Assembly (NCBI RefSeq): GCF_000271845.1 | Contig: NZ_JH719395.1 | Location: 2,573,624 to 2,637,623, forward strand | DNA: 64,000 nt | Source of the DNA: Rhizobium leguminosarum bv. trifolii WSM2297 | Lineage (GTDB): Bacteria > Pseudomonadota > Alphaproteobacteria > Rhizobiales > Rhizobiaceae | Direction of reading: 5' to 3' | Shown: positions 1 to 64,000 of the stretch, one piece after another | Layout: every line of letters starts with the position of its first letter | Position numbering within the stretch: position 1 is the stretch's first letter | Notes under the pieces: model-generated | The model's database searches: none | What the model was told of the DNA's origin: nothing | What the model saw: the letters and a program-made list of their open reading frames with translations, nothing else | Translations under genes and position numbers: made by a program

Positions 1-887
1 AGGGCATTTCGATCTTCGTCGAAACCGTCGAGGCCGGCGGTTTCTCTGCCGCCGCTGAACGGCTTCACCTCACCCGCTCGGCGGTCGGCAAGACGATCGC
101 AAAGCTGGAACAGCGCCTCGGCGTCCGGCTCTTCAATCGCACGACCCGCAACCAGAGCCTGACCGACGAAGGCCGGTTCTTCTACGAGCGTTGTCTGAGG
201 GCCGTCCAGGAAATCCGGATCGGCGAGGCGCAGCTCGAATCGGGCAGACGCGAGGTTCGCGGCCGGCTGCGCATCTCGATGCCGGCGCTGTTCGGCCGCC
301 ATTGCGCCGCGCCGATCCTGACCCGCCTGCTCGACCGTCATCCGGATCTCGAACTCGATCTCTCGTTCAGCGACCGTGTCGTCGATCTCCTCGAGGACGG
401 CTTCGATCTTGCCATCCGCAACAGTCCGCTGAAGGACAACCCCGACCTGATGGCGCGGACGATCGCCCGCCAGTCGATGACGGTCTGCGCCTCGCCGGCC
501 TATCTGGAAAAATATGGTGTGCCTCGGACACTTGACGATATCGCCCACCACCAGGGCATCGTCTATCGCAGGAGTGACCAGGACAAGGCCTGGTCCTTTC
601 CGGCGACGGCCGGTCCCACCCGCGAAATTCTGCCGAAATCGCGGCTGCGGCTCGACGATCTCGCCTCGATCGCCGATGCGGCCGTCGAGGGCCGCGGGCT
701 GGCCTGACTGACCTGCTGGCTGGTGCGGGAGAAGGTTTCGTCGGGCGAACTCGTGCGCGTCCTGACCGGCGTGCCGGCCAGCATCTTCGAAGCCCATGCC
801 GTCTGGCCGAGATCGCCGGTGATGCTGCCGAAGGTCCGTCTTGCCATCGATACGCTGGCGGCAAATCTGCCCCAGCTGATGGATTGA
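1..887 (+). pseudogene. LysR-family regulator, 5'-truncated by the window and broken by an in-frame stop
   Basis: The frame entering from the left edge encodes a LysR winged helix-turn-helix (FSAAAERLHLTRSAVGKTIAKLE, split here as FSAAAERLHLTRSAV then GKTIAKLE) followed by a substrate-binding domain. The frame is open to a TGA at 705-707. Past that stop the same frame continues without interruption for about 60 codons (CWLVREKVSSGELVRVL and on to QLMD) to a second TGA at 885-887. That downstream stretch is the normal C-terminal end of a LysR effector domain, which in relatives reads GRGLAWLP-CWLVR, so a TGG-to-TGA change at 705 is the simplest reading. The start lies outside the window. It is either a pseudogene, a sequencing error, or a readthrough case; the effector-domain C-terminus is lost if TGA is read as stop. 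The target is unknown. Confidence 0.8.
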
Positions 888-1118
888 GGGACGCATTCAG
901 CCTGCCACACAGCGGACCTGCCTGCGGCATGCCGCGATGGCGCCATACCCGGCTGCGCGCCGGAAAGCCGGCTCAATGACGGATCGCGGCCAAGACGTCG
1001 GGAAGCCCCTGTTTTTCTGCGGGTTTCTCTGGAAATAAGCTGATGTCGCAATATATCGCTAGCTTCATCTACCTGCATGAGCAGCATCATGCGCCATACC
1101 ACTTAGAATTCGGTTCGC

Positions 1119-1655
1119 ATGTCACTTCGCAACATACTTCGCGCACAAACCGCAAATTGCCACGCCGAGGTCGATAGGCTTTTTGGCGCTTTCGACCTCG
1201 CCAATACCGAACAGTATAAGACATTCCTGCGCGCGCATGCCCGCGTCGTGCCGGCCGCCGAAAATGCACTCGAGGATGCCGGAATTATCTCCTTGCTGCC
1301 CGACTGGCCAGAACGGAAACGCAGCCACCTGCTGTTTGCCGATCTCAGCCATCTCGGCGATCGATTGCCCGCTCCCCTTCCGCCACCGAATTTGCGATGC
1401 GAGGCAGCGCTCTGGGGAACCCTGTACGTGCTCGAAGGCTCCAAGCTCGGCAGTACCCTGCTTGCAAAATCCGTACCCGATCACCTGCCCTGCAGCTATC
1501 TCACGCCACGGGGTCCAAAGGGCGCCATGCGGTTCTTCATGGATCGCCTCGACACAAGCGATGTCGCCGATCCCGCGGCCGCAGTCTCCGCAGCTCACAA
1601 TATCTTCGATCTTTTCCTCCAGGCCGGGCAACTCGAACTGGAAGCCGTCCCATGA
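1119..1655 (+). CDS. bphO: Heme oxygenase (BphO-like), biliverdin synthesis
   Basis: A 178-residue protein of the bacterial heme oxygenase fold. These enzymes open heme to biliverdin IX-alpha, CO and iron in the cytoplasm, and biliverdin is the chromophore of bacteriophytochromes. The N-terminal helix carries the candidate proximal heme ligand His15 in a TANCHAEVD context, and a GTLYVLEGSKLGS segment matches the distal-helix glycine-rich region of the family. The stop overlaps the start of the phytochrome gene by 4 bp (ATGA at 1652-1655), the classic bphO-bphP operon, which strongly supports the function. The ATG at 1119 is used; no strong Shine-Dalgarno sequence is evident. The upstream 888-1118 stretch probably holds the promoter, but I cannot name a site in it. 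Confidence 0.85.
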   Translation: MSLRNILRAQTANCHAEVDRLFGAFDLANTEQYKTFLRAHARVVPAAENALEDAGIISLLPDWPERKRSHLLFADLSHLGDRLPAPLPPPNLRCEAALWGTLYVLEGSKLGSTLLAKSVPDHLPCSYLTPRGPKGAMRFFMDRLDTSDVADPAAAVSAAHNIFDLFLQAGQLELEAVP

Positions 1656-4219
1656 ACGGCACGTTTGAACCCGTCGATCTGACCAATTGCGACCGCGAGC
1701 CGATTCATCAACTCGGCGCAGTTCAGCCCTTCGGCTTTCTGCTGGCGATATCCTCAGACTGGATTGTCACCCGCGCCTCGGCAAATCTGGCGGAGTTCCT
1801 CGGAATTGCCCAGCCCGACGCGCTCGGTCGCCCTGTTACCTCGCTGATCACGCCCGAGTCGCTTCACACAATTCGCAACAAGCTGACCACGCTGCGCGGT
1901 TTCGACGTCGAGCACATTTTCGGCGTTGCCTTGACGTCGGGTCAGGACAGGTTCGATCTTGCCGTCCACATGAATGAAGGTGGTGTCATCATCGAAGGCG
2001 AGCGTTGCCAAGAAGGCCGGCGTGACGCCTCCTCCCTTTCCATGCGCAGCATGATGTCCCGTCTCGACCACACGGAAACGATGGAGGCTTTCTTTCGCGA
2101 CGGGGCAAGGCAGGCGCGCGCCCTAACCGGCTTCGATCGGGTGATGGTCTATCGCTTCGACGAGAGCGGTTCGGGCGAAGTGGTGGCGGAAGCCGCCCGA
2201 GCCGGCATCGGCTCGTTCCTCGGGCTGCACTATCCGGCATCCGACATTCCGGTGCAGGCGCGGGCGCTCTATCTGCGCAACCTGTTCCGCATCATCGCCG
2301 ATGTTGACGCCGTCCCGGTCGCGATCCTCCCTGAACTAGACGAGAACGGTCAGCCGCTCGATCTCTCGATGTCGGTCCTACGCTCAGTCTCGCCGATCCA
2401 CATCGAATATCTGAAAAATATGGGCGTCGGCGCTTCGCTATCCATATCGATCGTCGTGGACGGCAAGCTTTGGGGTCTGTTTGCCTGCCATCATTACGGT
2501 CCGCGCCTGCCCTCGGCCCAAAGCCGCTCCACCGCCGAACTCTTCGGCCAGATGTTTGCGTCTCGCCTTGAAAGCCGCGAACGGCGGTTGGCGCTCGATT
2601 ATGAGACCAAGGCCCGCCGCATCGCCGACCGCCTTCTCACCTCCGTCGCCGACAATGCGAGCCTGCTCGACGATCCGGCTTGGCTGATCGAGGCGCTTGC
2701 CGACGCTATTCCTGCCGATGGCATCGGCGTCTGGATCAATGGCCGACTGGCGCTTGCCGGCATCGGGCCGAACGAGAGAAGCTTCGCAACCCTCGTCCGC
2801 CATCTCAACCGCAATGCGGCCGGCAGCATCTATGCCGTCGACAGGCTCGCCGAGGCCTATCCGGATCTCGATCTCGACGAAGCGGTAGCAGGCATGCTCG
2901 CTATCCCGATCTCGCGCTCGCCACGCGATTACGTCGTGCTTTTCCGCCAGGAACTGGTGCGCACTGTCCGCTGGGGCGGCGACCCGCTTAAGCCGGTGGA
3001 ATACGGCCCCAATGGCCCGCGGCTGACGCCGCGCAAGAGTTTCGAGGCCTGGTCGGAACTGGTGCGCGGCCGCTCCCTGCCCTTCACCGAGGCCGAGCGC
3101 CGTGTCGCCGAAACGATCCGCGTCACGCTGATCGAAGTGGTGTTGCGTCTCACCGACGAGGCCAGCATGGCGCGGCAGGCCGCTAACGAGCGCCAGGAAC
3201 TGCTGATCGCCGAACTGAACCACCGTGTCCGCAACATATTGAGCCTCATCACCGGCATCATTCGGCAATCGCAGACGACGTCGATCAGTGTTGGCGACTA
3301 CATCCGCCAGATCGAGGGCCGCGTCCAGTCGCTTGCCCGCGCTCATGACCAGATCACCCGCGACCACTGGGCGCCGGCTTCGCTGCGGCAATTGCTACTG
3401 GCCGAGACCGCCGCCTATCTCGGGAAAAATGCGCAGCGCATCCAGATGCGCGGCGACGATGTGCTCCTGGAACCGCAGGCCTTCTCCACCGCAGCCCTTG
3501 TTTTCCATGAGCTGATGACCAATAGCGCCAAATATGGCAGCCTTTCTTCTACCGGCAGCGGCACGGTCGAACTTGGCTGGTCCCGCGATGACGAAGGCAA
3601 TCTGCATATCGGCTGGCGCGAAAGGAATGGTCCGCCCGTCGTCGAGCCCACACGCCACGGCTTCGGTTCGACAATCATCCGGCGCTCCATCCCTTATGAC
3701 CTCGGCGGCAAGGCAGAGGTCCACTACCTCAAGGAAGGGCTCGAGGCGGATTTCAATATTCCGGCGCGGCATGTCGTCGATCCGACGGCGGTACGGTCAA
3801 ATCCGGCTCCGGTCGGAGCGGGCCAACGCAACACGGTTCCCGAAAATCATCGGCCCCTCCTGGGCCTGAAGGTGCTGCTGGTAGAAAACAACCTGATTAT
3901 CGCCATGGATGGGGAGGACATCCTGCGCCGGCTGGGCGCCGACGTGGCAACGGCGCCCAGCGTCATCGAGGCGATGCAGATCCTGGCCGGCCAGTCCTTC
4001 GATCTGGCGCTGCTCGATGTCAATCTCGGCGATGAGACCAGTTTCGGGATCGCCGACCGGCTGGCGGCCGAGGGCGTGCCCTTCGTTTTTGCCACAGGTT
4101 ATGGCGAAGGCATCGCCCAGGCAAACAGCCACTCGGACGCGCCCGTGCTGCAGAAGCCCTATACGATGGAAGGTGTGACGGACACCCCTGCCCGTCTGCC
4201 ACTTCCGAAAAGGCACTAA
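1652..4219 (+). CDS. bphP: Bacteriophytochrome with HWE histidine kinase and C-terminal receiver
   Basis: An 855-residue red/far-red photoreceptor kinase. PAS-like N-terminus with Cys13, the conserved thioether attachment site for biliverdin in bacteriophytochromes. The GAF domain carries the DIP motif (YPASDIP, Asp198), followed by a PHY domain to about residue 500. The kinase is HWE type: phosphoacceptor His524 in ELNHRVRN, an N-box with FHELMTNSAKYG, and a WRE motif near the end of the ATPase domain instead of the usual G-boxes. A receiver domain follows (about 733-850) with Asp789 in LLDVNLGD and the Lys in LQKPY; the acidic pocket reads VEN rather than ED. Start ATG 1652 gives the Cys at the expected place; a longer open frame begins at 1397 inside bphO and is not used. 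The kinase-receiver fusion suggests internal phosphotransfer. Output partner is not visible nearby. Confidence 0.93.
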   Translation: MNGTFEPVDLTNCDREPIHQLGAVQPFGFLLAISSDWIVTRASANLAEFLGIAQPDALGRPVTSLITPESLHTIRNKLTTLRGFDVEHIFGVALTSGQDRFDLAVHMNEGGVIIEGERCQEGRRDASSLSMRSMMSRLDHTETMEAFFRDGARQARALTGFDRVMVYRFDESGSGEVVAEAARAGIGSFLGLHYPASDIPVQARALYLRNLFRIIADVDAVPVAILPELDENGQPLDLSMSVLRSVSPIHIEYLKNMGVGASLSISIVVDGKLWGLFACHHYGPRLPSAQSRSTAELFGQMFASRLESRERRLALDYETKARRIADRLLTSVADNASLLDDPAWLIEALADAIPADGIGVWINGRLALAGIGPNERSFATLVRHLNRNAAGSIYAVDRLAEAYPDLDLDEAVAGMLAIPISRSPRDYVVLFRQELVRTVRWGGDPLKPVEYGPNGPRLTPRKSFEAWSELVRGRSLPFTEAERRVAETIRVTLIEVVLRLTDEASMARQAANERQELLIAELNHRVRNILSLITGIIRQSQTTSISVGDYIRQIEGRVQSLARAHDQITRDHWAPASLRQLLLAETAAYLGKNAQRIQMRGDDVLLEPQAFSTAALVFHELMTNSAKYGSLSSTGSGTVELGWSRDDEGNLHIGWRERNGPPVVEPTRHGFGSTIIRRSIPYDLGGKAEVHYLKEGLEADFNIPARHVVDPTAVRSNPAPVGAGQRNTVPENHRPLLGLKVLLVENNLIIAMDGEDILRRLGADVATAPSVIEAMQILAGQSFDLALLDVNLGDETSFGIADRLAAEGVPFVFATGYGEGIAQANSHSDAPVLQKPYTMEGVTDTPARLPLPKRH

Positions 4220-4322
4220 AGCGCGTCGCGATCTTTCAGATTCGCTCCTCGCGCTTTAGGCCCTTGTTTTTACGCATGTCGTTATCGCAAAACCGCCGCA
4301 CACTTTTGCGCGACATGCTCTA
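4217..4322 (+). repeat. Rhizobial intergenic mosaic-type repeat, copy 1
   Basis: About 105 bp starting at the bphP stop codon. It holds two nested palindromes: TAAAGCGC at 4217-4224 against GCGCTTTA at 4251-4258, and a longer hairpin GCATGTCG (4274-4281), CGCAAAA (4286-4292), TTTTGCG (4304-4310), CGACATGC (4311-4318). A diverged copy in inverse orientation lies at 56065-56151. The type is familiar as a multicopy element in Rhizobiales intergenic DNA. It could also end bphP and rutR transcription, which converge here. Confidence 0.75.
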
Positions 4323-4330
4323 GCTAAACG

Positions 4331-5008
4331 TCAGCTATCGGAGCGATCCGGCCGCAGCCCGCCGATGAAGAGCTGTTCCAGAAACCGCGCCGCATCCTCG
4401 AAACGCCCCTCGCCGGCATGCTCCTGCCCGAGTACCGCACGCACCTGAACGTCGAAATCCGCATAATGCTGCGTCGTCGACCAGATCGAGAAGATCAGGT
4501 GATAGGGATCGCATTTGACGATCTTGCCCGATTTGGCCCAGGCGCGAATGACCTCCGCCTTCTCGTCGACCAGCTCTTTCAGCGGACCCTTCAGCTCGTC
4601 CTCGATATGCGGCGCGCCTTGCAGGACTTCATTGGCGAAGAGCCGGCTCTCGCGCGGAAAATCGCGCGCCATCTCCAGCTTGCGCCTGATGTAGCTGCGG
4701 ATTTCCTCCTCCGGATTGCCCTCGGCGTCGAAGGCGCGCAGCGGCTCCAGCCAGGTGTAGAGCACCCGGTCGATCAGCGCCCGGTGCATGGCTTCCTTCG
4801 TGCGGAAATAATAGAGCAGGTTGGGTTTCGACATGCCGGCGACTTCGGCGATCTGGTCGATGGTCGAGCCGCGGAAGCCGCTTGCCGAAAACACGTCGAG
4901 CGCGGCCTCCAGAATCTGCTCTTCCTTCTCTTCCTGGATTCGCGTCCGCCTCAAGGTTTTCGCTGCTCTCGGTATGGTCACAGGCTGTCGTTTCCCCTTG
5001 AAATTCAA
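4331..5008 (-). CDS. rutR: TetR-family regulator, RutR-like pyrimidine-responsive
   Basis: 225 residues; helix-turn-helix at about 30-75 (STIDQIAEVAGMSKPNLLYYF) and a C-terminal ligand domain with the features of E. coli RutR, including KLEMARDFPRESRLF, the EVLQGAPHIEDEL segment and IFSIWSTTQHYADF. In E. coli RutR is released from DNA by uracil or thymine. Here it diverges from the reductive pyrimidine catabolism genes and a RutR-like operator sits between them, so it most likely represses that operon. Two starts are possible: TTG at 5008 or GTG at 4981 (nine residues shorter); no ATG lies upstream of the DNA-binding domain. The function assignment is strong from family and context; the start is not settled. 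Confidence 0.85.
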   Translation of the reverse strand: MNFKGKRQPVTIPRAAKTLRRTRIQEEKEEQILEAALDVFSASGFRGSTIDQIAEVAGMSKPNLLYYFRTKEAMHRALIDRVLYTWLEPLRAFDAEGNPEEEIRSYIRRKLEMARDFPRESRLFANEVLQGAPHIEDELKGPLKELVDEKAEVIRAWAKSGKIVKCDPYHLIFSIWSTTQHYADFDVQVRAVLGQEHAGEGRFEDAARFLEQLFIGGLRPDRSDS

Positions 5009-5127
5009 CTTCTTCGCTCAAGTTTTGACCGGAGGCATGCCTCGCCGCTTTTCTTGAGCAACTGCCCGTATTTTTATCGGCAATTTTCGTGATTTTCGTC
5101 TTGAGCCCGGCGGTGGAAGTTGTAATG

Positions 5128-5143
5128 TTTACCAATCGGTCAA
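5128..5143. promoter_or_regulatory. RutR-like operator in the divergent rutR/pyrimidine promoter
   Basis: TTTACCAATCGGTCAA matches the E. coli RutR consensus TTGACCA-NN-TGGTCAA at 12 of 14 defined positions, with exact spacing. It lies 120 bp upstream of rutR and 140 bp upstream of the amidohydrolase gene, so it could serve both promoters. A lone TTGACC half-site at about 5025 may be a second contact or chance. Confidence 0.65.
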
Positions 5144-5283
5144 ATTATCCGTCAGATGAAAAATAAAGGCAACTGGCGATTTTCCGGCGCTCGACAAAAC
5201 CAATAAGGGGGCGCAGGAGAGACCACGGGAACAGGCGGGCATGCCCTTCGCATGACTGCCGCAAACAGGTGAGGGCTTGAAGA

Positions 5284-6537
5284 ATGGTGGCAGCACCAGG
5301 CGAGAACATGCGCGTCAATGGCGACCGTCTCTGGGACAGTCTCATGGACATGGCGAAAATCGGCCCCGGCATTGCAGGCGGCAACAATCGCCAGACGCTG
5401 ACGGATTCGGATGCCGAAGGCCGCGGCCTCTTCAGGACATGGTGCGACGAAGCGGGCCTCACCATGGGCGTCGACCGCATGGGCACGATGTTTGCCACCC
5501 GCCCCGGCACCGATCCCGATGCCCTGCCGGTCTATGTCGGTTCGCATCTCGACACCCAGCCGACCGGCGGCAAATATGACGGCGTGCTCGGCGTGCTTGC
5601 CGCTCTCGAAGTCGTGCGCACCATGAACGATCTCGGCATCAAGACCAAACACCCCATCGTCGTGACCAACTGGACGAATGAGGAAGGCGCGCGTTTTGCC
5701 CCTGCCATGCTGGCCTCAGGTGTCTTTGCCGGCGTGCACAGCCTGGATTTTGCCTATAATCGCAAGGATCCCGACGGTAATCTGTTCGGCGACGAGTTGA
5801 AGCGCATCGGCTGGGTCGGCGACGAAGAGGTCGGCGCCCGCAAGATGCACGCCTATTTCGAATATCACATCGAGCAAGGCCCGATCCTCGAGGCCGAGGA
5901 AAAGCAGATCGGCGTCGTCACCCACTGTCAGGGCCTGTGGTGGCTGGAATTCACGCTGACCGGCAGGGAAGCCCATACCGGCTCGACGCCGATGAACATG
6001 CGCGTCAATGCCGGCCTTGCCATGTCGCGCATACTGGAAATGGTTCAAGGTGTGGCGATGGGCGAGCAGCCGGGCGCCGTCGGCGGTGTCGGCCAGGTGT
6101 TCTTCTCGCCGAATTCCCGTAACGTCCTGCCGGGCAAGGTGGTCTTCACCGTCGACATCCGCTCGCCCGACAAGGCCAAGCTCGATCGCATGCGGGCAAA
6201 GATCGAGGCGGAAGCCCCTGGCATCTGCGACGCGTTGGGTGTCGGCTGTTCCATCGAGGCGATCGGCCATTTCGCGCCGGTCACCTTCGACGAAAAGCTC
6301 GTCACCTCGGTTCGCTCCGCTGCCGAACGGCTCGGCTACAGCCACATGAACCTTATCTCCGGCGCCGGCCACGACGCCTGCTGGGCCGCCAAGGTCGCGC
6401 CTGCAACGATGGTCATGTGTCCCTGCGTCGGCGGCCTCTCCCACAACGAGGCGGAAGAGATTTCCAAGGAATGGGCGACGGCAGGCGCCGACGTGCTGTT
6501 CCATGCGGTGGTGGAGACGGCGGAGATTGTTCCGTGA
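5284..6537 (+). CDS. N-carbamoyl-beta-alanine amidohydrolase (beta-ureidopropionase), M20 family
   Basis: 417 residues of the M20-like amidase/hydantoinase-carbamoylase (HyuC) family. The family hydrolyses N-carbamoyl amino acids to the amino acid, CO2 and ammonia. Metal-binding motifs are present: GSHLDTQPTGGKYDG near residue 85, NEEGARF near 130, HIEQGPILE near 200 and GAGHDA near 360. Substrate is inferred from context: the gene is operonic with dihydropyrimidinase and divergent from rutR, so N-carbamoyl-beta-alanine from uracil (and the thymine equivalent) is the likely substrate rather than allantoate. ATG 5284 has a GAGGG about 10 nt upstream; an in-frame ATG at 5308 is an alternative. 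The stop overlaps the next gene by 4 bp. Confidence 0.88.
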   Translation: MVAAPGENMRVNGDRLWDSLMDMAKIGPGIAGGNNRQTLTDSDAEGRGLFRTWCDEAGLTMGVDRMGTMFATRPGTDPDALPVYVGSHLDTQPTGGKYDGVLGVLAALEVVRTMNDLGIKTKHPIVVTNWTNEEGARFAPAMLASGVFAGVHSLDFAYNRKDPDGNLFGDELKRIGWVGDEEVGARKMHAYFEYHIEQGPILEAEEKQIGVVTHCQGLWWLEFTLTGREAHTGSTPMNMRVNAGLAMSRILEMVQGVAMGEQPGAVGGVGQVFFSPNSRNVLPGKVVFTVDIRSPDKAKLDRMRAKIEAEAPGICDALGVGCSIEAIGHFAPVTFDEKLVTSVRSAAERLGYSHMNLISGAGHDACWAAKVAPATMVMCPCVGGLSHNEAEEISKEWATAGADVLFHAVVETAEIVP

Positions 6538-6815
6538 GCACCGATCCGGATGCAGATCTGGACAGCATGAGCCACGCCGAGCTGTTGTCGGCGGCGCGCG
6601 CCCTGCGCCATGCGATCCGCGGCCACCGGGATACGTCGGGTCACGAACTCTGTTGGCATCATCCCGATCTTTGGGCACTTCTGCCGGACACGCCGGCAGG
6701 CGGACAGATCGTGCCCGATTGGCCTCAATTCATGCGCGGCTGCATCCGCTACCGCCAGTCATTGGATAACCAGCTCGCGCAGGCACCGCGCAGCGACAGG
6801 GAGTTCGGAGAATGA
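6534..6815 (+). CDS. Small conserved-looking protein inside the pyrimidine catabolism operon
   Basis: A 93-residue protein starting at GTG 6534, which overlaps the amidohydrolase stop (GTGA), and ending with a TGA that overlaps the ATG of dihydropyrimidinase (ATGA at 6812-6815). This double overlap is the reason to call it real and to prefer the GTG over a longer frame reaching back into the upstream gene. It has no signal peptide or membrane segment. A HELCWHHPDLWALLP segment rich in His and Trp (about 40-55) and a PDWPQFMRGCIRYRQSLD segment are its striking parts. I do not recognise a family. Tight coupling suggests it acts with dihydropyrimidinase or the amidohydrolase, but no function can be assigned. 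Confidence 0.75.
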   Translation: MSTDPDADLDSMSHAELLSAARALRHAIRGHRDTSGHELCWHHPDLWALLPDTPAGGQIVPDWPQFMRGCIRYRQSLDNQLAQAPRSDREFGE

Positions 6816-8266
6816 GCACAGTCATCAAGAACGGCACTATCGTCACGGCCGACCTCACCTACGAGGCCGACGTCAAGATCGATGGCGGCAAGATCGTCGA
6901 GATCGGTCCGAACCTCTCCGGCGACGAGACCCTCGACGCCTCCGGCTGTTATGTCATGCCGGGCGGCATCGATCCGCATACCCACCTCGAAATGCCTTTC
7001 ATGGGCACCTACTCCTCCGACGATTTCGAAAGCGGCACGCGCGCGGCCCTTTCCGGCGGCACGACGATGGTCGTCGATTTCGCTCTGCCCGCCCCCGGCC
7101 AGTCACTGCTCGAGGCGCTGACCATGTGGGACAACAAATCGACCCGCGCCAATTGCGACTATTCCTTCCACATGGCGGTCACCTGGTGGAGCGAGCAGGT
7201 CTTCAAGGAAATGGAGACCATCGTCCGCGACAAGGGCATCAACACCTTCAAGCATTTCATGGCCTACAAGGGCGCGCTGATGGTCGATGATGACGAGATG
7301 TTCGCCTCCTTCCAGCGCTGCGCCGAACTCGGTGCGCTGCCGCTGGTGCATGCCGAAAACGGCGACGTCGTTGCCTCGATGTCGGCAAAACTGCTCGCCG
7401 AGGGCAATAACGGCCCCGAGGCGCATGCCTATTCCCGTCCGGCCGAAGTCGAGGGCGAGGCCACCAACCGCGCCATCATGATCGCCGACATGGCCGGCTG
7501 CCCGGTCTATATCGTCCACACCTCCTGCGAACAGGCGCACGAGGCGATCCGCCGCGCCCGCGCCAAGGGCATGCGCGTTTACGGCGAGCCGCTGATCCAG
7601 CATCTGACGCTCGACGAAAGCGAATATTCCAATCCCGACTGGGATCATGCCGCCCGCCGCGTCATGTCGCCGCCTTTCCGCAACAAGCAGCATCAAGATA
7701 GTCTCTGGGCGGGACTTGCCTCCGGCTCGCTGCAGGTGGTCGCCACCGACCATTGCGCCTTCACCACGGCGCAGAAGCGTTTCGGCGTCGGTGATTTCAC
7801 CAAGATCCCGAACGGCACCGGCGGCCTCGAAGACCGCATGCCGATGCTCTGGACGCACGGCGTCAACACCGGCCGGCTGACGATGAACGAATTCGTCGCC
7901 GTCACCTCGACCAATATCGCCAAGATCCTCAACATCTACCCGAAGAAGGGGGCGATCCTCGTCGGTGCCGATGCCGATATCGTCGTCTGGGATCCGAAGC
8001 GTTCCAAGACTATCTCGTCGAAGGCCCAGCAGTCGGCGATCGACTACAACGTCTTCGAAGGCAAGGAAGTGACCGGCCTGCCGCGCTACACGCTGACGCG
8101 CGGCGTCGTCGCAATCGAGGAAAGCACCATCAAGACACGCGAGGGCCACGGCGAATTCGTCCGGCGCGAACCGGTGACGGCCGTCAGCAAGGCGCTGTCC
8201 CAGTGGAAGGAGATCACCGCCCCGCGCAAGGTGACGCGCAGCGGCATTCCGGCGACCGGCGTGTGA
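6812..8266 (+). CDS. hydA: Dihydropyrimidinase
   Basis: 484 residues, cyclic amidohydrolase superfamily. It hydrolyses 5,6-dihydrouracil and dihydrothymine to N-carbamoyl-beta-amino acids, the substrate of the gene two upstream. The binuclear metal site is intact: HTH in GGIDPHTHLEMPF near residue 58, the lysine expected to be carbamylated in FKHFMAYKG near 150, His in HAENGDV near 183, His in VHTSCEQAH near 240 and Asp in ATDHCAF near 316. The length matches the family (about 480). ATG 6812 overlaps the upstream stop. Dihydropyrimidine dehydrogenase, which would make the substrate, is not in this window. Confidence 0.93.
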   Translation: MSTVIKNGTIVTADLTYEADVKIDGGKIVEIGPNLSGDETLDASGCYVMPGGIDPHTHLEMPFMGTYSSDDFESGTRAALSGGTTMVVDFALPAPGQSLLEALTMWDNKSTRANCDYSFHMAVTWWSEQVFKEMETIVRDKGINTFKHFMAYKGALMVDDDEMFASFQRCAELGALPLVHAENGDVVASMSAKLLAEGNNGPEAHAYSRPAEVEGEATNRAIMIADMAGCPVYIVHTSCEQAHEAIRRARAKGMRVYGEPLIQHLTLDESEYSNPDWDHAARRVMSPPFRNKQHQDSLWAGLASGSLQVVATDHCAFTTAQKRFGVGDFTKIPNGTGGLEDRMPMLWTHGVNTGRLTMNEFVAVTSTNIAKILNIYPKKGAILVGADADIVVWDPKRSKTISSKAQQSAIDYNVFEGKEVTGLPRYTLTRGVVAIEESTIKTREGHGEFVRREPVTAVSKALSQWKEITAPRKVTRSGIPATGV

Positions 8267-8324
8267 CGATGGTGCGTGACGATACGGCCATCAACCGGAG
8301 AACGGCACCTTCATGTCCATGACC

Positions 8325-8738
8325 TCATGCCGGCACCAGCGCGTCCAACTCCGGCAGAAGCACGACACTTTCCTGCTCGTTCGGATCGGTGCGCGCGATG
8401 ATCGCGGTGCACGGCGTGCTGCTGAGGTTTGCCGGCAGATGCGGCACACCGGCCGGGATGTAGAAAAGTTCGCCGGCATGGACGACGACGTGCTGCTCGA
8501 GCCGGTCTCCGTACCAGGTGTGGGCCTCGCCGGAGAGCATGTAGATCGCCGTCTCGTGCGCCTCGTGCAAGTGCGCCTTGGCGCGCACGCCTGGCGGGAT
8601 CGTCAGCAGATGCATGCAGATGCCCTTGGCGCCGACCGTCTCGGCCGCGATCCCTTGGAAATAGCTGAGCCCCTGCTTGCCGTCATAGGCATGGTTGGGC
8701 CTAACGATGTGGCAGGTGGGTTTTGATGTCGCGTCCAT
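8325..8738 (-). CDS. Cupin-domain protein
   Basis: 137 residues forming a single small cupin barrel. The metal-type motif 1 is visible as AHLHEAHETAIYMLSGEAHTWYG (given here in two parts: AHLHEAHETA, IYMLSGEAHTWYG), and motif 2 as GELFYIPAGVPHLPAN. The start at 8738 is preceded by a good GGAGG; an open frame continues upstream to 8876 but has no cupin content. It is transcribed against the pyrimidine genes and separates hydA from the transporter. The substrate is unknown; cupins of this size often bind small carboxylates or act as isomerases or sensors, and no catalytic role can be claimed. Confidence 0.8.
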   Translation of the reverse strand: MDATSKPTCHIVRPNHAYDGKQGLSYFQGIAAETVGAKGICMHLLTIPPGVRAKAHLHEAHETAIYMLSGEAHTWYGDRLEQHVVVHAGELFYIPAGVPHLPANLSSTPCTAIIARTDPNEQESVVLLPELDALVPA

Positions 8739-8832
8739 TCTCGTCCTCCATGAAATGTGCCGCCGGCAAGGCCTGCGGCGATGGTAACACGCAAACCGCG
8801 GCCCCGCGGCGAAAACAAGAACGGTCGCATTG

Positions 8833-9615
8833 ATGCAAGCACCCTCCGTCGTATCCGCCAAGGATCTCTGTCTCACCTACCAGGCGAATGATGGCCCGGT
8901 GCGGGCTCTCAGCGATGTCAATCTCGATGTCCGCAAGGGCGATTTCGTCTCTTTCATCGGCCCGTCGGGCTGCGGCAAGACGACCTTTCTGCGCGTCATC
9001 GCCGATCTCGAAAAGAGCACCTCGGGCGAAATCTCGATCAACGGTATGACGCCGGAGCAGGCCCGCAAGGCCCGTGCCTACGGTTATGTCTTCCAGGCGC
9101 CGGCGCTCTATCCGTGGCGCACCATCGAAAACAATATCGCCCTGCCGCTGGAGATCATGGGCTATTCCAGCGCCGACCGGACGAGGCGCATCGCCGAAGC
9201 GCTCGATCTCGTCAGCCTTTCCGGCTTCGAGAAGAAGTTCCCCTGGCAGCTTTCCGGCGGCATGCAGCAGCGCGCCTCGATCGCCCGCGCACTCGCCTTC
9301 GACGCCGACCTGCTGCTGATGGACGAGCCCTTCGGTGCGCTTGATGAAATCGTCCGCGACCATCTGAACGAAGAGCTGCTGAAGCTCTGGGCCCGCACCA
9401 ACAAGACGATCTGCTTCGTCACCCATTCCATCCCCGAGGCGGTCTATCTCTCGACCAAGATCGTGGTGATGTCGCCGCGCCCGGGCCGCGTGACCGACGT
9501 GATCGACTCGCCCCTACCGGCCGAACGCCCGCTCGACATCCGCGACACCCCGGAATTCCTGGAAATAGCCCATCGCGTCCGCGAGGGGCTGAGGGGGCAT
9601 GGTCATGAGGTTTAG
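8833..9615 (+). CDS. ABC transporter ATP-binding protein (NitT/TauT-like), putative pyrimidine importer
   Basis: 260 residues with Walker A GPSGCGKTT (about 43-51), signature LSGGMQQR and Walker B LLLMDEPFGALD, followed by the H-loop histidine in FVTHSIPEAV. The sequence is of the nitrate/taurine/thiamine-precursor importer group. The matching two permeases and binding protein lie downstream, but the operon is interrupted by an inverted repeat and a DUF559 gene (9633-10168). ATG 8833 is chosen; a TTG three bases earlier is also open. The substrate is inferred to be a pyrimidine or a catabolic intermediate from the neighbouring hyd and rutR genes. Confidence 0.88.
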   Translation: MQAPSVVSAKDLCLTYQANDGPVRALSDVNLDVRKGDFVSFIGPSGCGKTTFLRVIADLEKSTSGEISINGMTPEQARKARAYGYVFQAPALYPWRTIENNIALPLEIMGYSSADRTRRIAEALDLVSLSGFEKKFPWQLSGGMQQRASIARALAFDADLLLMDEPFGALDEIVRDHLNEELLKLWARTNKTICFVTHSIPEAVYLSTKIVVMSPRPGRVTDVIDSPLPAERPLDIRDTPEFLEIAHRVREGLRGHGHEV

Positions 9616-9632
9616 GCGCGTACCGTTTTGCA

Positions 9633-9785
9633 AAACCCCTCCCCAACCCCTCCCCACAAGGGGGAGGGACTTTAGCGCCGAGTCTGTGGAGGACCTCTGC
9701 GCTCATTCGCAGCGTCTGATAGAAAATTCGGCGAGCGCCACGGGCTTGCCCCTCCCCCTTGTGGGGAGGGGTTGGGGAGGGGTTT
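9633..9785. repeat. Element with perfect 36-bp terminal inverted repeats
   Basis: The left arm is 9633-9668 and the right arm 9750-9785; they are exact reverse complements, rich in CCCCTCCCC. The 81-bp centre shows no coding potential. The element begins 17 bp after the ATPase stop. The right arm ends 2 bp before the DUF559 start, and its GGGGAGGGG (9774-9782) provides that gene's Shine-Dalgarno sequence at 5-nt spacing. It looks like a non-autonomous palindromic element; no transposase is nearby. Confidence 0.85.
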
Positions 9786-9787
9786 AG

Positions 9788-10168
9788 ATGCCACATTCCA
9801 ACATCACCCCCAAAACTCGCGACACGGCAAAACGCCTTCGTCGCGAACTGACAAAAGCCGAGGCCGCCATGTGGGATATGCTTCGCGATCTCAGGCCCTA
9901 TGGCGCCAGATTCAGGCGAGAGACGCCGATCGGTCCCTATATTGCCGACTTCGCCTGGCTGTCAGCGCGGCTCATTGTTGAAGTCGACGGCGACAGTCAT
10001 GAGACGGTCGGAGGCCGCGGTCACGATCTTGTCAGAGATGCATTCCTGCGCAATGAAGGCTTCAAGGTGCTTCGCTTCGACAACGCCCAGGTGCTGGACG
10101 GTCCCGACTATGTGTTTCTGACGATCGAGAAGCATGCCGCTCCATTTTTGAAGGAGCGCGTTGCATGA
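9788..10168 (+). CDS. DUF559 endonuclease-like protein inserted in the ABC operon
   Basis: 126 residues, about the usual length for the DUF559 family, which has a restriction-endonuclease-like (Vsr-like, PD-(D/E)xK) fold. Visible features are the N-terminal LRRELTKAEAAMWDMLRDLR helix region, the FRRETPIGPYIADFAW strand and the EVDGDSH core with acidic catalytic candidates, then RDAFLRNEGFKVLRF. It separates the ATPase from its permease and its TGA overlaps the permease ATG (10165-10168), so it is translationally coupled to an unrelated importer. Its ribosome binding site lies in the adjacent inverted repeat. A role in transport is unlikely; a hitchhiking nuclease is more plausible. Its substrate and activity are unknown. 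Confidence 0.85.
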   Translation: MPHSNITPKTRDTAKRLRRELTKAEAAMWDMLRDLRPYGARFRRETPIGPYIADFAWLSARLIVEVDGDSHETVGGRGHDLVRDAFLRNEGFKVLRFDNAQVLDGPDYVFLTIEKHAAPFLKERVA

Positions 10169-11094
10169 AACCCGATACCCTCAAAAACAAGATCGTCCCC
10201 GTCACCACCATCCTGCTTGCCCTCATCGCCATCTGGTATGTCGCCGCCGTGCTGATGAACGCGCCCTTCCAGCGTGACATGGACAGCCGCGCCGGCGCCG
10301 CGCCGACGACCTTCGAATTCATCGGCAAGACGCTGGCGCAACCGAAGCCGATTCTGCCGGCGCCGCATCAGGTGGCGCAGAACGTCTACGAGAACACCGT
10401 GCTGCGCAGCCTTACGAGCAATCGCAGCCTCGTCTATCACAGCTGGGTGACGCTCTCCTCCACCCTGCTCGGCTTCGGCTTCGGCATGCTGCTCGGCATC
10501 CTTCTTGCTGTGCTGATCGTCCACAACCGCGCCATGGACCGCTCGCTGATGCCCTGGCTGGTGGCGAGCCAGACCATACCGATCCTCGCCATCGCGCCGA
10601 TGATCGTCATCATCTCCTACAATGTGCTGACCGGCGACAATGCGATTGCGCATCTGCTGAACCTCGATTCCGATGCTTCCCGGCTCGTCTCCAAGGCGCT
10701 GATCTCCACCTACCTCTCCTTCTTCCCCGTTGCCGTCGGCATGGTGAAGGGATTGCGTTCGCCTGAGATCATGCATCTCGACCTGATGCGCACCTACAAT
10801 GCCAGCCCGACGCAGACTTTCTGGAAGCTGCGCGTTCCGGCCTCGATCCCCTTCCTCTTCACCTCGATGAAAGTCGCGATTGCCGCAAGCCTCGTCGGCG
10901 CCATCGTCGGCGAGTTGCCGACGGGCGCCGTTGCCGGCATCGGCTCGAAGCTGCTTGCCGGCTCCTATTACAGCCAGACCATCGATATCTGGGCAGCCCT
11001 TGTCGCCGGATCGCTGCTGGCGGGCATCCTGGTTGCGATCGTCGGCATTGCCGCGAAGATCGTCGACCGCGCCATGGGCGGGAGGCCGGCATGA
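10165..11094 (+). CDS. ABC transporter permease 1 (NitT/TauT-like)
   Basis: 309 residues with a leading transmembrane helix (about 10-30), a periplasmic stretch of about 60 residues and then the binding-protein-dependent transport permease domain with five or so hydrophobic segments. The EAA-like coupling loop is visible as RSPEIMHLDLMRTYNASPTQTFWKLRVPASIPFLF (pieces: RSPEIMHLDLMRTYNAS and FWKLRVPASIPFLF). It pairs with the next permease, whose gene overlaps by 4 bp, and with the ATPase at 8833. The heteromeric arrangement of two related permeases is seen in other pyrimidine-linked transporters. Substrate is inferred only from context. Confidence 0.87.
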   Translation: MKPDTLKNKIVPVTTILLALIAIWYVAAVLMNAPFQRDMDSRAGAAPTTFEFIGKTLAQPKPILPAPHQVAQNVYENTVLRSLTSNRSLVYHSWVTLSSTLLGFGFGMLLGILLAVLIVHNRAMDRSLMPWLVASQTIPILAIAPMIVIISYNVLTGDNAIAHLLNLDSDASRLVSKALISTYLSFFPVAVGMVKGLRSPEIMHLDLMRTYNASPTQTFWKLRVPASIPFLFTSMKVAIAASLVGAIVGELPTGAVAGIGSKLLAGSYYSQTIDIWAALVAGSLLAGILVAIVGIAAKIVDRAMGGRPA

Positions 11095-12218
11095 GACATC
11101 TGACCTTTTCCTGGCAGGGCCTGACCGCCCTCCTCCTCTGCCTGGCGGCGCTGATCAGCCTGCCGCTGCTGGCCGAGGGTGCTGGGCGGCCGCTCACCGA
11201 CGGCACGACGAGCCTCGTCTTCATCATCGTCATCGCCGCCGCCCTGCTGTCTTTCGCGCCGCAGCCGCCGGCCTACCGCGCCACCGTGCTGTTCATCGGC
11301 GCGCATGGCGCCGCCTGGATGCTGCTTTCCGCTCTCTCCGGCAATGAGGGCATGGCGACACGGGCTTTCTTCCTGCTGCTCCTTGCCTGCTGGCTGCTGG
11401 CCTGGCGATGCGTCACGGAGCTCTCGAAACTGCAGCCCGTGACCACCTTCGGCAAATCGACACTCCAGCTGCTGATCCCGGCAATCTTCGGCGCCTGGAT
11501 CCTCATCCTCTGGGAAGCGGTCACGCGCGGCGCCGGCATCCCGTTCATCATTCTACCGCCGCCGAGCGCCATCGGCACCCGCATCATGGCCTCCCTGCCG
11601 ATCCTCGGTGCTGATGTCAGGCAGACGATCTTCAAGGCGGTGCTGATCGGTTACATCGTCGGCTGCCTCAGCGGCTTTGCTGTCGCGGTGCTGGCCGACC
11701 GCGTCGTCTTCCTGCGCCGCGGGCTGCTGCCGATCGGCAACATGGTGTCGGCCTTGCCGATCATCGGTGTCGCCCCGGTCATGGTCATGTGGTTCGGCTT
11801 CGACTGGCCGTCGAAGGCGGCCGTCGTCATCATCATGACCTTCTTCCCGATGCTGGTGAACACCGTCGCTGGCCTTGCCGCCTCCGGCAGCATGGAGCGC
11901 GACCTGATGCGCACCTATGCCTCGAGCGACTGGCAGACGCTGCTCAAGCTCAAGCTTCCGGCAGCCATGCCGTTCATCTTCAACGCACTGAAGATCAACT
12001 CGACGCTGGCGCTGATTGGTGCCATCGTTGCCGAATTCTTCGGAACGCCGATCGTCGGCATGGGCTTCCGTATCTCCACCGAGATCGGCCGCATGAATGT
12101 CGACATGGTCTGGGCGGAAATCGCCGTCGCGGCGCTGGCCGGCTCGATTTTTTATGGCATCATCGCCCTGACCGAACGGGCGGTGACGTTCTGGCATCCG
12201 TCTATCCGTGGTGGCTAG
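11091..12218 (+). CDS. ABC transporter permease 2 (NitT/TauT-like)
   Basis: 375 residues, longer than permease 1 because about 110 N-terminal residues form additional hydrophobic helices before the transport domain. The coupling loop reads GSMERDLMRTYASSDWQTLLKLKLPAAMPFIF (pieces: GSMERDLMRTYASS and LLKLKLPAAMPFIF), closely parallel to permease 1, so the two genes probably arose by duplication. ATG 11091 overlaps the upstream stop (ATGA). The binding protein follows after 58 bp. Inner-membrane location is certain from hydrophobicity; the solute is not. Confidence 0.87.
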   Translation: MRHLTFSWQGLTALLLCLAALISLPLLAEGAGRPLTDGTTSLVFIIVIAAALLSFAPQPPAYRATVLFIGAHGAAWMLLSALSGNEGMATRAFFLLLLACWLLAWRCVTELSKLQPVTTFGKSTLQLLIPAIFGAWILILWEAVTRGAGIPFIILPPPSAIGTRIMASLPILGADVRQTIFKAVLIGYIVGCLSGFAVAVLADRVVFLRRGLLPIGNMVSALPIIGVAPVMVMWFGFDWPSKAAVVIIMTFFPMLVNTVAGLAASGSMERDLMRTYASSDWQTLLKLKLPAAMPFIFNALKINSTLALIGAIVAEFFGTPIVGMGFRISTEIGRMNVDMVWAEIAVAALAGSIFYGIIALTERAVTFWHPSIRGG

Positions 12219-12276
12219 GCGCGCACGGGATTCGAAAATGAGCCCGGGCATAACTTCAGAGGGTAAGGATAAGAAA

Positions 12277-13248
12277 ATGAGAAAGTTGATGGTTGCAATG
12301 ATGGCAAGCGCGATGTCGCTTGCAGCAGCCCATGCGATGGCCGCCAACAAGGTCGTGCTGCAACTGAAATGGGTCACGCAGGGCCAGTTCGGCGGTTATT
12401 ACGTCGCCAAGGACAAGGGTTTCTACAAGGAAGAAGGCCTCGACGTCGACATCAAGCCGGGCGGCCCTGATATCGCCCCCGAGCAGGTGATCGCCGGCGG
12501 CGGCGCCGATGTCATCGTCGACTGGATGGGCGGCGCGCTGGTTGCCCGCGAAAAGGGCGTTCCGCTCGTCAACATCGCCCAGCCCTACCAGAAGTCGGGC
12601 CTGGAAATGATTTGCCGCAAGGATGGCCCGGTCAAGACCGAAGCCGACTTCAAGGGCCACACGCTCGGCGTCTGGTTCTTCGGCAACGAATATCCTTTCT
12701 TTGCCTGGATGAACAAGCTGGGGCTGTCTACCGAGGGCGGCGCGAACGGCGTCACCGTGCTGAAGCAGAGCTTCGACGTGCAGCCGCTCGTTCAGAAGCA
12801 GGCCGACTGCATCTCGGTGATGACCTATAATGAATACTGGCAGGCGATCGATGCCGGCTTCAAGCCGGAAGAACTGACGGTCTTCAACTACACCGAGATG
12901 GGCAATGACCTTCTCGAAGACGGCCTCTATGCGATGCAAGACAAGCTGAAGGATCCGGCCTTCAAGGAGAAGATGGTCAAGTTCGTCCGCGCTTCGATGA
13001 AGGGCTGGAAATATGCGACCGAAAACCCCGACGAAGCCGCCGAGATCGTCATGGACAATGGCGGCCAGGACGAGAACCACCAGAAGCGGATGATGGGCGA
13101 AGTCGCAAAGCTGGTCGGCGACGGTTCCGGCAAGCTGGACGAAGCGCTCTATGCCCGCACGGCAAAGGCGCTGCTCGACCAAAAGATCATCAGCAAGGAG
13201 CCCTCGGGCGCCTGGACGCACGAGATTACCGACGCCGCTTCCAAGTAA
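12277..13248 (+). CDS. Periplasmic binding protein (NMT1/THI5-like) of the putative pyrimidine importer
   Basis: 323 residues. The signal peptide is MRKLMVAMMASAMSLAAAHAMA, with an AxA-type cleavage site near residue 22-24. The mature protein has the NMT1/THI5 fold signature VVLQLKWVTQGQFGGYYVAKD followed by KGFYKEEGLDV, as in binding proteins for thiamine-precursor pyrimidines, riboflavin and nucleobases. The ATG at 12277 has a GAGGGTAAGGA upstream; a longer frame from 12208 would spoil the signal peptide. The NMT1 fold commonly binds pyrimidine-like rings, which agrees with the neighbouring uracil catabolism genes; N-formyl-aminopyrimidine or taurine-type ligands are alternatives. Confidence 0.87.
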   Translation: MRKLMVAMMASAMSLAAAHAMAANKVVLQLKWVTQGQFGGYYVAKDKGFYKEEGLDVDIKPGGPDIAPEQVIAGGGADVIVDWMGGALVAREKGVPLVNIAQPYQKSGLEMICRKDGPVKTEADFKGHTLGVWFFGNEYPFFAWMNKLGLSTEGGANGVTVLKQSFDVQPLVQKQADCISVMTYNEYWQAIDAGFKPEELTVFNYTEMGNDLLEDGLYAMQDKLKDPAFKEKMVKFVRASMKGWKYATENPDEAAEIVMDNGGQDENHQKRMMGEVAKLVGDGSGKLDEALYARTAKALLDQKIISKEPSGAWTHEITDAASK

Positions 13249-13646
13249 TCGCGGTAAACATTGCAAAGCGAAACGCGCGGGTGGTCTCGCGCGTTTCGTC
13301 TTTTTCTTGACTGGATGAAAAAAACGCCTTGCAGCTGTCGCATTTGTCGGGCGTCAAGCGTCATAGGGGAAGACACAGGATCAATCATCGTCATGTTCAC
13401 ATAACCCTCTGGTGATTGATTCAGGTTCCGATGGTAATTATTGTCGGCTCATGGGGAATTGTTTTCTGCCGGGCTTGCATATCGAGCAAATCGATACCAA
13501 TTAGAAGCCGATTTGCCGGCGAGGGACGAAGGCGGCAATGATGTGTGGATACCCCTGAGAATGCAGGAAAGGCAGTGGCCTGGTCGCGAGCTGAGTGGCA
13601 GACGCGCGAGTTCGGCTAAGCTTGTTACAAGATTGGACGAAAACGC
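13249..13646. other. Intergenic region before the RND operon
   Basis: About 400 bp. It holds the terminator above and presumably the RND promoter. I see no credible gene: the small open frames lack ribosome binding sites and family resemblance. No regulator gene of the usual TetR or MarR kind is next to the pump. Confidence 0.6.
13269..13308 (+). terminator. Intrinsic terminator after the importer operon
   Basis: An 11-bp perfect stem (13269-13279 with 13288-13298, CGAAACGCGCG) and 8-nt loop, followed by TCTTTTTCTT. It sits 20 bp after the binding-protein stop. Confidence 0.85.
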
Positions 13647-14837
13647 ATGGCACGCAAGCCGATTGGAATTCTAGGCGCCGCTACCCTTTTTGCAGCAGCT
13701 CTCGCCGCATCCACCGCATTTTCGCAGGAAAAGCCGGTTGAAAAGCCGCAACAGAATCTGCCGGCGATCGTCGTCACCAAGGCTGTGAATCGGACGCTCG
13801 TCGACCGTGTCATCGGCACGGGAACGATAAAGCCTGTCGAGGAAGTCTATATTCAGCCGCAGGTCGAGGGCCTTTCGATCCGCACGCTGAAGGCCGATGT
13901 CGGCGACAAGGTTCAGGCGGAAAGCACCCTTGCGACGCTCAACGATGACGCACTGGTGCTGGAGAAGAGCCAGATGATGGCGACGAAAGCCAAGGGCGAG
14001 GCAAGCCTCGCCCAGCTGCGCGCCCAACTCATCGAAGCGCAGGCCAATGCCGAACAGGCTAGGCAGCAGCAGGCCCGCTCCCAGGAAATGGGCAAGAAGG
14101 GCACGGTGTCCACCGCCCAGGTCGAACAGGCCGATGCCACCGCCGCCGCTGCTAACGCCCGCGTCGTTTCCGCCGAACAGGCGATCGAGGTCGCCGAAGC
14201 CGATCTCAAGGTCTTCGACAGCCAGATCGCCGATGCGGATCTGAAGCTGGCGCGTACCGATGTGAAGACCCCGGTCGCCGGCACGATCTCGGCAAAGAAC
14301 GCCAAGGTCGGCGCCATTGCCGCCGGCAACGGCGATCCGCTCTTTACCCTGATCCGCGACGGAGACGTCGAGCTTGTCGCCGAGGTCGCCGAAAGCGATA
14401 TCGTCAAGGTCATGGCTGGCCAGAAGGCGGCGATTTCGCTCTCCGGCAGCCGCGACAAACTTTCCGGCGCGGTACGCCTGGTGTCGCCGACCGTCGATCC
14501 CACCACTCGCCTCGGTCTCGTCCATATTTCCATCGACGATGACAGCAAGGCGCGTTCGGGCATGTATGGCAGCGCCGAGATCATCGTCCGCGAGACCGAG
14601 GGCGTATCGCTTCCTCTGACCGCCGTGCTCACCGGCAACGAAGGCTCGTCGGCCCGCAAGGTTGAGGGTGGCGTGGTGAAATTCGCCAAGGTCGAGACCG
14701 GCATCCAGGACGGTGCCTATGTCGAGATCGTCAATGGATTGAAGACCGGCGACGAGGTCGTGGCCAAGGCGGGCGCGTATGTCCGTGACGGCGACCACAT
14801 CACTCCGGTGCGTGAACAGCCCCCGGCTTCCAACTAA
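13647..14837 (+). CDS. RND efflux periplasmic adaptor (membrane fusion protein)
   Basis: 396 residues with a signal peptide ending near ASTAFSQ (about 27), a barrel-sandwich (lipoyl-like) motif VEEVYIQPQVEGLSI followed by a long coiled-coil hairpin (about 110-210, alanine/glutamine rich: QARQQQARSQEMGKKG), then a return strand ARTDVKTPVAGTISAKN and a beta-barrel domain. These are the features of AcrA/MexA-type adaptors that link an inner-membrane RND pump to an outer-membrane channel. The pump gene follows 12 bp downstream. No lipobox cysteine is seen at the signal peptide end, so the protein is probably not lipidated. No outer-membrane factor gene is present here. Substrate unknown. Confidence 0.92.
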   Translation: MARKPIGILGAATLFAAALAASTAFSQEKPVEKPQQNLPAIVVTKAVNRTLVDRVIGTGTIKPVEEVYIQPQVEGLSIRTLKADVGDKVQAESTLATLNDDALVLEKSQMMATKAKGEASLAQLRAQLIEAQANAEQARQQQARSQEMGKKGTVSTAQVEQADATAAAANARVVSAEQAIEVAEADLKVFDSQIADADLKLARTDVKTPVAGTISAKNAKVGAIAAGNGDPLFTLIRDGDVELVAEVAESDIVKVMAGQKAAISLSGSRDKLSGAVRLVSPTVDPTTRLGLVHISIDDDSKARSGMYGSAEIIVRETEGVSLPLTAVLTGNEGSSARKVEGGVVKFAKVETGIQDGAYVEIVNGLKTGDEVVAKAGAYVRDGDHITPVREQPPASN

Positions 14838-14849
14838 AGAGACCATCCG

Positions 14850-17800
14850 ATGAATTTTTCAGCCTGGTCCATTCGAAATCCCATCGCGCCGCTCCTGGCC
14901 TTCTGCCTGCTGGTGTTCATCGGCATGCAGTCTTTCAATAAGCTGCCGATCACGCGCTTCCCGAACATCGACGTGCCGCTCGTTTCGATCAGTGTGACGC
15001 AGAGCGGTGCTTCGCCGGCCGAACTCGAAATGCAGGTGACCAAGGAGATCGAAGACGCGATCGCCTCGATCACCGGCATCGACGAAATCCAGTCGACCGT
15101 GACCGATGGCAGCTCGCAGACCAACGTCATGTTCCGGATGGAAGTGCCGACCGAACAGGCTGTGCAGGATGTCAAGGATGCGATCGATCGCATCCGCAGC
15201 GATCTGCCGGCAACTGCCGAAGCACCGATCGTTACCAAGGTCGACGTCGAAGGCCAGGCGATCCAGACTTTCGCCGTTTCCTCGCCAGACATGTCGCTGG
15301 AAGAGCTCTCCTGGTTCGTCGACGACACCGTCAAGCGTGCATTGCAGGGCCAGGCCGGTATCGGCCGCGTCGACCGTTACGGCGGCGCAGAGCGTGAAGT
15401 GCGTATCGAACTCACCCCCGGCAAACTCGATGCCTACGGCATCACTGCCGCAAGCGTGAACCAGCAGCTGCGCGGCACCAACATCGACCTCGGCTCCGGC
15501 CGCGGCCAGGTAGCCGGCAGCGAACAGGCGATCCGTGTTCTGGGCGACGCCCGCAATGTCGCCGAACTCGCCGACACCACGATCGCGCTGCCGAACGGCC
15601 GCTTCGTCAAGCTGTCCGATCTCGGTGTCATCAAGGACACCTATGAGGAGCCGAAATCCTTCTCGCGCTTCGACGCCACGCCGGTTGTCACTTTCGGCGT
15701 CTTCCGCTCAAAGGGCGCCAGCGAAGTCAGCGTCGCCGAAACCGTGGCTCAGAGCCTCGACAAAGTCCGGACTGAAAACCCGAACGTGAAGATCGAACTG
15801 ATCGACGATTCGGTTTATTTCACCTACGGCAACTACGAAGCCGCCATCCATACGCTGCTCGAAGGCGCGTTGCTCGCCGTCATCGTCGTCTTCCTGTTCC
15901 TGAGGAATTGGCGTGCGACGCTGATTTCGGCAATCGCCCTTCCGCTGTCCGCGATCCCGACCTTCTGGATCATGGACATGATGGGCTTCTCGCTGAACCT
16001 CGTCAGCTTCCTTGCCTTGACGCTCGCGACCGGCATCCTCGTCGACGATGCGATCGTCGAAATCGAAAACATCGCCCGTCACATCAAGATGGGCAAGACA
16101 CCTTATCGGGCGGCGATCGAGGCGGCTGATGAAATCGGCCTTGCCGTCATCGCCACCACCTTCACCATTATCGCCGTCTTCGTGCCGGTATCTTTCATGC
16201 CGGGCATTCCCGGCCAGTACTTCATTCAGTTCGGCCTGACCGTCGCCTTCTCGGTCTTCTTCTCGCTGATGGTCGCGCGCCTCATCACCCCGATGATGGC
16301 CGCCTATCTCATGCGTGCAGAAGACGGCGTCGACGATCATCACGACAATGATAGCCTGCTGATGCGTGGATACACACGCCTCATCCGCGGCACCACCGGC
16401 CGCTGGTACACGCGTTATGCGACTCTGCTTGTCGCGTTCGGCTTCCTGGCCGGCTCCATCATGCTGCTGATGCAGGTTCCGGGCAGCTTCCTGCCGCCCG
16501 AAGACGCTTCGCGCATCGTGCTCTCCGTCGAACTGCCGCCCAATGCACGGCTTGACGATACCGAAAAGACGACGGATGCAATCTATGACAGGGTCAAGGA
16601 TATCAACGGCGTCGAGAGCGTCTTCGTGCTCGGCGGCGCATCGCCGAAGGGCGATCTCGAATTGCGCCGTGCGACCATCACGCTGGCGCTCCACAAGCTC
16701 GACCAATCGCTGATCAAGAAGATGGTCAACGACGGGCTCGGCCGCATCCCGGTCATCGGTCCGATGCTGCCGAAGGTGGAAGTCCACGGCCGTGAACGTC
16801 CGCAATGGGATATCGAAAAGGAAGTCTTCGCCAAGCTGCGCGACATTCCCGACGTCCATATCCTGAAGCTCAACGACCGCGGCGAACGCGACCTCGCCTT
16901 CAACTTCCTCTCCAAGAACGAGAAGGACCTGAACGACGCCGTCGGCATTCTGGAATCCAAGCTCCGCGCCGATCCGTTGCTGGCAAATGTCAGCGCCGAT
17001 GGCGCCCTGCCCCGTCCGGAGCTGCAGGTCTATCCGCGCAAGGACGAGGCCGCACGCCTCGGCATCACGCCGCAGCAGATCTCCGAAACGATCCGTGTCG
17101 CCACCATCGGCGATGTCGATGCTGCCCTTGCGAAGATCTCGCTCGACGACCGCCAGATCCCGATCCGGGTCCAGGCGGCGGTCGACATGCGCCGGGATCT
17201 TTCAGCCATCCGCGCACTGAAGATCCAGACCGCCAGCGGTGGCACCGTTCCGCTCGCAAGCGTCGCCAACATCGACTATTCGGAAGGCGTAAGTTCGATC
17301 AAGCGCAACAACCGTTACCGAGTCGTCTCGATCGGCTCCGACCTGCCGCAGGGCGTGGCGCTCGACACGGCTTCGGCCCGCTTCCGCGAGATCGTCAAGG
17401 AGGCCAACATTCCGGCCTCGGTGCACCTTGCCGAAAGCGGCGACACCAAGGTGCAGAGCGAGATGCAGCAGAGCTTCGTCAACGCCATGCTGATGGGCCT
17501 CTTGCTGGTGCTGACGGTTCTGATCCTGCTCTTCAAGGACGTGATCCAGCCTTTCACTATCCTGTTCTCGCTGCCGCTCGCCATCGGCGGTGTTGCCGCA
17601 GCTCTGATCATCACCAGCAATCCGCTGTCGATGCCTGTCATGATCGGCATCCTGATGCTGATGGGTGTCGTCACCAAGAACGCGATCCTGCTTGTCGACT
17701 TCGCGATCGAGATGCGTCATCAGGGCATGGCCCGTGTCGAAGCCATGGTCGAAGCCGGCCGCAAGCGCGCCCGGCCGATCATCATGACCTCGATCGCCAT

Positions 17801-18176
17801 GTCGGCGGGTATGCTGCCATCGGCGCTCGGCGTCGGCGAAGGCGGCTCGTTCCGCGCGCCGATGGCGATCGCGGTGATCGGCGGCATCATCGTCTCGACG
17901 GTGCTCTCGCTCGTCGTTGTGCCCTCCTTCTTCCTGATCATGGACGATCTGTCCCGCCTGCTCGGCTGGATGTTCGGTCGCCTTGTCGGCCGGAAGGATC
18001 AGGAGGAGCTACCGCTGTCGCGCGAGGATCTCACCCGCGTCACCCGCGAGAACCGCAGCGATATCGACTCGCTGGAGGAGCGGCTGACCGCGATCGAAAA
18101 GCCGGAAGACAAACGCAAGAAGACCAACGGCAACGACACCAACGTGCTCCGCCTGCCGCCCTTCGCAGCGGAATAA
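14850..18176 (+). CDS. RND efflux transporter, HAE1 family
   Basis: 1108 residues with the standard RND architecture: N-terminal helix (IRNPIAPLLAFCLLVFIGM), large periplasmic loop, helices 2-6, second large periplasmic loop, and helices 8-12. The N-terminal pattern FPNIDVPLVSISVTQSGASPAELE is typical of the family, as is GILVDDAIVEIENI in helix 4, where the aspartates form the proton relay. The C-terminal tail (about 1050-1108) is charged with a coiled-coil tendency (DIDSLEERLTAIEKPEDKRKK). It works with the adaptor gene 12 bp upstream. The class exports hydrophobic or amphiphilic compounds; the substrate cannot be read from sequence. Confidence 0.93.
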   Translation: MNFSAWSIRNPIAPLLAFCLLVFIGMQSFNKLPITRFPNIDVPLVSISVTQSGASPAELEMQVTKEIEDAIASITGIDEIQSTVTDGSSQTNVMFRMEVPTEQAVQDVKDAIDRIRSDLPATAEAPIVTKVDVEGQAIQTFAVSSPDMSLEELSWFVDDTVKRALQGQAGIGRVDRYGGAEREVRIELTPGKLDAYGITAASVNQQLRGTNIDLGSGRGQVAGSEQAIRVLGDARNVAELADTTIALPNGRFVKLSDLGVIKDTYEEPKSFSRFDATPVVTFGVFRSKGASEVSVAETVAQSLDKVRTENPNVKIELIDDSVYFTYGNYEAAIHTLLEGALLAVIVVFLFLRNWRATLISAIALPLSAIPTFWIMDMMGFSLNLVSFLALTLATGILVDDAIVEIENIARHIKMGKTPYRAAIEAADEIGLAVIATTFTIIAVFVPVSFMPGIPGQYFIQFGLTVAFSVFFSLMVARLITPMMAAYLMRAEDGVDDHHDNDSLLMRGYTRLIRGTTGRWYTRYATLLVAFGFLAGSIMLLMQVPGSFLPPEDASRIVLSVELPPNARLDDTEKTTDAIYDRVKDINGVESVFVLGGASPKGDLELRRATITLALHKLDQSLIKKMVNDGLGRIPVIGPMLPKVEVHGRERPQWDIEKEVFAKLRDIPDVHILKLNDRGERDLAFNFLSKNEKDLNDAVGILESKLRADPLLANVSADGALPRPELQVYPRKDEAARLGITPQQISETIRVATIGDVDAALAKISLDDRQIPIRVQAAVDMRRDLSAIRALKIQTASGGTVPLASVANIDYSEGVSSIKRNNRYRVVSIGSDLPQGVALDTASARFREIVKEANIPASVHLAESGDTKVQSEMQQSFVNAMLMGLLLVLTVLILLFKDVIQPFTILFSLPLAIGGVAAALIITSNPLSMPVMIGILMLMGVVTKNAILLVDFAIEMRHQGMARVEAMVEAGRKRARPIIMTSIAMSAGMLPSALGVGEGGSFRAPMAIAVIGGIIVSTVLSLVVVPSFFLIMDDLSRLLGWMFGRLVGRKDQEELPLSREDLTRVTRENRSDIDSLEERLTAIEKPEDKRKKTNGNDTNVLRLPPFAAE

Positions 18177-18193
18177 GCACAGCCCAGGAAACA

Positions 18194-18230
18194 AAACGGG
18201 CCGGGAGCGATCCCGGCCCGTTTCGTTTTG
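18194..18230 (+). terminator. Intrinsic terminator after the RND operon
   Basis: A 13-bp perfect GC-rich stem (18194-18206 with 18211-18223) and a GCGA tetraloop, followed by CGTTTTG. It begins 17 bp after the RND stop codon. Confidence 0.9.
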
Positions 18231-18245
18231 CCGCCGCTTTTGCAT

Positions 18246-18259
18246 TTGACCGAAATCAA
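18246..18259. promoter_or_regulatory. FNR/FixK/NnrR-type box upstream of the Crp/Fnr gene
   Basis: TTGACCGAAATCAA matches TTGAT-N4-ATCAA at 9 of 10 defined bases. Its centre is about 42 bp before the ATG at 18295. This suggests autoregulation or control by a FixK/FnrN-type regulator under low oxygen. Confidence 0.6.
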
Positions 18260-18294
18260 TTCCACCGCCGTATTCCTCGCCTATCCTGACCGAC

Positions 18295-19023
18295 ATGCAC
18301 ACGAAATCGGAAAGAAGGGCCATGTCAGAAGGCGGGCGGCTGGACAGGCCTCGGATAGTCACCGGCCGCGAAATGGCGATCCTCGCGAGAGCCGATATCA
18401 TGGCCGGGCTCGACCACGAGGAGGTCGAAGCGCTGCGCGCCTGCGCCACCCTTCACTTCTGCGACCCGCACGACTTTCTCTTCCAAGAGGGCGAGAAGGC
18501 CGCCTATTTCTATTGCGTGCTCAGCGGTTACATCAGGCTCCATCGCAGCAACGGCAGCAACAGGCATGCCGATATCCGCATCTGCGAGCCCGGCGACAGC
18601 TTTTCCGAATGCCTGATCCACACCGAGGAGACCTACCGCTATGGCGCCCAGGCGATGGATCATAGCGTGCTGGCGCGTTTCCACATCGCCAAAGTCCGGC
18701 TGTTGCTGGAGGAGCGGCCAAGGATCGGCAAGGCGATCATGCGCAGCCTGTCGCTGCATTTGATCTCGACGATGGAATGCCTGGCAGGCGACCGCATGCA
18801 GACCGCGCCGCAGCGCGTAGCCCGTTATCTGCTGACCCACTCTGTCGAGAATGGTGACGGCGCCGCGCTGCGGCTGCCTTTCCCGAAGAGCCTGCTTGCC
18901 CGCAAACTCGGTCTCGCGCCGGAGGCGCTCTCGCGCGCCTTCTCGACGCTGAAGACCAAAGGCGTCACGGTGCGCGGCCGGGCGATCGTCATCAGCGACG
19001 TCGACATGCTGCGGCAGGTCTGA
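18295..19023 (+). CDS. Crp/Fnr-family transcriptional regulator
   Basis: 242 residues: a cyclic-nucleotide-binding-fold sensor domain (about 35-150, with the glycine turn ARDFLFQEGEKAAYFYCVLSG-like segment and PGDSFSE), a long dimerisation helix, and a C-terminal winged helix with SLLARKLGLAPEALSRAF as recognition region. The pattern resembles the Dnr/NnrR-like branch more than oxygen-sensing Fnr: the N-terminal CxxC-type iron-sulfur ligands are absent, although Cys residues occur in ALRACATLHFC. ATG 18295 is used; ATG 18322 is an alternative nine residues in. An FNR-like box precedes the gene. The signal may be nitric oxide/heme or redox, which I cannot decide. Confidence 0.85.
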   Translation: MHTKSERRAMSEGGRLDRPRIVTGREMAILARADIMAGLDHEEVEALRACATLHFCDPHDFLFQEGEKAAYFYCVLSGYIRLHRSNGSNRHADIRICEPGDSFSECLIHTEETYRYGAQAMDHSVLARFHIAKVRLLLEERPRIGKAIMRSLSLHLISTMECLAGDRMQTAPQRVARYLLTHSVENGDGAALRLPFPKSLLARKLGLAPEALSRAFSTLKTKGVTVRGRAIVISDVDMLRQV

Positions 19024-19043
19024 CCGTCAGAATCGTCCCGGCT

Positions 19044-19655
<612 letters not shown>

Positions 19656-19740
19656 GTTATTTACTCCAATCGAAGCCTGATGATAGCGACGCAGCCGGCG
19701 CGCGCCACCGTCAAATGACGCAGTTGCCATCGATAATTTG

Positions 19741-20412
19741 TCACGATCGGAACAGCCGGGTCGCCTGCGTTTCATGGCGCAGGCTGGCAATATCGGCCTG
19801 CACCGTCGCCGAGCCCAGATCGTCGAGCGTCGAGGTCGCCGCCCGCCGGGCGACCTCTAGGAGGCGCTGTTCCAGGCCGGCAAGCACGGCAACACCGTCT
19901 TTCTGGCCGGCGACGCCGAGACGGATGCCTGACGACACCGCTTGCGAGGCATAAGCATGCAGAAAGGCGGCGAGCGCCTTTTCAGGCCCTATGCCGTGCG
20001 CACCGGTCACCGCTCCGACCGCAATGGGATAGGCAACCTTGTCAGGCAGCCTCTCGAACACGCCGTCCGGCCAGGCCCGCGCGGCCGCCAGGAAGGCCTC
20101 GCCGAGCAGCAGGGTTTCCTGGTGGCGCTCGCGCGATCCGGCAAGGGCCTCGGCAAGTGCGGCAACCTCGGCAACGCGCGCGGGCTCTGCTTGGCATCTG
20201 TGACTTTCAACCAGAAACACGGCATCGTTCCAGACCGAACCATGGCTGATCAGCGTGCCGATCCAGGCGGCAAGCGAGGCCGCATCCGTCACCAGCCCGT
20301 CGGCCACCGCCCGCTCCAGCCCACCCGAATAGGCAAAGCTGCCGATCGGAAAGGCCGGCGAGAGCCATGCCGTCAGGCGCAGCAATGCCTGCAACTCAGG
20401 GTCCCCAGTCAT
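19741..20412 (-). CDS. ureF: Urease accessory protein UreF
   Basis: 223 residues, all-helical UreF family. The N-terminal [24 protein letters not shown] segment (pieces: [24 protein letters not shown]) is the family hallmark, and the interior has [25 protein letters not shown] (pieces: [21 protein letters not shown]). UreF bridges UreD/H and UreG in the apo-urease activation complex and acts as the GTPase gate. The gene lies 5 bp after ureE. The C-terminus ([11 protein letters not shown]) resembles the conserved tail needed for UreG recruitment. Confidence 0.95.
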
Positions 20413-20417
20413 CGAGC

Positions 20418-21014
20418 TCAGTCGTGCTTGTGGTCGTGATGCCCGTGGTCATGGTCATGGTTGCATCCCGGCCCATGCACATGCTCGTGGCCGTGGTCAT
20501 GTTTGTGTCCATGATCGTGATCATGATCATGGTCGTGCCCGTGGTCATGAGCCGCATGTCCGTGGTCGTGCGCATGCCCGCCAGGCGAATGATAGGCTCC
20601 GCGCGCCGGCTGGAAGGGCTCGTCAATATCGAGGACGGTGGCGCCGAGCCCCTGCAGCATGGTGCGGATGACGTGATCGCGCAGGATGACGATGCGGTCT
20701 TCCTCGATCTGCGCCGCGAGATGACGGTTGCCGAGATGCCAGGCAAGCTCGACCAGATGTGTGCGGTCGCGGCCGCGAATTTCGAAGAGCTTCTCATCGG
20801 CTGCGAGGATCTCGATCAATTCGCCGTCGTCGCGCACCAGCAGGTCGCCATTGGCGAAAAGCACCGGATCCTTGAGATCGAGCATGACCATCTCGCCATT
20901 TTCCAGATGCAGCAGCTTGCGGCGCAGGTGGCGCAGGTCATGCGGCAGCTTGACCTGGGCGGTCGGATGGGAGGAAGGGGTTTCGGCGGGGAGATAGGAT
21001 GTGACGCGCTGCAT
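20418..21014 (-). CDS. ureE: Urease nickel metallochaperone UreE with long His-rich tail
   Basis: 198 residues: peptide-binding domain (about 15-75), metal-binding domain (about 80-145, including [13 protein letters not shown] and [10 protein letters not shown]) and a C-terminal extension from about residue 145. The last 54 residues hold 24 histidines in HDHGH/HDHD units plus one cysteine (GPGCNHDH). Tails of this kind bind several extra Ni(II) ions and serve as a store. The tail codons create a locally repetitive DNA stretch (20420-20580), which explains an apparent low-complexity repeat there. Start at 21014; the upstream gap to the GGDEF gene is 87 bp. Confidence 0.96.
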
Positions 21015-21101
21015 GATGTGTCCGTTTTGCTGAGACGACGACCATGCAAAATAGCCCTTCCCGATGCAAGCACCAATAATCTTTCGCTGAAGGCCCGGTT
21101 T

Positions 21102-21950
21102 TTATATTCCGTAAGCCTGCATCACATTGTCGCTCTCAGATTCCCTGCTCTTGGCGTCGAGCCCGTGCCAGGCGTGATGCAGGCCTTCCCGCTCGTGTAC
21201 GACGCGATTGCGCCCGAGCGCCTTGGCGAGATAGAGCGCCCGGTCTGCCGAAGCATAAACCGCCTGCTTGTTGCGCCCGGCAGCGAGATCGGCAACACCG
21301 CCGGAAACGGTGATACGGATATGGTGACCTTCGGCAATAATGGCACCGCTTGCGATCCGGGCCTGAACCCCTTCGATGCGCTCCATCCGCGCCTCCAGCG
21401 GCTCACCGGAGACAATGACGCCGAACTCCTCCCCACCCAGCCGTGCGACGACGGACATCTCATCGAAGGCGGATGTGAGCATGGCCGAGACCGCGGTGAT
21501 GACGGCATCGCCGCAGGCATGCCCGAAGCGATCGTTGATCGCTTTGAAGCGGTCGACATCGAATATGACGAGCGAGGCATTGCCCTCGGTGGTCTCGAGC
21601 GCCTCGGTGAAGGCGCGCCGGTTCAACAGGCCAGAAAGTGTGTCCGTGCGGCTGAGCTTTTCGAACTCCGCCCGCGAAAGCGTCAATTCATGCAGAGCAA
21701 AACCGGCAGCCAGCGACAGCATGCCGGAAACCGTCCCGCCGACGAGCCAGGAAAAAATGGCGCCGAAGCCGATCGCATGCGCGAGTGTTACCGGCAGCAA
21801 TCCGAAAAAGCCGAGCGGCGGGATCGTCAGCGCCATGATGACGCCGGAGAGAATGACTGCAAGAAAGCTCATCTTCAACGCAAAGAGATAGACATTCCTG
21901 CGATATTGAAAATTGCCGAAATCGGCCTGCAGCGACATCCAGTTTCTCAT
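21102..21950 (-). CDS. Membrane-bound diguanylate cyclase (GGDEF)
   Basis: 282 residues. The N-terminal 85 residues carry two hydrophobic spans (NVYLFALKMSFLAVILSG to LTIPPLGFFG, and GFGAIFSWLVGGTVSGMLS), followed by a GGDEF domain (about 105-260). The active site is GGEEF (in ARLGGEEFGV), with SRTDTLSGLLNRRAF at the domain start and VIFDVDRFKAINDRFGH as the metal/substrate segment, so an active cyclic-di-GMP synthase is likely. An RxxD inhibitory site is not evident. Start ATG 21950 is preferred over TTG 21980. It sits within the urease run on the same strand, but a urease role is not implied; separate promoters are possible given the 330-bp upstream gap. Confidence 0.88.
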   Translation of the reverse strand: MRNWMSLQADFGNFQYRRNVYLFALKMSFLAVILSGVIMALTIPPLGFFGLLPVTLAHAIGFGAIFSWLVGGTVSGMLSLAAGFALHELTLSRAEFEKLSRTDTLSGLLNRRAFTEALETTEGNASLVIFDVDRFKAINDRFGHACGDAVITAVSAMLTSAFDEMSVVARLGGEEFGVIVSGEPLEARMERIEGVQARIASGAIIAEGHHIRITVSGGVADLAAGRNKQAVYASADRALYLAKALGRNRVVHEREGLHHAWHGLDAKSRESESDNVMQAYGI

Positions 21951-22280
21951 GAGAATCGACCTTCCTGCCCGGCGTTTCAACGCATTGATAGGAGCCCAAT
22001 TGCTGCGGGTGTCTTAATCGACTCGTTAAAATTCGAACGGTTTCCGACGATTCGATTGACAGATTTTTTCTAGCAGGAGATGCAGCATCCCAATCCCTGA
22101 ATCGGACAGCATGCTGAGACAATTAGGTCATTGATTTAAAACAGCTTTACCAGACTGCTCGGGAGGGGTGTTCCAGAATGGTCTAGCTGTAGAAAATGCC
22201 GGCTTTTCCACTGATTTTTACAACCGGATGGAGAGTGTCGTTCACAATTCAGTGCACGAGCGGGGCGGCCCACGGCTGGT
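21951..22280. other. Intergenic region between the DUF2459 and GGDEF genes
   Basis: 330 bp, lower in GC than its neighbours. It probably holds the GGDEF promoter on the minus strand. I see no gene and no clear hairpin terminator. It marks the only sizeable break inside the urease run. Confidence 0.5.
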
Positions 22281-22952
22281 TCAATTGTAGACACTCAGAG
22301 ACAATCGCAATGATTGTGGGAACGGGTTCCATAAGCCGGTTCGAAGCCCCGCCGTGCGGAGCGCAGCGGCCGTCCAGGTGTTGCAGCCGAAGAGGGCGTT
22401 GAAATATCCCCTGGCCTCGAAGAACCGGTCGATCTCGCCGTAGCCGGCATCCGGGATCGGCAGCACCACGCCCGCGTCGCGAACGAAGCTGTCCGAGATA
22501 AATTTGCGCAGCCGCGCCAATTGATCGTCGCCAATATCGAATGCCGCAACAGAGGGCTGCGGCTCGGTGATATGGCCGGCCAGATCCACATGCATCACCG
22601 AGCGGTCGATCGTCAGCGCCCGCAGCACCGGCAGCGGCTTCAGCTCCCCCCACGTAGGGGTTTCCAAATAAAAAGAACGTCCGCCCCAGCCGACGATGAG
22701 CCATTCCGCATTCGGATGGCCGAGCGGAAAATCAGGGCCTTCGAGGAAGGAAAAGGCCGCCCGCGTTTCCTCGTCGAGCGGAATGGCAATATCGGTATGG
22801 ATTGGTCCCGACAACAGCAGAATTCGATGCTTCGTTATTGCAGGCGACGCCTCGACCGGGGCAATCAGCGGCCGGGGAATGAAGGTTCCGCACGTCACCG
22901 AAAGCACAAGCAGAACGAGGACCCGCAAGAGCCAGCGGATACCTGTCCTCAT
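22281..22952 (-). CDS. DUF2459 (TIGR02117-type) urease-region protein
   Basis: 223 residues with an N-terminal membrane anchor or signal (IRWLLRVLVLLVLSVTCGTF) and a DUF2459 domain. Visible family traits are HTDIAIPLDEETR near 50, WLIVGWGGRSFYLETPTWGELKP near 85-105 (pieces: WLIVGWGGRSFYLET, PTWGELKP), SVMHVDLAGH, and FNALFGCNTWTAAALR near 190. The family is named for its frequent place in urease regions but has no known function. ATG 22952 is preferred to GTG 22961 because of GGTGG spacing. The gene follows ureC by 33 bp. A cell-envelope location is likely; enzymatic activity has not been inferred. Confidence 0.85.
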   Translation of the reverse strand: MRTGIRWLLRVLVLLVLSVTCGTFIPRPLIAPVEASPAITKHRILLLSGPIHTDIAIPLDEETRAAFSFLEGPDFPLGHPNAEWLIVGWGGRSFYLETPTWGELKPLPVLRALTIDRSVMHVDLAGHITEPQPSVAAFDIGDDQLARLRKFISDSFVRDAGVVLPIPDAGYGEIDRFFEARGYFNALFGCNTWTAAALRTAGLRTGLWNPFPQSLRLSLSVYN

Positions 22953-22985
22953 TGGAGCCACCAGTGACGCATGGGACGAACCGGC

Positions 22986-24698
22986 CTAAAACAGGAAATA
23001 GCGCTGCGCCATCGGCAGCACCGTCGCCGGCTCGCAGGTCAGCAATTCGCCGTTCGCCCTGACTTCATAGGTCTCCGGGTCGACCTCGATCTCGGGCGTC
23101 AGGTCGTTGTGGATCATCGATGCCTTGGAGATGCCGCCGCGCGTATTCTTCACCGCCACCAGTTCCTTGGCGACGCCGAGCCGGCCCTTCAGCCCGGCAT
23201 CGAGCGAAGCCTGGCTGACGAAAGTCACGGAGGAATTGGTGAGGCTCTTGCCGTAGGAGGCGAACATCGGCCGGTAGTGCACCGGCTGCGGCGTCGGGAT
23301 CGAGGCGTTCGGATCGCCCATCGGCGCGGCGGCGATCGAGCCGCCGAGCAGCACCATGTCGGGCTTCACGCCGAAGAAGGCCGGATTCCACAAGACGAGG
23401 TCGGCGCGTTTGCCGACTTCGACCGAGCCGATCTCACGGCTGAGGCCATGGGCAATCGCCGGATTGATCGTATATTTGGCGATATAGCGGCGGACGCGGA
23501 AATTGTCATTGTCACCCTTTTCCTCCTTCAGCCGGCCGCGCTGGCGCTTCATCTTGTCGGCCGTCTGCCAGGTGCGGATCGCCACCTCGCCGACCCGGCC
23601 CATGGCCTGGCTGTCGGAGGATATGATCGAGAAGGCGCCGATATCGTGGAGGATGTCTTCGGCGGCAATCGTCTCTTTGCGGATCCGGCTTTCGGCAAAA
23701 GCGATATCCTCGGGGATCGACGGCGACAGGTGATGGCAGACCATCAGCATGTCGAGATGCTCGGCAATGGTATTCACCGTATAGGGCCGCGTCGGATTGG
23801 TCGACGACGGAATGACGTTCGGCTGGCCGCAGATCTTGATAATATCCGGCGCGTGCCCGCCGCCCGCCCCTTCCGTATGGAAGGCATGGATGGTGCGGCC
23901 CTTGATGGCGCCGATCGTATCCTCGACAAAGCCGCTTTCGTTCAGCGTATCGGTGTGGATCATCACCTGCACGTCATATTCGTCGGCGACCGACAGGCAG
24001 CAGTCGATGGCGCCCGGCGTCGTGCCCCAATCCTCGTGCAGCTTCAGCGAGGTGGCGCCGGCGAGCACCATCTCGGTCAGCGCCCCCGGCAGCGAGGCAT
24101 TGCCCTTACCGGCAAAGGCGAGGTTCATCGGGAAGGCGTCGGCTGCCTCGATCATGCGCGCGAGATGCCAGGGACCGGGCGTGCAGGTGGTGGCAAGCGT
24201 GCCGTGCGCCGGTCCGGTGCCGCCGCCGAGCATGCAGGTCATGCCCGACATCAGCGCTTCCTCGATCTGCTGCGGCGCGATGAAGTGGATATGGCTGTCC
24301 ATGCCGCCGGCTGTGACGATCTTGCCTTCAGCGGCAATCGCCTCCGTGCCCGGGCCGACGATGATATTGACGCCCGGCTGCATATCGGGATTGCCCGCTT
24401 TGCCGATGGCGACGATACGCCCATCCTTGAGCCCGATATCGGCCTTGTAGATGCCGGAGTGATCGACGATCACGGCATTGGTGATGACGGTATCGACCGC
24501 ACCATCCGCCCGCGTCACCTGGCTCTGACCCATGCCATCACGGATCACCTTGCCGCCGCCGAATTTCACTTCCTCGCCATAGGTGGTGAAATCCTTCTCG
24601 ATCTCGATGAAGAGCTCCGTATCGGCAAGGCGCACCTTGTCGCCGGTGGTCGGTCCGAACATGCCGGCATAGGCGGCGCGAGAGATCTTATAGGGCAT
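22986..24698 (-). CDS. ureC: Urease alpha subunit, catalytic
   Basis: 570 residues, the standard size for UreC. The dinickel site is complete: His136 and His138 (SHIHF), Lys219 for carbamylation (GATSLKL), His248 (MIHTD), His274 (AFHTEG) and Asp362 (SSDSQ). The mobile flap has MVCHHLSPS with Cys321 and catalytic His322. Urease hydrolyses urea to ammonia and carbamate; the alpha subunit assembles with UreA and UreB as a trimer of trimers. The gene is separated from ureB by the LprI-like and GT29-like genes. ATG 24698 matches the family start. A large open frame on the opposite strand (22971-24728) is a composition shadow. Confidence 0.98.
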
Positions 24699-24701
24699 CC
24701 A

Positions 24702-25340
24702 TCAGGCTCCGTAGGAGGAAGAGACTAGCGTTTTTCCGCCGAGCCGCCTAAGGCGGCCGGCGGCAATATAGCTATCGACAAGCTGTCTTTCGGCTGCAAA
24801 CGGGTGCCATTCCCAGCCGGCGTGACCGAAGCCGGCAAGCGTCACCTCGGCCTCGGGATAGTTGTTCAGCACCTCGGCAATGACGATCATGCCACTGCTC
24901 GGCACAACATAAGGGGCCGGCGCAAAGGCCGAAAGCGAGGCATCGACCGCCTCGTGGATCGACTTGTCGATGACGACATGCGTCTTGCCGGCATTAGCGC
25001 AGAAGGCACTGAACGCGTCCGTGTAGTCGTCGCAGAAATCGTCCAATTCCGGATGCGAGACGGCAAGCGGCGCCCCCATCGCGGCAAATTTTTCCGGATC
25101 GCGCACGCTCCAGATTTCACCAGCCGAGACGACGCCAGGATGGGTCCGCCAATCTTGCGAACCGAGCATCGCCTTTGCCGGCCGGCCGGTATTGCAAACC
25201 GCAACCGCATGCGTACGACTGCCGCCGGCGCCATAGGAGCGGCAATCGTTGAAGCGGATGACGAAATCGGCCGCATCGATGATGCCTGCCTCTGCCTCCG
25301 CGATTTCACCATTGCCGACGATCACGATCTTTCTGATCAC
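24702..25340 (-). CDS. GT29 (sialyltransferase)-like protein in the urease operon
   Basis: 212 residues with no signal peptide. The N-terminus reads IVIVGNGEIAEAEAGIIDAADFVIRFN, in pieces IVIVGNGEIAEAEAG and IDAADFVIRFN, which resembles the L-motif of GT29 sialyltransferases (VGN-, ID-, DFV-R-N). A later PSSGMIVIAEVLNNYPEAEVTLAGFG (pieces: PSSGMIVIAEVL, EVTLAGFG) resembles the S-motif (PSTG, LYGF), followed by a histidine-containing HAGWEWHPFAAE. It starts at GTG 25340, 1 bp after the LprI-like stop, and ends 3 bp before ureC starts, so it is embedded in the urease operon. A Rossmann-like nucleotide-sugar or nucleotide-binding role is inferred; acceptor and donor are unknown, and a glycosyltransferase activity is unproven. 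Confidence 0.6.
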   Translation of the reverse strand: MIRKIVIVGNGEIAEAEAGIIDAADFVIRFNDCRSYGAGGSRTHAVAVCNTGRPAKAMLGSQDWRTHPGVVSAGEIWSVRDPEKFAAMGAPLAVSHPELDDFCDDYTDAFSAFCANAGKTHVVIDKSIHEAVDASLSAFAPAPYVVPSSGMIVIAEVLNNYPEAEVTLAGFGHAGWEWHPFAAERQLVDSYIAAGRLRRLGGKTLVSSSYGA

Positions 25341-25341
25341 C

Positions 25342-25749
25342 TTAGTTGCTCATCGTGTCTTCGAGCTCTTTCAGCTCTTTGGTGCGTTTGTCGGTGATGT
25401 TGGCGAGGCACCCGGCGACCAGCATCGGCTCCATCGTGCCGCCGCGGGCCTGGAAGCCGAAGGCGTCGCACTCGGCGTCGCGATAATCGATCCAGGCGCG
25501 TTGCGCCTTGACCAGCGCTTGCTCCGCGCCCTTCATGTCGCCATCCAGGTCCTTGTCGACCGCCGCAAGAGCCGCACGGGTCTTCTTGTATTGCGCATTC
25601 AAAGCCTTGTCGGCGGTATCGTGGCGCGCCGCCTCGCAAGAGGTCATATCCGCTTGCGTCTTGGGATTCTGGCAATCGATATCCTGAGCGCAGGCGCCAC
25701 CTGCCGTCATCAGCATGGCCGCCCCGATGAGGGAGATGTTCAAACGCAT
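25342..25749 (-). CDS. LprI/DUF1311-family periplasmic protein
   Basis: 135 residues. Signal peptide LNISLIGAAMLMTAGGACAQ with cleavage near residue 20, then a DUF1311 domain with four cysteines: CQNPKTQADMTSCEAA, and later CDAFGF and GCLANITDKRTKEL. LprI-type proteins are small secreted helical proteins, one of which inhibits lysozyme in Mycobacterium. Here the gene sits between ureB and the GT29-like gene with almost no spacing. Any link to urease is unexplained; an envelope-protective role is a guess from the family. Confidence 0.82.
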   Translation of the reverse strand: MRLNISLIGAAMLMTAGGACAQDIDCQNPKTQADMTSCEAARHDTADKALNAQYKKTRAALAAVDKDLDGDMKGAEQALVKAQRAWIDYRDAECDAFGFQARGGTMEPMLVAGCLANITDKRTKELKELEDTMSN

Positions 25750-25761
25750 GCATCTCTCCCG

Positions 25762-26067
25762 TTAAAGCTTGCCCATCACCAGCTGACGGAAGCCATAAAC
25801 CTCGCGCTTGCCGGAAAGCGGGATCAGCGTCACTGAGCGCGTCTGTCCGGGCTCGAAGCGTACGGCCGTTCCAGCCGGAATATCGAGCCGCTTGCCATGC
25901 GCCGCTGCGCGGTCGAAGGAAAGCCCGGCATTGGTCTCGGCGAAATGATAGTGGCTGCCGACCTGCACCGGCCGGTCGCCGGTATTGGAAACTTCCAGCG
26001 TCACCGTCGGCGCGCCGGCATTCAGTTCGATGTCGCCGCTCGCGGCAATGATTTCGCCCGGAATCAT
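25762..26067 (-). CDS. ureB: Urease beta subunit
   Basis: 101 residues, the size expected for a separate UreB. Family traits include [17 protein letters not shown] at the N-terminus, [21 protein letters not shown], and [16 protein letters not shown] near the C-terminus. It forms the urease core with UreA and UreC and stabilises the active-site flap. The start ATG 26067 follows DUF1272 by 10 bp. Confidence 0.97.
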
Positions 26068-26077
26068 CTTGTTCTCC

Positions 26078-26329
26078 TTAAGCCGCCTTGGGCGCGCAGC
26101 CCTCTGCCTTCAGCACACGTTTCGTCGATGCCGGATTTTTGGCGAGCATATCAGCCGGCCGGACGGGTCTCGCGACGAGATTGCCGCCGCAGTTCGGGCA
26201 GACACCCTTCAACACGCCGTCGACGCAATCGGCGCAGAAAGTGCATTCATAGGTACAGATCCGCGCCTCGGCGCTATCCGGCGGCAAATCCCGGTCGCAG
26301 CATTCGCAATTGGGCCTGAGCTCGAGCAT
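26078..26329 (-). CDS. DUF1272 cysteine-rich small protein
   Basis: 83 residues starting [16 protein letters not shown]. Eight or more cysteines are arranged as paired CxxC motifs ([21 protein letters not shown]), a zinc-ribbon-like pattern typical of DUF1272. The family is widespread but of unknown role. It lies between ureA and ureB with 10-bp gaps on each side, so it is co-transcribed with urease. Metal binding is likely; whether nickel is involved is untested. A longer frame to 26380 overlaps the ureA end and is not used. Confidence 0.85.
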
Positions 26330-26339
26330 TCCTGTCTCC

Positions 26340-26642
26340 TCACCGGATCGGTTCGTGCACGGTGACGAGCTTGGTTCCATCGGGGAACGTCGCCTCCACC
26401 TGCACGTCGTGGATCATCTCGGCAATGCCTTCCATCACCTGATCGCGGCCGATCACATGGGCGCCGGCCTCCATCAGCTCGGCAACCGGGCGGCCGTCGC
26501 GGGCGCCTTCGACGACGAAATCGCTGATGAGCGCGATCGCTTCGGGATAGTTCAGCTTGACGCCGCGCTCCAGCCGCCGCCGCGCCACCATCGCCGCCAT
26601 GGATATCAGAAGCTTGTCTTTTTCTCTCGGAGTGAGGTTCAT
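26340..26642 (-). CDS. ureA: Urease gamma subunit
   Basis: 100 residues, standard UreA length, beginning [20 protein letters not shown] and containing [26 protein letters not shown] (pieces: [26 protein letters not shown]) and [22 protein letters not shown] near the end (pieces: [22 protein letters not shown]). Two adjacent ATGs occur; the second (26642) matches the family. It follows ureD by 20 bp. Confidence 0.97.
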
Positions 26643-26662
26643 CATCTACCTGCTTATTGAAC

Positions 26663-27484
26663 TCATAGATTCCAGACTTTCGGCACGGGCGCACCATTGC
26701 GCAAGGCGGAAATGACCGGGATCAGGCTTTTTCTGAGTGAGAAGCCGTCTGCTGCCGCAAGGCGAACGACGAGTTTGCCGTCCCAGGCGCTGGCACCGCC
26801 CATCGAACCTTCGACGAGCGGCCGCACTTTGCCGAGATAGGCTTCCGAAAGCGGCCCGGCATAAAGCAGCGTTGCAAAAGCCACCTGTCCGCCAAGCACC
26901 GCCTGCCGCGCCGCCAGCGCCGCCACTCCTTCGGAAAGCCTCAGTTCCTCCGCATGGATCAGTCGACCCGAGCGGCGGATGCGCCAACGGTCGCGGAAAA
27001 GCCCCGTCTCCACCGTCTCGCCCATCGCCTTGCGGCCGAGCAGCACCGCTTCGACCGCCAGAAAGTCGGCACCCTCGTCGAGATCGACATCGAGGCGGCG
27101 AAAAAGTGAAGCGCGGTCGAAGAGGATGGTTTCCTGCGGCAGCCAGTCGACGCGCGCTCCCGCTCCGACTTCAATGCGGGTCGTCACCTCGGCGGTCCCG
27201 GCCGACGCCTTGTAGATCTTCTCGCAAGCCTGGGTGGTGACGTCGATCTTCGTGCCGGCGCCGGCAACGACGCTCCAGTCCATCCGGTCGCCGCCGGTCA
27301 GCCCGCCTGCGGTGTTGATGATCACGGCTTCCATCGACGCATCGAAAGTATCGGGCAGGCGGATCTTCGCCGCACCCTCCTGATAGAGTTCACGGAGACG
27401 CGTGCGGCCATCGAGCAGCTTTGCCGCCAGATGCCCGCGCCCCTCCGCTCTTTGCGGTCTCGTGCTCGCCGCCGCAATCGTCAT
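26663..27484 (-). CDS. ureD: Urease accessory protein UreD
   Basis: 273 residues, UreD/UreH family. It is the scaffold that binds apo-urease and recruits UreF and UreG for nickel delivery. Visible family motifs are [16 protein letters not shown] near 60, [12 protein letters not shown] near 85 and [17 protein letters not shown] near 120. The start at 27484 is chosen because the protein resembles the family from there; the frame stays open to 27628 without homology. It is the first urease gene and follows urtE by about 150 bp, which may hold a promoter, so urt and ure could be separate but neighbouring units. Confidence 0.95.
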
Positions 27485-27635
27485 ATGATGCCTTTCGGTC
27501 GTGCCACCGTTTCTCCATGCAATCGCACGGATAACGGAAGGCAAGCAATTCCCATGCCGTCCAGGGATGCTCGAAGCCGACGCGCGAGACTTGCGACGTG
27601 TGACACCCCTTGCTGAAAAATGCAGCATTTGCCGG

Positions 27636-28331
27636 TCAGACAGTCAGATGGCGGCGGGCCTCCGGCGTATCCAGGGTTTCGGCAAGGCCCTCATGCACGA
27701 TCTCGCCACGATCCATGATGTAGACGTAGTCGGCAAGCTCGCGGCAGAAATCCAGATATTGTTCGACGAGCAGGATCGCCATGCCGGTGGAATCGCGCAG
27801 ATACCGGATCGCCCGGCCGATATCCTTGATGATCGACGGCTGAATACCCTCGGTCGGCTCGTCGAGCACGAGAATCCTGGGGCGCGTCACCATGGCGCGC
27901 CCGATCGCCAGCTGCTGTTGCTGCCCGCCGGAAAGATCGCCGCCGCGGCGCGACAGCATCGACTTCAGCACCGGGAAGAGACTGAAGATGTCGTCGGGTA
28001 TGTTGCGGTCTCGGCGGCCAAGCGGGGCAAAGCCGGTTTCGAGATTTTCCTTGACCGTCAGCAGCGGGAAAATTTCGCGCCCCTGCGGCACATAGCCGAT
28101 GCCCTGCTTGGCGCGAGCAAAGGGCGGCAGGCCATTCAGCCTGGTATCGTTGAAGGTGACGGTGCCGGCCGACAGCGGATGCTGGCCGGTCACGGCACGC
28201 AGAAGCGAACTCTTGCCGACGCCATTGCGCCCCAGCACGCAGGTGATCTTGCCCATCTCGGCTTTGATCGAGATGCCGCGCAGCGCCTGGGCGGCGCCAT
28301 AATGCAGATTTGCGTTTTCGACTGTCAGCAT
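27636..28331 (-). CDS. urtE: Urea ABC transporter ATP-binding protein UrtE
   Basis: 231 residues, LivF-like ATPase. Walker [10 protein letters not shown], signature [14 protein letters not shown] and Walker [14 protein letters not shown] are clear; the EGIQP ending is characteristic of UrtE. It energises urea uptake with UrtD, through UrtB and UrtC. The ATG at 28331 is preceded by GGTGAACGG; ATG 28343, four codons earlier, is an alternative. It is separated from urtD by the TerB-like gene. Confidence 0.94.
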
Positions 28332-28349
28332 CCGTTCACCCATTCCCCA

Positions 28350-28883
28350 TCAGTTCATCAGTGTGCGCCTCAGCGTCTGCAAGGCGTGCTCCTGTTCTTT
28401 CGTTCTTTCGCCGCCGGCCGTGGCCACGTCCTCGGCAATGCCGATCAGTTGTTGACGCTCTTGCATGTCGAGCGCCTTTAGCCAGAGATCCCGGAACCGG
28501 CGGATCGGGTCTTCGGGACTGGTGACGTTCTTGGACGCCCACTCGCCGAAAACCAGCACCTCTTCCATGTCACCCGGCCGGATGATGCCTTTCATGCGGC
28601 TGCGCACGACCTCCTTCGCAGCGTCGACATACATCGGCTTCTCCTTGGCAAGGCAGAAGAAGAAGGCCACCGCCGCAATCGCCGGATCGGCGATCGAGGC
28701 CAGCGGCGCTACTTCCGCCTGCTTGCGAAGCTTTCCGCGCCTCAAGGCGCCCCGCATGCGCTCGACGGAATCGATGATCTCGTTCCCCGCCTCACGCACC
28801 ATTTTCAAACGCCAATACCAGATGACCGCGCCGCTGATCGCCGCGACCAGAATACCGAGAAAAGCCATGATGAAACCCCACAA
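28350..28883 (-). CDS. TerB-like protein between urtD and urtE
   Basis: 177 residues. An N-terminal membrane helix (FIMAFLGILVAAISGAVIWYW) is followed by a basic linker and an all-helical region (about 60-175) resembling TerB-type helical domains: DPAIAAVAFFFCLAKEKPMYVDAAKE, split as DPAIAAVAFFFCLA and KEKPMYVDAAKE, and a final QLIGIAEDVATAGGERTKEQE with the acidic spacing of that fold. It is conserved in position as an insert in the urt operon here; in most urt operons urtD and urtE are adjacent. The membrane anchor and cytoplasmic helical domain could interact with the transporter. Function unknown. Confidence 0.65.
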   Translation of the reverse strand: MWGFIMAFLGILVAAISGAVIWYWRLKMVREAGNEIIDSVERMRGALRRGKLRKQAEVAPLASIADPAIAAVAFFFCLAKEKPMYVDAAKEVVRSRMKGIIRPGDMEEVLVFGEWASKNVTSPEDPIRRFRDLWLKALDMQERQQLIGIAEDVATAGGERTKEQEHALQTLRRTLMN

Positions 28884-28944
28884 TAAACCCCGTCCGTTTT
28901 AGAACGTTTTCTTTTGTCAGGTTCAAGCCTATAAGTTGCATTGA

Positions 28945-29709
28945 TCACCGTCCGAGATAGTTCTCGATCACCTTGGGATCGGAACTGACAAAGTCGATCG
29001 AACCTTCCGCCAGCACCGAGCCCTCCGCAAGGCATGTGACCTTGACTCCGAGGTCGCGGATGAAGCCCATGTCGTGCTCGACGACGACAACCGACCGGGT
29101 CCTGGCGATATCCTTGAGCAGGATCGCCGTTTCCGCCGTCTCCGCATCCGTCATGCCGGCCACCGGTTCGTCGACGAGCAGAAGTTTTGGCTCCTGCGCC
29201 AGGAGCATACCGATCTCCAGCCACTGCTTCTGCCCGTGCGAGAGGTTGGCGGCGAATTCGTCGCGGCGGTGCGTCAGCCGCACTGTATCGAGGATTTCCT
29301 CGATACGGGTCTTGTCCTCGCCCGAAAGCCGATAGAACAGCGTCGAAAACACGCCGCGGCGGCGGCTCAGCGCCAGCTCCAGATTGTCCCAGACCGTATG
29401 GCTTTCGAAGACCGTGGGCTTCTGGAATTTGCGGCCGATGCCGAGCTGGGCAATGTCGGCCTCGTCCTTCTTGGTGAGGTCAACCGTGCCGTTGAAGAAC
29501 ACCTCGCCCTCATCGGGCCTGGTCTTGCCGGTGATGATATCCATCATCGTCGTCTTGCCGGCGCCGTTCGGGCCGATGATGGCGCGAAGCTCGCCGGGCT
29601 CGATGACGATCGACAGCGAATTCAGCGCCTTGAAGCCGTCGAAGGAAACCGAGACGCCGTTGAGATAAAGCACGCTGGTGGGTTTGACGTCGGGAATCAT
29701 CGTGTTCAC
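28945..29709 (-). CDS. urtD: Urea ABC transporter ATP-binding protein UrtD
   Basis: 254 residues, LivG-like ATPase with Walker A GPNGAGKTT, a signature reading LSHGQKQWLEIGM (the usual LSGGQ is LSHGQ, normal for UrtD) and Walker B LLLVDEPVAGMTD. Typical UrtD features are GRKFQKPTVFESHTVWDNLE and VVVVEHDMGFIRDLG. GTG 29709 overlaps the urtC stop (GTGA), indicating translational coupling; an ATG three codons later (29700) is an alternative. A 61-bp gap follows before the TerB-like gene. Confidence 0.95.
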   Translation of the reverse strand: MNTMIPDVKPTSVLYLNGVSVSFDGFKALNSLSIVIEPGELRAIIGPNGAGKTTMMDIITGKTRPDEGEVFFNGTVDLTKKDEADIAQLGIGRKFQKPTVFESHTVWDNLELALSRRRGVFSTLFYRLSGEDKTRIEEILDTVRLTHRRDEFAANLSHGQKQWLEIGMLLAQEPKLLLVDEPVAGMTDAETAETAILLKDIARTRSVVVVEHDMGFIRDLGVKVTCLAEGSVLAEGSIDFVSSDPKVIENYLGR

Positions 29710-30869
29710 TCCGCTGCCTGGATTTTCGGCTCGATATCGTCTCCCAGCACGGCCGGCGGGGCAGCCTTGGAGACGGCCTTCCGCTTGCCGAGATATTGGG
29801 CGACCGTGCCGACGACGCCCTTCGGCAGGAACAGCGTGACGGCGACGAAGAGGCCGCCAAGCGCAAACAGCCAGAACTCAGGGAAGAGGCCGGTGAAAAC
29901 AGTCTTGCCGCCGTTGACGAGGATCGCACCGATGATCGGCCCGATCAGCGTCGCGCGCCCGCCGACCGCCGTCCAGATGACGACTTCGATTGAGTTGGCA
30001 GGGGCGAATTCGCCGGGATTGATGATGCCGACCTGCGGCACATAAAGCGCCCCGGCAATTCCCGCCATCATCGCCGAGACGACGAAGGTGAAAAGTTTGA
30101 AATGCTCAACGCGGTAACCGAGGAAGCGCGTGCGGCTTTCGGCATCACGTACACCGACCAGCACCTTGCCGAACTTCGAGCGCACGATCGCCGAGGCAAG
30201 CAGCAGCGACAGCGCCAGCAAGATCGCGGTTGCCGCAAAGAGGGCTGCACGCGTGCCGTCGGCCTGGACGTTGAAGCCGATAATGTCCTTGAAATCGGTA
30301 AGGCCGTTATTACCGCCAAAACCCATGTCGTTGCGGAAGAAGGCGAGCAGCAGCGCGTAGGTCATCGCCTGGGTAATGATCGAGAGATAGACACCGTTGA
30401 CGCGTGAGCGGAAGGCGAACCAGCCGAAAACGAAGGCAAGCAGCCCGGGCACGACGAGAACCATCAGCGCCGCAAACCAGAAGTGGTTGAAGCCGTACCA
30501 GAACCAGGGCAGATCCTTCCAGTTCAGGAACACCATGAAGTCAGGCAGGATTGGGTCGCCATAGCTGCCGCGGGTGCCGATCTGGCGCATCAGATACATG
30601 CCCATCGCATAACCGCCGAGCGCGAAGAAGGCGCCGTGGCCGAGCGAGAGGATGCCGCAGAAGCCCCAGACGAGATCGAGCGCAAGCGCCAATAGCGCAT
30701 AGGTCAGATATTTGCCAAACAGCGACATGATGTAAGTCGGGATATGCAGCGGGTTGGTCGGCCCCGTCATCAGGTTCAGAACCGGCACAAGAACGGCGAC
30801 CAGAAGCAAGAGGGCGATTGCAATGACGATCTTGCGATCGAGAGACCGGAGAAGGAAGGCCGTAATCAT
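29706..30869 (-). CDS. urtC: Urea ABC transporter permease UrtC
   Basis: 387 residues, LivM-like inner-membrane permease with about ten hydrophobic segments. Family traits include WGFCGILSLGHGAFFALGGYAMGMYLMR (pieces: WGFCGILSLGHGAFFALGG, YAMGMYLMR) near residue 70-95, the GNNGLTDF segment near 190 and GGRATLIGPIIGAILVN near 310. UrtB and UrtC form the membrane channel. ATG 30869 overlaps the urtB stop (ATGA). Confidence 0.95.
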   Translation of the reverse strand: MITAFLLRSLDRKIVIAIALLLLVAVLVPVLNLMTGPTNPLHIPTYIMSLFGKYLTYALLALALDLVWGFCGILSLGHGAFFALGGYAMGMYLMRQIGTRGSYGDPILPDFMVFLNWKDLPWFWYGFNHFWFAALMVLVVPGLLAFVFGWFAFRSRVNGVYLSIITQAMTYALLLAFFRNDMGFGGNNGLTDFKDIIGFNVQADGTRAALFAATAILLALSLLLASAIVRSKFGKVLVGVRDAESRTRFLGYRVEHFKLFTFVVSAMMAGIAGALYVPQVGIINPGEFAPANSIEVVIWTAVGGRATLIGPIIGAILVNGGKTVFTGLFPEFWLFALGGLFVAVTLFLPKGVVGTVAQYLGKRKAVSKAAPPAVLGDDIEPKIQAAE

Positions 30870-32503
30870 GCTTCCACTGCCCTTCCTTTGAGTGCGAAGA
30901 GCCCGCGGGGGCGCTTCTGGATGAAGAGAATGATGAGGACGAGCACCAGGATCTTGCCAAGCACGGCGCCGGCGAAGGGCTCGAGGAACTTGTTGACGAC
31001 ACCGAGCGACAAAGCACCGACCAGCGTGCCCCAGAGATTGCCGACACCGCCGAACACCACGACCATGAAGCTGTCGATGATGTAGTTCTGACCGAGGTTC
31101 GGCGAGACGTTGTCAATCTGGCTGAGCGCCACGCCGGCAATGCCGGCAATGCCGGAACCGAGCGCGAAGGTGAAGGCATCGACCCAGCCGGTGCGGATAC
31201 CCATCGAGGAGGCCATGCGCCGGTTCTGCGTGACGGCGCGCATCTGCAGACCGAAGGCGGAGCGTTTCAAAAGCATGAGCAGCGTCAGAAACACGACCAT
31301 GGAGAAGACGATGATCCAGAGCCGGTTCCAGGTGATGGCGAGACCGCCGAGATCGAAGACGCCGGACATCCAGCTCGGATTGCGCACTTCGCGGTTGGTC
31401 GGGCCGAAATAGCTGCGGATTGCCTGCTGCAGGATCAGCGATACGCCCCAGGTGGCGAGCAGGGTTTCCAGCGGCCGGCCATAGAGATAGCGGATGACGG
31501 CGCGTTCGATGACCAGACCGACGAAACCGGTAAAGACGAAGGCGGCCGGCACCGCGAAGGCCAGCGAATAATCAGCGAGCGAGGGAAAGGCCGAGGTGAT
31601 GTACTCCTGCACGACATATGTCGTATAGGCTCCGATCATCACCATTTCGCCATGCGCCATGTTGATGACGCCCATGACGCCGAAGGTGATGGCAAGGCCG
31701 ATCGCCGCAAGCAGCAGCACCGAGCCGAGGGACAGGCCGTACCAGACGTTCTGGGCGACGTCCCACAGCGCCAGGCTGCGATTGATGGAACTGATATCGG
31801 CCTGGATCGCCGGCTTCAAATCCTCGGGCGCGGTTTCGAGTGTCGTCGTCAGAATGGTCAGCGCATCGCGATTGCCGCGAGCCGCGATCGTATCGATTGC
31901 AGCCTTCTTGTCTTCGACGCTCGCATCCGTCTTCAAGAGCAGCACGGCTCGCGCCGCTTCCATCGTATTCTTGATCTCCGCATCCTTTTCGGCCGCAAGT
32001 GCCGAATTCAGCAGCTCGAGATTGGCGGGATCGGCGTCTTTCAGCAGCCCCTGCGCCGCGGCGAGCCGCGCGGAACGGTCCGGGCTCATCAGCGTCAACT
32101 GGCTGTTGGCGGCGCTGATGACGCCGCGAAGCGCGTTGTTGATCTTGACCTTGGTCATCAGATCCGGATCGACATCGGCAGCCGCTTCGCCGGTGATCGG
32201 ATCGGAATAGGTCGGTTCGTCATCGGTACCGCCCTGGAGGAGAACCGGACCGCCATCGGAGTTGACGTAGAGAAGGCCGCCGCTCAGCTGCTGCAGGATC
32301 TGGCTGACATGCGGGTCTTTGGAGGCGACCAGCGCCTTGATGGCCGCTTCGCGTTCCGGGAAATCGCCGACGCCGAGCGCATCGATAAGGACATGGATAT
32401 CGTCCTCGGCCCGAACTTCGCCCGACAATGACAGACTTGAAATTGTTAGGCCAGAAAATGCCAGGCAGAGCGTGATCAGGAAAATCTTTATGGCGCGACA
32501 CAT
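30866..32503 (-). CDS. urtB: Urea ABC transporter permease UrtB with long periplasmic N-terminus
   Basis: 545 residues. A signal peptide (IFLITLCLAFSGLTISSLSLS) precedes about 210 residues of helical repeat-like sequence (ALGVGDFPEREAAIKALVASKDPHV, split as ALGVGDFPEREAAIKAL and VASKDPHV; RSARLAAAQGLLKDADPANLE, split as RSARLAAAQGLL and KDADPANLE), resembling HEAT-type repeats, and then a LivH-like permease domain (about 255-540) with GVMGVINMAHGEMVMIGAY. The N-terminal extension is a known trait of proteobacterial UrtB. Possible role: docking of the UrtA binding protein. ATG 32503. Confidence 0.95.
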   Translation of the reverse strand: MCRAIKIFLITLCLAFSGLTISSLSLSGEVRAEDDIHVLIDALGVGDFPEREAAIKALVASKDPHVSQILQQLSGGLLYVNSDGGPVLLQGGTDDEPTYSDPITGEAAADVDPDLMTKVKINNALRGVISAANSQLTLMSPDRSARLAAAQGLLKDADPANLELLNSALAAEKDAEIKNTMEAARAVLLLKTDASVEDKKAAIDTIAARGNRDALTILTTTLETAPEDLKPAIQADISSINRSLALWDVAQNVWYGLSLGSVLLLAAIGLAITFGVMGVINMAHGEMVMIGAYTTYVVQEYITSAFPSLADYSLAFAVPAAFVFTGFVGLVIERAVIRYLYGRPLETLLATWGVSLILQQAIRSYFGPTNREVRNPSWMSGVFDLGGLAITWNRLWIIVFSMVVFLTLLMLLKRSAFGLQMRAVTQNRRMASSMGIRTGWVDAFTFALGSGIAGIAGVALSQIDNVSPNLGQNYIIDSFMVVVFGGVGNLWGTLVGALSLGVVNKFLEPFAGAVLGKILVLVLIILFIQKRPRGLFALKGRAVEA

Positions 32504-32557
32504 CGGCTTTCTCGCCCTTGATATCGTTGGCCTTACGGCGCAATCGCTGGGACGGAG

Positions 32558-32587
32558 CTTCCGCCCGGGATCAAACCCGGACGGAAG
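32558..32587 (-). other. Stem-loop between urtA and urtB
   Basis: Arms 32558-32569 and 32576-32587 pair over 12 bp with one mismatch around a 6-nt loop (the arms are CTTCCGCCCGGG and CCCGGACGGAAG). No T tract follows on the minus strand. It may stabilise upstream urtA mRNA or reduce readthrough into urtB, as is common between a binding-protein gene and its permease genes. Confidence 0.55.
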
Positions 32588-32617
32588 TCACTCGGCATCG
32601 ATAGTTCGAAGGGTCTA

Positions 32618-33910
32618 TCAGGAACCCTTGCCGCCGCACTTGCCGGTTGCAACGTTGAAGTTGCCGCAAGACATGGGCTTGCGCCAATCGGAGATCAGAT
32701 CCTTGGAGTCCGGCAGGTAATCCGACCATTCGTCGCCGACGACGGCGGGCGTCTGCTGGACGATTTCGAACTGGCCATTGGCCTGGATTTCACCGATCAG
32801 CACCGGCTTGGTGATGTGGTGGTTCGGCATGACAGTCGCATAACCGCCGGAGAGGTTCGGAACGCTGACGCCGATGATCGAGTCGAGAACCTTGTCGGTA
32901 TCGGTCGTGCCGGCAGCCTGGACGGCCTTAACCCATGCGTTGAAGCCGATATAGGCAGCTTCCATCGGGTCGTTGGTTACACGCTTGTCGTTCTTGGTGT
33001 AGGCATGCCAGTCCTTGATGAACTTCTTGTTGGCCGGGCTTTCGACAGATTCGAAGTAGTTCCAGGCAGCGAGATGGCCAACGAGCGGCTTGGTATCGAG
33101 ACCGGCAAGTTCTTCTTCGCCGACCGAGAAGGCGACGACGGGGATGTCGGTTGCCTTGATGCCCTTGTTGCCCAGTTCCTTGTAGAACGGAACGTTGGCA
33201 TCTCCGTTGATCGTCGAGACGACGGCGGTCTTCTTGCCGGCCGAACCGAATTCCTTGATCTTGGAAACTTCGGTCTGCCAGTCGGAGAAGCCGAACGGCG
33301 TGTAGTTGGTCATGATGTCTTCTTTCGGAATACCCTTCGAAATCAGGTATGCCTCGAGAATCTTGTTGGTCGTGCGCGGATAGACATAGTCGGTACCTTC
33401 GAGCACGAAGCGCTTGACGCCTTCTTTTTCCATCAGATAGTCGACGGCCGGAATTGCCTGCTGGTTCGGAGCCGCCCCGGTGTAGAAGATGTTGCGCGAG
33501 GATTCTTCGCCTTCATACTGCACGGGATAGAAGAGCAGCGAATTCAGCTCTTCGAATACCGGCAGGACGGATTTGCGCGAGGACGAGGTCCAGCAGCCGA
33601 ATACGGCGGCGACCTTGTCCTTTTCGATCAGCTCGCGTGCCTTTTCGGCAAACAGCGGCCAGTCGGAAGCCGGATCGACGACGACGGCCTCAAGCTTCTT
33701 GCCGAGAAGGCCGCCCTTCTTGTTCTGCTCGTCGATGAGCATCAGCATGGCGTCTTTCAGCGTGGTTTCTGAAATCGCCATCGTGCCGGAGAGCGAATGC
33801 AATACGCCGACTTTGATCGTGTCGTCGGCGGCCACCGCGCCCTGAAAGGCGGCCGATGCCGCCATGACGGCGCCGAGCGCAGCGCCGGTGATCGTGGATC
33901 TGAAATTCAT
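32618..33910 (-). CDS. urtA: Urea-binding periplasmic protein UrtA
   Basis: 430 residues. Signal peptide MNFRSTITGAALGAVMAASA with cleavage near GAVAAD (about 28). The mature part has the type I binding-protein fold of the Urt family: IKVGVLHSLSGTMAISETTLKD (pieces: IKVGVLHSLSGTMAI, SETTLKD), FGCWTSSSRKSVLPVFEE, LLFYPVQYEGEESS, and FSVGEEELAGLDT. It captures urea or short amides and hands them to UrtBC. Start at 33910 chosen from the signal peptide; a longer frame to 34057 lacks it. The urt operon promoter must lie in 33911-34043, but I cannot define NtrC or sigma-54 sites in it. Confidence 0.95.
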   Translation of the reverse strand: MNFRSTITGAALGAVMAASAAFQGAVAADDTIKVGVLHSLSGTMAISETTLKDAMLMLIDEQNKKGGLLGKKLEAVVVDPASDWPLFAEKARELIEKDKVAAVFGCWTSSSRKSVLPVFEELNSLLFYPVQYEGEESSRNIFYTGAAPNQQAIPAVDYLMEKEGVKRFVLEGTDYVYPRTTNKILEAYLISKGIPKEDIMTNYTPFGFSDWQTEVSKIKEFGSAGKKTAVVSTINGDANVPFYKELGNKGIKATDIPVVAFSVGEEELAGLDTKPLVGHLAAWNYFESVESPANKKFIKDWHAYTKNDKRVTNDPMEAAYIGFNAWVKAVQAAGTTDTDKVLDSIIGVSVPNLSGGYATVMPNHHITKPVLIGEIQANGQFEIVQQTPAVVGDEWSDYLPDSKDLISDWRKPMSCGNFNVATGKCGGKGS

Positions 33911-34043
33911 CTGTTTGAGCCCCTCTTCTTGTTCCGCAACAGGCCGGAAACGGAATTTAACTGTTGCCGAGGGGACTATCGGGTGCTGCAACGCAAAAAC
34001 ACATACGCAAAATGACGTAGGCGCAGGGGCAAACGGACCGGGG

Positions 34044-34077
34044 GAAGGAAAGGGCATCTCCGCAGCTCAAGATGCCC
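34044..34077 (-). terminator. Possible terminator after the phosphatase gene
   Basis: An 8-bp stem (34052-34059 GGGCATCT with 34070-34077 AGATGCCC) with a 10-nt loop; on the minus strand it is followed by TTTCCTT. It lies 22 bp past the phosphatase stop and before urtA. Weak T tract. Confidence 0.5.
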
Positions 34078-34098
34078 CTCCTGGTTCGGAGACGGAAA

Positions 34099-36000
34099 TT
34101 AGCCGTCGATCGTCAAAGTGACCGCCGTCGGACCGTAGGAGAGGCTGGCCTTGTGGCCGGAAACGGTGACCTTGCCGAAGGTGCCGGAAAGGGCGCCAGC
34201 CTTCAGGATCTCGATCTTCGTTCCGGGCGCCGGGGCATAGCCATCGGCAAGCGTCACTTCGAGATCGCCGGCCAACGCCGCCTCGCCTCCGACGGACAGC
34301 GTGCCTGCACCGTTCGCGCCGATTGTCAGCTTCGCCGCGGCCTTGGCGGACTGCTGATAATCGCCGCCCACGGTCAGAGGTTTGTTGGCCGCCACAACCA
34401 GCGAACCGCCATTGATCGTTAGCCCGCCGGTGCCGAAGGCGGAGGGCGAGCCGGCCACCAGCGCGCCCTCGTCCAGCGCGGTGCCGCCGGCATAGCTGTT
34501 GGCGCCGGAAAGCCCGAGAATGCCGCTGCCGCCCTTCACGAGCCTGCCCTTGCCGCCGATGTCGTTGCGCCAACTATCGATCGCATTGAAGCCGCCCTTT
34601 GCCGCATCCATCGTCACGGTCACATCCTGATCGAAGGCACCGTAGCCGTCGGCGGCGGCAAACAGGTTGAGACGGCCGTAACCCGCATCGTCAATGAGCG
34701 GATAGCCAGAGGCGATCTCTGTCGTCTTCAACACCTCGCGGCGCTGCGCGCCGTCGAGATAGGGCAGACGCGTTTCGAGAAGCGCTTCGGCGCCCTGCGG
34801 CACGCGAGCCGGCTGGTCGGTCGCATGGATCGTCGGCAGGCCGTAGCTCAGGCGCTGCAGTACGTAAGCGCGATTGGCGTCATGATCGGCAAAGCGGTCC
34901 GCCGCGATCGGCGCCGCATGCGCAGCGACTTCGAGCGCACTCGCATCGGCAACGGCGGATTTGGCGATGAGCCATGACTGCGCCTGGGCGTAAGCATTGC
35001 TCTTCAGCGCTGAGTTGTCGGCCTTGTTCAGATTATAGACCACCGTCGCGGTGCCGAGCATGCGGCCGCCCATTACGTCGAGAGGAGAATGCATGCCGGA
35101 AAGAATACGGTCTTCGCCCAGTTCGCTGGCGCGCGTGATCATTTCCTGAAAGCGCTGCGGCACGAGGTAGGCCATGGCAAGTGCATCCCGCCAGGCTTCC
35201 GCCGTATGACCGCTCGGGAAGCCACCATCCTCGACCGGCTTGCCGCTCTTGGCAGGCTCCAGGGTCGGAACAACCGACACATCCTGGCTCCAGCGGTACG
35301 GACGGCCATATTTAAAATAACGCTTGGCTGGCTCCGTCGAGCCGTCACCGCTTGCAGCGTTGATGAAGTCGATTGCAAGACCCATGTCCGGGTTTGCTTC
35401 GGTCTTGTTTTCCGTGTCCGGCTTGCTGCCGGCGCCGCGATTGTTGCCCTTGTCGTCATATTTGACCGTCGTCGCATCGGCCGCCACCTCGGTGATCGTG
35501 GTGGTCTGTTTGGAGCCGGCCTTCCAGGTAGGCGTCAACGGACCGAGGCCGTCGACGATGCTGGCATTCTTGCCGCGCCGATCGTCGAGATAGGCGGCCA
35601 CGGCCTGATCGGCGGTCCGCGCCCGCGTCGCGTTGACGACATAGGCGATGTTTGCATCGTGGACGGCCTGGTTGACGATATGGCCGTCGGTTTTGCTGGA
35701 AGGAATGCCGTCCCAATCCGTCTTGGCGACCGCCGGGCAATTGTCCTTGGCCGGGGCTTCGACGCCCGCATCGACGAAGGGCGTTCGCGGAGTCCAGACT
35801 TCGAGGAAGCCGGAAAGAAGATGAACGGCGGCGTTGGTGTCCACCGTCGAGAAGCAGGCGTCACCGCGCTTATTGGTGTTTCCGGTCTCGACATAAGGCG
35901 CCTTCGCCACTGTCACCTGCTCGGCGCCGGCAAGCGAAGGCACGATCGAAACAAGGCAGACGAGGGCGGTGCTCAGGCGGAAAAGGCTTGAAACAGACAT
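34099..36000 (-). CDS. Secreted PAP2-type acid phosphatase with autotransporter-associated repeat
   Basis: 633 residues. Signal peptide MSVSSLFRLSTALVCLVSIV with cleavage near SLAGA (about 26). The central PAP2 (acid phosphatase/haloperoxidase) motifs are complete: K226-x6-R233-P (KRYFKYGRP), PSGH at 262-265 and R298-x5-H304-x3-D308. A C-terminal region (about 490-633) contains an autotransporter-associated beta-strand repeat (KGGSGILGLSGANSYAGGTALDEGALV, split as KGGSGILGLSGANS and YAGGTALDEGALV), but the roughly 270-residue beta-barrel translocator is absent: the protein stops after SYGPTAVTLTIDG. It may be secreted into the periplasm or rely on another route. The start at 36000 is chosen from the signal peptide. 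Upstream of urtA, but not obviously part of that operon. Confidence 0.87.
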   Translation of the reverse strand: MSVSSLFRLSTALVCLVSIVPSLAGAEQVTVAKAPYVETGNTNKRGDACFSTVDTNAAVHLLSGFLEVWTPRTPFVDAGVEAPAKDNCPAVAKTDWDGIPSSKTDGHIVNQAVHDANIAYVVNATRARTADQAVAAYLDDRRGKNASIVDGLGPLTPTWKAGSKQTTTITEVAADATTVKYDDKGNNRGAGSKPDTENKTEANPDMGLAIDFINAASGDGSTEPAKRYFKYGRPYRWSQDVSVVPTLEPAKSGKPVEDGGFPSGHTAEAWRDALAMAYLVPQRFQEMITRASELGEDRILSGMHSPLDVMGGRMLGTATVVYNLNKADNSALKSNAYAQAQSWLIAKSAVADASALEVAAHAAPIAADRFADHDANRAYVLQRLSYGLPTIHATDQPARVPQGAEALLETRLPYLDGAQRREVLKTTEIASGYPLIDDAGYGRLNLFAAADGYGAFDQDVTVTMDAAKGGFNAIDSWRNDIGGKGRLVKGGSGILGLSGANSYAGGTALDEGALVAGSPSAFGTGGLTINGGSLVVAANKPLTVGGDYQQSAKAAAKLTIGANGAGTLSVGGEAALAGDLEVTLADGYAPAPGTKIEILKAGALSGTFGKVTVSGHKASLSYGPTAVTLTIDG

Positions 36001-36178
36001 GGGTGATACCTGAAATGATTGAACGAACGGCGGGAGAGTTAGAGGGCTTGTGTGACAGACCGGCTTCAAAAATATGGCGGTTCCGTGAATCTGCCAGTGC
36101 TCCGCCCTTGCCTTTCTCGCCCATCCCGCCAAAACTGTTTCGAGACGATGAGGCCAACCGGAATGCCGGAAGGAAGAC

Positions 36179-39100
36179 ATGGCAGCGCGCCAACGCATCA
36201 TTCCGGTGAGACGCGAATATAATCGCTGGGTCGCCAACCAGACGCTGGAAGATTATGCGTTGCGCTTCACCGCAAAGAGCGCCCGCCACTTCTCCTCCCA
36301 GCGCATCTCGCAGACGGCGATCGGCGCGATCTCCTTCCTGGCGCTTGAGGCGATCGGCGGCGCGATCACCCTCTCCTACGGCACCACCAACGCCTTCTAT
36401 GCCATTATAGTCGCCTCGATCGCCATGCTGGCGATCGGCCTGCCGATCAGCCGCTACGCCATCCGCCACGGCGTCGACATCGACCTTCTGACGCGCGGCG
36501 CCGGCTTCGGCTATATAGGCTCGACCATCACCTCGCTGATCTATGCGAGCTTCACCTTCATGCTGTTTGCGATCGAGGCCTCGATCATGTCCGGGGCGCT
36601 CGAGCTCACCCTCGGCATCCCGCTGTGGATCGGCTACATTCTCAGCGCCGTCATGGTGATCCCGCTGGTGACGCATGGCGTGCGGCTGATCAGCAAGTTC
36701 CAGCTGTTGACCCAGCCCTTCTGGATCGTGCTGAATATCCTGCCCTTCATATTCATCGCCTGTTTGGACTGGGAAAAATTCGATCTCTGGCGCGCCTTTG
36801 CCGGCATCCGCCATGCTTCCGGCCCGCCCGGCACCATCGCCGATTTCGATCTGGTAGAGTTCGGCGCCGCCTCTGCCGTGATCCTGGCGCTGATGTCGCA
36901 GATCGGCGAACAGGCCGACTTCCTGCGTTTCCTGCCGCCGGAGCCGCGGCGCAAGTGGCGCCATCGCCTCGCTGTCTTCCTCGCGGGACCCGGCTGGGTC
37001 GTCATCGGCGCGCCGAAGCTGCTTGCTGGTTCCTTTCTCGTCGTGCTGACCTTCACCTCTGGCGTGCCGGTGGATCGCGCCGCCGATCCGGCGCAGATGT
37101 ATCTGACCGCTTTCGGCTACATGGTCCCTTGGCACGATGCGGCGCTGCTGTTGATGGCTGCTTTCGTCGTCGTTTCGCAGCTGAAGATCAACGTGATGAA
37201 TGCCTATGCCGGCTCGCTCGCCTGGTCGAACTTTTTCTCGCGACTGACCCACAGCCATCCCGGCCGCGTCATCTGGCTGGTCTTCAACGTCGCGATCGCC
37301 CTACTTTTGATGGAGCTCGGCATCTACCGGCTGCTGGAGGAGACGCTCGGCATCTTCTCGATCATCGCCATGGCCTGGCTCTGCACGATCTCCGCCGATC
37401 TCTTCATCAACAAGCCGCTGGGGCTCGCTCCGCCCGGCATCGAGTTCAAGCGCGCACATCTCTACGACATCAACCCGGTCGGTCTCGGGGCCATGACGCT
37501 GTCGGCGACCGTCTCGCTGATTGCTCATTTCGGCGCCTTCGGCGAGATCGCCGCCTCGCTCGCCCCTTATATCACCCTGGTCATCGCCCTGGTCGCCTCG
37601 CCTGTCATCGCCTGGGCGACAAAAGGCAAATTCTATCTCGCCCGCAAGCCGCGCCACAGCTGGAAGAACCTGACGGACATCACTTGCTCGGTCTGTGAAC
37701 ACCCGTTCGAGCCGGAGGATATGGCCTGGTGCCCGGCCTATGCTGCGCCGATCTGCTCGCTCTGCTGTTCGCTCGACAGCCGTTGCCACGACATGTGCAA
37801 GCCGGCCGCCAGCTTCAATGCGCAGGTCGGCACCGTCGCCAAGGTGCTGCTGCCTGACGCCATTCTGGGGAAGCTGACGACGCGCCTTGGCCGCTATGGC
37901 ATCGCCGTCGTGCTGGCCTTGACCGCCATCGGCGCGATCCTGGCGATGATCGCCCATCAGGTCGCCGCCGCCTCGCCCGAGACAGCCGAGGTCGTCAACC
38001 GCACCATTCTCATCGTCTTCTTCGTCTTCTCGGTGATTTCAGGCGTTGTCTGCTGGTTCTATGTGCTCGCCCATGACAGCCGCGTCGTGGCCGAGGAGGA
38101 ATCGTCGCGCCAGAACACCCTGCTGCTGAAAGAGATCGCCGCCCACAAGAAGACCGACACCGCCTTGCAGAACGCCAAGGAGACGGCCGAGGCAGCCAAT
38201 CGCGCCAAGAGCCGCTATGTCGTCGGTCTCAGCCACGAACTGCGCACGCCACTCAACGCCGTGCTCGGTTATGCCCAGATCCTTGAGCGCGACGAGACCA
38301 TCCCGCCGCCGCGCCAATCCTCGATCAAGGTCATCCGCCGCAGCGCCGAACACCTCTCGGGGCTGATCGACGGCCTGCTCGATATTTCCAAGATCGAGGC
38401 CGGCCGCCTGCAGGTCTATTCCAACGAGATCAACATCCAGGATTTCCTTGACCAGATCGTCGATATGTTCCGCCCGCAGGCGCAGGCGAAGGGGCTGGCC
38501 TTCATCCATCAGCGCTCGCCGGCCTTGCCGCAATTCGTCCGCACCGACGAAAAGCGGCTGCGCCAGATCCTCGTCAACCTACTCTCCAATGCCATCAAAT
38601 TCACCGACGAAGGCAGCGTCACCTTCGACGTCGGCTATCGTAGCCAGGTCGCGACCTTCACCATTGCCGATACCGGCCGCGGCATCACGGAGAAAGACCT
38701 GCCCCGGATCTATGAACCTTTCCAGCGCGGCGAGGCGGAAAGCGTGAGGCCAATGCCGGGCCTCGGTCTTGGCCTGACCATCACCCGGCTTCTGACAAAC
38801 ACGCTCGGCGGCGAGATTTTGGTTTCGAGCGTCAAGGACGAGGGCTCGACCTTCCGCGTCCGTCTCATGCTGTCGGCCGTCATGCGCGCCGTGGCTGCCG
38901 CACCGCAGGAGAAACGCATCGTCGGTTACGATGACCCGCGCCGCACCATCGTTGTCGTCGACGATAACGAAGACCATCGCGAGATGATGCGCGAAATCCT
39001 GGCGCCGCTCGATTTCATCGTGCTGACGGCGGCAGGTGGCGCCGAATGCCTGACGCTGATCGAGGGAATTATACCGGACCTCTTCCTTGTCGATATCCTG

Positions 39101-39565
39101 ATGCCCGGCATGAACGGCTGGCAACTCGTCTCGCGCCTACGCGAAGCCGGGCAGACGGCGCCGGTGCTGATGCTTTCGGCCAATATCGGTGATGCAGCGG
39201 TTCTCGGCGACAGTGACGACAGCCACAATGACGCGATCGGTAAGCCGGTCGACATCCGCCAGCTCCGCGACAAGCTCGCTTTGCATCTCGGCCTGAATTG
39301 GATCTATGCCGACGCAGTAGCAGCCGTTCCTGTCAAGACCGAAGCGCCGATGCTGAGCCCAGGTGCCGCCCATGTGCAGGAATTGCTGCGGCTCGGCGAG
39401 ATCGGTTATATCAGAGGCATCGAAGCCAAGCTTTCCGACCTTGCCAAGGTGGAGGCAAATAAGCCATTCACCGAGAAACTCTATACCTATGTCGCCGCCT
39501 TCGATCTTGCCGGCTTCATGACCTTCCTGCACGACTTCGACGAAAAGGTGGAATCCATTGGCTGA
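36179..39565 (+). CDS. Hybrid histidine kinase with NCS1 permease-like sensor and cysteine cluster
   Basis: 1128 residues. Residues about 14-490 resemble NCS1 nucleobase/allantoin permeases: EYNRWVANQTLEDYALRFT at the start and about twelve hydrophobic helices. Residues 503-540 hold eight cysteines (503, 506, 518, 526, 529, 530, 536, 540) in CxxC and CxxCC arrangement, a probable metal or Fe-S site. Two more membrane helices (about 570-640) and a short coiled coil lead to HisKA with phosphoacceptor His686 (LSHELRTPLN), the HATPase with NLLSNAIKF, DTGRGI and GLGLGLTI, and a receiver (about 920-1040) with Asp972. A 90-residue helical tail follows. Start ATG 36179 follows AGGAAG. It diverges from the phosphatase/urt side and is coupled to the next gene. 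The ligand is inferred to be a nucleobase or ureide compound; unproven. Confidence 0.9.
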   Translation: MAARQRIIPVRREYNRWVANQTLEDYALRFTAKSARHFSSQRISQTAIGAISFLALEAIGGAITLSYGTTNAFYAIIVASIAMLAIGLPISRYAIRHGVDIDLLTRGAGFGYIGSTITSLIYASFTFMLFAIEASIMSGALELTLGIPLWIGYILSAVMVIPLVTHGVRLISKFQLLTQPFWIVLNILPFIFIACLDWEKFDLWRAFAGIRHASGPPGTIADFDLVEFGAASAVILALMSQIGEQADFLRFLPPEPRRKWRHRLAVFLAGPGWVVIGAPKLLAGSFLVVLTFTSGVPVDRAADPAQMYLTAFGYMVPWHDAALLLMAAFVVVSQLKINVMNAYAGSLAWSNFFSRLTHSHPGRVIWLVFNVAIALLLMELGIYRLLEETLGIFSIIAMAWLCTISADLFINKPLGLAPPGIEFKRAHLYDINPVGLGAMTLSATVSLIAHFGAFGEIAASLAPYITLVIALVASPVIAWATKGKFYLARKPRHSWKNLTDITCSVCEHPFEPEDMAWCPAYAAPICSLCCSLDSRCHDMCKPAASFNAQVGTVAKVLLPDAILGKLTTRLGRYGIAVVLALTAIGAILAMIAHQVAAASPETAEVVNRTILIVFFVFSVISGVVCWFYVLAHDSRVVAEEESSRQNTLLLKEIAAHKKTDTALQNAKETAEAANRAKSRYVVGLSHELRTPLNAVLGYAQILERDETIPPPRQSSIKVIRRSAEHLSGLIDGLLDISKIEAGRLQVYSNEINIQDFLDQIVDMFRPQAQAKGLAFIHQRSPALPQFVRTDEKRLRQILVNLLSNAIKFTDEGSVTFDVGYRSQVATFTIADTGRGITEKDLPRIYEPFQRGEAESVRPMPGLGLGLTITRLLTNTLGGEILVSSVKDEGSTFRVRLMLSAVMRAVAAAPQEKRIVGYDDPRRTIVVVDDNEDHREMMREILAPLDFIVLTAAGGAECLTLIEGIIPDLFLVDILMPGMNGWQLVSRLREAGQTAPVLMLSANIGDAAVLGDSDDSHNDAIGKPVDIRQLRDKLALHLGLNWIYADAVAAVPVKTEAPMLSPGAAHVQELLRLGEIGYIRGIEAKLSDLAKVEANKPFTEKLYTYVAAFDLAGFMTFLHDFDEKVESIG

Positions 39566-40475
39566 GTCGGCCCTCCCCCGTGACATCGTTCTGCTCGTCG
39601 ACGATTCGCCCGAAGCGCTCGGCTTCCTCACAGACGCGCTCGAACAATCCGGCTTTTCCGTGCTGATCGCGACATCGGGCACGGCGGCGCTTGGTATCGT
39701 CGAGCGCATCACACCTGATCTGATCCTGCTCGACGCCGTCATGCCCGCCATGGATGGCTTCGAAACCTGCCGCAGACTGAAGGCCAATGCCGCGGTGGCA
39801 CAGGTGCCTGTCATCTTCATGACCGGCCTGACCGAGACCGAGCATGTCGTGCACGCGCTGGAATCCGGCGGCGTCGATTATCTCGCCAAGCCGATCAATA
39901 TCGACGAATTGCGCGCCCGCATCCGCGTCCATCTGCGCAATGCCCGCTCGGCGCAAAGCGCCCGCGTCGCGCTCGACGCTGCCGGCCGCCATCTACTGGC
40001 GGTCAAGGGCGATGGCGCCATCCACTGGTCGACGCCGCAAGCAACGCGGCTGGTCAATGCCGCCATGGGCAGCGACGACGGCATGGAAATCGTCGTCCGC
40101 CATATCGCCGGCTGGATGCGCGAGCGCGCAGCCGCAGTGCGCGACGGCATCATTTCGATCGCTCATGCCGGCCAGGCGGCGCTGCGGCTCGCTTTTCTCG
40201 GCGCGATCGGCCCGGACGAATATCTCTTTCGCCTCACCGCCGCCAATCAGCGCAGCGACGACGAGATGCTGCGCCAGCGCTTCTCGCTTACCCAGCGCGA
40301 ATCCGAAGTGTTGCTCTGGATCTCCAAGGGCAAGGCCAACCGCGACATCGGCGAAATACTGGGACTGTCGGCGCGCACCGTGAACAAGCACCTGGAACAG
40401 ATCTACGTCAAGCTCGGCGTCGAGAACCGGGCGTCAGCCGCGGTAAAGGCGACGCATGTGCTGCACGAGATGTGA
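39558..40475 (+). CDS. LuxR-type response regulator coupled to the NCS1-type kinase
   Basis: 305 residues: receiver domain (10-130) with acidic pair DD at 15-16, Asp59 (LILLDAVMP) and the Lys in YLAKP, then a linker of about 100 residues and a LuxR/GerE helix-turn-helix (about 235-300: LTQRESEVLLWISKGKANRDIGE and LGLSARTVNKHLEQIYVKLG). The start is TTG 39558, overlapping the kinase stop by 8 bp; no ATG is available upstream of the receiver. The coupling and shared strand say it is the partner of the kinase. Its targets may be the urt/ure or bra genes on either side, by proximity only. Confidence 0.9.
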   Translation: MAESALPRDIVLLVDDSPEALGFLTDALEQSGFSVLIATSGTAALGIVERITPDLILLDAVMPAMDGFETCRRLKANAAVAQVPVIFMTGLTETEHVVHALESGGVDYLAKPINIDELRARIRVHLRNARSAQSARVALDAAGRHLLAVKGDGAIHWSTPQATRLVNAAMGSDDGMEIVVRHIAGWMRERAAAVRDGIISIAHAGQAALRLAFLGAIGPDEYLFRLTAANQRSDDEMLRQRFSLTQRESEVLLWISKGKANRDIGEILGLSARTVNKHLEQIYVKLGVENRASAAVKATHVLHEM

Positions 40476-40599
40476 TGGCGGTCGGCACGGTATCGCCGCC
40501 GCCACCGAAGTTGCCGGGGATCCTTCGCGACGGCCGGCAACGAATCCGTCGACAGCAGATAGTTGGCACCGCCACGGACGGAAATTGTACCTCCGCAAA

Positions 40600-40628
40600 A
40601 CAAAGAAGCCCGGTCGAAACCGGGCTTC
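40600..40628 (-). terminator. Intrinsic terminator after braC
   Basis: A 10-bp perfect stem (40605-40614 with 40619-40628) and CGAA loop; on the minus strand a CTTTGTTTTG tract follows. It lies 30 bp past the braC stop. Confidence 0.85.
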
Positions 40629-40658
40629 AATCTCATGTCCCAAAAAGGGAAGTCAAAC

Positions 40659-41780
40659 TTACATGCCCTGCGGGACGTAGGTGTACTTGCCGTCCGCGCC
40701 CTTCTTCCATTCGTACATGATGTAGCCGGGGATCTTCGGGTCGCCCTTTTCGTCGAACGAAATGTCGCCGAGAACCGTCGGGAACGGACCCTTTTCCTTC
40801 ATGGCCGTAGCAACGGCTTCAGGATCCACTGAACCGGCTGCCTTGGCGGCACCGACGATCGCCTGCATCGCAGCGTAAGAATAAAGCGTGTAGGCTTCCG
40901 GGTTGAAACCAGCTGCCTTGAACTTTTCGACGAGTTCCTTGTTGGCCGGGTTCAGCGTCGGATCGGGGCCGAAGGTGTTCAGGGTCCCGGCGACAGCGTC
41001 ACCGGCGATCGAGGCCAGTTCGTTCGAAACGATACCATCGCCCGAAACCAGCGTTGCCTTCAGGCCCTGGTCGGCCGCCTGGCGGATGATCAGACCAGCT
41101 TCGGTATGCAGACCGCCCCAATAGATGATCGAGACGCCGGCTTCCTTCATCTTGGCGATGAGGGCCGAGAAGTCCTTGTCGCCGACGTTGATGCCTTCAT
41201 ACATGACTTCCGTCAGGCCGGCGGCATTCATCGCCTTCTTGGTTTCGTCAGCAAGACCCTGACCGTAAGGGGTCTTGTCGTGAACGACGGCGATCTTGGC
41301 GTCCTTGAAGTGATCGGCAAGATACTTGCCGGCGATGGCGCCCTGCTGGTCGTCACGGCCGCAGGTACGGAACGTGTTCCAGAGGCCCCGTTCCGTAAAC
41401 TTCGGGTTCGTAGCGGCCGGGGTGATTTCGAGGATGCCGTTTTCGGCATAGACTTCAGAAGCCGGGATTGAAACGCCCGAGTTGAAGTGGCCGATGACGA
41501 ACTTGACGCCATCTGCAACGAACTTGTTGGCAACCGAAATGCCCTGCTTCGGGTCGGAGACGTCGTCGCCGAGCTCGAGCTTGATCTGCTCGCCATTCAT
41601 GCCGCCAGCAGCGTTGATGTCGGCGGCCGCCTGCTCGGCGCCCTTCTGGAGCTGAGCGCCGAACGCGGCGTTCGGGCCAGTCAGCGGACCAGCGACAGCG
41701 ATGAGGACGTCGGCCCATGCGTTGCCGCTGAAGGCGACCATCGCCGTCAGAGCCACTGCCGACAGAAGAGACTTCTTCAT
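40659..41780 (-). CDS. braC: Branched-chain/broad amino-acid binding protein BraC
   Basis: 373 residues with signal peptide [19 protein letters not shown] cleaved near NAWA (about 23). It has the type I binding-protein fold of LivJ/Liv[64 protein letters not shown] and [12 protein letters not shown]. In R. leguminosarum the Bra system takes up a wide range of amino acids, including GABA, and is one of two main amino-acid transporters. It is the last gene of the bra run, with a 120-bp leader after the DUF6867 gene and its own terminator. It may be expressed from its own promoter. Confidence 0.93.
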
Positions 41781-41900
41781 ATTGTTACTCCCAATTTTTG
41801 GGCGGGTTCCGGTCCAAGGCCCAGCGCACTACCCACCATTGACTGCGCCAGGAAAGCTGTTCCACTCTGAAGGCAATTCATGCCTAGTTTCAACGGACTG

Positions 41901-42254
41901 TCAATGTTTGTCCTTCCACGAAAACGCGGAAGTTTTTTCGTACAGCCAGTAATAGTTGTTGACCATCTGGTTTGTGCGGCGAAAGCGGAAGCCGGCGGTC
42001 GAGAAGACCAGCAGCGTCACGAAATCGATCCCGTAGTAGAGGCCACTGAGCATCGGCCCATTGAACAGGGCGTGGTGCAGGAACTGCATCGCCCAGGCAA
42101 GCAGGAAGGTGTAGGCGACGGCCAGCGGATAGTTGTTCCAGCCTTCAGCCACCGCCTTGCCGGCGCGCCAGGCCGTCCAGAAGCCGATCAGCACGACGAT
42201 CGCGCGAATGACAACTCGAACACCGACATCGCTTTCGAAGAAAAGTCCCTGCAT
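41901..42254 (-). CDS. DUF6867-type membrane protein in the bra cluster
   Basis: 117 residues with three to four hydrophobic segments (VVIRAIVVLIGFWTAWRAG, LAVAYTFLLAWAMQFLHHALF split as LAVAYTFLLAWAM and QFLHHALF, and the YGIDFVTLLVFSTAGF segment), ending in a charged tail YEKTSAFSWKDKH. It resembles the small DUF6867 proteins found beside branched-chain amino-acid transporters in Rhizobiales. The start at 42254 is chosen over the longer frame to 42323, which runs into braG. Whether it is a transporter subunit is unknown. Confidence 0.72.
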   Translation of the reverse strand: MQGLFFESDVGVRVVIRAIVVLIGFWTAWRAGKAVAEGWNNYPLAVAYTFLLAWAMQFLHHALFNGPMLSGLYYGIDFVTLLVFSTAGFRFRRTNQMVNNYYWLYEKTSAFSWKDKH

Positions 42255-42273
42255 GTCAAACTCTCCCTTCGAG

Positions 42274-43017
42274 CTAGTGTCTTCCGCCTTCGAGATAGGC
42301 GGCGCGGACTTCAGGATTGGCAAGCAGTTCCTTGCCGGAGCCGCTCATCGTCACCTTGCCATTCACCATCACGTAAGCGCGGTGCGAAAGCCTCAGCGCA
42401 GCGAATGCGTTCTGCTCGACAAGGAACACGGTCAACCCTTCCTGTTCATTGAGCTTGCGGATCGCTTCGAAGATGCCCTTGACGATCAGCGGCGCAAGGC
42501 CGAGCGAGGGTTCGTCGAGCAACAGCAGCTTGGGCCGCGCCATCAGCGCGCGGCCGATCGACAGCATCTGCTGTTCGCCGCCCGAAAGCGTGCCGCCCCG
42601 CTGAGCGTGACGTTCTTTCAGACGCGGGAAGAGCGTGAAGATCTTCTCGACGTCTTCGGCAAAGTATTTGAGATTGTCGAGGCCGGCGCCCATCTGGAGA
42701 TTTTCCAGAACCGTCATGCGCGGGAAGATGCGGCGTCCCTCAGGCGACTGCGCGATGCGCAGTCGAGCGATTTCATGGGTCGGCATGTGGGTGATGTCGC
42801 GGCCCTCGAAGGTTACCGAGCCGGTGCGGGCTTGCGGGCTGCCGCAGATCGTCATCATCAGCGTCGACTTGCCGGCGCCGTTGGCGCCGATCAGGCTGAC
42901 GATCTCGCCCTTATTGACGTGGACATCGATGCCGGCCAGCGCACGAATATTGCCGTAATAGGTTTCGACGCCATTCACCTGAAGGAGCGGTTGACCCGTC
43001 ATTACTTCATCGCCCAT
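42274..43017 (-). CDS. braG: Amino-acid ABC transporter ATP-binding protein BraG (LivF-like)
   Basis: 247 residues. Walker A GANGAGKST, signature LSGGEQQMLSIGRA and Walker B LLLLDEPSLGLAP, all in the LivF pattern. Works with BraF on the BraD/BraE permeases. The ATG at 43017 overlaps the braF stop by one base (TGATG), indicating translational coupling. A second ATG five codons in (43002) is an alternative. Confidence 0.94.
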   Translation of the reverse strand: MGDEVMTGQPLLQVNGVETYYGNIRALAGIDVHVNKGEIVSLIGANGAGKSTLMMTICGSPQARTGSVTFEGRDITHMPTHEIARLRIAQSPEGRRIFPRMTVLENLQMGAGLDNLKYFAEDVEKIFTLFPRLKERHAQRGGTLSGGEQQMLSIGRALMARPKLLLLDEPSLGLAPLIVKGIFEAIRKLNEQEGLTVFLVEQNAFAALRLSHRAYVMVNGKVTMSGSGKELLANPEVRAAYLEGGRH

Positions 43018-43892
43018 CAGTTTGCGCCTCCTTCGAGCTGCTCGACGGTTGCGATCACCTCTTCCACTTCTTCATCCTCGACACCGAGATAGGCCGCGAT
43101 AACCTTCGGATCGTTCTTCACGTGATCCGGCGTGCCATCGGAAATCTTCTGGCCGTATTCGAGGACGACGACGTGGTCGGAAATTTCCATGACCACCGAC
43201 ATGTCATGCTCGATGAGCAGGATAGACGTTCCGGTTTCGGCACGGATGCTCTGCAGCAGCGCGTTGAGCGTTGCCGATTCCCGCGGGTTCAGACCAGCGG
43301 CCGGTTCGTCGAGGCAAAGCAGCTCAGGGCCGGTACACATGGCGCGGGCGATCTCGAGACGCCGCTGAGCGCCGTAGGGCAGATCGCCTGCCGGATCGTC
43401 GGCACGGTCGATCAGATCGGCCTTCTCGAGCCAATGACGCGCCAGCTCGATCGATGCGGCCGCCTCCCGCTTGTACGGACCGATGCCGATGAGGCCGAGG
43501 ATCGTGTAACCCGACGCCTTCATCAGCTTGTTGTGCTGGGCGACCAGCAGGTTTTCGAGAACCGTCAGGCCGGAGAACAGCCGGATGTTCTGGAAGGTTC
43601 GCGCCACCTTGGCTTCTTTGGTGATGCGAAAGTCCGGCAGACGCTCCAGCAGATACTGCTTGCCGCTCTTTTGGTTGAGCGTGATCATCCCCATCGTCGG
43701 CTTGTAGAAGCCGGTGATGCAGTTGAAGACGGTGGTCTTGCCGGCGCCGTTCGGCCCGATCAGCGCGGTGATGTCGCCGCGCTTGGCTTCGAAAGAGAAG
43801 TCGTTGATGGCCATCAGGCCGCCGAACTTCATCGACAGGTGCTCGACCTTGAGCAGCGTATCGCTAGACATCGTGTTGGTAACGGGGCTCAT
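43017..43892 (-). CDS. braF: Amino-acid ABC transporter ATP-binding protein BraF (LivG-like)
   Basis: 291 residues. Walker A GPNGAGKTT, signature region LPYGAQRRLEIARA (LPYGAQ replaces LSGGQ, normal for LivG) and Walker B LLCLDEPAAGLNP. The C-terminus is extended by an acidic tail (EDEEVEEVIATVEQLEGG) not needed for the fold. The ATG at 43892 overlaps the braE stop (TGATG); the codon before is TTG. Confidence 0.94.
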   Translation of the reverse strand: MSPVTNTMSSDTLLKVEHLSMKFGGLMAINDFSFEAKRGDITALIGPNGAGKTTVFNCITGFYKPTMGMITLNQKSGKQYLLERLPDFRITKEAKVARTFQNIRLFSGLTVLENLLVAQHNKLMKASGYTILGLIGIGPYKREAAASIELARHWLEKADLIDRADDPAGDLPYGAQRRLEIARAMCTGPELLCLDEPAAGLNPRESATLNALLQSIRAETGTSILLIEHDMSVVMEISDHVVVLEYGQKISDGTPDHVKNDPKVIAAYLGVEDEEVEEVIATVEQLEGGAN

Positions 43893-45283
43893 CAACCGTG
43901 GCCCTCCTTGGTAAAGCTTCCGGATATTGCCTTGCTTTCTTTAAGAAAGGCGGTCGGCTGACGTGAGCCCACGAAACCGCGCGGCTTGAACAGCATGACG
44001 ACGACCATGGCGAGGCCAAACAGCAGCATGCGGTAGAGTTCCGGCGTGAAATCGGGCCCGAACACCGCCTTCAGGAAGTCCATTTCGCGCAGCGCTTCGG
44101 TACCACCGACCATGACGATCGCAGCGATCGCGATGCCGGTCAGCGAGCCCATGCCGCCGAGAACGACGATGGCGAGAACGACCGCCGATTCCAGGAAGAT
44201 GAAGGATTCCGGCGAGACAAAACCTTGGCGTGCGGCGAAGAACGAGCCTGCGAAGCCGCCGAACATCGCACCCGTTGCGAAGGCCGTGAGCTTGGTCGTC
44301 ACCGTGTTGATCCCCAGCGAACGGCAGGCGATCTCGTCTTCGCGCAACGCTTCCCAGGCACGCCCGATCGGCATGCGGCGCAGCCGGATGGTGACATAGG
44401 CCGTCAGCATGCATAGCATCAGGATAAGATAGAAGAGGAAGATCTTGTAGTAGGCGGAAGACATCGGCAGGTGGAAGAGCTTGGCAAAGCCGCCGGCCGA
44501 CGCATCGAAGGGAATGCCGAAGAGTGTGGCCTTCGGAATACTCGATATGCCGAAGGTCCCTTTAGTGACGTCGGTCCAGTTGATGAGGACAAGGCGGATG
44601 ATTTCACCGAAGGCGAGCGTCACGATGGCGAGGTAGTCGCCGCGCAGGCGCAGCACCGGGAAGCCGAGAATGACGCCCCAGAGTGCAGCGAAGATGCCGG
44701 AAAGCGGCAGCAGCACCCAGAAGGACAGGCCGAAATAGCTCGACAGCAGCGCGTAGGAATAAGCGCCGACCGCGTAGAAGGCGACATAGCCGAGATCGAG
44801 CAGGCCGGCGAGGCCGACGACGATGTTCAGTCCCCAGGCGAGCATCACGTAGATCAGGATCTGGATGCCGAAATTGTCGACCCATTTCAGCGAGCCCTGA
44901 GCACCGACAAGCGCCACGACCACAACAGGATAGAGCACCAGCGCAAGCAACGCGATCTTCAGGAAATGCCGATGGAAGAAGCTCTTTTCCGTCGAGATGT
45001 CGAGATCGCCCTGGCGCGCCTTGCTGAGCTTGCGGCGGTCGATATTCGGCCTGATGAAAACAACCATCGCGAAGCGGCCGATCGCAGCGACCGCGACGAA
45101 GATCGCAAGCAGCCCCCAGCGCTGGACGATGATCAGCTCGTTGTTGATGTTCTGGTCGGTCTTCAGGCCGACATATAGAACGAACATGCCGAACGAAAGG
45201 ACGGCGGCGAAAAGGGCTTCGGTAAGGCCTTTGCGGACAAGTCCGGCATCGGGCTTGCCTGCAGAATTTTCGATGTTTGCCAT
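43892..45283 (-). CDS. braE: Amino-acid ABC transporter permease BraE (LivM-like)
   Basis: 463 residues, larger than typical LivM because of an N-terminal 130-residue extension with two or three extra helices and a basic cytoplasmic loop (RPNIDRRKLSKARQGD). The transport domain shows WGLNIVVGLAGLLDLGYVAFYAVGAYSYAL (pieces: WGLNIVVGLAGLLDLG, YVAFYAVGAYSYAL), GDYLAIVTLAFGEIIRL and GRAWEALREDEIACRSLGIN, the last being the ATPase coupling loop. It pairs with BraD. Confidence 0.93.
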   Translation of the reverse strand: MANIENSAGKPDAGLVRKGLTEALFAAVLSFGMFVLYVGLKTDQNINNELIIVQRWGLLAIFVAVAAIGRFAMVVFIRPNIDRRKLSKARQGDLDISTEKSFFHRHFLKIALLALVLYPVVVVALVGAQGSLKWVDNFGIQILIYVMLAWGLNIVVGLAGLLDLGYVAFYAVGAYSYALLSSYFGLSFWVLLPLSGIFAALWGVILGFPVLRLRGDYLAIVTLAFGEIIRLVLINWTDVTKGTFGISSIPKATLFGIPFDASAGGFAKLFHLPMSSAYYKIFLFYLILMLCMLTAYVTIRLRRMPIGRAWEALREDEIACRSLGINTVTTKLTAFATGAMFGGFAGSFFAARQGFVSPESFIFLESAVVLAIVVLGGMGSLTGIAIAAIVMVGGTEALREMDFLKAVFGPDFTPELYRMLLFGLAMVVVMLFKPRGFVGSRQPTAFLKESKAISGSFTKEGHG

Positions 45284-45287
45284 GACG

Positions 45288-46190
45288 TTATACCTTCTCG
45301 ACTTCCGGCCGTCCGAGGATACCCGTCGGCTTGAAGATCAGCACGAAAGCGAGGATGGCGAAGGTCGCGACATCCTTGTACGCGATGGTGAAATAGGCCG
45401 ACCACAGCGATTCGATCAGCCCGATCATCAACCCACCGAGAACAGCACCCGGCAATGAACCGATGCCGCCGAGGACGGCTGCGGTAAAGGCCTTCACACC
45501 CGGCGTGAAGCCGTCGGCGAACGAAGCAACGCCATAATACATCAGATACATCGTGCCGGCGACGGCAGCCAGCGCCGCACCCATGACGAAGGTGATCGAA
45601 ATTGTCTGGTCGACATTGACGCCGAGCAGCGCCGCCATCTTACGGTCCTGCTCCGTCGCGCGCTGGGCGCGGCCAAGTGCGGTATGATTGACGATGTACC
45701 AGAAGATCGTCAGCAGCACCGCCGTGATCACGATGATGATGATCTGCTTGAGCGACACCGAGATGTTGCCGAACTGGTAGACCGTGCTCACCATCGGCGG
45801 GATCGGCTTGTTGCGCGGACCCTGCGTCACCTGGATGAAGTTGGACAGCACGATCGACATTCCGATCGCCGTGATCAGCGGCGCCAGGCGGAAGGAACCG
45901 CGTAGCGGACGATATGCGACGCGCTCGATCGTCCAATTCCACAAGCTCGTCATCAGCATCGCAACGACAAGCATCGCCAGCAGCAGAACTGCCACCGGAA
46001 GACCTGCGAAGATGGATGTGAGAACGAGAAAGACGATAAGAGCGGCGAAGCCACCGAGCATGAAGATATCGCCATGGGCGAAATTGATCATGCCGATAAT
46101 GCCGTAAACCATCGTATAGCCAATAGCCACAAGGCCATAGATGGATCCGAGCGTCAGCCCATTGAAGAGCTGCTGGACGAAATACTCCAT
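45288..46190 (-). CDS. braD: Amino-acid ABC transporter permease BraD (LivH-like)
   Basis: 300 residues, first gene of the bra cluster. The N-terminal MEYFVQQLFNGLTLGSIYGL is typical of LivH, followed by GMINFAHGDIFMLGGF and GRAQRATEQDRKMAALLGVN (the coupling loop), with about eight membrane segments. The start at 46190 is chosen from this N-terminus; a longer frame to 46229 lacks support. The gene diverges from pssB across a 537-bp gap. Confidence 0.94.
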   Translation of the reverse strand: MEYFVQQLFNGLTLGSIYGLVAIGYTMVYGIIGMINFAHGDIFMLGGFAALIVFLVLTSIFAGLPVAVLLLAMLVVAMLMTSLWNWTIERVAYRPLRGSFRLAPLITAIGMSIVLSNFIQVTQGPRNKPIPPMVSTVYQFGNISVSLKQIIIIVITAVLLTIFWYIVNHTALGRAQRATEQDRKMAALLGVNVDQTISITFVMGAALAAVAGTMYLMYYGVASFADGFTPGVKAFTAAVLGGIGSLPGAVLGGLMIGLIESLWSAYFTIAYKDVATFAILAFVLIFKPTGILGRPEVEKV

Positions 46191-46727
46191 ATGTCGTTTT
46201 CCCCTGGATGCGAACCGAATAGGCTGCATCTCTTTTTGGTTCTTTGGTTCCCCGTTTCAGAGAACCTCATAGGCCGAATGCATACCGGTTTCGTTGGAAA
46301 TGTGAAGACAAAAAGGATTTACTCCGACAAATTCTTGTCCGAACAGGCCTAAGTGGCGCATTTTGAACCAAAATCCACAGAAAATCAGCAAAGAAAGGCC
46401 TGTTTTTAGTCAGAAACTGCCACTGCATTAACGATTCGCAGATATCGTCGGCGAATTCCCTCTCCCGCTTGTCGCGTAAGCTATTCCATAGAATTGGAAG
46501 ATGGCGCAAATTCAGACCCCAAGCCCACGACTTTTGCGAATACCATTTCACGCCCGGATGCCCCTTCTTCGTCTGACAAGGCTGAAAACTTATGGTAGCA
46601 TCGTGGAACTGCGTTAGGGGATGCAGAGCGCGATGGGAAACACCATATCGAGTATGTGGTGATTGGGATGGATTGCGGGTGAGCGACAGTGGGGTGCTCG
46701 GCCCGCGTGGCGAACGGCAGAAGGACA
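46191..46727. other. Divergent intergenic region between braD and pssB
   Basis: 537 bp, AT-richer than its flanks, and must hold both promoters. An inverted pair GGTTCT (46238-46243) and AGAACC (46261-46266) lies in the braD leader. I found no gene with a plausible ribosome binding site and no sigma-54 -24/-12 pattern. Confidence 0.5.
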
Positions 46728-47525
46728 ATGCTGAGGACATTTGAAAGGGCGGCGCTTGAAGCCGGCAAGGCCATTATCACGGTCCTGCGCGAAGGCTTCC
46801 CGGTCGCCATGAAAGCGGATGCAAGTCCGGTCACGGTCGCCGACGAGGAGGCCGAACGCATCATCCTCGCTCATCTCGCCAATGATTATCCCGAAATACC
46901 CGTCGTGGCGGAAGAATCGGTCGCCGCCGGAAACGTCCCCGACATCGCCGGCCGCGGCTTCTTCCTGGTCGATCCTCTCGACGGCACCCGCGAATTCGTC
47001 GACGGACGACAGGAATTCACCGTCAACATCGCTTATATCGAAAACGGCGTCCCGGTGGCCGGCATCGTCTACGCCCCGGCGCTCGGGCTTGCCTTCTCGG
47101 GTGAACGCGGCCACGCCGAAAGGCTCGTCGTCACTGGCGATTTCACGGTCGGCGCTCGCAGTGCAATTGCCGTGCGCGAACAGCCGGACGACAGGCTGGC
47201 GCTCGCCAGCCTTCGCCACAACAGTCCCGAGACCGGAAACTTCCTCGCCCACCACGCCATCTCCAGATGCACCAATATCGGCTCTTCGCTGAAATTCTGC
47301 CTGCTGGCCGAAGGCAAGGCCGACGTCTATCCGCGCTTCACTCGCACGATGGAATGGGACACGGCGGCAGGTGACGCGGTGCTGCGTGCCGCCGGCGGTT
47401 CGACGGTAACGCTCGACGGAGCGCCGCTGACCTACGGCAAAACGGGCGCTGCCGCCGATTTCGACTTCGCCAACCCCAACTTCATCTCCTGGGGCGGCAC
47501 GAGACGGGTCCTCGAACCGGCATAG
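46728..47525 (+). CDS. pssB: Inositol-monophosphatase-family protein PssB (CysQ-like)
   Basis: 265 residues of the lithium-sensitive phosphatase superfamily. Metal motifs: EES in VVAEESV near 65, DPLDGTREFV near 85 and WDTAAGDAVLRAAGG near 215. The REFV after DPLDGT fits CysQ, a 3'(2'),5'-bisphosphate nucleotidase, as well as PssB, described in R. leguminosarum bv. trifolii as an inositol monophosphatase homologue next to pssA and affecting exopolysaccharide level. That gene order is reproduced here. ATG 46728 follows AAGGA. Substrate is either inositol phosphate or PAP. Confidence 0.88.
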   Translation: MLRTFERAALEAGKAIITVLREGFPVAMKADASPVTVADEEAERIILAHLANDYPEIPVVAEESVAAGNVPDIAGRGFFLVDPLDGTREFVDGRQEFTVNIAYIENGVPVAGIVYAPALGLAFSGERGHAERLVVTGDFTVGARSAIAVREQPDDRLALASLRHNSPETGNFLAHHAISRCTNIGSSLKFCLLAEGKADVYPRFTRTMEWDTAAGDAVLRAAGGSTVTLDGAPLTYGKTGAAADFDFANPNFISWGGTRRVLEPA

Positions 47526-48066
47526 TCACCCGCCGGCAATCCCTAAACCAAGCAATCCACGCGACCGAGCCTCCGCAGACAGCCAGGGGGTGATTCGCCA
47601 ACGACCGGCCGGATCGGGTGATTCTCAGTTTGAGTCCCGATTTTTCCGTTTTCCCGCGCCGGATCCCTGCCGATCTCGCCTTGATTTTGTCATATTGTGA
47701 CACAGTTTGGGAACGATCGAGCGACCTCACTCGAAAAATTTCGCGCTGGAATTCGTTAAAAATACCGGCTGGCGACCGGTGGTCGCGTGCCGAAACAACA
47801 CGTCGCACCACCCCCGGAAGCCCTCGCCAAAGGCCTAAAAACCTTGACGAAATTCCAATTATTAACGAAATATCATGAGGTTGCCTCAACTTAACGCAGA
47901 TGCGAAAGATTTATTGCAATGCGATATTTCTCTGGACACCATTACACAATTGTCGCATTTTTCCGTTTTAGTAGGGTTACCAAGACCTGAGTGCAGCCCT
48001 GGTGACAGGGTAAACCATTGATCGCCTATTGCCGCCGCACCCCTCGAAGACAACAGAGTACGATCC
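47526..48066. other. pssA upstream region
   Basis: 541 bp with no credible gene. It is AT-rich towards pssA. The pssA promoter of R. leguminosarum is known to be complex and regulated; one palindrome, listed separately at 47688-47702, is visible here. Confidence 0.5.
47688..47702. promoter_or_regulatory. Palindromic candidate operator upstream of pssA
   Basis: TGTCATATTGTGACA: TGTCA and TGACA arms around 5 bp, about 365 bp upstream of pssA. It is loosely like a Crp-type site. Low confidence. Confidence 0.3.
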
Positions 48067-48792
48067 TTGAGCATCACGGAACTGAACAACAGCATTTCGA
48101 CTGAGTCTTTCCGGCCGAGCCGCCGCCAGCAGCCGAGCCTTAAGATCCAGACCCCTGTGATCCATAGCGATGCGCCGCAGGCGCCGTGGATGGATCTTGT
48201 CCTGAAGCGGGCGTTCGACATCGTTTCGTCGTTGAGCGCCCTCCTCGTCCTTGCCCCTTTCCTTCTGTTCGTCGCCTTGCTGATCAAGCTCGACAGCCCG
48301 GGACCGGTGCTCTTCAAGCAGACCCGCTGGGGTAAGAACTGCAAGGCCATCAAGGTCTACAAGTTCCGCTCGATGCGTACCGATCTCTGCGATGTCTCCG
48401 GCGTTGCTCAGACAGTGAAGAACGACCCGCGCATCACCCGCGTCGGCGCTATCCTGCGCCGCACGAACGTCGATGAGCTGCCGCAGTTGCTGAACGTGCT
48501 GATGGGCCACATGTCCGTCGTCGGTCCGCGCTGCCATGCGATCGGCATGCGCGCCGGTGGCATGCTCTACGAAGAGCTCGTCCCGGAATACCATCAGCGC
48601 CACGCCATGCGCCCCGGCATGACGGGTCTTGCCCAGATGCGCGGCCTGCGCGGCCCGACCGATCGTCCGGCCAAGGCGCGTGCCCGCATTGTCAGCGATC
48701 TCTATTACGTCACAAATTTCTCGATCGGGATGGACATCCGCATCATTGCCGGCACCGTCGTGTCGGAACTGACCCGCGGAAAAGGCTTCTAA
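48067..48792 (+). CDS. pssA: Exopolysaccharide priming glycosyltransferase PssA (ExoY-like)
   Basis: 241 residues of the undecaprenyl-phosphate sugar-phosphate transferase family (bacterial sugar transferase). It transfers glucose-1-phosphate (or galactose-1-phosphate in ExoY) to the lipid carrier, the first step of acidic exopolysaccharide synthesis at the inner membrane. One membrane segment after [22 protein letters not shown] (split [22 protein letters not shown]), then [43 protein letters not shown] and [10 protein letters not shown] give the catalytic domain. The start is TTG 48067: the frame has no ATG upstream before the stop at 48019. Neighbour pssB supports the name. Confidence 0.9.
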
Positions 48793-49112
48793 GCTTCTGA
48801 CAGGGCCGGCAGCTTGCGAGCAGCCGGCACCCGAGCGCTCTGAGGACCGCCGCCTACGGGTGACCGAATCGAGCTTGCGCATCGCGCTCTTCCAATAACC
48901 CGACGCCATATGCGACGAGAGATCGAGAATGATCGCAATCTCGTCGCTGCTTTGCCGGCCGCAGACCGGCGCAGGAGCCGATTTCGCACCGGCGCGCCAT
49001 CGCCCGCGCCCGTGTGAGCATGGGACATCCGCGTGAGAAGGCGAAGATGTATTGTTTCAGGTCAGCGTCGTGCGGGCGCGAAGGCGAAAATATTCTTCAG
49101 CACATGCATCTG

Positions 49113-49233
49113 AAAAAAACAGGTAGAGGTGGCTTTTTTTGCCGCCGCCCGCCTCGCCGAAGGCGATCCCGATCGTCCGCTTCCTCGCGGTCACATCTGC
49201 CGCAAGAAAAAAATCGCCTGCCCGGTAAAAAAA
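49113..49233. other. Phased A/T tracts, probable intrinsically curved DNA
   Basis: Runs of exactly seven A or T at 49113-49119, 49134-49140, 49207-49213 and 49227-49233. Start-to-start distances are 21, 73 and 20 bp, near multiples of the 10.5-bp helical turn. Such runs are rare in this GC-rich genome. Confidence 0.55.
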
Positions 49234-49785
49234 TCGAGAAGGCTTTCCGGACAGTCAGCTGGCTTTCGGTAAAAACCGTGCGGCAGCCTCTTGGGATAGC
49301 TGAGAGCAGATAAAGATCGAAGCCCGCAAACTTCGCCATCTTGCCTCGCTGCTCATTTCCGACCTTCGGCGACATCCCATCGCGGCCTGTCTGCGAGGGC
49401 GAAAAATCCAGCATCCTCAATGCAATCGCCGCGCGCATGCTCGCCTTTATTCATCTTCATACCACGTGCGGCCTGTTTCAGCCCTGACCTCGCCACCGTC
49501 ACTAAGGGACTGCGTGCCGGAGCGTCGGCAACACAGCTTTTGCCCGCATCCTGAGCACACCAAGCATCAAAAGCGCGAACTGGTCTGATACACGGGGAAG
49601 AACAGCGACGATGTCTGGCGCTCATCCCTCTGCCCGGCGCTCCCAATCCCCGTGGGAAATCAGCCCTATTTATTCGGCATGGCCCCATAGCAGGTCGCTA
49701 CACGTTGACGGGCCGGCAGATGGCCGTCCCGGTTCGCCAACCGGCCGGAGGCGGCTAAATTTGTTATCAAAGTCTTACGATGGGC

Positions 49786-49800
49786 TTAGGCAATTTTTAA
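49786..49800. promoter_or_regulatory. CtrA-like box upstream of sciP
   Basis: TTAG-N7-TTAA, 7 of 8 matches to the CtrA consensus TTAA-N7-TTAA, ending 51 bp before the sciP start. A GANTC site (GAGTC, 49845-49849) lies just before the ATG. Confidence 0.55.
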
Positions 49801-49851
49801 ATGTGGCAGGCTAGAGTGGCGTCCGTGGTCTTGCGTTGTGTAGAGAGTCCA

Positions 49852-50127
49852 ATGACCGAAATGATACGTCCCCGAGTGAAATATGTCATCGGCCCCGATG
49901 GCAGCCCCCTGACGATCGCGGATCTTCCGCCGCCCAATACGCGGCGCTGGGTGATCCGGCGGAAGGCAGAGGTTGTCGCGGCTGTTCGCGGTGGCCTGTT
50001 GAGCTTGGAAGAGGCCTGCGAGCGTTACACGCTCACGGTCGAAGAGTTCCTCTCCTGGCAATCGTCGATCAACAGCCATGGGCTCGCCGGCCTGCGCACC
50101 ACGCGCATCCAGCAATATCGCCACTGA
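49852..50127 (+). CDS. sciP: CtrA inhibitor SciP (DUF1153)
   Basis: 91 residues, the normal size (Caulobacter SciP is about 92). The protein begins MTEMIRPRVKYVIGPDGSPL and contains the helix-turn-helix NTRRWVIRRKAEVVAAV and GGLLSLEEACERYTLTVEEFLSW (pieces: GGLLSLEEACERY, TLTVEEFLSW) typical of DUF1153. SciP binds CtrA at CtrA-regulated promoters and blocks RNA polymerase recruitment in the cell cycle. The start at 49852 is chosen from the family N-terminus. ctrA and chpT lie 2-4 kb downstream. Confidence 0.93.
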   Translation: MTEMIRPRVKYVIGPDGSPLTIADLPPPNTRRWVIRRKAEVVAAVRGGLLSLEEACERYTLTVEEFLSWQSSINSHGLAGLRTTRIQQYRH

Positions 50128-50147
50128 TCGCACGCCATCACCGATAT

Positions 50148-50615
50148 TTATTTCGGGCCGGACGCATTTCCCATAAGGGAATGAAGAAGGCCCGAAATCA
50201 TTGACGAGGCCGCGTAGCACCAAAGGCCCGGCTGCGTGAAGGCATCCGCCAACCCCGTTGTCTTCGCCGCCGCAATGACGATCGCGACCAGCAGCACGTC
50301 CATCATTGACCACTTGGACAGATGCGGCACGACGCGACGATAGAATAGGCTGCCGGCCCTGCCGCCGGCACCTGCCGCTTCCGCGGAGATCCCGATCATC
50401 TTCAAAAGCGGAAGCACGATCGAGACCAATGCGACGATCGCCGCCAGCAGCCGATCGCCGCCCTGCCAGAGCGAGACGACGATTTCGATGAGCGACGGGG
50501 TCTGATCGAAGAAATACAGCGTCTCGAACCGGACCAGCGGTAGGATGAGGCCGAGTGCCAGGAGGAATGGCGCGACCACGAGCAGAACGGGGCGGATCAT
50601 CGAAAGTGCGCTCAT
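50148..50615 (-). CDS. PqiA-like (paraquat-inducible protein A) membrane protein
   Basis: 155 residues with four hydrophobic segments (PVLLVVAPFLLALGLILPLV, LLAAIVALVSIVLPLLKMIG, SMMDVLLVAIVIAAAK and a C-terminal one). It corresponds to one PqiA domain, with FRYFL-like periplasmic loops and the SKWSMMDVLLVAIVIA segment typical of the family. Full PqiA has two such domains and works with MCE proteins in envelope lipid transport; no MCE gene is here. Start at 50615 is the best of several. It converges with sciP, 20 bp away. Confidence 0.72.
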   Translation of the reverse strand: MSALSMIRPVLLVVAPFLLALGLILPLVRFETLYFFDQTPSLIEIVVSLWQGGDRLLAAIVALVSIVLPLLKMIGISAEAAGAGGRAGSLFYRRVVPHLSKWSMMDVLLVAIVIAAAKTTGLADAFTQPGLWCYAASSMISGLLHSLMGNASGPK

Positions 50616-50755
50616 GGGCCCGAACCTCGCGCCGACCCGACATTTTTCATGAACACTCCGTCTCCTCCGGCAATTGCCTCGCCGGCTTGGCATGATCGCG
50701 TCCCCATGTCACGGTCGCCGACGACAATATCCCCACCCGCTGCGAGGAAAGACAC

Positions 50756-51034
50756 ATGGACATTCGAAACGAGGAAGGCGCTTCCGGCGGCCGTTATGCG
50801 GCCGAGGTCGAAGGGCATGAGGCTGAGATGACCTATTCGCGCACATCGGCGAAACTCGTCATCGTCGATCATACCGCGGTTCCCGATGCGCTGCGCGGCA
50901 AGGGCGTCGGCCAGGCATTGGCGCTGCACGCGGTGGAGGCGGCCCGCGCCGGCGGCTGGAAGATCATCCCGCTCTGCCCCTTTTTCAAGGCGCAGGCGCA
51001 GCGCCATCCTGAATGGAAGGATGTCGTGAATTGA
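50756..51034 (+). CDS. GNAT-like small acetyltransferase (YidJ/GNAT family)
   Basis: 92 residues containing a minimal GNAT fold. The acetyl-CoA loop is VPDALRGKGVGQALALHAVE near 42-60, and IIPLCPFFKAQAQRHPEWKDVV near the end fits the small single-domain GNAT family whose members have a conserved cysteine in place of catalytic residues. Substrate is unknown. ATG 50756 follows GAGGAAA. Confidence 0.78.
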   Translation: MDIRNEEGASGGRYAAEVEGHEAEMTYSRTSAKLVIVDHTAVPDALRGKGVGQALALHAVEAARAGGWKIIPLCPFFKAQAQRHPEWKDVVN

Positions 51035-51079
51035 TTGTGTCGCTTTAAGCGGTCTGCAGTTGCCGGCGCCAAAAAGCGA

Positions 51080-51128
51080 AACACCAAAAGCCATGTATGA
51101 CGGACAGCGCGCCCGTCATACATGGCTT
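51080..51128 (-). terminator. Strong hairpin between the GNAT and FliJ-like genes
   Basis: A 16-bp perfect stem (51088-51103 with 51113-51128) and 9-nt loop. On the minus strand the stem is followed by TTGGTGTTTCGCTTTTT, so it most likely ends the FliJ-like transcript; on the plus strand only CTTCTC follows. Confidence 0.65.
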
Positions 51129-51172
51129 CTCAGTGGCTCCCAGGGCGCCGCAGCCGGCGCCCGCCGTTTCTT

Positions 51173-51523
51173 TTACGCCCTTGCGCGGGCGCTGGTGTCA
51201 CGTTCTTCCAGCGCCGTCGCCCTTGCATATTCCGCCTGCATCTCCTCGAGCGCCATTTCCAGCGACTCTTCCTGCATCTTCAGTTCCTTGATCGAAACCT
51301 GCAGGTTGTCGGCCCGCTGACGCGCGGCCTTGGCGAAGGTCGGATACGCGAAGTGATTCGGATCTGAGATACCGGACTTCTTTTCCTCGACGACGATCTG
51401 GCTCTCCAGATCCTTCGTCATTCGTTCGAATTCGGACATCATCATCTGCAATTGCTGCAATTGACGTCGTTTTTCGTTCACCTGAAACTCTTTCAGGCGA
51501 ACGAGACTCTCTCGCGACTTCAT
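51173..51523 (-). CDS. fliJ: FliJ-like flagellar export protein
   Basis: 116 residues, highly charged and predicted entirely coiled coil (LVRLKEFQVNEKRRQLQQL and EESLEMALEEMQAEYARAT). The N-terminal MKSRESLVRLKEFQV and length fit FliJ of rhizobia, which acts with the FliI ATPase in the cytoplasmic part of the flagellar export gate. FliI is not in this window, and FliJ is poorly conserved, so the name rests on pattern and on its place beside ctrA. Start at 51523 has GGGAG at good spacing, better than ATG 51529. It diverges from ctrA. Confidence 0.6.
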   Translation of the reverse strand: MKSRESLVRLKEFQVNEKRRQLQQLQMMMSEFERMTKDLESQIVVEEKKSGISDPNHFAYPTFAKAARQRADNLQVSIKELKMQEESLEMALEEMQAEYARATALEERDTSARARA

Positions 51524-51680
51524 ACGCATTACTCCCGTGATGCGAGACCCCGGCTCACCTTTGAAACCGCCCTGCGCGCCGCTTTGACACGGTTTGCTAA
51601 AAAAATTCCTGCGATATTAACAAATACCTACCGCTGGTAACCTTTCGTTTACGGGCATCGTTAATGATAGGCCCGATGAT

Positions 51681-51695
51681 TTAAGGGTCGGTAAA
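51681..51695. promoter_or_regulatory. CtrA-like box in the ctrA promoter region
   Basis: TTAA-GGGTCGG-TAAA, 7 of 8 to the CtrA consensus. CtrA autoregulates in Caulobacter. Confidence 0.5.
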
Positions 51696-51729
51696 TGCCG
51701 CGGCATTAAGTTCGAACCTTTTCATAGGC

Positions 51730-51793
51730 GAGTCGGATGAATCACTTAGCGCTTTTTCCTAATGTTAAAGATTAAGAGCGCCATTTGAGATTC
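51730..51793. other. Cluster of three GANTC (CcrM) methylation sites
   Basis: GAGTC at 51730, GAATC at 51739 and GATTC at 51789. Random expectation is about one per 256 bp, so three in 64 bp is dense. In Caulobacter, GANTC hemimethylation times one ctrA promoter. Confidence 0.6.
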
Positions 51794-51866
51794 CTATTGG
51801 AAAACAGAGAAATGGAAAAAATATTTAATAAATTCGATACTCCTTGCCAGAGTGAATTAGAATTTG

Positions 51867-51874
51867 TTAACCAT
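51867..51874. promoter_or_regulatory. CtrA half-site TTAACCAT before ctrA
   Basis: An exact match to the TTAACCAT half-site known from Caulobacter, 86 bp before the ctrA ATG. Confidence 0.45.
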
Positions 51875-51959
51875 TTCGTGGCAGCTTCCAAATCACGTAG
51901 CGTGTTCGGTATCGTGTAGGGGGCCAGACCACCTTTCGGCGGCGGTAAAGGGGATAATT

Positions 51960-52661
51960 ATGCGGGTACTTCTCATCGAGGATGATAGCGCGACGGCGCA
52001 GAGCATCGAGTTGATGCTGAAATCAGAAAGTTTTAATGTTTATACCACCGATCTCGGTGAAGAAGGCGTCGATCTGGGCAAGCTGTATGATTATGATATC
52101 ATCCTTCTCGATCTGAACCTGCCCGATATGTCCGGATATGAAGTGCTTCGCACGCTCCGGCTGTCCAAGGTCAAGACACCGATCCTCATTCTGTCCGGCA
52201 TGGCCGGTATCGAAGACAAGGTTCGCGGCCTCGGCTTCGGCGCCGACGATTACATGACCAAGCCCTTCCACAAGGACGAGCTCGTCGCCCGCATCCATGC
52301 CATCGTCCGCCGCTCCAAGGGCCACGCCCAGTCGGTCATCATGACCGGCGAACTGATCGTCAACCTCGATGCTAAGACTGTCGAAGTCGGTGGTCAGCGC
52401 GTTCACCTGACGGGCAAGGAATACCAGATGCTGGAGCTGCTTTCGCTCCGCAAGGGCACGACCCTCACCAAGGAAATGTTCCTGAACCACCTTTATGGCG
52501 GCATGGACGAGCCGGAACTCAAGATCATCGACGTCTTCATCTGCAAGCTCCGCAAGAAGCTCGCAAACGCTGCCGGCGGCGCCAACTACATCGAGACCGT
52601 CTGGGGTCGTGGCTACGTTCTGCGCGAGCCGGATGGTGCCGAATACGCCGAAACCGCCTGA
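51960..52661 (+). CDS. ctrA: Cell-cycle master response regulator CtrA
   Basis: 233 residues, OmpR-type: receiver with DD at 8-9, phosphoacceptor Asp51 ([11 protein letters not shown]) and the Lys in [18 protein letters not shown] (TKPF near 103-106), then a winged-helix DNA-binding domain. Near-perfect CtrA signatures include [33 protein letters not shown] (pieces: [33 protein letters not shown]). CtrA is phosphorylated through CckA and ChpT and controls replication, division and motility genes. The start at 51960 matches the family; the frame is open to 51864. Its promoter region is listed above; a terminator follows at 52693. Confidence 0.97.
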
Positions 52662-52692
52662 TTTTTCCGATCCCCCTTATCGGATAACGAAG

Positions 52693-52718
52693 ATCCCGCC
52701 CTTCCGGCGGGATTTTTC
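52693..52718 (+). terminator. Intrinsic terminator after ctrA
   Basis: An 8-bp stem (52693-52700 with 52706-52713) with a 5-nt loop, followed by TTTTCG. It is 32 bp past the ctrA stop. Confidence 0.8.
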
Positions 52719-52870
52719 GTTTCGGCTTGGCAATGAGAAGCCGCCTTGAGAAGGAGCGATCTGAGGCTGAAGCCGTCGAACCTTCTCCGTCTCGATCAAG
52801 GAAACGGAATGCCGGCGGCCGAATGTGCTGGCACTTTCGGCATGACGCTGCATGGGGAAGAGAACTGCCG

Positions 52871-53233
52871 TCAGGCAGCGATCGCGCGGTTTCCGAAGAC
52901 CGCGGTCAGGATCTTGCGGTCGAACGGCTTCAGCAGGAAGTCGGTGGCGCCGGCCCGTTTGCCCGCCATCAACTTCTTCAGATCCGCCTCGACGACGCAG
53001 TAATAGATCTTGACCTCTTTGCCACCGTCCATAGCGCGGATGGCGGCGATGAGGTCGAGGGCGCCTTCCATGCCGGAATCGACGATAAGATATTCCGGCA
53101 GCTCCGTCTGGCAGCGCTGCAGCGCCTCGCCGGCGTTGGAGGCCTCGCTGACGAGAAAATCGAGTTCGGAGAGAATGCGCTTGCCAACCTTGCGGACGAT
53201 ATCCGAATTATCGGTGATCATGAACCTTTGCAT
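52871..53233 (-). CDS. Single-domain response regulator next to chpT
   Basis: 120 residues forming one receiver domain without output. Phosphoacceptor Asp52 (YLIVDSGMEG) and the Lys in LLKPFD are present. The acidic pocket reads TDNS (Asp8, Asn9) and the conserved Thr/Ser position is Cys in YYCVVEA, so the domain is atypical. It is not CpdR by sequence. It sits between ctrA and chpT, on the chpT strand, and may be a phosphate sink or regulator in the CckA-ChpT pathway; that is inference from position. Confidence 0.8.
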   Translation of the reverse strand: MQRFMITDNSDIVRKVGKRILSELDFLVSEASNAGEALQRCQTELPEYLIVDSGMEGALDLIAAIRAMDGGKEVKIYYCVVEADLKKLMAGKRAGATDFLLKPFDRKILTAVFGNRAIAA

Positions 53234-53354
53234 GGGCGCTCCTTTGCCCCTCGCATTCGTCGCAGCGAGAGGCCTCTTACAACCCTGGAGGATAGGTCCA
53301 TCAGGCTAACGAATCGTTACCGGACGGGCGCGAACACCCACCTACGCTCCGAAA

Positions 53355-54002
53355 TTAGGCAGCGGCGGCCACTGCCGTGAACACCAGCTCTTCGGCGCTG
53401 GCGCTGTGATCGAGCGTCATTCCGCACTCCTGCGCCAGAAGCACGGTGTAATAGGGCTGGATCGAATGAGCGTCGATCGCTTCCTCGATCGTGCCGGTCG
53501 AGATCTCGACGAATTTCGGCGGCAGGCGCATCAGTTTGCCTTTGGACGTCAGCTTGAACCTGGCATCGAATTCGGGATTCTCAAGCGTTACCTCGAGCAC
53601 GCCGCCGCGCGGAATTGCCGAATAGGCGACGAGAAACAGGTTGAGCAGCAGCTTGACGCGATTTTTGGCGACGATGGCGCGCGGCCCGTTCCAGATCACC
53701 TCGGTCTTCTTCTCGGCGATGGCGAAATCCTTGGCGGCACGCTCGGCTTCGCCGGTATCGATCGAAGCGCCGACGGAACCCGATGCGCCGAAGGCGAGCC
53801 GGGCGAATTTCAGTCGGACGGAAGCGTTGAGCGCGCTGGTGCGGATGAGGTCCATCGCATCGGCGTCGGCACCGCCCTCATCCAGAAGTTCCAACCCGTT
53901 ATTGATCGCGCCCACCGGTGAGATGACGTCGTGGCAAACGCGGCTGCAAAGAAGCGCGGCCAGATCAGGGCCGGACAAGGTGAGATTGGGGTTCTTGGAC
54001 AT
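53355..54002 (-). CDS. chpT: Histidine phosphotransferase ChpT
   Basis: 215 residues with a helical hairpin dimerisation domain and a degenerate ATPase-like domain. The phosphoacceptor is His24 in LLCSRVCHDVISPVGAINNG, the family H-box. ChpT relays phosphate from CckA to CtrA and CpdR. ATG 54002 has AGGAG at good spacing; the ATG three bases upstream and a longer frame to 54056 are less likely. It lies 121 bp after the receiver gene on the same strand, and diverges from eipA. Confidence 0.92.
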   Translation of the reverse strand: MSKNPNLTLSGPDLAALLCSRVCHDVISPVGAINNGLELLDEGGADADAMDLIRTSALNASVRLKFARLAFGASGSVGASIDTGEAERAAKDFAIAEKKTEVIWNGPRAIVAKNRVKLLLNLFLVAYSAIPRGGVLEVTLENPEFDARFKLTSKGKLMRLPPKFVEISTGTIEEAIDAHSIQPYYTVLLAQECGMTLDHSASAEELVFTAVAAAA

Positions 54003-54197
54003 CATCGTCTCCTGAGGGGCGGCAAGTTCATCGCGCCCGCGAATATGCTTCATCAAAATTGCGCGAAGTTTGCGATCGTACTCGGTGCCATAATGACACC
54101 ATATTTGGTAAACCGATTGTTAAGATCATCGGCGCAAAATGCACCAATCGCCGCGAGCGCTTGCCCGCTCCCAGCCAAACGACGAACGGATGACACC

Positions 54198-54785
54198 ATG
54201 CGCACTCGATTTCCGCACCGATTCATCGGCTTCTGCAGGTTGCTTTCGGCCCTCGTTTTTTCCTCGCTGATGGTTGCCGGACCTGCCTCCGCCCAGGACA
54301 ACGGCCAGTACACGATGCAGGAAATCGTCGATGCCGGCCACTCCTTCTTCGGCTCCGCCAGCGGCGGACTTGCCAAAGTCGTCGAGAGTGCCTTCCAGAA
54401 ATATGGCCTGCCGAATGGCTACATTCTCGGCCAAGAAGGCGGCGGCGCCTTCATCGCCGGCCTGACCTACGGCGAAGGCCAACTGAACACCAAGAACGCC
54501 GGCGAACATAATCTTTACTGGCAGGGCCCCTCGCTCGGCCTCGATTACGGCGGCCAAGGCTCGCGCGTGATGATGCTGGTTTACGACCTGCCCTCCGTCA
54601 ACGGCATCTATGCCCGCTTCGGCGGCGTCAGCGGCTCGGCTTACGTGATCGCCGGCTTCGGCATGACGCTGCTCAAGAACAATGACGTGCTGGTCGTGCC
54701 GATCCGCACCGGCGTCGGTGCCCGCCTGGGCGTCAATGTCGGTTATCTCAAGATCACCCAGGCGCCGACCTGGAACCCCTTCTGA
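54198..54785 (+). CDS. eipA: DUF1134 envelope protein (EipA-like)
   Basis: 195 residues. Signal peptide GFCRLLSALVFSSLMVAG with cleavage after ASAQ (about 36), then a DUF1134 domain: YTMQEIVDAGHSFFGSASGGLAKVVESAF (pieces: YTMQEIVDAGHSFFG, SASGGLAKVVESAF), LYWQGPSLGLDYGGQGSR and GVGARLGVNVGYLKIT. In Brucella the homologue EipA is a periplasmic cell-envelope integrity protein, and ctrA-dependent regulation has been discussed for the family. Here it follows the cell-cycle genes. The start at 54198 gives a clean signal peptide; the frame is open from 53931. Confidence 0.88.
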   Translation: MRTRFPHRFIGFCRLLSALVFSSLMVAGPASAQDNGQYTMQEIVDAGHSFFGSASGGLAKVVESAFQKYGLPNGYILGQEGGGAFIAGLTYGEGQLNTKNAGEHNLYWQGPSLGLDYGGQGSRVMMLVYDLPSVNGIYARFGGVSGSAYVIAGFGMTLLKNNDVLVVPIRTGVGARLGVNVGYLKITQAPTWNPF

Positions 54786-54902
54786 GGCAGCAAAGCCGCT
54801 GGAAAGCGCCGCCGTCCGCATCGGCGGCCTTGCCCATATGCGTCATGCGTGCTTAATCATCGCGGCTGACCTCTTATCAACCTTCGAATCGATGGCCGCG
54901 CC

Positions 54903-56063
54903 GTGATCGAATACGCTCTCTTGTTCGGATTGGGCTTCCTGACCGCGGCCTTCCTCGTCTTTCTGGTCTCGCCCGCCGTTCACCGCCGTATCGTCTGGTA
55001 TACCGAGAACCGGCTGAAGGCGACCATGCCGCTGAGCCCGCAGGAGGTTCGCGCCCAGAAGGATATGGTGCGCGCGCTCTATGCCGCCGAAAATGCCCGG
55101 ACCGCCCAGGATCTGCTGCGTGAACGCGAAAAATCCCTGTCGCTCCAGCTTCGCCACGACGCGCTCGCCGTCGATGCAGGCAGGCTTGCCGTCGAGATCG
55201 GTGAATTGCGGGCTCAGATCGGCGAGATGCATGTCGAGGCCGCCGAGCAGCGCTCGCATTTGCGCAAGGATGAGAATTATATCAGCCAGCTGAAGACCAA
55301 CCTACATATTGCCGAACAATCCGCGGCCAACAAGGAGAACGAACTGGCGGCGATGCGGACGCGGCTGAGCAAACTCGGTGAACAGACCGATGGACTGAGG
55401 ATCGACCTTGCCGCACGGGAAACCGAGGCGGAGAGCCTTAAATTCCGCGCCAACGCACTGCGCGACGAACGAGATACGTTGCGCCAGGACGTCAACCTAG
55501 TGCAGAAGCGCGCCAGGGATGCCGAACAGCAACTGACGCAGCAGCAGCACCTGGTGATCCGCCTGGAGGACAAGGCTGCGCGCGACAGCGCTTCCGCCGC
55601 CGAAAAGGAGGCCCTGGTCGCTCGCCGCCAGCAGGAGATCGCCAAGTTGAAAGAGCAGCTGAAGGCCGCCAATGCCGAAATCCGCAAGGTCAACCGCGTG
55701 CTGCGCGACGCCGGCCTCGCCGGGATGGCCGCGGAACTGCCGGCGGACCTAACGGCTGAAGACACGACAATTTCCACGCGCGACACTGCCGTTATGACGG
55801 CTGAGATCGGCGAGGATGTCCGCACGCGCAGCGCCGCTCTTGCCGAGCGCCTGGAGAAGGCAAAGACCGTGACCGGACGCGATGGCGCAATCCGTGAGGA
55901 GATCGCCTCGATCGCCGCCAATATGGTAGCGCTGACCGCACTCAACGAGGGCCCCTCCTCGCCGATCCGCGCGCTTCTGCCGGATACGGCGGAAAAGATC
56001 CCGAGTGATCGCGTCAGCCTTGCCGATAGGGCAGCCACCATCATCGCCGATTCCCAGCGCTAA
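54903..56063 (+). CDS. Membrane-anchored coiled-coil protein
   Basis: 386 residues. One N-terminal membrane helix (YALLFGLGFLTAAFLVFLVS) is followed by RRIVWYTENRLKATMPLS and a long coiled coil (about 60-290, rich in Glu, Gln, Arg and Ala). The C-terminal 90 residues are less charged. It starts at GTG 54903; no ATG lies in frame upstream. The layout (anchor plus cytoplasmic coiled coil) resembles RmuC-like or cell-shape scaffolding proteins, but I do not recognise a named family. Located between eipA and the repeat. Confidence 0.82.
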   Translation: MIEYALLFGLGFLTAAFLVFLVSPAVHRRIVWYTENRLKATMPLSPQEVRAQKDMVRALYAAENARTAQDLLREREKSLSLQLRHDALAVDAGRLAVEIGELRAQIGEMHVEAAEQRSHLRKDENYISQLKTNLHIAEQSAANKENELAAMRTRLSKLGEQTDGLRIDLAARETEAESLKFRANALRDERDTLRQDVNLVQKRARDAEQQLTQQQHLVIRLEDKAARDSASAAEKEALVARRQQEIAKLKEQLKAANAEIRKVNRVLRDAGLAGMAAELPADLTAEDTTISTRDTAVMTAEIGEDVRTRSAALAERLEKAKTVTGRDGAIREEIASIAANMVALTALNEGPSSPIRALLPDTAEKIPSDRVSLADRAATIIADSQR

Positions 56064-56064
56064 G

Positions 56065-56151
56065 GCATGTCGCCCGGTCGTGTGCAGCAGTTCGGGGATA
56101 ACGACATGCATAAAACAACGAACTGATTCAAATTCGATGCGACGCGCTTTA
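56065..56151 (-). repeat. Rhizobial intergenic mosaic-type repeat, copy 2
   Basis: Diverged inverse copy of the 4217-4322 element. It keeps GCATGTCG (56065-56072), CGACATGC (56102-56109), a TGTGCAGCAG core and GCGACGCGCTTTA (56139-56151), about 87 bp in all. It sits directly after the coiled-coil gene. Confidence 0.7.
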
Positions 56152-56161
56152 AGATCGTGAT

Positions 56162-56986
56162 CTAGATCCGACCCATCGCCGACGCCATGGAAAACAGCGC
56201 GATCCCCGTTGCCGTCGCGGCGTTGAGGCTGTCGAGTTGTTCGGACTGCGGAATGCGCGCGCTCTGGAAGCGCGCCAGCAGCGCCTCCGGCAGCCCCTCC
56301 CCCTCCGTGCCGACGACAAGCGCCATGCGCGCTGAAGCCGGAATGACGCGAATATCCGTCTTGCCGTGCGGCGAAAGCGTCCAGATGGCAAAGCCGCGTT
56401 CGGCGAGCGCAAGCAGCACATCCAGCGCCTTGCCGCCGCGCCGGTGTGGAACGCTCAGCACCGAACCGACCGAGACACGCAGCGCCTTGCGGTAGAGCGG
56501 ATCACAGCAGGTTTCGTCGAGCAGCACCGCATCCGCCCGGAAGGCGGCCGCGTTGCGGAACATCGAACCGGCATTGTCATGATTGGAAATGCCGCAGCCG
56601 ATGAGTACCAGCGCTCGCTCCGGCAGCGCCTCGAGAAGTGCCGCCTCTCCACGATCCTCCCGCCGGCCGAGTGCCAGAACGCCGCGATGCAGATGGAATC
56701 CGACGACGCCGTCAAGCACATCGGCCTCGGCGACATAGACCGGCACATCGGCCGGCAACCGCTCCAGTATCGGCAGGACGCCGTCGACACGGTTGCGCAG
56801 CAACAAGATCTTCTCGGCAAAAAAGCCGCGGTCTTGCGCATGCGCCTCGGCCAGCATGCGCAGCACGACGGTGCCCTCGGCGATGAAGCGGTTCTCCCGG
56901 CCCGTCAGGTCGCGCTCTTTTATATCGCGGAATTCAGCGATGCGCGGATCGTCGGCGCTATCGATGGCGATCGGGATGGCGGCCAT
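56162..56986 (-). CDS. SpoU/TrmH-family RNA 2'-O-methyltransferase
   Basis: 274 residues. An N-terminal substrate-binding domain (about 30-110) precedes a SPOUT knotted catalytic domain with motif 1 NHDNAGSMFRNAAAF, motif 2 VGTEGEGLPE and motif 3 IPQSEQLDSLNAATATGIALF (split IPQSEQLDSLN, AATATGIALF). The family methylates ribose in 23S rRNA or tRNA using S-adenosylmethionine. The start at 56986 follows GAGG; a much longer frame to 57241 runs through the next gene and is rejected. Substrate nucleotide unknown. Confidence 0.9.
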   Translation of the reverse strand: MAAIPIAIDSADDPRIAEFRDIKERDLTGRENRFIAEGTVVLRMLAEAHAQDRGFFAEKILLLRNRVDGVLPILERLPADVPVYVAEADVLDGVVGFHLHRGVLALGRREDRGEAALLEALPERALVLIGCGISNHDNAGSMFRNAAAFRADAVLLDETCCDPLYRKALRVSVGSVLSVPHRRGGKALDVLLALAERGFAIWTLSPHGKTDIRVIPASARMALVVGTEGEGLPEALLARFQSARIPQSEQLDSLNAATATGIALFSMASAMGRI

Positions 56987-56993
56987 GCCGGCC

Positions 56994-57380
56994 TCAATTG
57001 CCCGCGACGGTGACGTCGGCGACGGTGCGGCCAGTCCTGAGGTCGAACACCAGCGCCTTGCGCTTGCCATCGACCGTTTCGCCGTAAAACAGGATCTGCC
57101 CTGCCGAAAACGAAGTGGACTGCACCTTGAAGCCGAGCGGCAGGGAAACCGTCGCCGCAAGCGGCGCATCCGAAGGCACGCCGGCGGCGGAAACGGTCGC
57201 CGCCGTCTCCTTCGGTTCACTGCGCGTCGTCTTATAGACAACCGCGCCGAAGACCGCCATAAGGCTCACGAACATGATGGCGCCGGAAACGATCTGCAGG
57301 CGGACCATCTTGCGCCGGACACTTTCCATCGCCGGATCAAGGGGCTTCTCTTCCTGGTCGTCTGGCTCGATTGCTGTCAT
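56994..57380 (-). CDS. Small single-span membrane protein (DUF6476-like)
   Basis: 128 residues: cytoplasmic acidic N-terminus (MTAIEPDDQEEKPLDPAMES), a basic segment SVRRKMVRLQIVSGAIMFVSLMAVFGAVVY containing the membrane span (pieces: VRRKMVRLQIV, SGAIMFVSLMAVFGAVVY), then a periplasmic region of about 75 residues with ILFYGETVDGKRKALVFDLRTGR, a bundle of short strands. Similar to DUF6476-type proteins of Rhizobiales. It ends 8 bp before the methyltransferase start and diverges from rluD. Function unknown. Confidence 0.75.
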   Translation of the reverse strand: MTAIEPDDQEEKPLDPAMESVRRKMVRLQIVSGAIMFVSLMAVFGAVVYKTTRSEPKETAATVSAAGVPSDAPLAATVSLPLGFKVQSTSFSAGQILFYGETVDGKRKALVFDLRTGRTVADVTVAGN

Positions 57381-57401
57381 CTGTGCGTCCCGTTCTAAAA
57401 A

Positions 57402-58448
57402 ATGCGTCGGAGAAGAAGCGTCTTGAGCGACCCCTTTAAACAAGCAGCCGGCAATAGAAAAGTCCTGACCGCCGATGAAACAGCCGAAGGCCGTCTCGAC
57501 GCCTGGTTGACGGCGCAGGTCGGCGAGGAATTTTCGCGCAGCCGCATCAAGGCGCTGATCAAGGATGGCCAGGTTTTTCTGCGCGGCGAACCCGTCACCG
57601 ATCCGCAGCGCAAGGTGCGCAACGGCGATAGTTTCGAGATCACCCTGCCCGAGCCGGAAGACCCGACGCCGCAGGGCGAGGATATCCCGCTCGATATCCT
57701 CCATGAGGACGAAGACGTCATCGTCATCTCCAAGCCTTCCGGTCTCGTCGTTCATCCCGGCGCCGGCAACTGGACGGGGACGCTGGTCAACGCCCTGATC
57801 TATCATTGCGGCGACACACTTTCCGGCATTGGCGGCGTGCGCCGCCCTGGCATCGTCCACCGTCTCGACAAGGATACGACAGGGGTCATGGTCGTTGCCA
57901 AGAACGACATTGCCCATCGCCACCTCTCGCTGCAATTTGCCGACCATGGCCGCACCATGCCGCTGGAGCGAGCCTATCAGGCGGTCGTCTGGGGCCGGCC
58001 CCGCTCGCTGACGGGCACGGTCGACGCGCCGCTCGGCCGCGATACCGGTGATCGCACGCGCCGCGCCGTCAAGCGCCCCGACAGCCATGACGCCGACGAG
58101 GCGATCACCCATTACCAGGTGATCGAGCGTTTCCAAGAGAAGCCGGACGCAACCGCGCTCGCCTCGCTGGTCGAGTGTCACCTCGAAACCGGCCGCACCC
58201 ACCAGATCCGTGTCCACATGGCCCATATCGGCCATCCGCTGCTCGGCGACACGGTCTACGGCGCCGGCTTCAAGACCAAGGCCAACCGCCTTCCCGAAGA
58301 CATCCGCAAGGTCGTCAACGGTTTCAACCGCCAGGCGTTGCACGCCTTCATGCTGCAGTTCGAACATCCCCGCACCGGCGAAATCATGCATTTCGAAGTG
58401 CCGCTGCCGGAGGATATGGTGGAACTGGTCGAGGCATTACGGGGATAG
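57402..58448 (+). CDS. RluA-family 23S rRNA pseudouridine synthase (RluD-like)
   Basis: 348 residues with an N-terminal S4 RNA-binding domain (about 30-90: SRIKALIKDGQVFLRGEPV) and a pseudouridine synthase domain with HRLDKDTTGVMVVAKND, in which Asp is the catalytic nucleophile. Other signatures are SKPSGLVVHPGAGNWTGTLVN and ETGRTHQIRVHMAHIGHPLLGD (pieces: ETGRTHQIRVHM, AHIGHPLLGD). RluD modifies three positions in helix 69 of 23S rRNA; the assignment to that site is by family only. ATG 57402 is used; TTG 57423 is possible. The small membrane protein diverges 22 bp upstream. Confidence 0.9.
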   Translation: MRRRRSVLSDPFKQAAGNRKVLTADETAEGRLDAWLTAQVGEEFSRSRIKALIKDGQVFLRGEPVTDPQRKVRNGDSFEITLPEPEDPTPQGEDIPLDILHEDEDVIVISKPSGLVVHPGAGNWTGTLVNALIYHCGDTLSGIGGVRRPGIVHRLDKDTTGVMVVAKNDIAHRHLSLQFADHGRTMPLERAYQAVVWGRPRSLTGTVDAPLGRDTGDRTRRAVKRPDSHDADEAITHYQVIERFQEKPDATALASLVECHLETGRTHQIRVHMAHIGHPLLGDTVYGAGFKTKANRLPEDIRKVVNGFNRQALHAFMLQFEHPRTGEIMHFEVPLPEDMVELVEALRG

Positions 58449-58630
58449 CGGGGTCGTCTCCAACCCCTCTCACAGCTGCGTGAGCGGCACCTTGAACCGC
58501 CGTTTCGCCACACTTATCTGTATATTGACTTAGTGCGGGCTCGCAGTCAGAGCCGCATGTCCCGGTTTGCCTTTTTTAACGCGAGGACGCGTTTCCAACG
58601 GGAGCCGGAATTCACTTAGGAGGGTGCACT

Positions 58631-59539
58631 ATGGCCCGAAATACCTTGCCGTCCATTACCGCCGGCGAAGCCGGTCTCAATCGTTACCTCGACGAAATCC
58701 GCAAATTTCCGATGCTCGAGCCGCAGCAGGAATATATGCTTGCCAAGCGTTATGCCGAGCATGGTGATCGCGACGCCGCACATAAGCTGGTCACCAGCCA
58801 TCTTCGCTTGGTCGCAAAGATCGCCATGGGTTATCGCGGCTACGGCCTGCCGATCGGCGAAGTCGTCTCCGAGGGCAATGTCGGCCTGATGCAAGCCGTC
58901 AAGAAGTTCGATGCCGAGCGCGGCTTCCGCCTTGCCACCTATGCGATGTGGTGGATCAAGGCCTCGATCCAGGAATATATCCTGCGTTCGTGGTCGCTCG
59001 TGAAGATGGGCACGACCGCCAACCAGAAGCGCCTGTTCTTCAACCTGCGCCGGCTGAAAGGCCGCATCCAGGCGATCGATGACGGCGACCTGAAGCCGGA
59101 GCACGTCTCCGAAATCGCCACCAAGCTGAAAGTCTCGGAGGAGGAGGTCATTTCGATGAACCGCCGTCTGTCCGGCGACGCCTCGCTGAACGCGCCGATC
59201 AAGGCGGCCGAAGGCGACAGCGGCCAATGGCAGGATTGGCTGGTGGACGACCATGACAGCCAGGAAGACGTGCTGATCGAACAGGACGAGCTCGACACGC
59301 GCCGGCGTATGCTGGCGAAAGCGATGAGCGTGCTGAACGAGCGCGAACGCCGTATCTTCGAAGCTCGGCGCCTCGCCGAGGATCCGGTGACCCTGGAAGA
59401 CCTGTCGACAGAATTCGACATCAGCCGCGAACGCGTCCGCCAGATCGAGGTCCGCGCTTTCGAAAAGGTGCAGGACGCGGTCCGCAAGGAAGCCCAGGAA
59501 CGCGCCAAGGCCGTGCGCGTCGTCGAAGCGACGGCCTGA
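58631..59539 (+). CDS. rpoH: RNA polymerase sigma factor RpoH (sigma-32 type)
   Basis: 302 residues with sigma regions 1.2, 2, 3 and 4. Region 2 has LVAKIAMGYRGYGLPIGEVVSEGNVGLMQAV (pieces: LVAKIAMGYRGYGLP, IGEVVSEGNVGLMQAV) and FDAERGFRLATYAMWWIKASIQ (pieces: FDAERGFRLATYAM, WWIKASIQ), and the RpoH box reads QKRLFFNLRRLKG near 130. The C-terminal helix-turn-helix is EFDISRERVRQIEVRAFEKVQ. Rhizobia often carry two or more rpoH genes; this resembles the main heat-shock one. A strong AGGAGGG precedes ATG by 6 nt. The upstream 58449-58630 holds the promoter. A terminator follows. Confidence 0.94.
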   Translation: MARNTLPSITAGEAGLNRYLDEIRKFPMLEPQQEYMLAKRYAEHGDRDAAHKLVTSHLRLVAKIAMGYRGYGLPIGEVVSEGNVGLMQAVKKFDAERGFRLATYAMWWIKASIQEYILRSWSLVKMGTTANQKRLFFNLRRLKGRIQAIDDGDLKPEHVSEIATKLKVSEEEVISMNRRLSGDASLNAPIKAAEGDSGQWQDWLVDDHDSQEDVLIEQDELDTRRRMLAKAMSVLNERERRIFEARRLAEDPVTLEDLSTEFDISRERVRQIEVRAFEKVQDAVRKEAQERAKAVRVVEATA

Positions 59540-59562
59540 TAACGGGGCTGAGCTTATAATAG

Positions 59563-59603
59563 AAACGCCACCTCCTCACGCGGGAGGTGGCGTTTTTGTT
59601 TCT
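59563..59603 (+). terminator. Intrinsic terminator after rpoH
   Basis: A 13-bp perfect stem (59563-59575 with 59583-59595) and 7-nt loop, followed by TTGTTTCT; 23 bp past the rpoH stop. Confidence 0.92.
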
Positions 59604-59631
59604 ACAGGACGACGAAGGACAGGCACGCCGT

Positions 59632-59803
59632 GCGGCCCCCTCAGCCGACCCTTCGGGCCACCTTCTCCCCGCTGGGGAGAAGCGGGGGCTGGCTGCTTGC
59701 CATCATTCCAAAAAAGATGCCCTGAGGTAGGGCGAGACGCTTCCACGCGCGCCATTCTCCCCAGCGGGGAGAAGGTGCCGGCAGGCGGATGAGGGGGCCG
59801 GCG
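59632..59803. repeat. MITE-like palindromic element between rpoH and the next gene
   Basis: Arms 59659-59681 and 59755-59777 are perfect 23-bp inverted repeats (each itself a CTCCCC-GGGGAG hairpin). Outside them, imperfect complementarity continues to about 59632 and 59803 through CGGCCCCCTCA-like ends. Total about 172 bp. It is the familiar CTTCTCCCC palindrome class common between genes in rhizobia. Confidence 0.8.
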
Positions 59804-59827
59804 CGGCATGGCGCACCGAAAGCCCGC

Positions 59828-62353
59828 TCACTGGCTCGTCGACACATCTCCGAGCGCGGCCCACTCCTTGATGGCGGTATTGAAGGCATCCGTTCCCGTA
59901 TTGCCCTTTTCCATCGTCAGTAGTGCGCGGCGGCCGTTGCGGTAGGTGACCGGGATATCGATCCAACTGCGGGTCGACATCAGATCGAGATTGGCCTTGC
60001 GCGCATCGGGATAGTCATTGAGCGCGATCATATGGAAATCGTCGGTGATCTTGGCCGGAACCGCGATCAGCGCGTCGCCGCGGTCCTGCTCGGTGCGCTT
60101 CATCGAGATGCGCTGGACACTGTCGATGCTGCCGCCTTCGAAATTCGGCGGCAGCGAGAAGACGATCTCGACGAGATGGCTTGCCGGCAGCGACGGATCG
60201 GAATTGCGTTTGAAGGTCACGAGAGCCGAGAGATTGCGCTCCGGCACGGTGACGTTGCCCTGTACCGTCGCCTCCTGCCGGCCGTCCTGGCCGGCCTCGT
60301 GCTGCACGCTCCAGACGACCGATCCCTCGATCGCCGTCGGCGAGCTCTGGCCGATGCGCTCCTCATAGAGGAACATCTTTTGCGACGAGCCGACGGGAGC
60401 GGTCTGCTGCGGCGATGCCGCCGGGCCGTTCGGCGTCGGCGTCTCGGCTGCGACATCGCCCTGCGCGGCCGCCGGCGGCGTGTCCGCTGCCGCGACATTC
60501 TGCTCGGCGACCGATTTTCCTTCGGCGGTCAGCGTTCCCGGCACCGTCGCCGGTCCGCTATCGACCTCGGTTCCATCGGTCAGTAGCCGCTGGGTGAATT
60601 TCGAATTGGCCACGGCGCCGTCATTGTTCATCGACGCCACCTGCGGGTTCGGCTGCACCGGTGCCGCTGGTGTATTCTGCGCTCCCGGTGTGGTCGGCTG
60701 GGCCGGCGCTGTCGCGCCCGGCTCGGCAGGCGTCGCGGAACCAGCCGGCGGCGTCGCCGCCTCGTTCCTGGTCGCTTGCGACGGTGCCGAACTGACGAGC
60801 CCGTCGACCATCGCCACCAGCGCCTCTCTGTTCATCCAGCCGGCATAGGCGCCGCCGCCGATCAGGATGAGCGCGAAGATCAGCGTGATCACCGTACCGA
60901 TGCCGAAGCGGCGACGCTTCGGCTCCATCCGAAAACTCTTGCCCTGCAGCTTGGAAGCGACCATCTGATCGATATCCATCGCCGGATTGGCGTCATCGTC
61001 GTCAGCCGCGACCGAGCCGCGGCGGTCATAGCCGCGCAGCGCCTTTGCCTCGCGCCACTCCTCGCTCGGCGCGCCACCGGCAGCCGCCGGCTTGCCATTG
61101 TGCACTTCCGCGAAGATATCGACATCGTCGAAATGCGAGGCGACCGTCGCCTTCTTGTTGCTGCCGGCCTCGATCGGCGGCAGATCATCGAAGGCTGCGG
61201 TCTCCCAGGAGAAACTTTCCTTGGCCGTCGGCATGACGGCCGCCGGCGCCGCTTTTTCGAGGCTCGATATCACCTCCTCGAAGGCGCGCGCCGAGGTATC
61301 CGGGGTGATCGGCGCCGTCTGCGAATACTGCCGGAGTTCCTCTTCCGCCCACTCGGTCTCGGCATCCTTCGGCGCCGGAGCCGGCGTTTCGGCGGCGGGC
61401 TCGGCCCAGACGGGATCGAAATGGCCAGCCGCGTCGGCCTGCAGCGGCTCCTCGCGGCTGTGCTCGACGAATTCCTGCGGGCGATCGAAATCGGCGACCG
61501 GCTCTACCAGCCGGTTGGATGCATGCTCTATGCCACGTGTGATCGGCTCGAGCGGCGCGGCGGGCTCGTAAGCCTCTTCGACCTCCGGCTCCCCGCTTTC
61601 CACAACCGCCGGCTCGGCCGCGGCCTCTTCCGCAGGATGCTCGTCAGCATGATATTCGTCGGCTTCTTCGCTGCGATGGCCTGCAGTCGGCCAGCCGTCA
61701 TGCTCGGTTGTCGCCTCATCGGCAGCAACGTCGCGTGTCTCGCTGGCATGCCATTCCTCGGCCGGAGCCTCCTCCTCATGCGAGGGATGCCAGTATGTCT
61801 CGACCGGAGCGGATGCCTCCGGCAAAGCCGAAGTCTCGGCTGAAACAGCTGTTTCCGGTGAAACAAGTGTCTCTTCGGAGGGCGGCTCCTCGGAAAGCGG
61901 CTCCTCAGCGGCGAGCCCTTCCTCGGCGTCCTCGGGCGCGGCGGCGGCTTCCACGTGGCCGGGCTCGCCGGCGGCCTCGGCCGCCTGCGGTTCCGCATCG
62001 GTTTCGTCGACCGGCTCCTCGACCGGCGGCTCTTCGACGGCCGTCTCCGGTGCAGGCGCCGGTTCGCCTTCGTCGTGAACCGTTTGTTCTTCCAGGGCTT
62101 CCCGCGCAGTGGCGACGGCAACCGGCTCATCGAGCGGCAGCGCCTCGGAGTGCTCGCCTTCCACTTCGCGGATGGCGGCCTCGAGCTTTTCGAGCTGGCG
62201 TTGCAGCATGGCTTCCGGCGGACGCGGCTTCATGTTCTCGAGCTGCCGCTGCACTGCGCCGCGGGCACGTTCGTAGACCTTCACCCGCATCTCTGGGGTA
62301 TTTTCAGCCAGGCCGTCGACGGCCCGCCGAATAACTGCAATAAAATCCGCCAT
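59828..62353 (-). CDS. Large acidic single-span membrane protein with disordered N-terminal region
   Basis: 841 residues. Residues 1-70 are helical (MADFIAVIRRAVDGLAENTP and ENMKPRPPEAMLQRQLEKLE). Residues 70-400 are extremely rich in Glu, Ala, Pro and Val and look disordered. A membrane helix (GIGTVITLIFALILIGGGAYAGW) follows at about 510, then a Pro/Ala/Thr-rich periplasmic linker and a C-terminal domain of about 190 residues starting near KMFLYEERIGQSSPTAIEG, rich in beta strands. I recognise no named family; the layout is conserved-looking in Rhizobiales. It lies next to purA on the same strand but is probably independent. A role in envelope biology is inference. Confidence 0.8.
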   Translation of the reverse strand: MADFIAVIRRAVDGLAENTPEMRVKVYERARGAVQRQLENMKPRPPEAMLQRQLEKLEAAIREVEGEHSEALPLDEPVAVATAREALEEQTVHDEGEPAPAPETAVEEPPVEEPVDETDAEPQAAEAAGEPGHVEAAAAPEDAEEGLAAEEPLSEEPPSEETLVSPETAVSAETSALPEASAPVETYWHPSHEEEAPAEEWHASETRDVAADEATTEHDGWPTAGHRSEEADEYHADEHPAEEAAAEPAVVESGEPEVEEAYEPAAPLEPITRGIEHASNRLVEPVADFDRPQEFVEHSREEPLQADAAGHFDPVWAEPAAETPAPAPKDAETEWAEEELRQYSQTAPITPDTSARAFEEVISSLEKAAPAAVMPTAKESFSWETAAFDDLPPIEAGSNKKATVASHFDDVDIFAEVHNGKPAAAGGAPSEEWREAKALRGYDRRGSVAADDDDANPAMDIDQMVASKLQGKSFRMEPKRRRFGIGTVITLIFALILIGGGAYAGWMNREALVAMVDGLVSSAPSQATRNEAATPPAGSATPAEPGATAPAQPTTPGAQNTPAAPVQPNPQVASMNNDGAVANSKFTQRLLTDGTEVDSGPATVPGTLTAEGKSVAEQNVAAADTPPAAAQGDVAAETPTPNGPAASPQQTAPVGSSQKMFLYEERIGQSSPTAIEGSVVWSVQHEAGQDGRQEATVQGNVTVPERNLSALVTFKRNSDPSLPASHLVEIVFSLPPNFEGGSIDSVQRISMKRTEQDRGDALIAVPAKITDDFHMIALNDYPDARKANLDLMSTRSWIDIPVTYRNGRRALLTMEKGNTGTDAFNTAIKEWAALGDVSTSQ

Positions 62354-62413
62354 CAGTACTTTCTCAAGAAGTCCGGCACCCTACCGAACCATCCTCCACA
62401 GTGACCCGTGAGC

Positions 62414-63712
62414 TTAATCCTCAAACGGATCGGTCACAAGTATCGTGTCGTCCCGCTCCGGGCTGGTGGAAAGGAGCGCAACAGGCGCCCCGATCAGCTC
62501 TTCGACCTGGCGAACATATTTGATCGCCTGCGCCGGCAGGTCCGCCCAGCTGCGAGCGCCGACGGTCGATTCCTTCCAGCCCTCCAGCGTGATGTAGACC
62601 GGTTCGACCCTAGCTTGCGCTCCCTGGCTTGCCGGAAGATGATCAATCTGTTCGCCGTCGAGCATGTAACCGACGCAGATCTTCAATTCTTCGAGGCCAT
62701 CGAGCACGTCGAGCTTGGTGAGGGCGATGCCGGTGATGCCGTTGGTGGCGATCGACTGGCGCACGAGGGCGGCGTCGAACCAACCGCAGCGCCGCTTGCG
62801 CCCCGTTACCACGCCGAACTCATGACCTTTTTCGCCGAGGAACTCACCGATCGCATCCTTCAGCTCTGTCGGGAACGGGCCTTCGCCAACACGTGTCGTA
62901 TAGGCCTTGGTGATGCCGAGGATGTAGCCGAGCGAGCCCGGCCCCATGCCGGAACCGGCAGCCGCCTGACCGGCCACGGTGTTCGACGAGGTCACGAAAG
63001 GATAGGTGCCGTGGTCGATGTCGAGCAGGCTGCCCTGCGCACCTTCGAAGAGGATGCGCGAGCCCTTGCGGCGCTCCTTATCGAGGAACAGCCAGACGGT
63101 GTCACGGAACGGCAGCACCCGATCGGCGATCGAGGTCAATTCGTCCATGATCGTCTGGTGGCTGACTTCGGCGACGCCGAGGCCGCGGCGAAGCGCATTG
63201 TGATGCGTCAGAATACGGTCGACCTTGCCGGCAAGGCTGTCGAGATCGGCAAGATCCATCACCCGGATGGCGCGGCGGCCGACCTTGTCTTCATAGGCAG
63301 GGCCGATGCCGCGGCGTGTCGTGCCGATCTTGGTGCCGCTGTTCGACGCCGCATCCTCGCGCATCGCGTCGAGCTCGCGGTGCAGCGACAGAATGAGCGT
63401 CGCATTGTCGGCAATGCGCAGATTGTCCGGCGTCACCGTCACGCCCTGGGCCGCCAGCCGACCGATCTCAGCGATCAGCGCATGCGGATCGACGACGACG
63501 CCGTTGCCGATCACCGCCATTTTGCCCGGACGCACGACGCCGGACGGCAGCAGCGACAGCTTGTAGCTGGTGCCGTCGATGACGAGTGTATGGCCGGCAT
63601 TATGTCCGCCCTGATAGCGCACAACGATATCCGCGCGCTCCGAAAGCCAGTCGACAATCTTGCCTTTGCCTTCGTCACCCCATTGCGAACCGACCACGAC
63701 TACGTTCGTCAT
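62414..63712 (-). CDS. purA: Adenylosuccinate synthetase PurA
   Basis: 432 residues, standard length. It converts IMP and aspartate to adenylosuccinate using GTP, the first step from IMP to AMP. Catalytic motifs: [17 protein letters not shown] with Asp13 and the P-loop at the N-terminus, GGHNAGHTL near 38-46 with His41, [14 protein letters not shown] near 128-141, and [11 protein letters not shown] near 305. The start 63712 fits the family. Upstream is a 190-bp gap to the EamA gene on the other strand. Confidence 0.97.
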
Positions 63713-63903
63713 CCAACTCTTCCTGTTACCGGCGGAAAACCGCGCACCTGCTCAAACCCGCGCATCTATAAAGCTTTGTTTTTGGGAAAGCGACCCTGTT
63801 GTCACAGTAGATTGGGCTTTTTACGTGACAAATCAGCAGCCGGCAGGCTATTGCCCGTCACAAAACGCCGCTTGGCGATCGCGGAAAGACGGGAAGAACG
63901 CTC

Positions 63904-64000
63904 TTGCAAGCCACGGCCTATCTCTGCCTCGTTATCGCTACCCTCTGCTGGGGCGGCAACTCCGTCGCCGGCAAGCTCGCAGTCGGGCATATCAGCCCGA
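63904..64000 (+). CDS. EamA-type transporter, 3' end outside the window
   Basis: Only 32 codons are visible. The start appears to be TTG 63904 with GGAAGAA 7 nt upstream. The translation LQATAYLCLVIATLCWGGNSVAGKLAVGHISP is the first membrane helix of a DMT/EamA permease (WGGNSVAGK is the family hallmark); given here in pieces LQATAYLCLVIATL and CWGGNSVAGKLAVGHISP. Members export or import small metabolites. Substrate unknown. Confidence 0.7.
   Translation, partial: MQATAYLCLVIATLCWGGNSVAGKLAVGHISP

Follow-up and report, generated by a model that had tools for sequence, protein, structure and literature searches.

The gene at 36179-39565 (forward strand) of the window, by which we mean the whole 64-kb stretch of DNA analysed, encodes a 1128-residue protein that we read, with a probability of about two in three, as a transporter-derived receptor kinase. 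Its NCS1-type permease would sense urea and signal via a hybrid histidine kinase and a LuxR-type response regulator to a palindrome upstream of urtA. This reading was built on the observed domains, homology, synteny and conservation, and on a sequence motif and its association with the kinase.

The sensor kinase and its partner regulator

Along the chain, an NCS1-type permease domain (residues 1-490, 36179..37648, +), the proposed urea receptor, is followed by an eight-cysteine segment (residues 503-540, 37685..37798, +), two extra membrane helices (approximately residues 569-634, 37883..38080, +) and a hybrid histidine kinase. In the Pfam scan all features of such a kinase were present: HisKA (residues 677-742, 38207..38404, +; PF00512, E 1.6e-16) with His686, HATPase_c (residues 789-898, 38543..38872, +; PF02518, E 4.2e-24) and a receiver (residues 924-1033, 38948..39277, +; PF00072, E 7.6e-19) with Asp972. 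The same scan gave no match above cut-off N-terminal of residue 677. The fused hybrid kinase described in the initial annotation, made from the sequence alone, was thus confirmed from residue 677 onwards. The two helices that it had placed between cysteines and kinase were also recovered, by model and hydropathy, and run into a long helix at residues 600-659 of the predicted structure.

The regulator gene (39558..40475, +) overlaps the kinase gene by 8 bp, and its product, with a receiver and a GerE DNA-binding domain (Pfam Response_reg and GerE), is a LuxR/NarL-type response regulator. Pfam and the ORF coordinates therefore agree with the overlapping LuxR-type partner reported before. The overlap is annotated likewise in S. 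meliloti, Paraburkholderia and Methylovirgula, and not in Mitsuaria.

Direct Pfam and PDB sequence searches with the permease domain gave nothing useful, and homology was reached via a relative and a model. A Klebsiella permease with 41% identity over residues 20-533 served as intermediate; it scores 37.7 bits against PF02133 (cut-off 23.5). The predicted model has a LeuT-type fold, with CodB and Mhp1, both NCS1, as nearest solved structures. Among the matches listed in this structure comparison the two outscore SLC5 chains, and the Pfam scan, read up to an E of 1, contained no SSF (SLC5) hit. The NCS1 permease claimed at the outset consequently stands through the intermediate relative and the model fold, the direct profile scan of the window protein being negative. 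In the permease core, Glu133, Gln241, Glu244, Gln245, Asn338 and Asn341 are polar and invariant (58/58 aligned rows). The stretch QIGEQ at residues 241-245 is nearly invariant in the family and absent from the more distant NCS1 permeases L148, L158 and L149 (numbers with L denote loci, those with G genomes); it may represent an insertion at the TM6 break that is peculiar to this family.

The cysteine-rich tail

The initial annotation had made its proposal depend on conservation of the eight cysteines, and these were found unchanged in 31 of 31 aligned rows. It had also seen in them a special element of the signal path, which did not hold up, as the same segment is present in permeases without a kinase. 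Among the best 120 relatives of one kinase-less permease, 119 carry the segment at most 24 residues from their end; in the case of a second one, 119/120 relatives carry a form with 4-5 cysteines. Because it is found near the ends of kinase-less permeases, the segment is, judged by sequence comparison, the permease family's own C-terminal tail. Weak fold matches were obtained with PHD, FYVE, ZZ and RING two-zinc fingers, none of the solved structures reaching E < 0.001. The tail is modelled as probably a two-zinc finger inherited from the standalone permeases. A B-box was also considered from the spacing of the cysteines and rejected; such chains are found among the weak fold matches without standing out.

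A different role would follow if the cysteines bound an Fe-S cluster or a regulatory metal and tuned the kinase as a redox- or metal-gated sensor. Their invariance speaks for this, as does the retention of a shortened cysteine remnant in the permease-less L151. However, the module is a part of the permease that also occurs where there is no kinase, the weak fold matches are two-zinc fingers, and redox or metal genes were no recurring neighbour in the gene tables examined, urease accessory genes excepted, so that we consider such a sensor decidedly improbable.

The L151 protein (4857-6713, +), 618 residues long, is a hybrid kinase that belongs to this family, and its cysteine-rich remnant is short. 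The regulator of this locus, encoded nearby on the opposite strand, is 46% identical to that of the window.

Gene neighbourhood and ligand

In the window, the genes of the urea ABC transporter lie on the reverse strand: UrtA, the binding protein (32618..33910; TIGR03407, E 1.2e-167; start re-set from the ORF start at 34057), UrtB (30866..32503; TIGR03409, E 1.4e-130), UrtC (29706..30869; TIGR03408, E 1.4e-135), UrtD (28945..29709; TIGR03411, E 2e-115) and UrtE (27636..28343; tblastn, 84% identity to S. meliloti UrtE). The urease genes occupy a stretch with approximate ends on the same strand (19044..26650; tblastn, 59-73% identity to Mitsuaria urease proteins), with UreG at ~19047, UreC at 22986-24698, UreB at ~25765 and UreA at ~26346. 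Between urtA and the kinase lies a PAP2/acid-phosphatase-like gene (34099..36006, -; Pfam PAP2 and PATR), which is probably unrelated and whose protein bears an autotransporter-type repeat. In many relatives, e.g. L060, the gap between urtA and the kinase is just a few hundred bp. On the 3' side of the regulator there is a branched-chain amino acid type ABC transporter cluster (40659-46229, -), the binding protein of which scores far under the urea-type cut-off (NCBIfam).

We surveyed 112 loci, many of them closely related (45 were left at an 85% identity cut, L111 of these being left out; L013 was excluded from the 112 as a duplicate of L034). Loci were called urea-type if a UrtA at least 60% identical to that of the window, or urease genes, lay within 13 kb, and amide-type if formamidase or aliphatic amidase genes did so. 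Thus, 70 loci were urea-type and 38 amide-type, with 4 in neither class. Both kinds of genes together were found in 0/112 loci, urea-type loci being without formamidase or amidase and amide-type loci without urease. A homologue of the regulator follows the kinase in 110/112 loci, the exceptions being L146 and L147, and a urtA-like gene is present in 104/112, divergent and upstream in 102 of these. On a 51-row tree, the fewest-change count of switches between the two types was 4. Rhizobium johnstonii 3841 has the same system (L110).

Nine annotated loci of standalone, that is kinase-less, relatives were considered, after setting aside L144, which has no annotation, and L055, where a remnant of the permease lies near ureC. 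In seven of the nine the relative adjoins genes for urease, formamidase or amidase. The permease stands beside urease in K. pneumoniae, Acinetobacter ursingii and A. lwoffii, beside formamidase in Moraxella osloensis and Tsukamurella, and beside amidase in Arthrobacter sp. U41 and Methylovirgula; the loci without such genes are those of Streptomyces angustmyceticus and Arthrobacter sp. NicSoilB11.

The survey with its 70 urea-type loci bears out the link to urea genes noted at first in the window, and gene neighbourhood is what supports the suggested nitrogen-sensing role. Allantoin, uracil and hydantoin, which had been considered as ligands as well, are less likely than urea because the genes around the kinase in the 112 loci concern urea or short-chain amides. 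Judged from these gene contexts, urea is the probable ligand of the window kinase. A nucleobase, allantoin or hydantoin, as in the case of classical NCS1 permeases, would be suggested by the NCS1 fold and by database names of relatives, which include allantoin permease and cytosine permease. We give this option very little credence in view of the urea or amide neighbours and of the base-stacking W108 of CodB, whose position holds Phe in the family and Leu in the window's clade. Only the TM3 mapping was used for this comparison, since the CodB substrate residues mapped onto TM6 and TM8 differ between two alignments; at the F204 partner site the TM6 alignment is ambiguous.

Permease positions changing in parallel were sought in four urea-type lineages compared with the amide-type, and pocket residues do not split the types in parallel. 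The sole filtered column with the same majority residue in all four urea-type lineages is 482, a variable column. F129L and T340M mark the urea clade of the window in 15/15 rows, as one event only. As the pocket residues fail to separate urea-type from amide-type, the ligand assignment rests on gene neighbourhood.

It could also be supposed that the kinase does not bind urea and reads UrtABCDE activity or nitrogen status, the permease domain being an anchor or partner. Some histidine kinases do read ABC transporters, and an ABC importer is paired with the kinase in 102/112 loci. Nevertheless, the invariance of the polar core residues listed above argues against it, as do L056 and L153, where the kinase adjoins ureABC and the stretch examined showed no urtA-like gene. 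Altogether we find this supposition unlikely.

A candidate operator upstream of urtA

A palindrome-restricted motif search in 31 non-redundant urtA-kinase intervals yielded TACGTCA-NN-TGACGTA, with a log-likelihood of 266 compared to 23 and 28 in two letter shuffles (60 starts for the real data and 25 per shuffle, the shuffles preserving single-letter composition only). These intervals came from the 45 loci after dropping six with long intervals, the window included, and eight without a measured urtA distance. Whole loci were then scored with the 14-position consensus, counting as success at least half of the tied best sites inside the urtA-kinase interval. This was the case in 85/102 loci, with 7.0/102 expected by length, and in 61/71 loci held out of motif discovery; L048 and L142, where urtA is not divergent, were left out of the scoring.

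Split by type, the motif was present in 65 of 66 urea-type loci with divergent urtA (L049 is the single one without it) and in 20 of the 36 others, namely 35 amide-type loci and L120. The consensus is weak or variant in the remaining 16/36, many Bradyrhizobium among them, in many of which the palindrome takes the variant form TACGCAAGATCGCGTA. No good motif site was found in L056 or L153, two loci with the kinase facing ureA, and L146 and L147, with their NtrB-type kinases, have neither the LuxR-type regulator nor the motif. Across the urea-type loci, 136-171 bp separate the site from the aligned UrtA start, while the kinase is anywhere from 76 bp to 7.7 kb away. With a narrow range of distances to UrtA and a wide one to the kinase, the site is an element of the urtA promoter. 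In the window, the predicted operator TACGCAAAATGACGTA (34004..34019, about 94 bp before the UrtA ATG at 33910) is the single best consensus match of the 64 kb; taken alone this site is not beyond chance, an equal match having been seen in 15/100 shuffles.

As a control, the 30 best urtA loci of a sample of 299 Pseudomonadota genomes were compared. Where a kinase lies within 7 kb, 5/5 loci score 12-13 of 14, at least two of these five genomes being also in the 102-locus set; 0/25 urtA promoters without a kinase nearby exceed 10 of 14 within 900 bp. The labels for kinase nearby or absent were set by hand, and 12 of the 25 come from genomes with a kinase elsewhere. In seven whole genomes, seven sites with at most one mismatch were detected, six in the kinase/urt cluster and the seventh in G001, two genomes having none. 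Such genome-wide sites include one upstream of fmdA in G175 and one upstream of a separate amiE in G247, and, named by locus, sites lie before fmdA in L034 and L136 and before a separate amiE in L205. Two-mismatch sites, genome-wide no commoner than the reversed pattern, were dropped. Overall, this distribution makes the palindrome a likely operator of the co-encoded regulator.

Proposed mechanism

In the proposed mechanism, urea or an amide would occupy the NCS1 domain, a member of a subfamily associated with urea and short-chain amides. A conformational change would then reach the long helix by way of the cytoplasmic cysteine tail and the two-helix hairpin, after which phosphate would move from His686 to Asp972 and on to the LuxR-type regulator. 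The latter would bind TACGTCA-NN-TGACGTA upstream of urtA and switch on urtABCDE, and probably urea use too. In amide-type relatives, the same system would control a Urt-like ABC operon together with fmdA and amiE. We take the tail, which follows twelve helices, to be cytoplasmic, as for NCS1. The domain order, this side of the tail and the operator position are consistent with the route; its functional steps, that is ligand binding, zinc binding, signalling direction, phosphotransfer and binding of the motif by the regulator, are what we infer.

We know of no histidine kinase that binds urea, important as this compound is as a source of nitrogen, and urt operons as a rule come under general nitrogen control. 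If the mechanism is true, it would provide a specific receptor for urea (and amides) together with its operator and some of the regulon, open to test in a standard Rhizobium strain. It would also mean that a second family of transporters has undergone conversion to a receptor, and here relatives lacking the kinase are extant for comparison. In addition, the mechanism predicts urea as the substrate of those standalone NCS1 permeases of Klebsiella and Acinetobacter that are encoded next to urease.

Comparison with known systems

UhpC is a receptor descended from the same transporter family as UhpT, which serves the same nutrients. The likeness, shared with similar receptors of this origin, lies in a transporter-derived receptor, and Methylovirgula has kinase, regulator and standalone paralogue side by side; UhpC is however a separate protein, whereas receptor and kinase form one chain here.

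The SLC5-STAC histidine kinases CbrA, CrbS/MxtR and RpuS are described as an SLC5 transporter fused to a kinase via STAC, with histidine, acetate and pyruvate as substrates (PMC13022988, PMC5715377, PMC9100948). Like these, the window protein joins a whole LeuT-fold transporter to a histidine kinase, and CrbS and RpuS likewise come with a response regulator and a promoter repeat governing genes for substrate uptake or use. Instead of SLC5 and STAC, it has NCS1, the eight-cysteine module and the two-helix hairpin, and its ligand is probably urea or amides rather than the substrates just named. Since the Pfam scan found no SLC5 domain, it lies outside the SLC5-STAC class. The TAC start of the palindrome resembles sites given for CrbR, also LuxR-type (PMC5715377). 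CodB (PMC9379551) and Mhp1 share the fold of the permease domain; they are, in contrast, nucleobase and hydantoin transporters without a kinase, and the present domain lacks the Trp that stacks the base in CodB.

In Ectopseudomonas guguanensis G3, a hybrid kinase and a LuxR-family regulator adjoin a second urtABCDE operon, similar to the arrangement by urt seen here; a permease domain, cysteine tail or operator is not mentioned in the available text of this account (PMC13296017). A literature search, with most subscription journals outside its reach, retrieved no recognisable NCS1-kinase fusion, no urea sensing by one and no such palindrome. Two of the papers retrieved contain both terms, NCS1 and histidine kinase, and name NCS1 only in a thesis title and as separate transporters in a table (PMC8399564, PMC6296734).

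We rate the protein as a new variant within the class of transporter-kinases (CbrA, CrbS, RpuS), built on another transporter family. A broader view, which we hold at slightly short of even odds, is that of a second transporter-kinase class independent of SLC5-STAC, in which a hitherto unrecognised NCS1 branch for urea and short amides, with a cytoplasmic zinc-finger-like cysteine tail, would have been fused to a kinase once. What had been a regulatory or gating tail of the transporter would have become the coupling element of the receptor, and one code, TACGTCA-NN-TGACGTA, would serve urea or amide uptake in many Pseudomonadota.

Distribution and origin

Among the matches listed, the closest database relative shows 97% identity over residues 1-660, and kinases of this kind occur in at least 38 of 299 Pseudomonadota genomes, a count that takes in G198, with only an NtrB-like form, and G225, where the kinase is cut by the contig end. 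In a quick tree of 89 permease domains, hybrid kinases, NtrB-type kinases, eight-cysteine standalones and 4-5-cysteine standalones formed one group each, the hybrid and NtrB-type kinases joining with a support of 84. In a more careful 44-row tree without outgroup (20/41 hybrid kinases, 2/2 NtrB-type, 12/27 and 10/17 standalones), a branch with 100/98 support separated all kinase-bearing permeases from the standalones. These groupings fit one fusion with a later swap of the kinase in L146 and L147, where the count of changes alone cannot separate gain from loss. In these two loci (L146: 5499-8156, -), the permease, eight cysteines and two helices are fused to an NtrB-like kinase without receiver, beside formamidase.

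In PLSDB, the sensor part was matched by 538 of 72,556 plasmid records, in 509 of them over at least 80% of its length. Klebsiella accounts for 342 of the 538, and some of the matches are kinase-less permeases. A single one of the 342, on a plasmid of Klebsiella variicola (L053), was typed and is an amide-type copy. The sensor, regulator and standalone paralogue of Methylovirgula are likewise located on a plasmid (L142).
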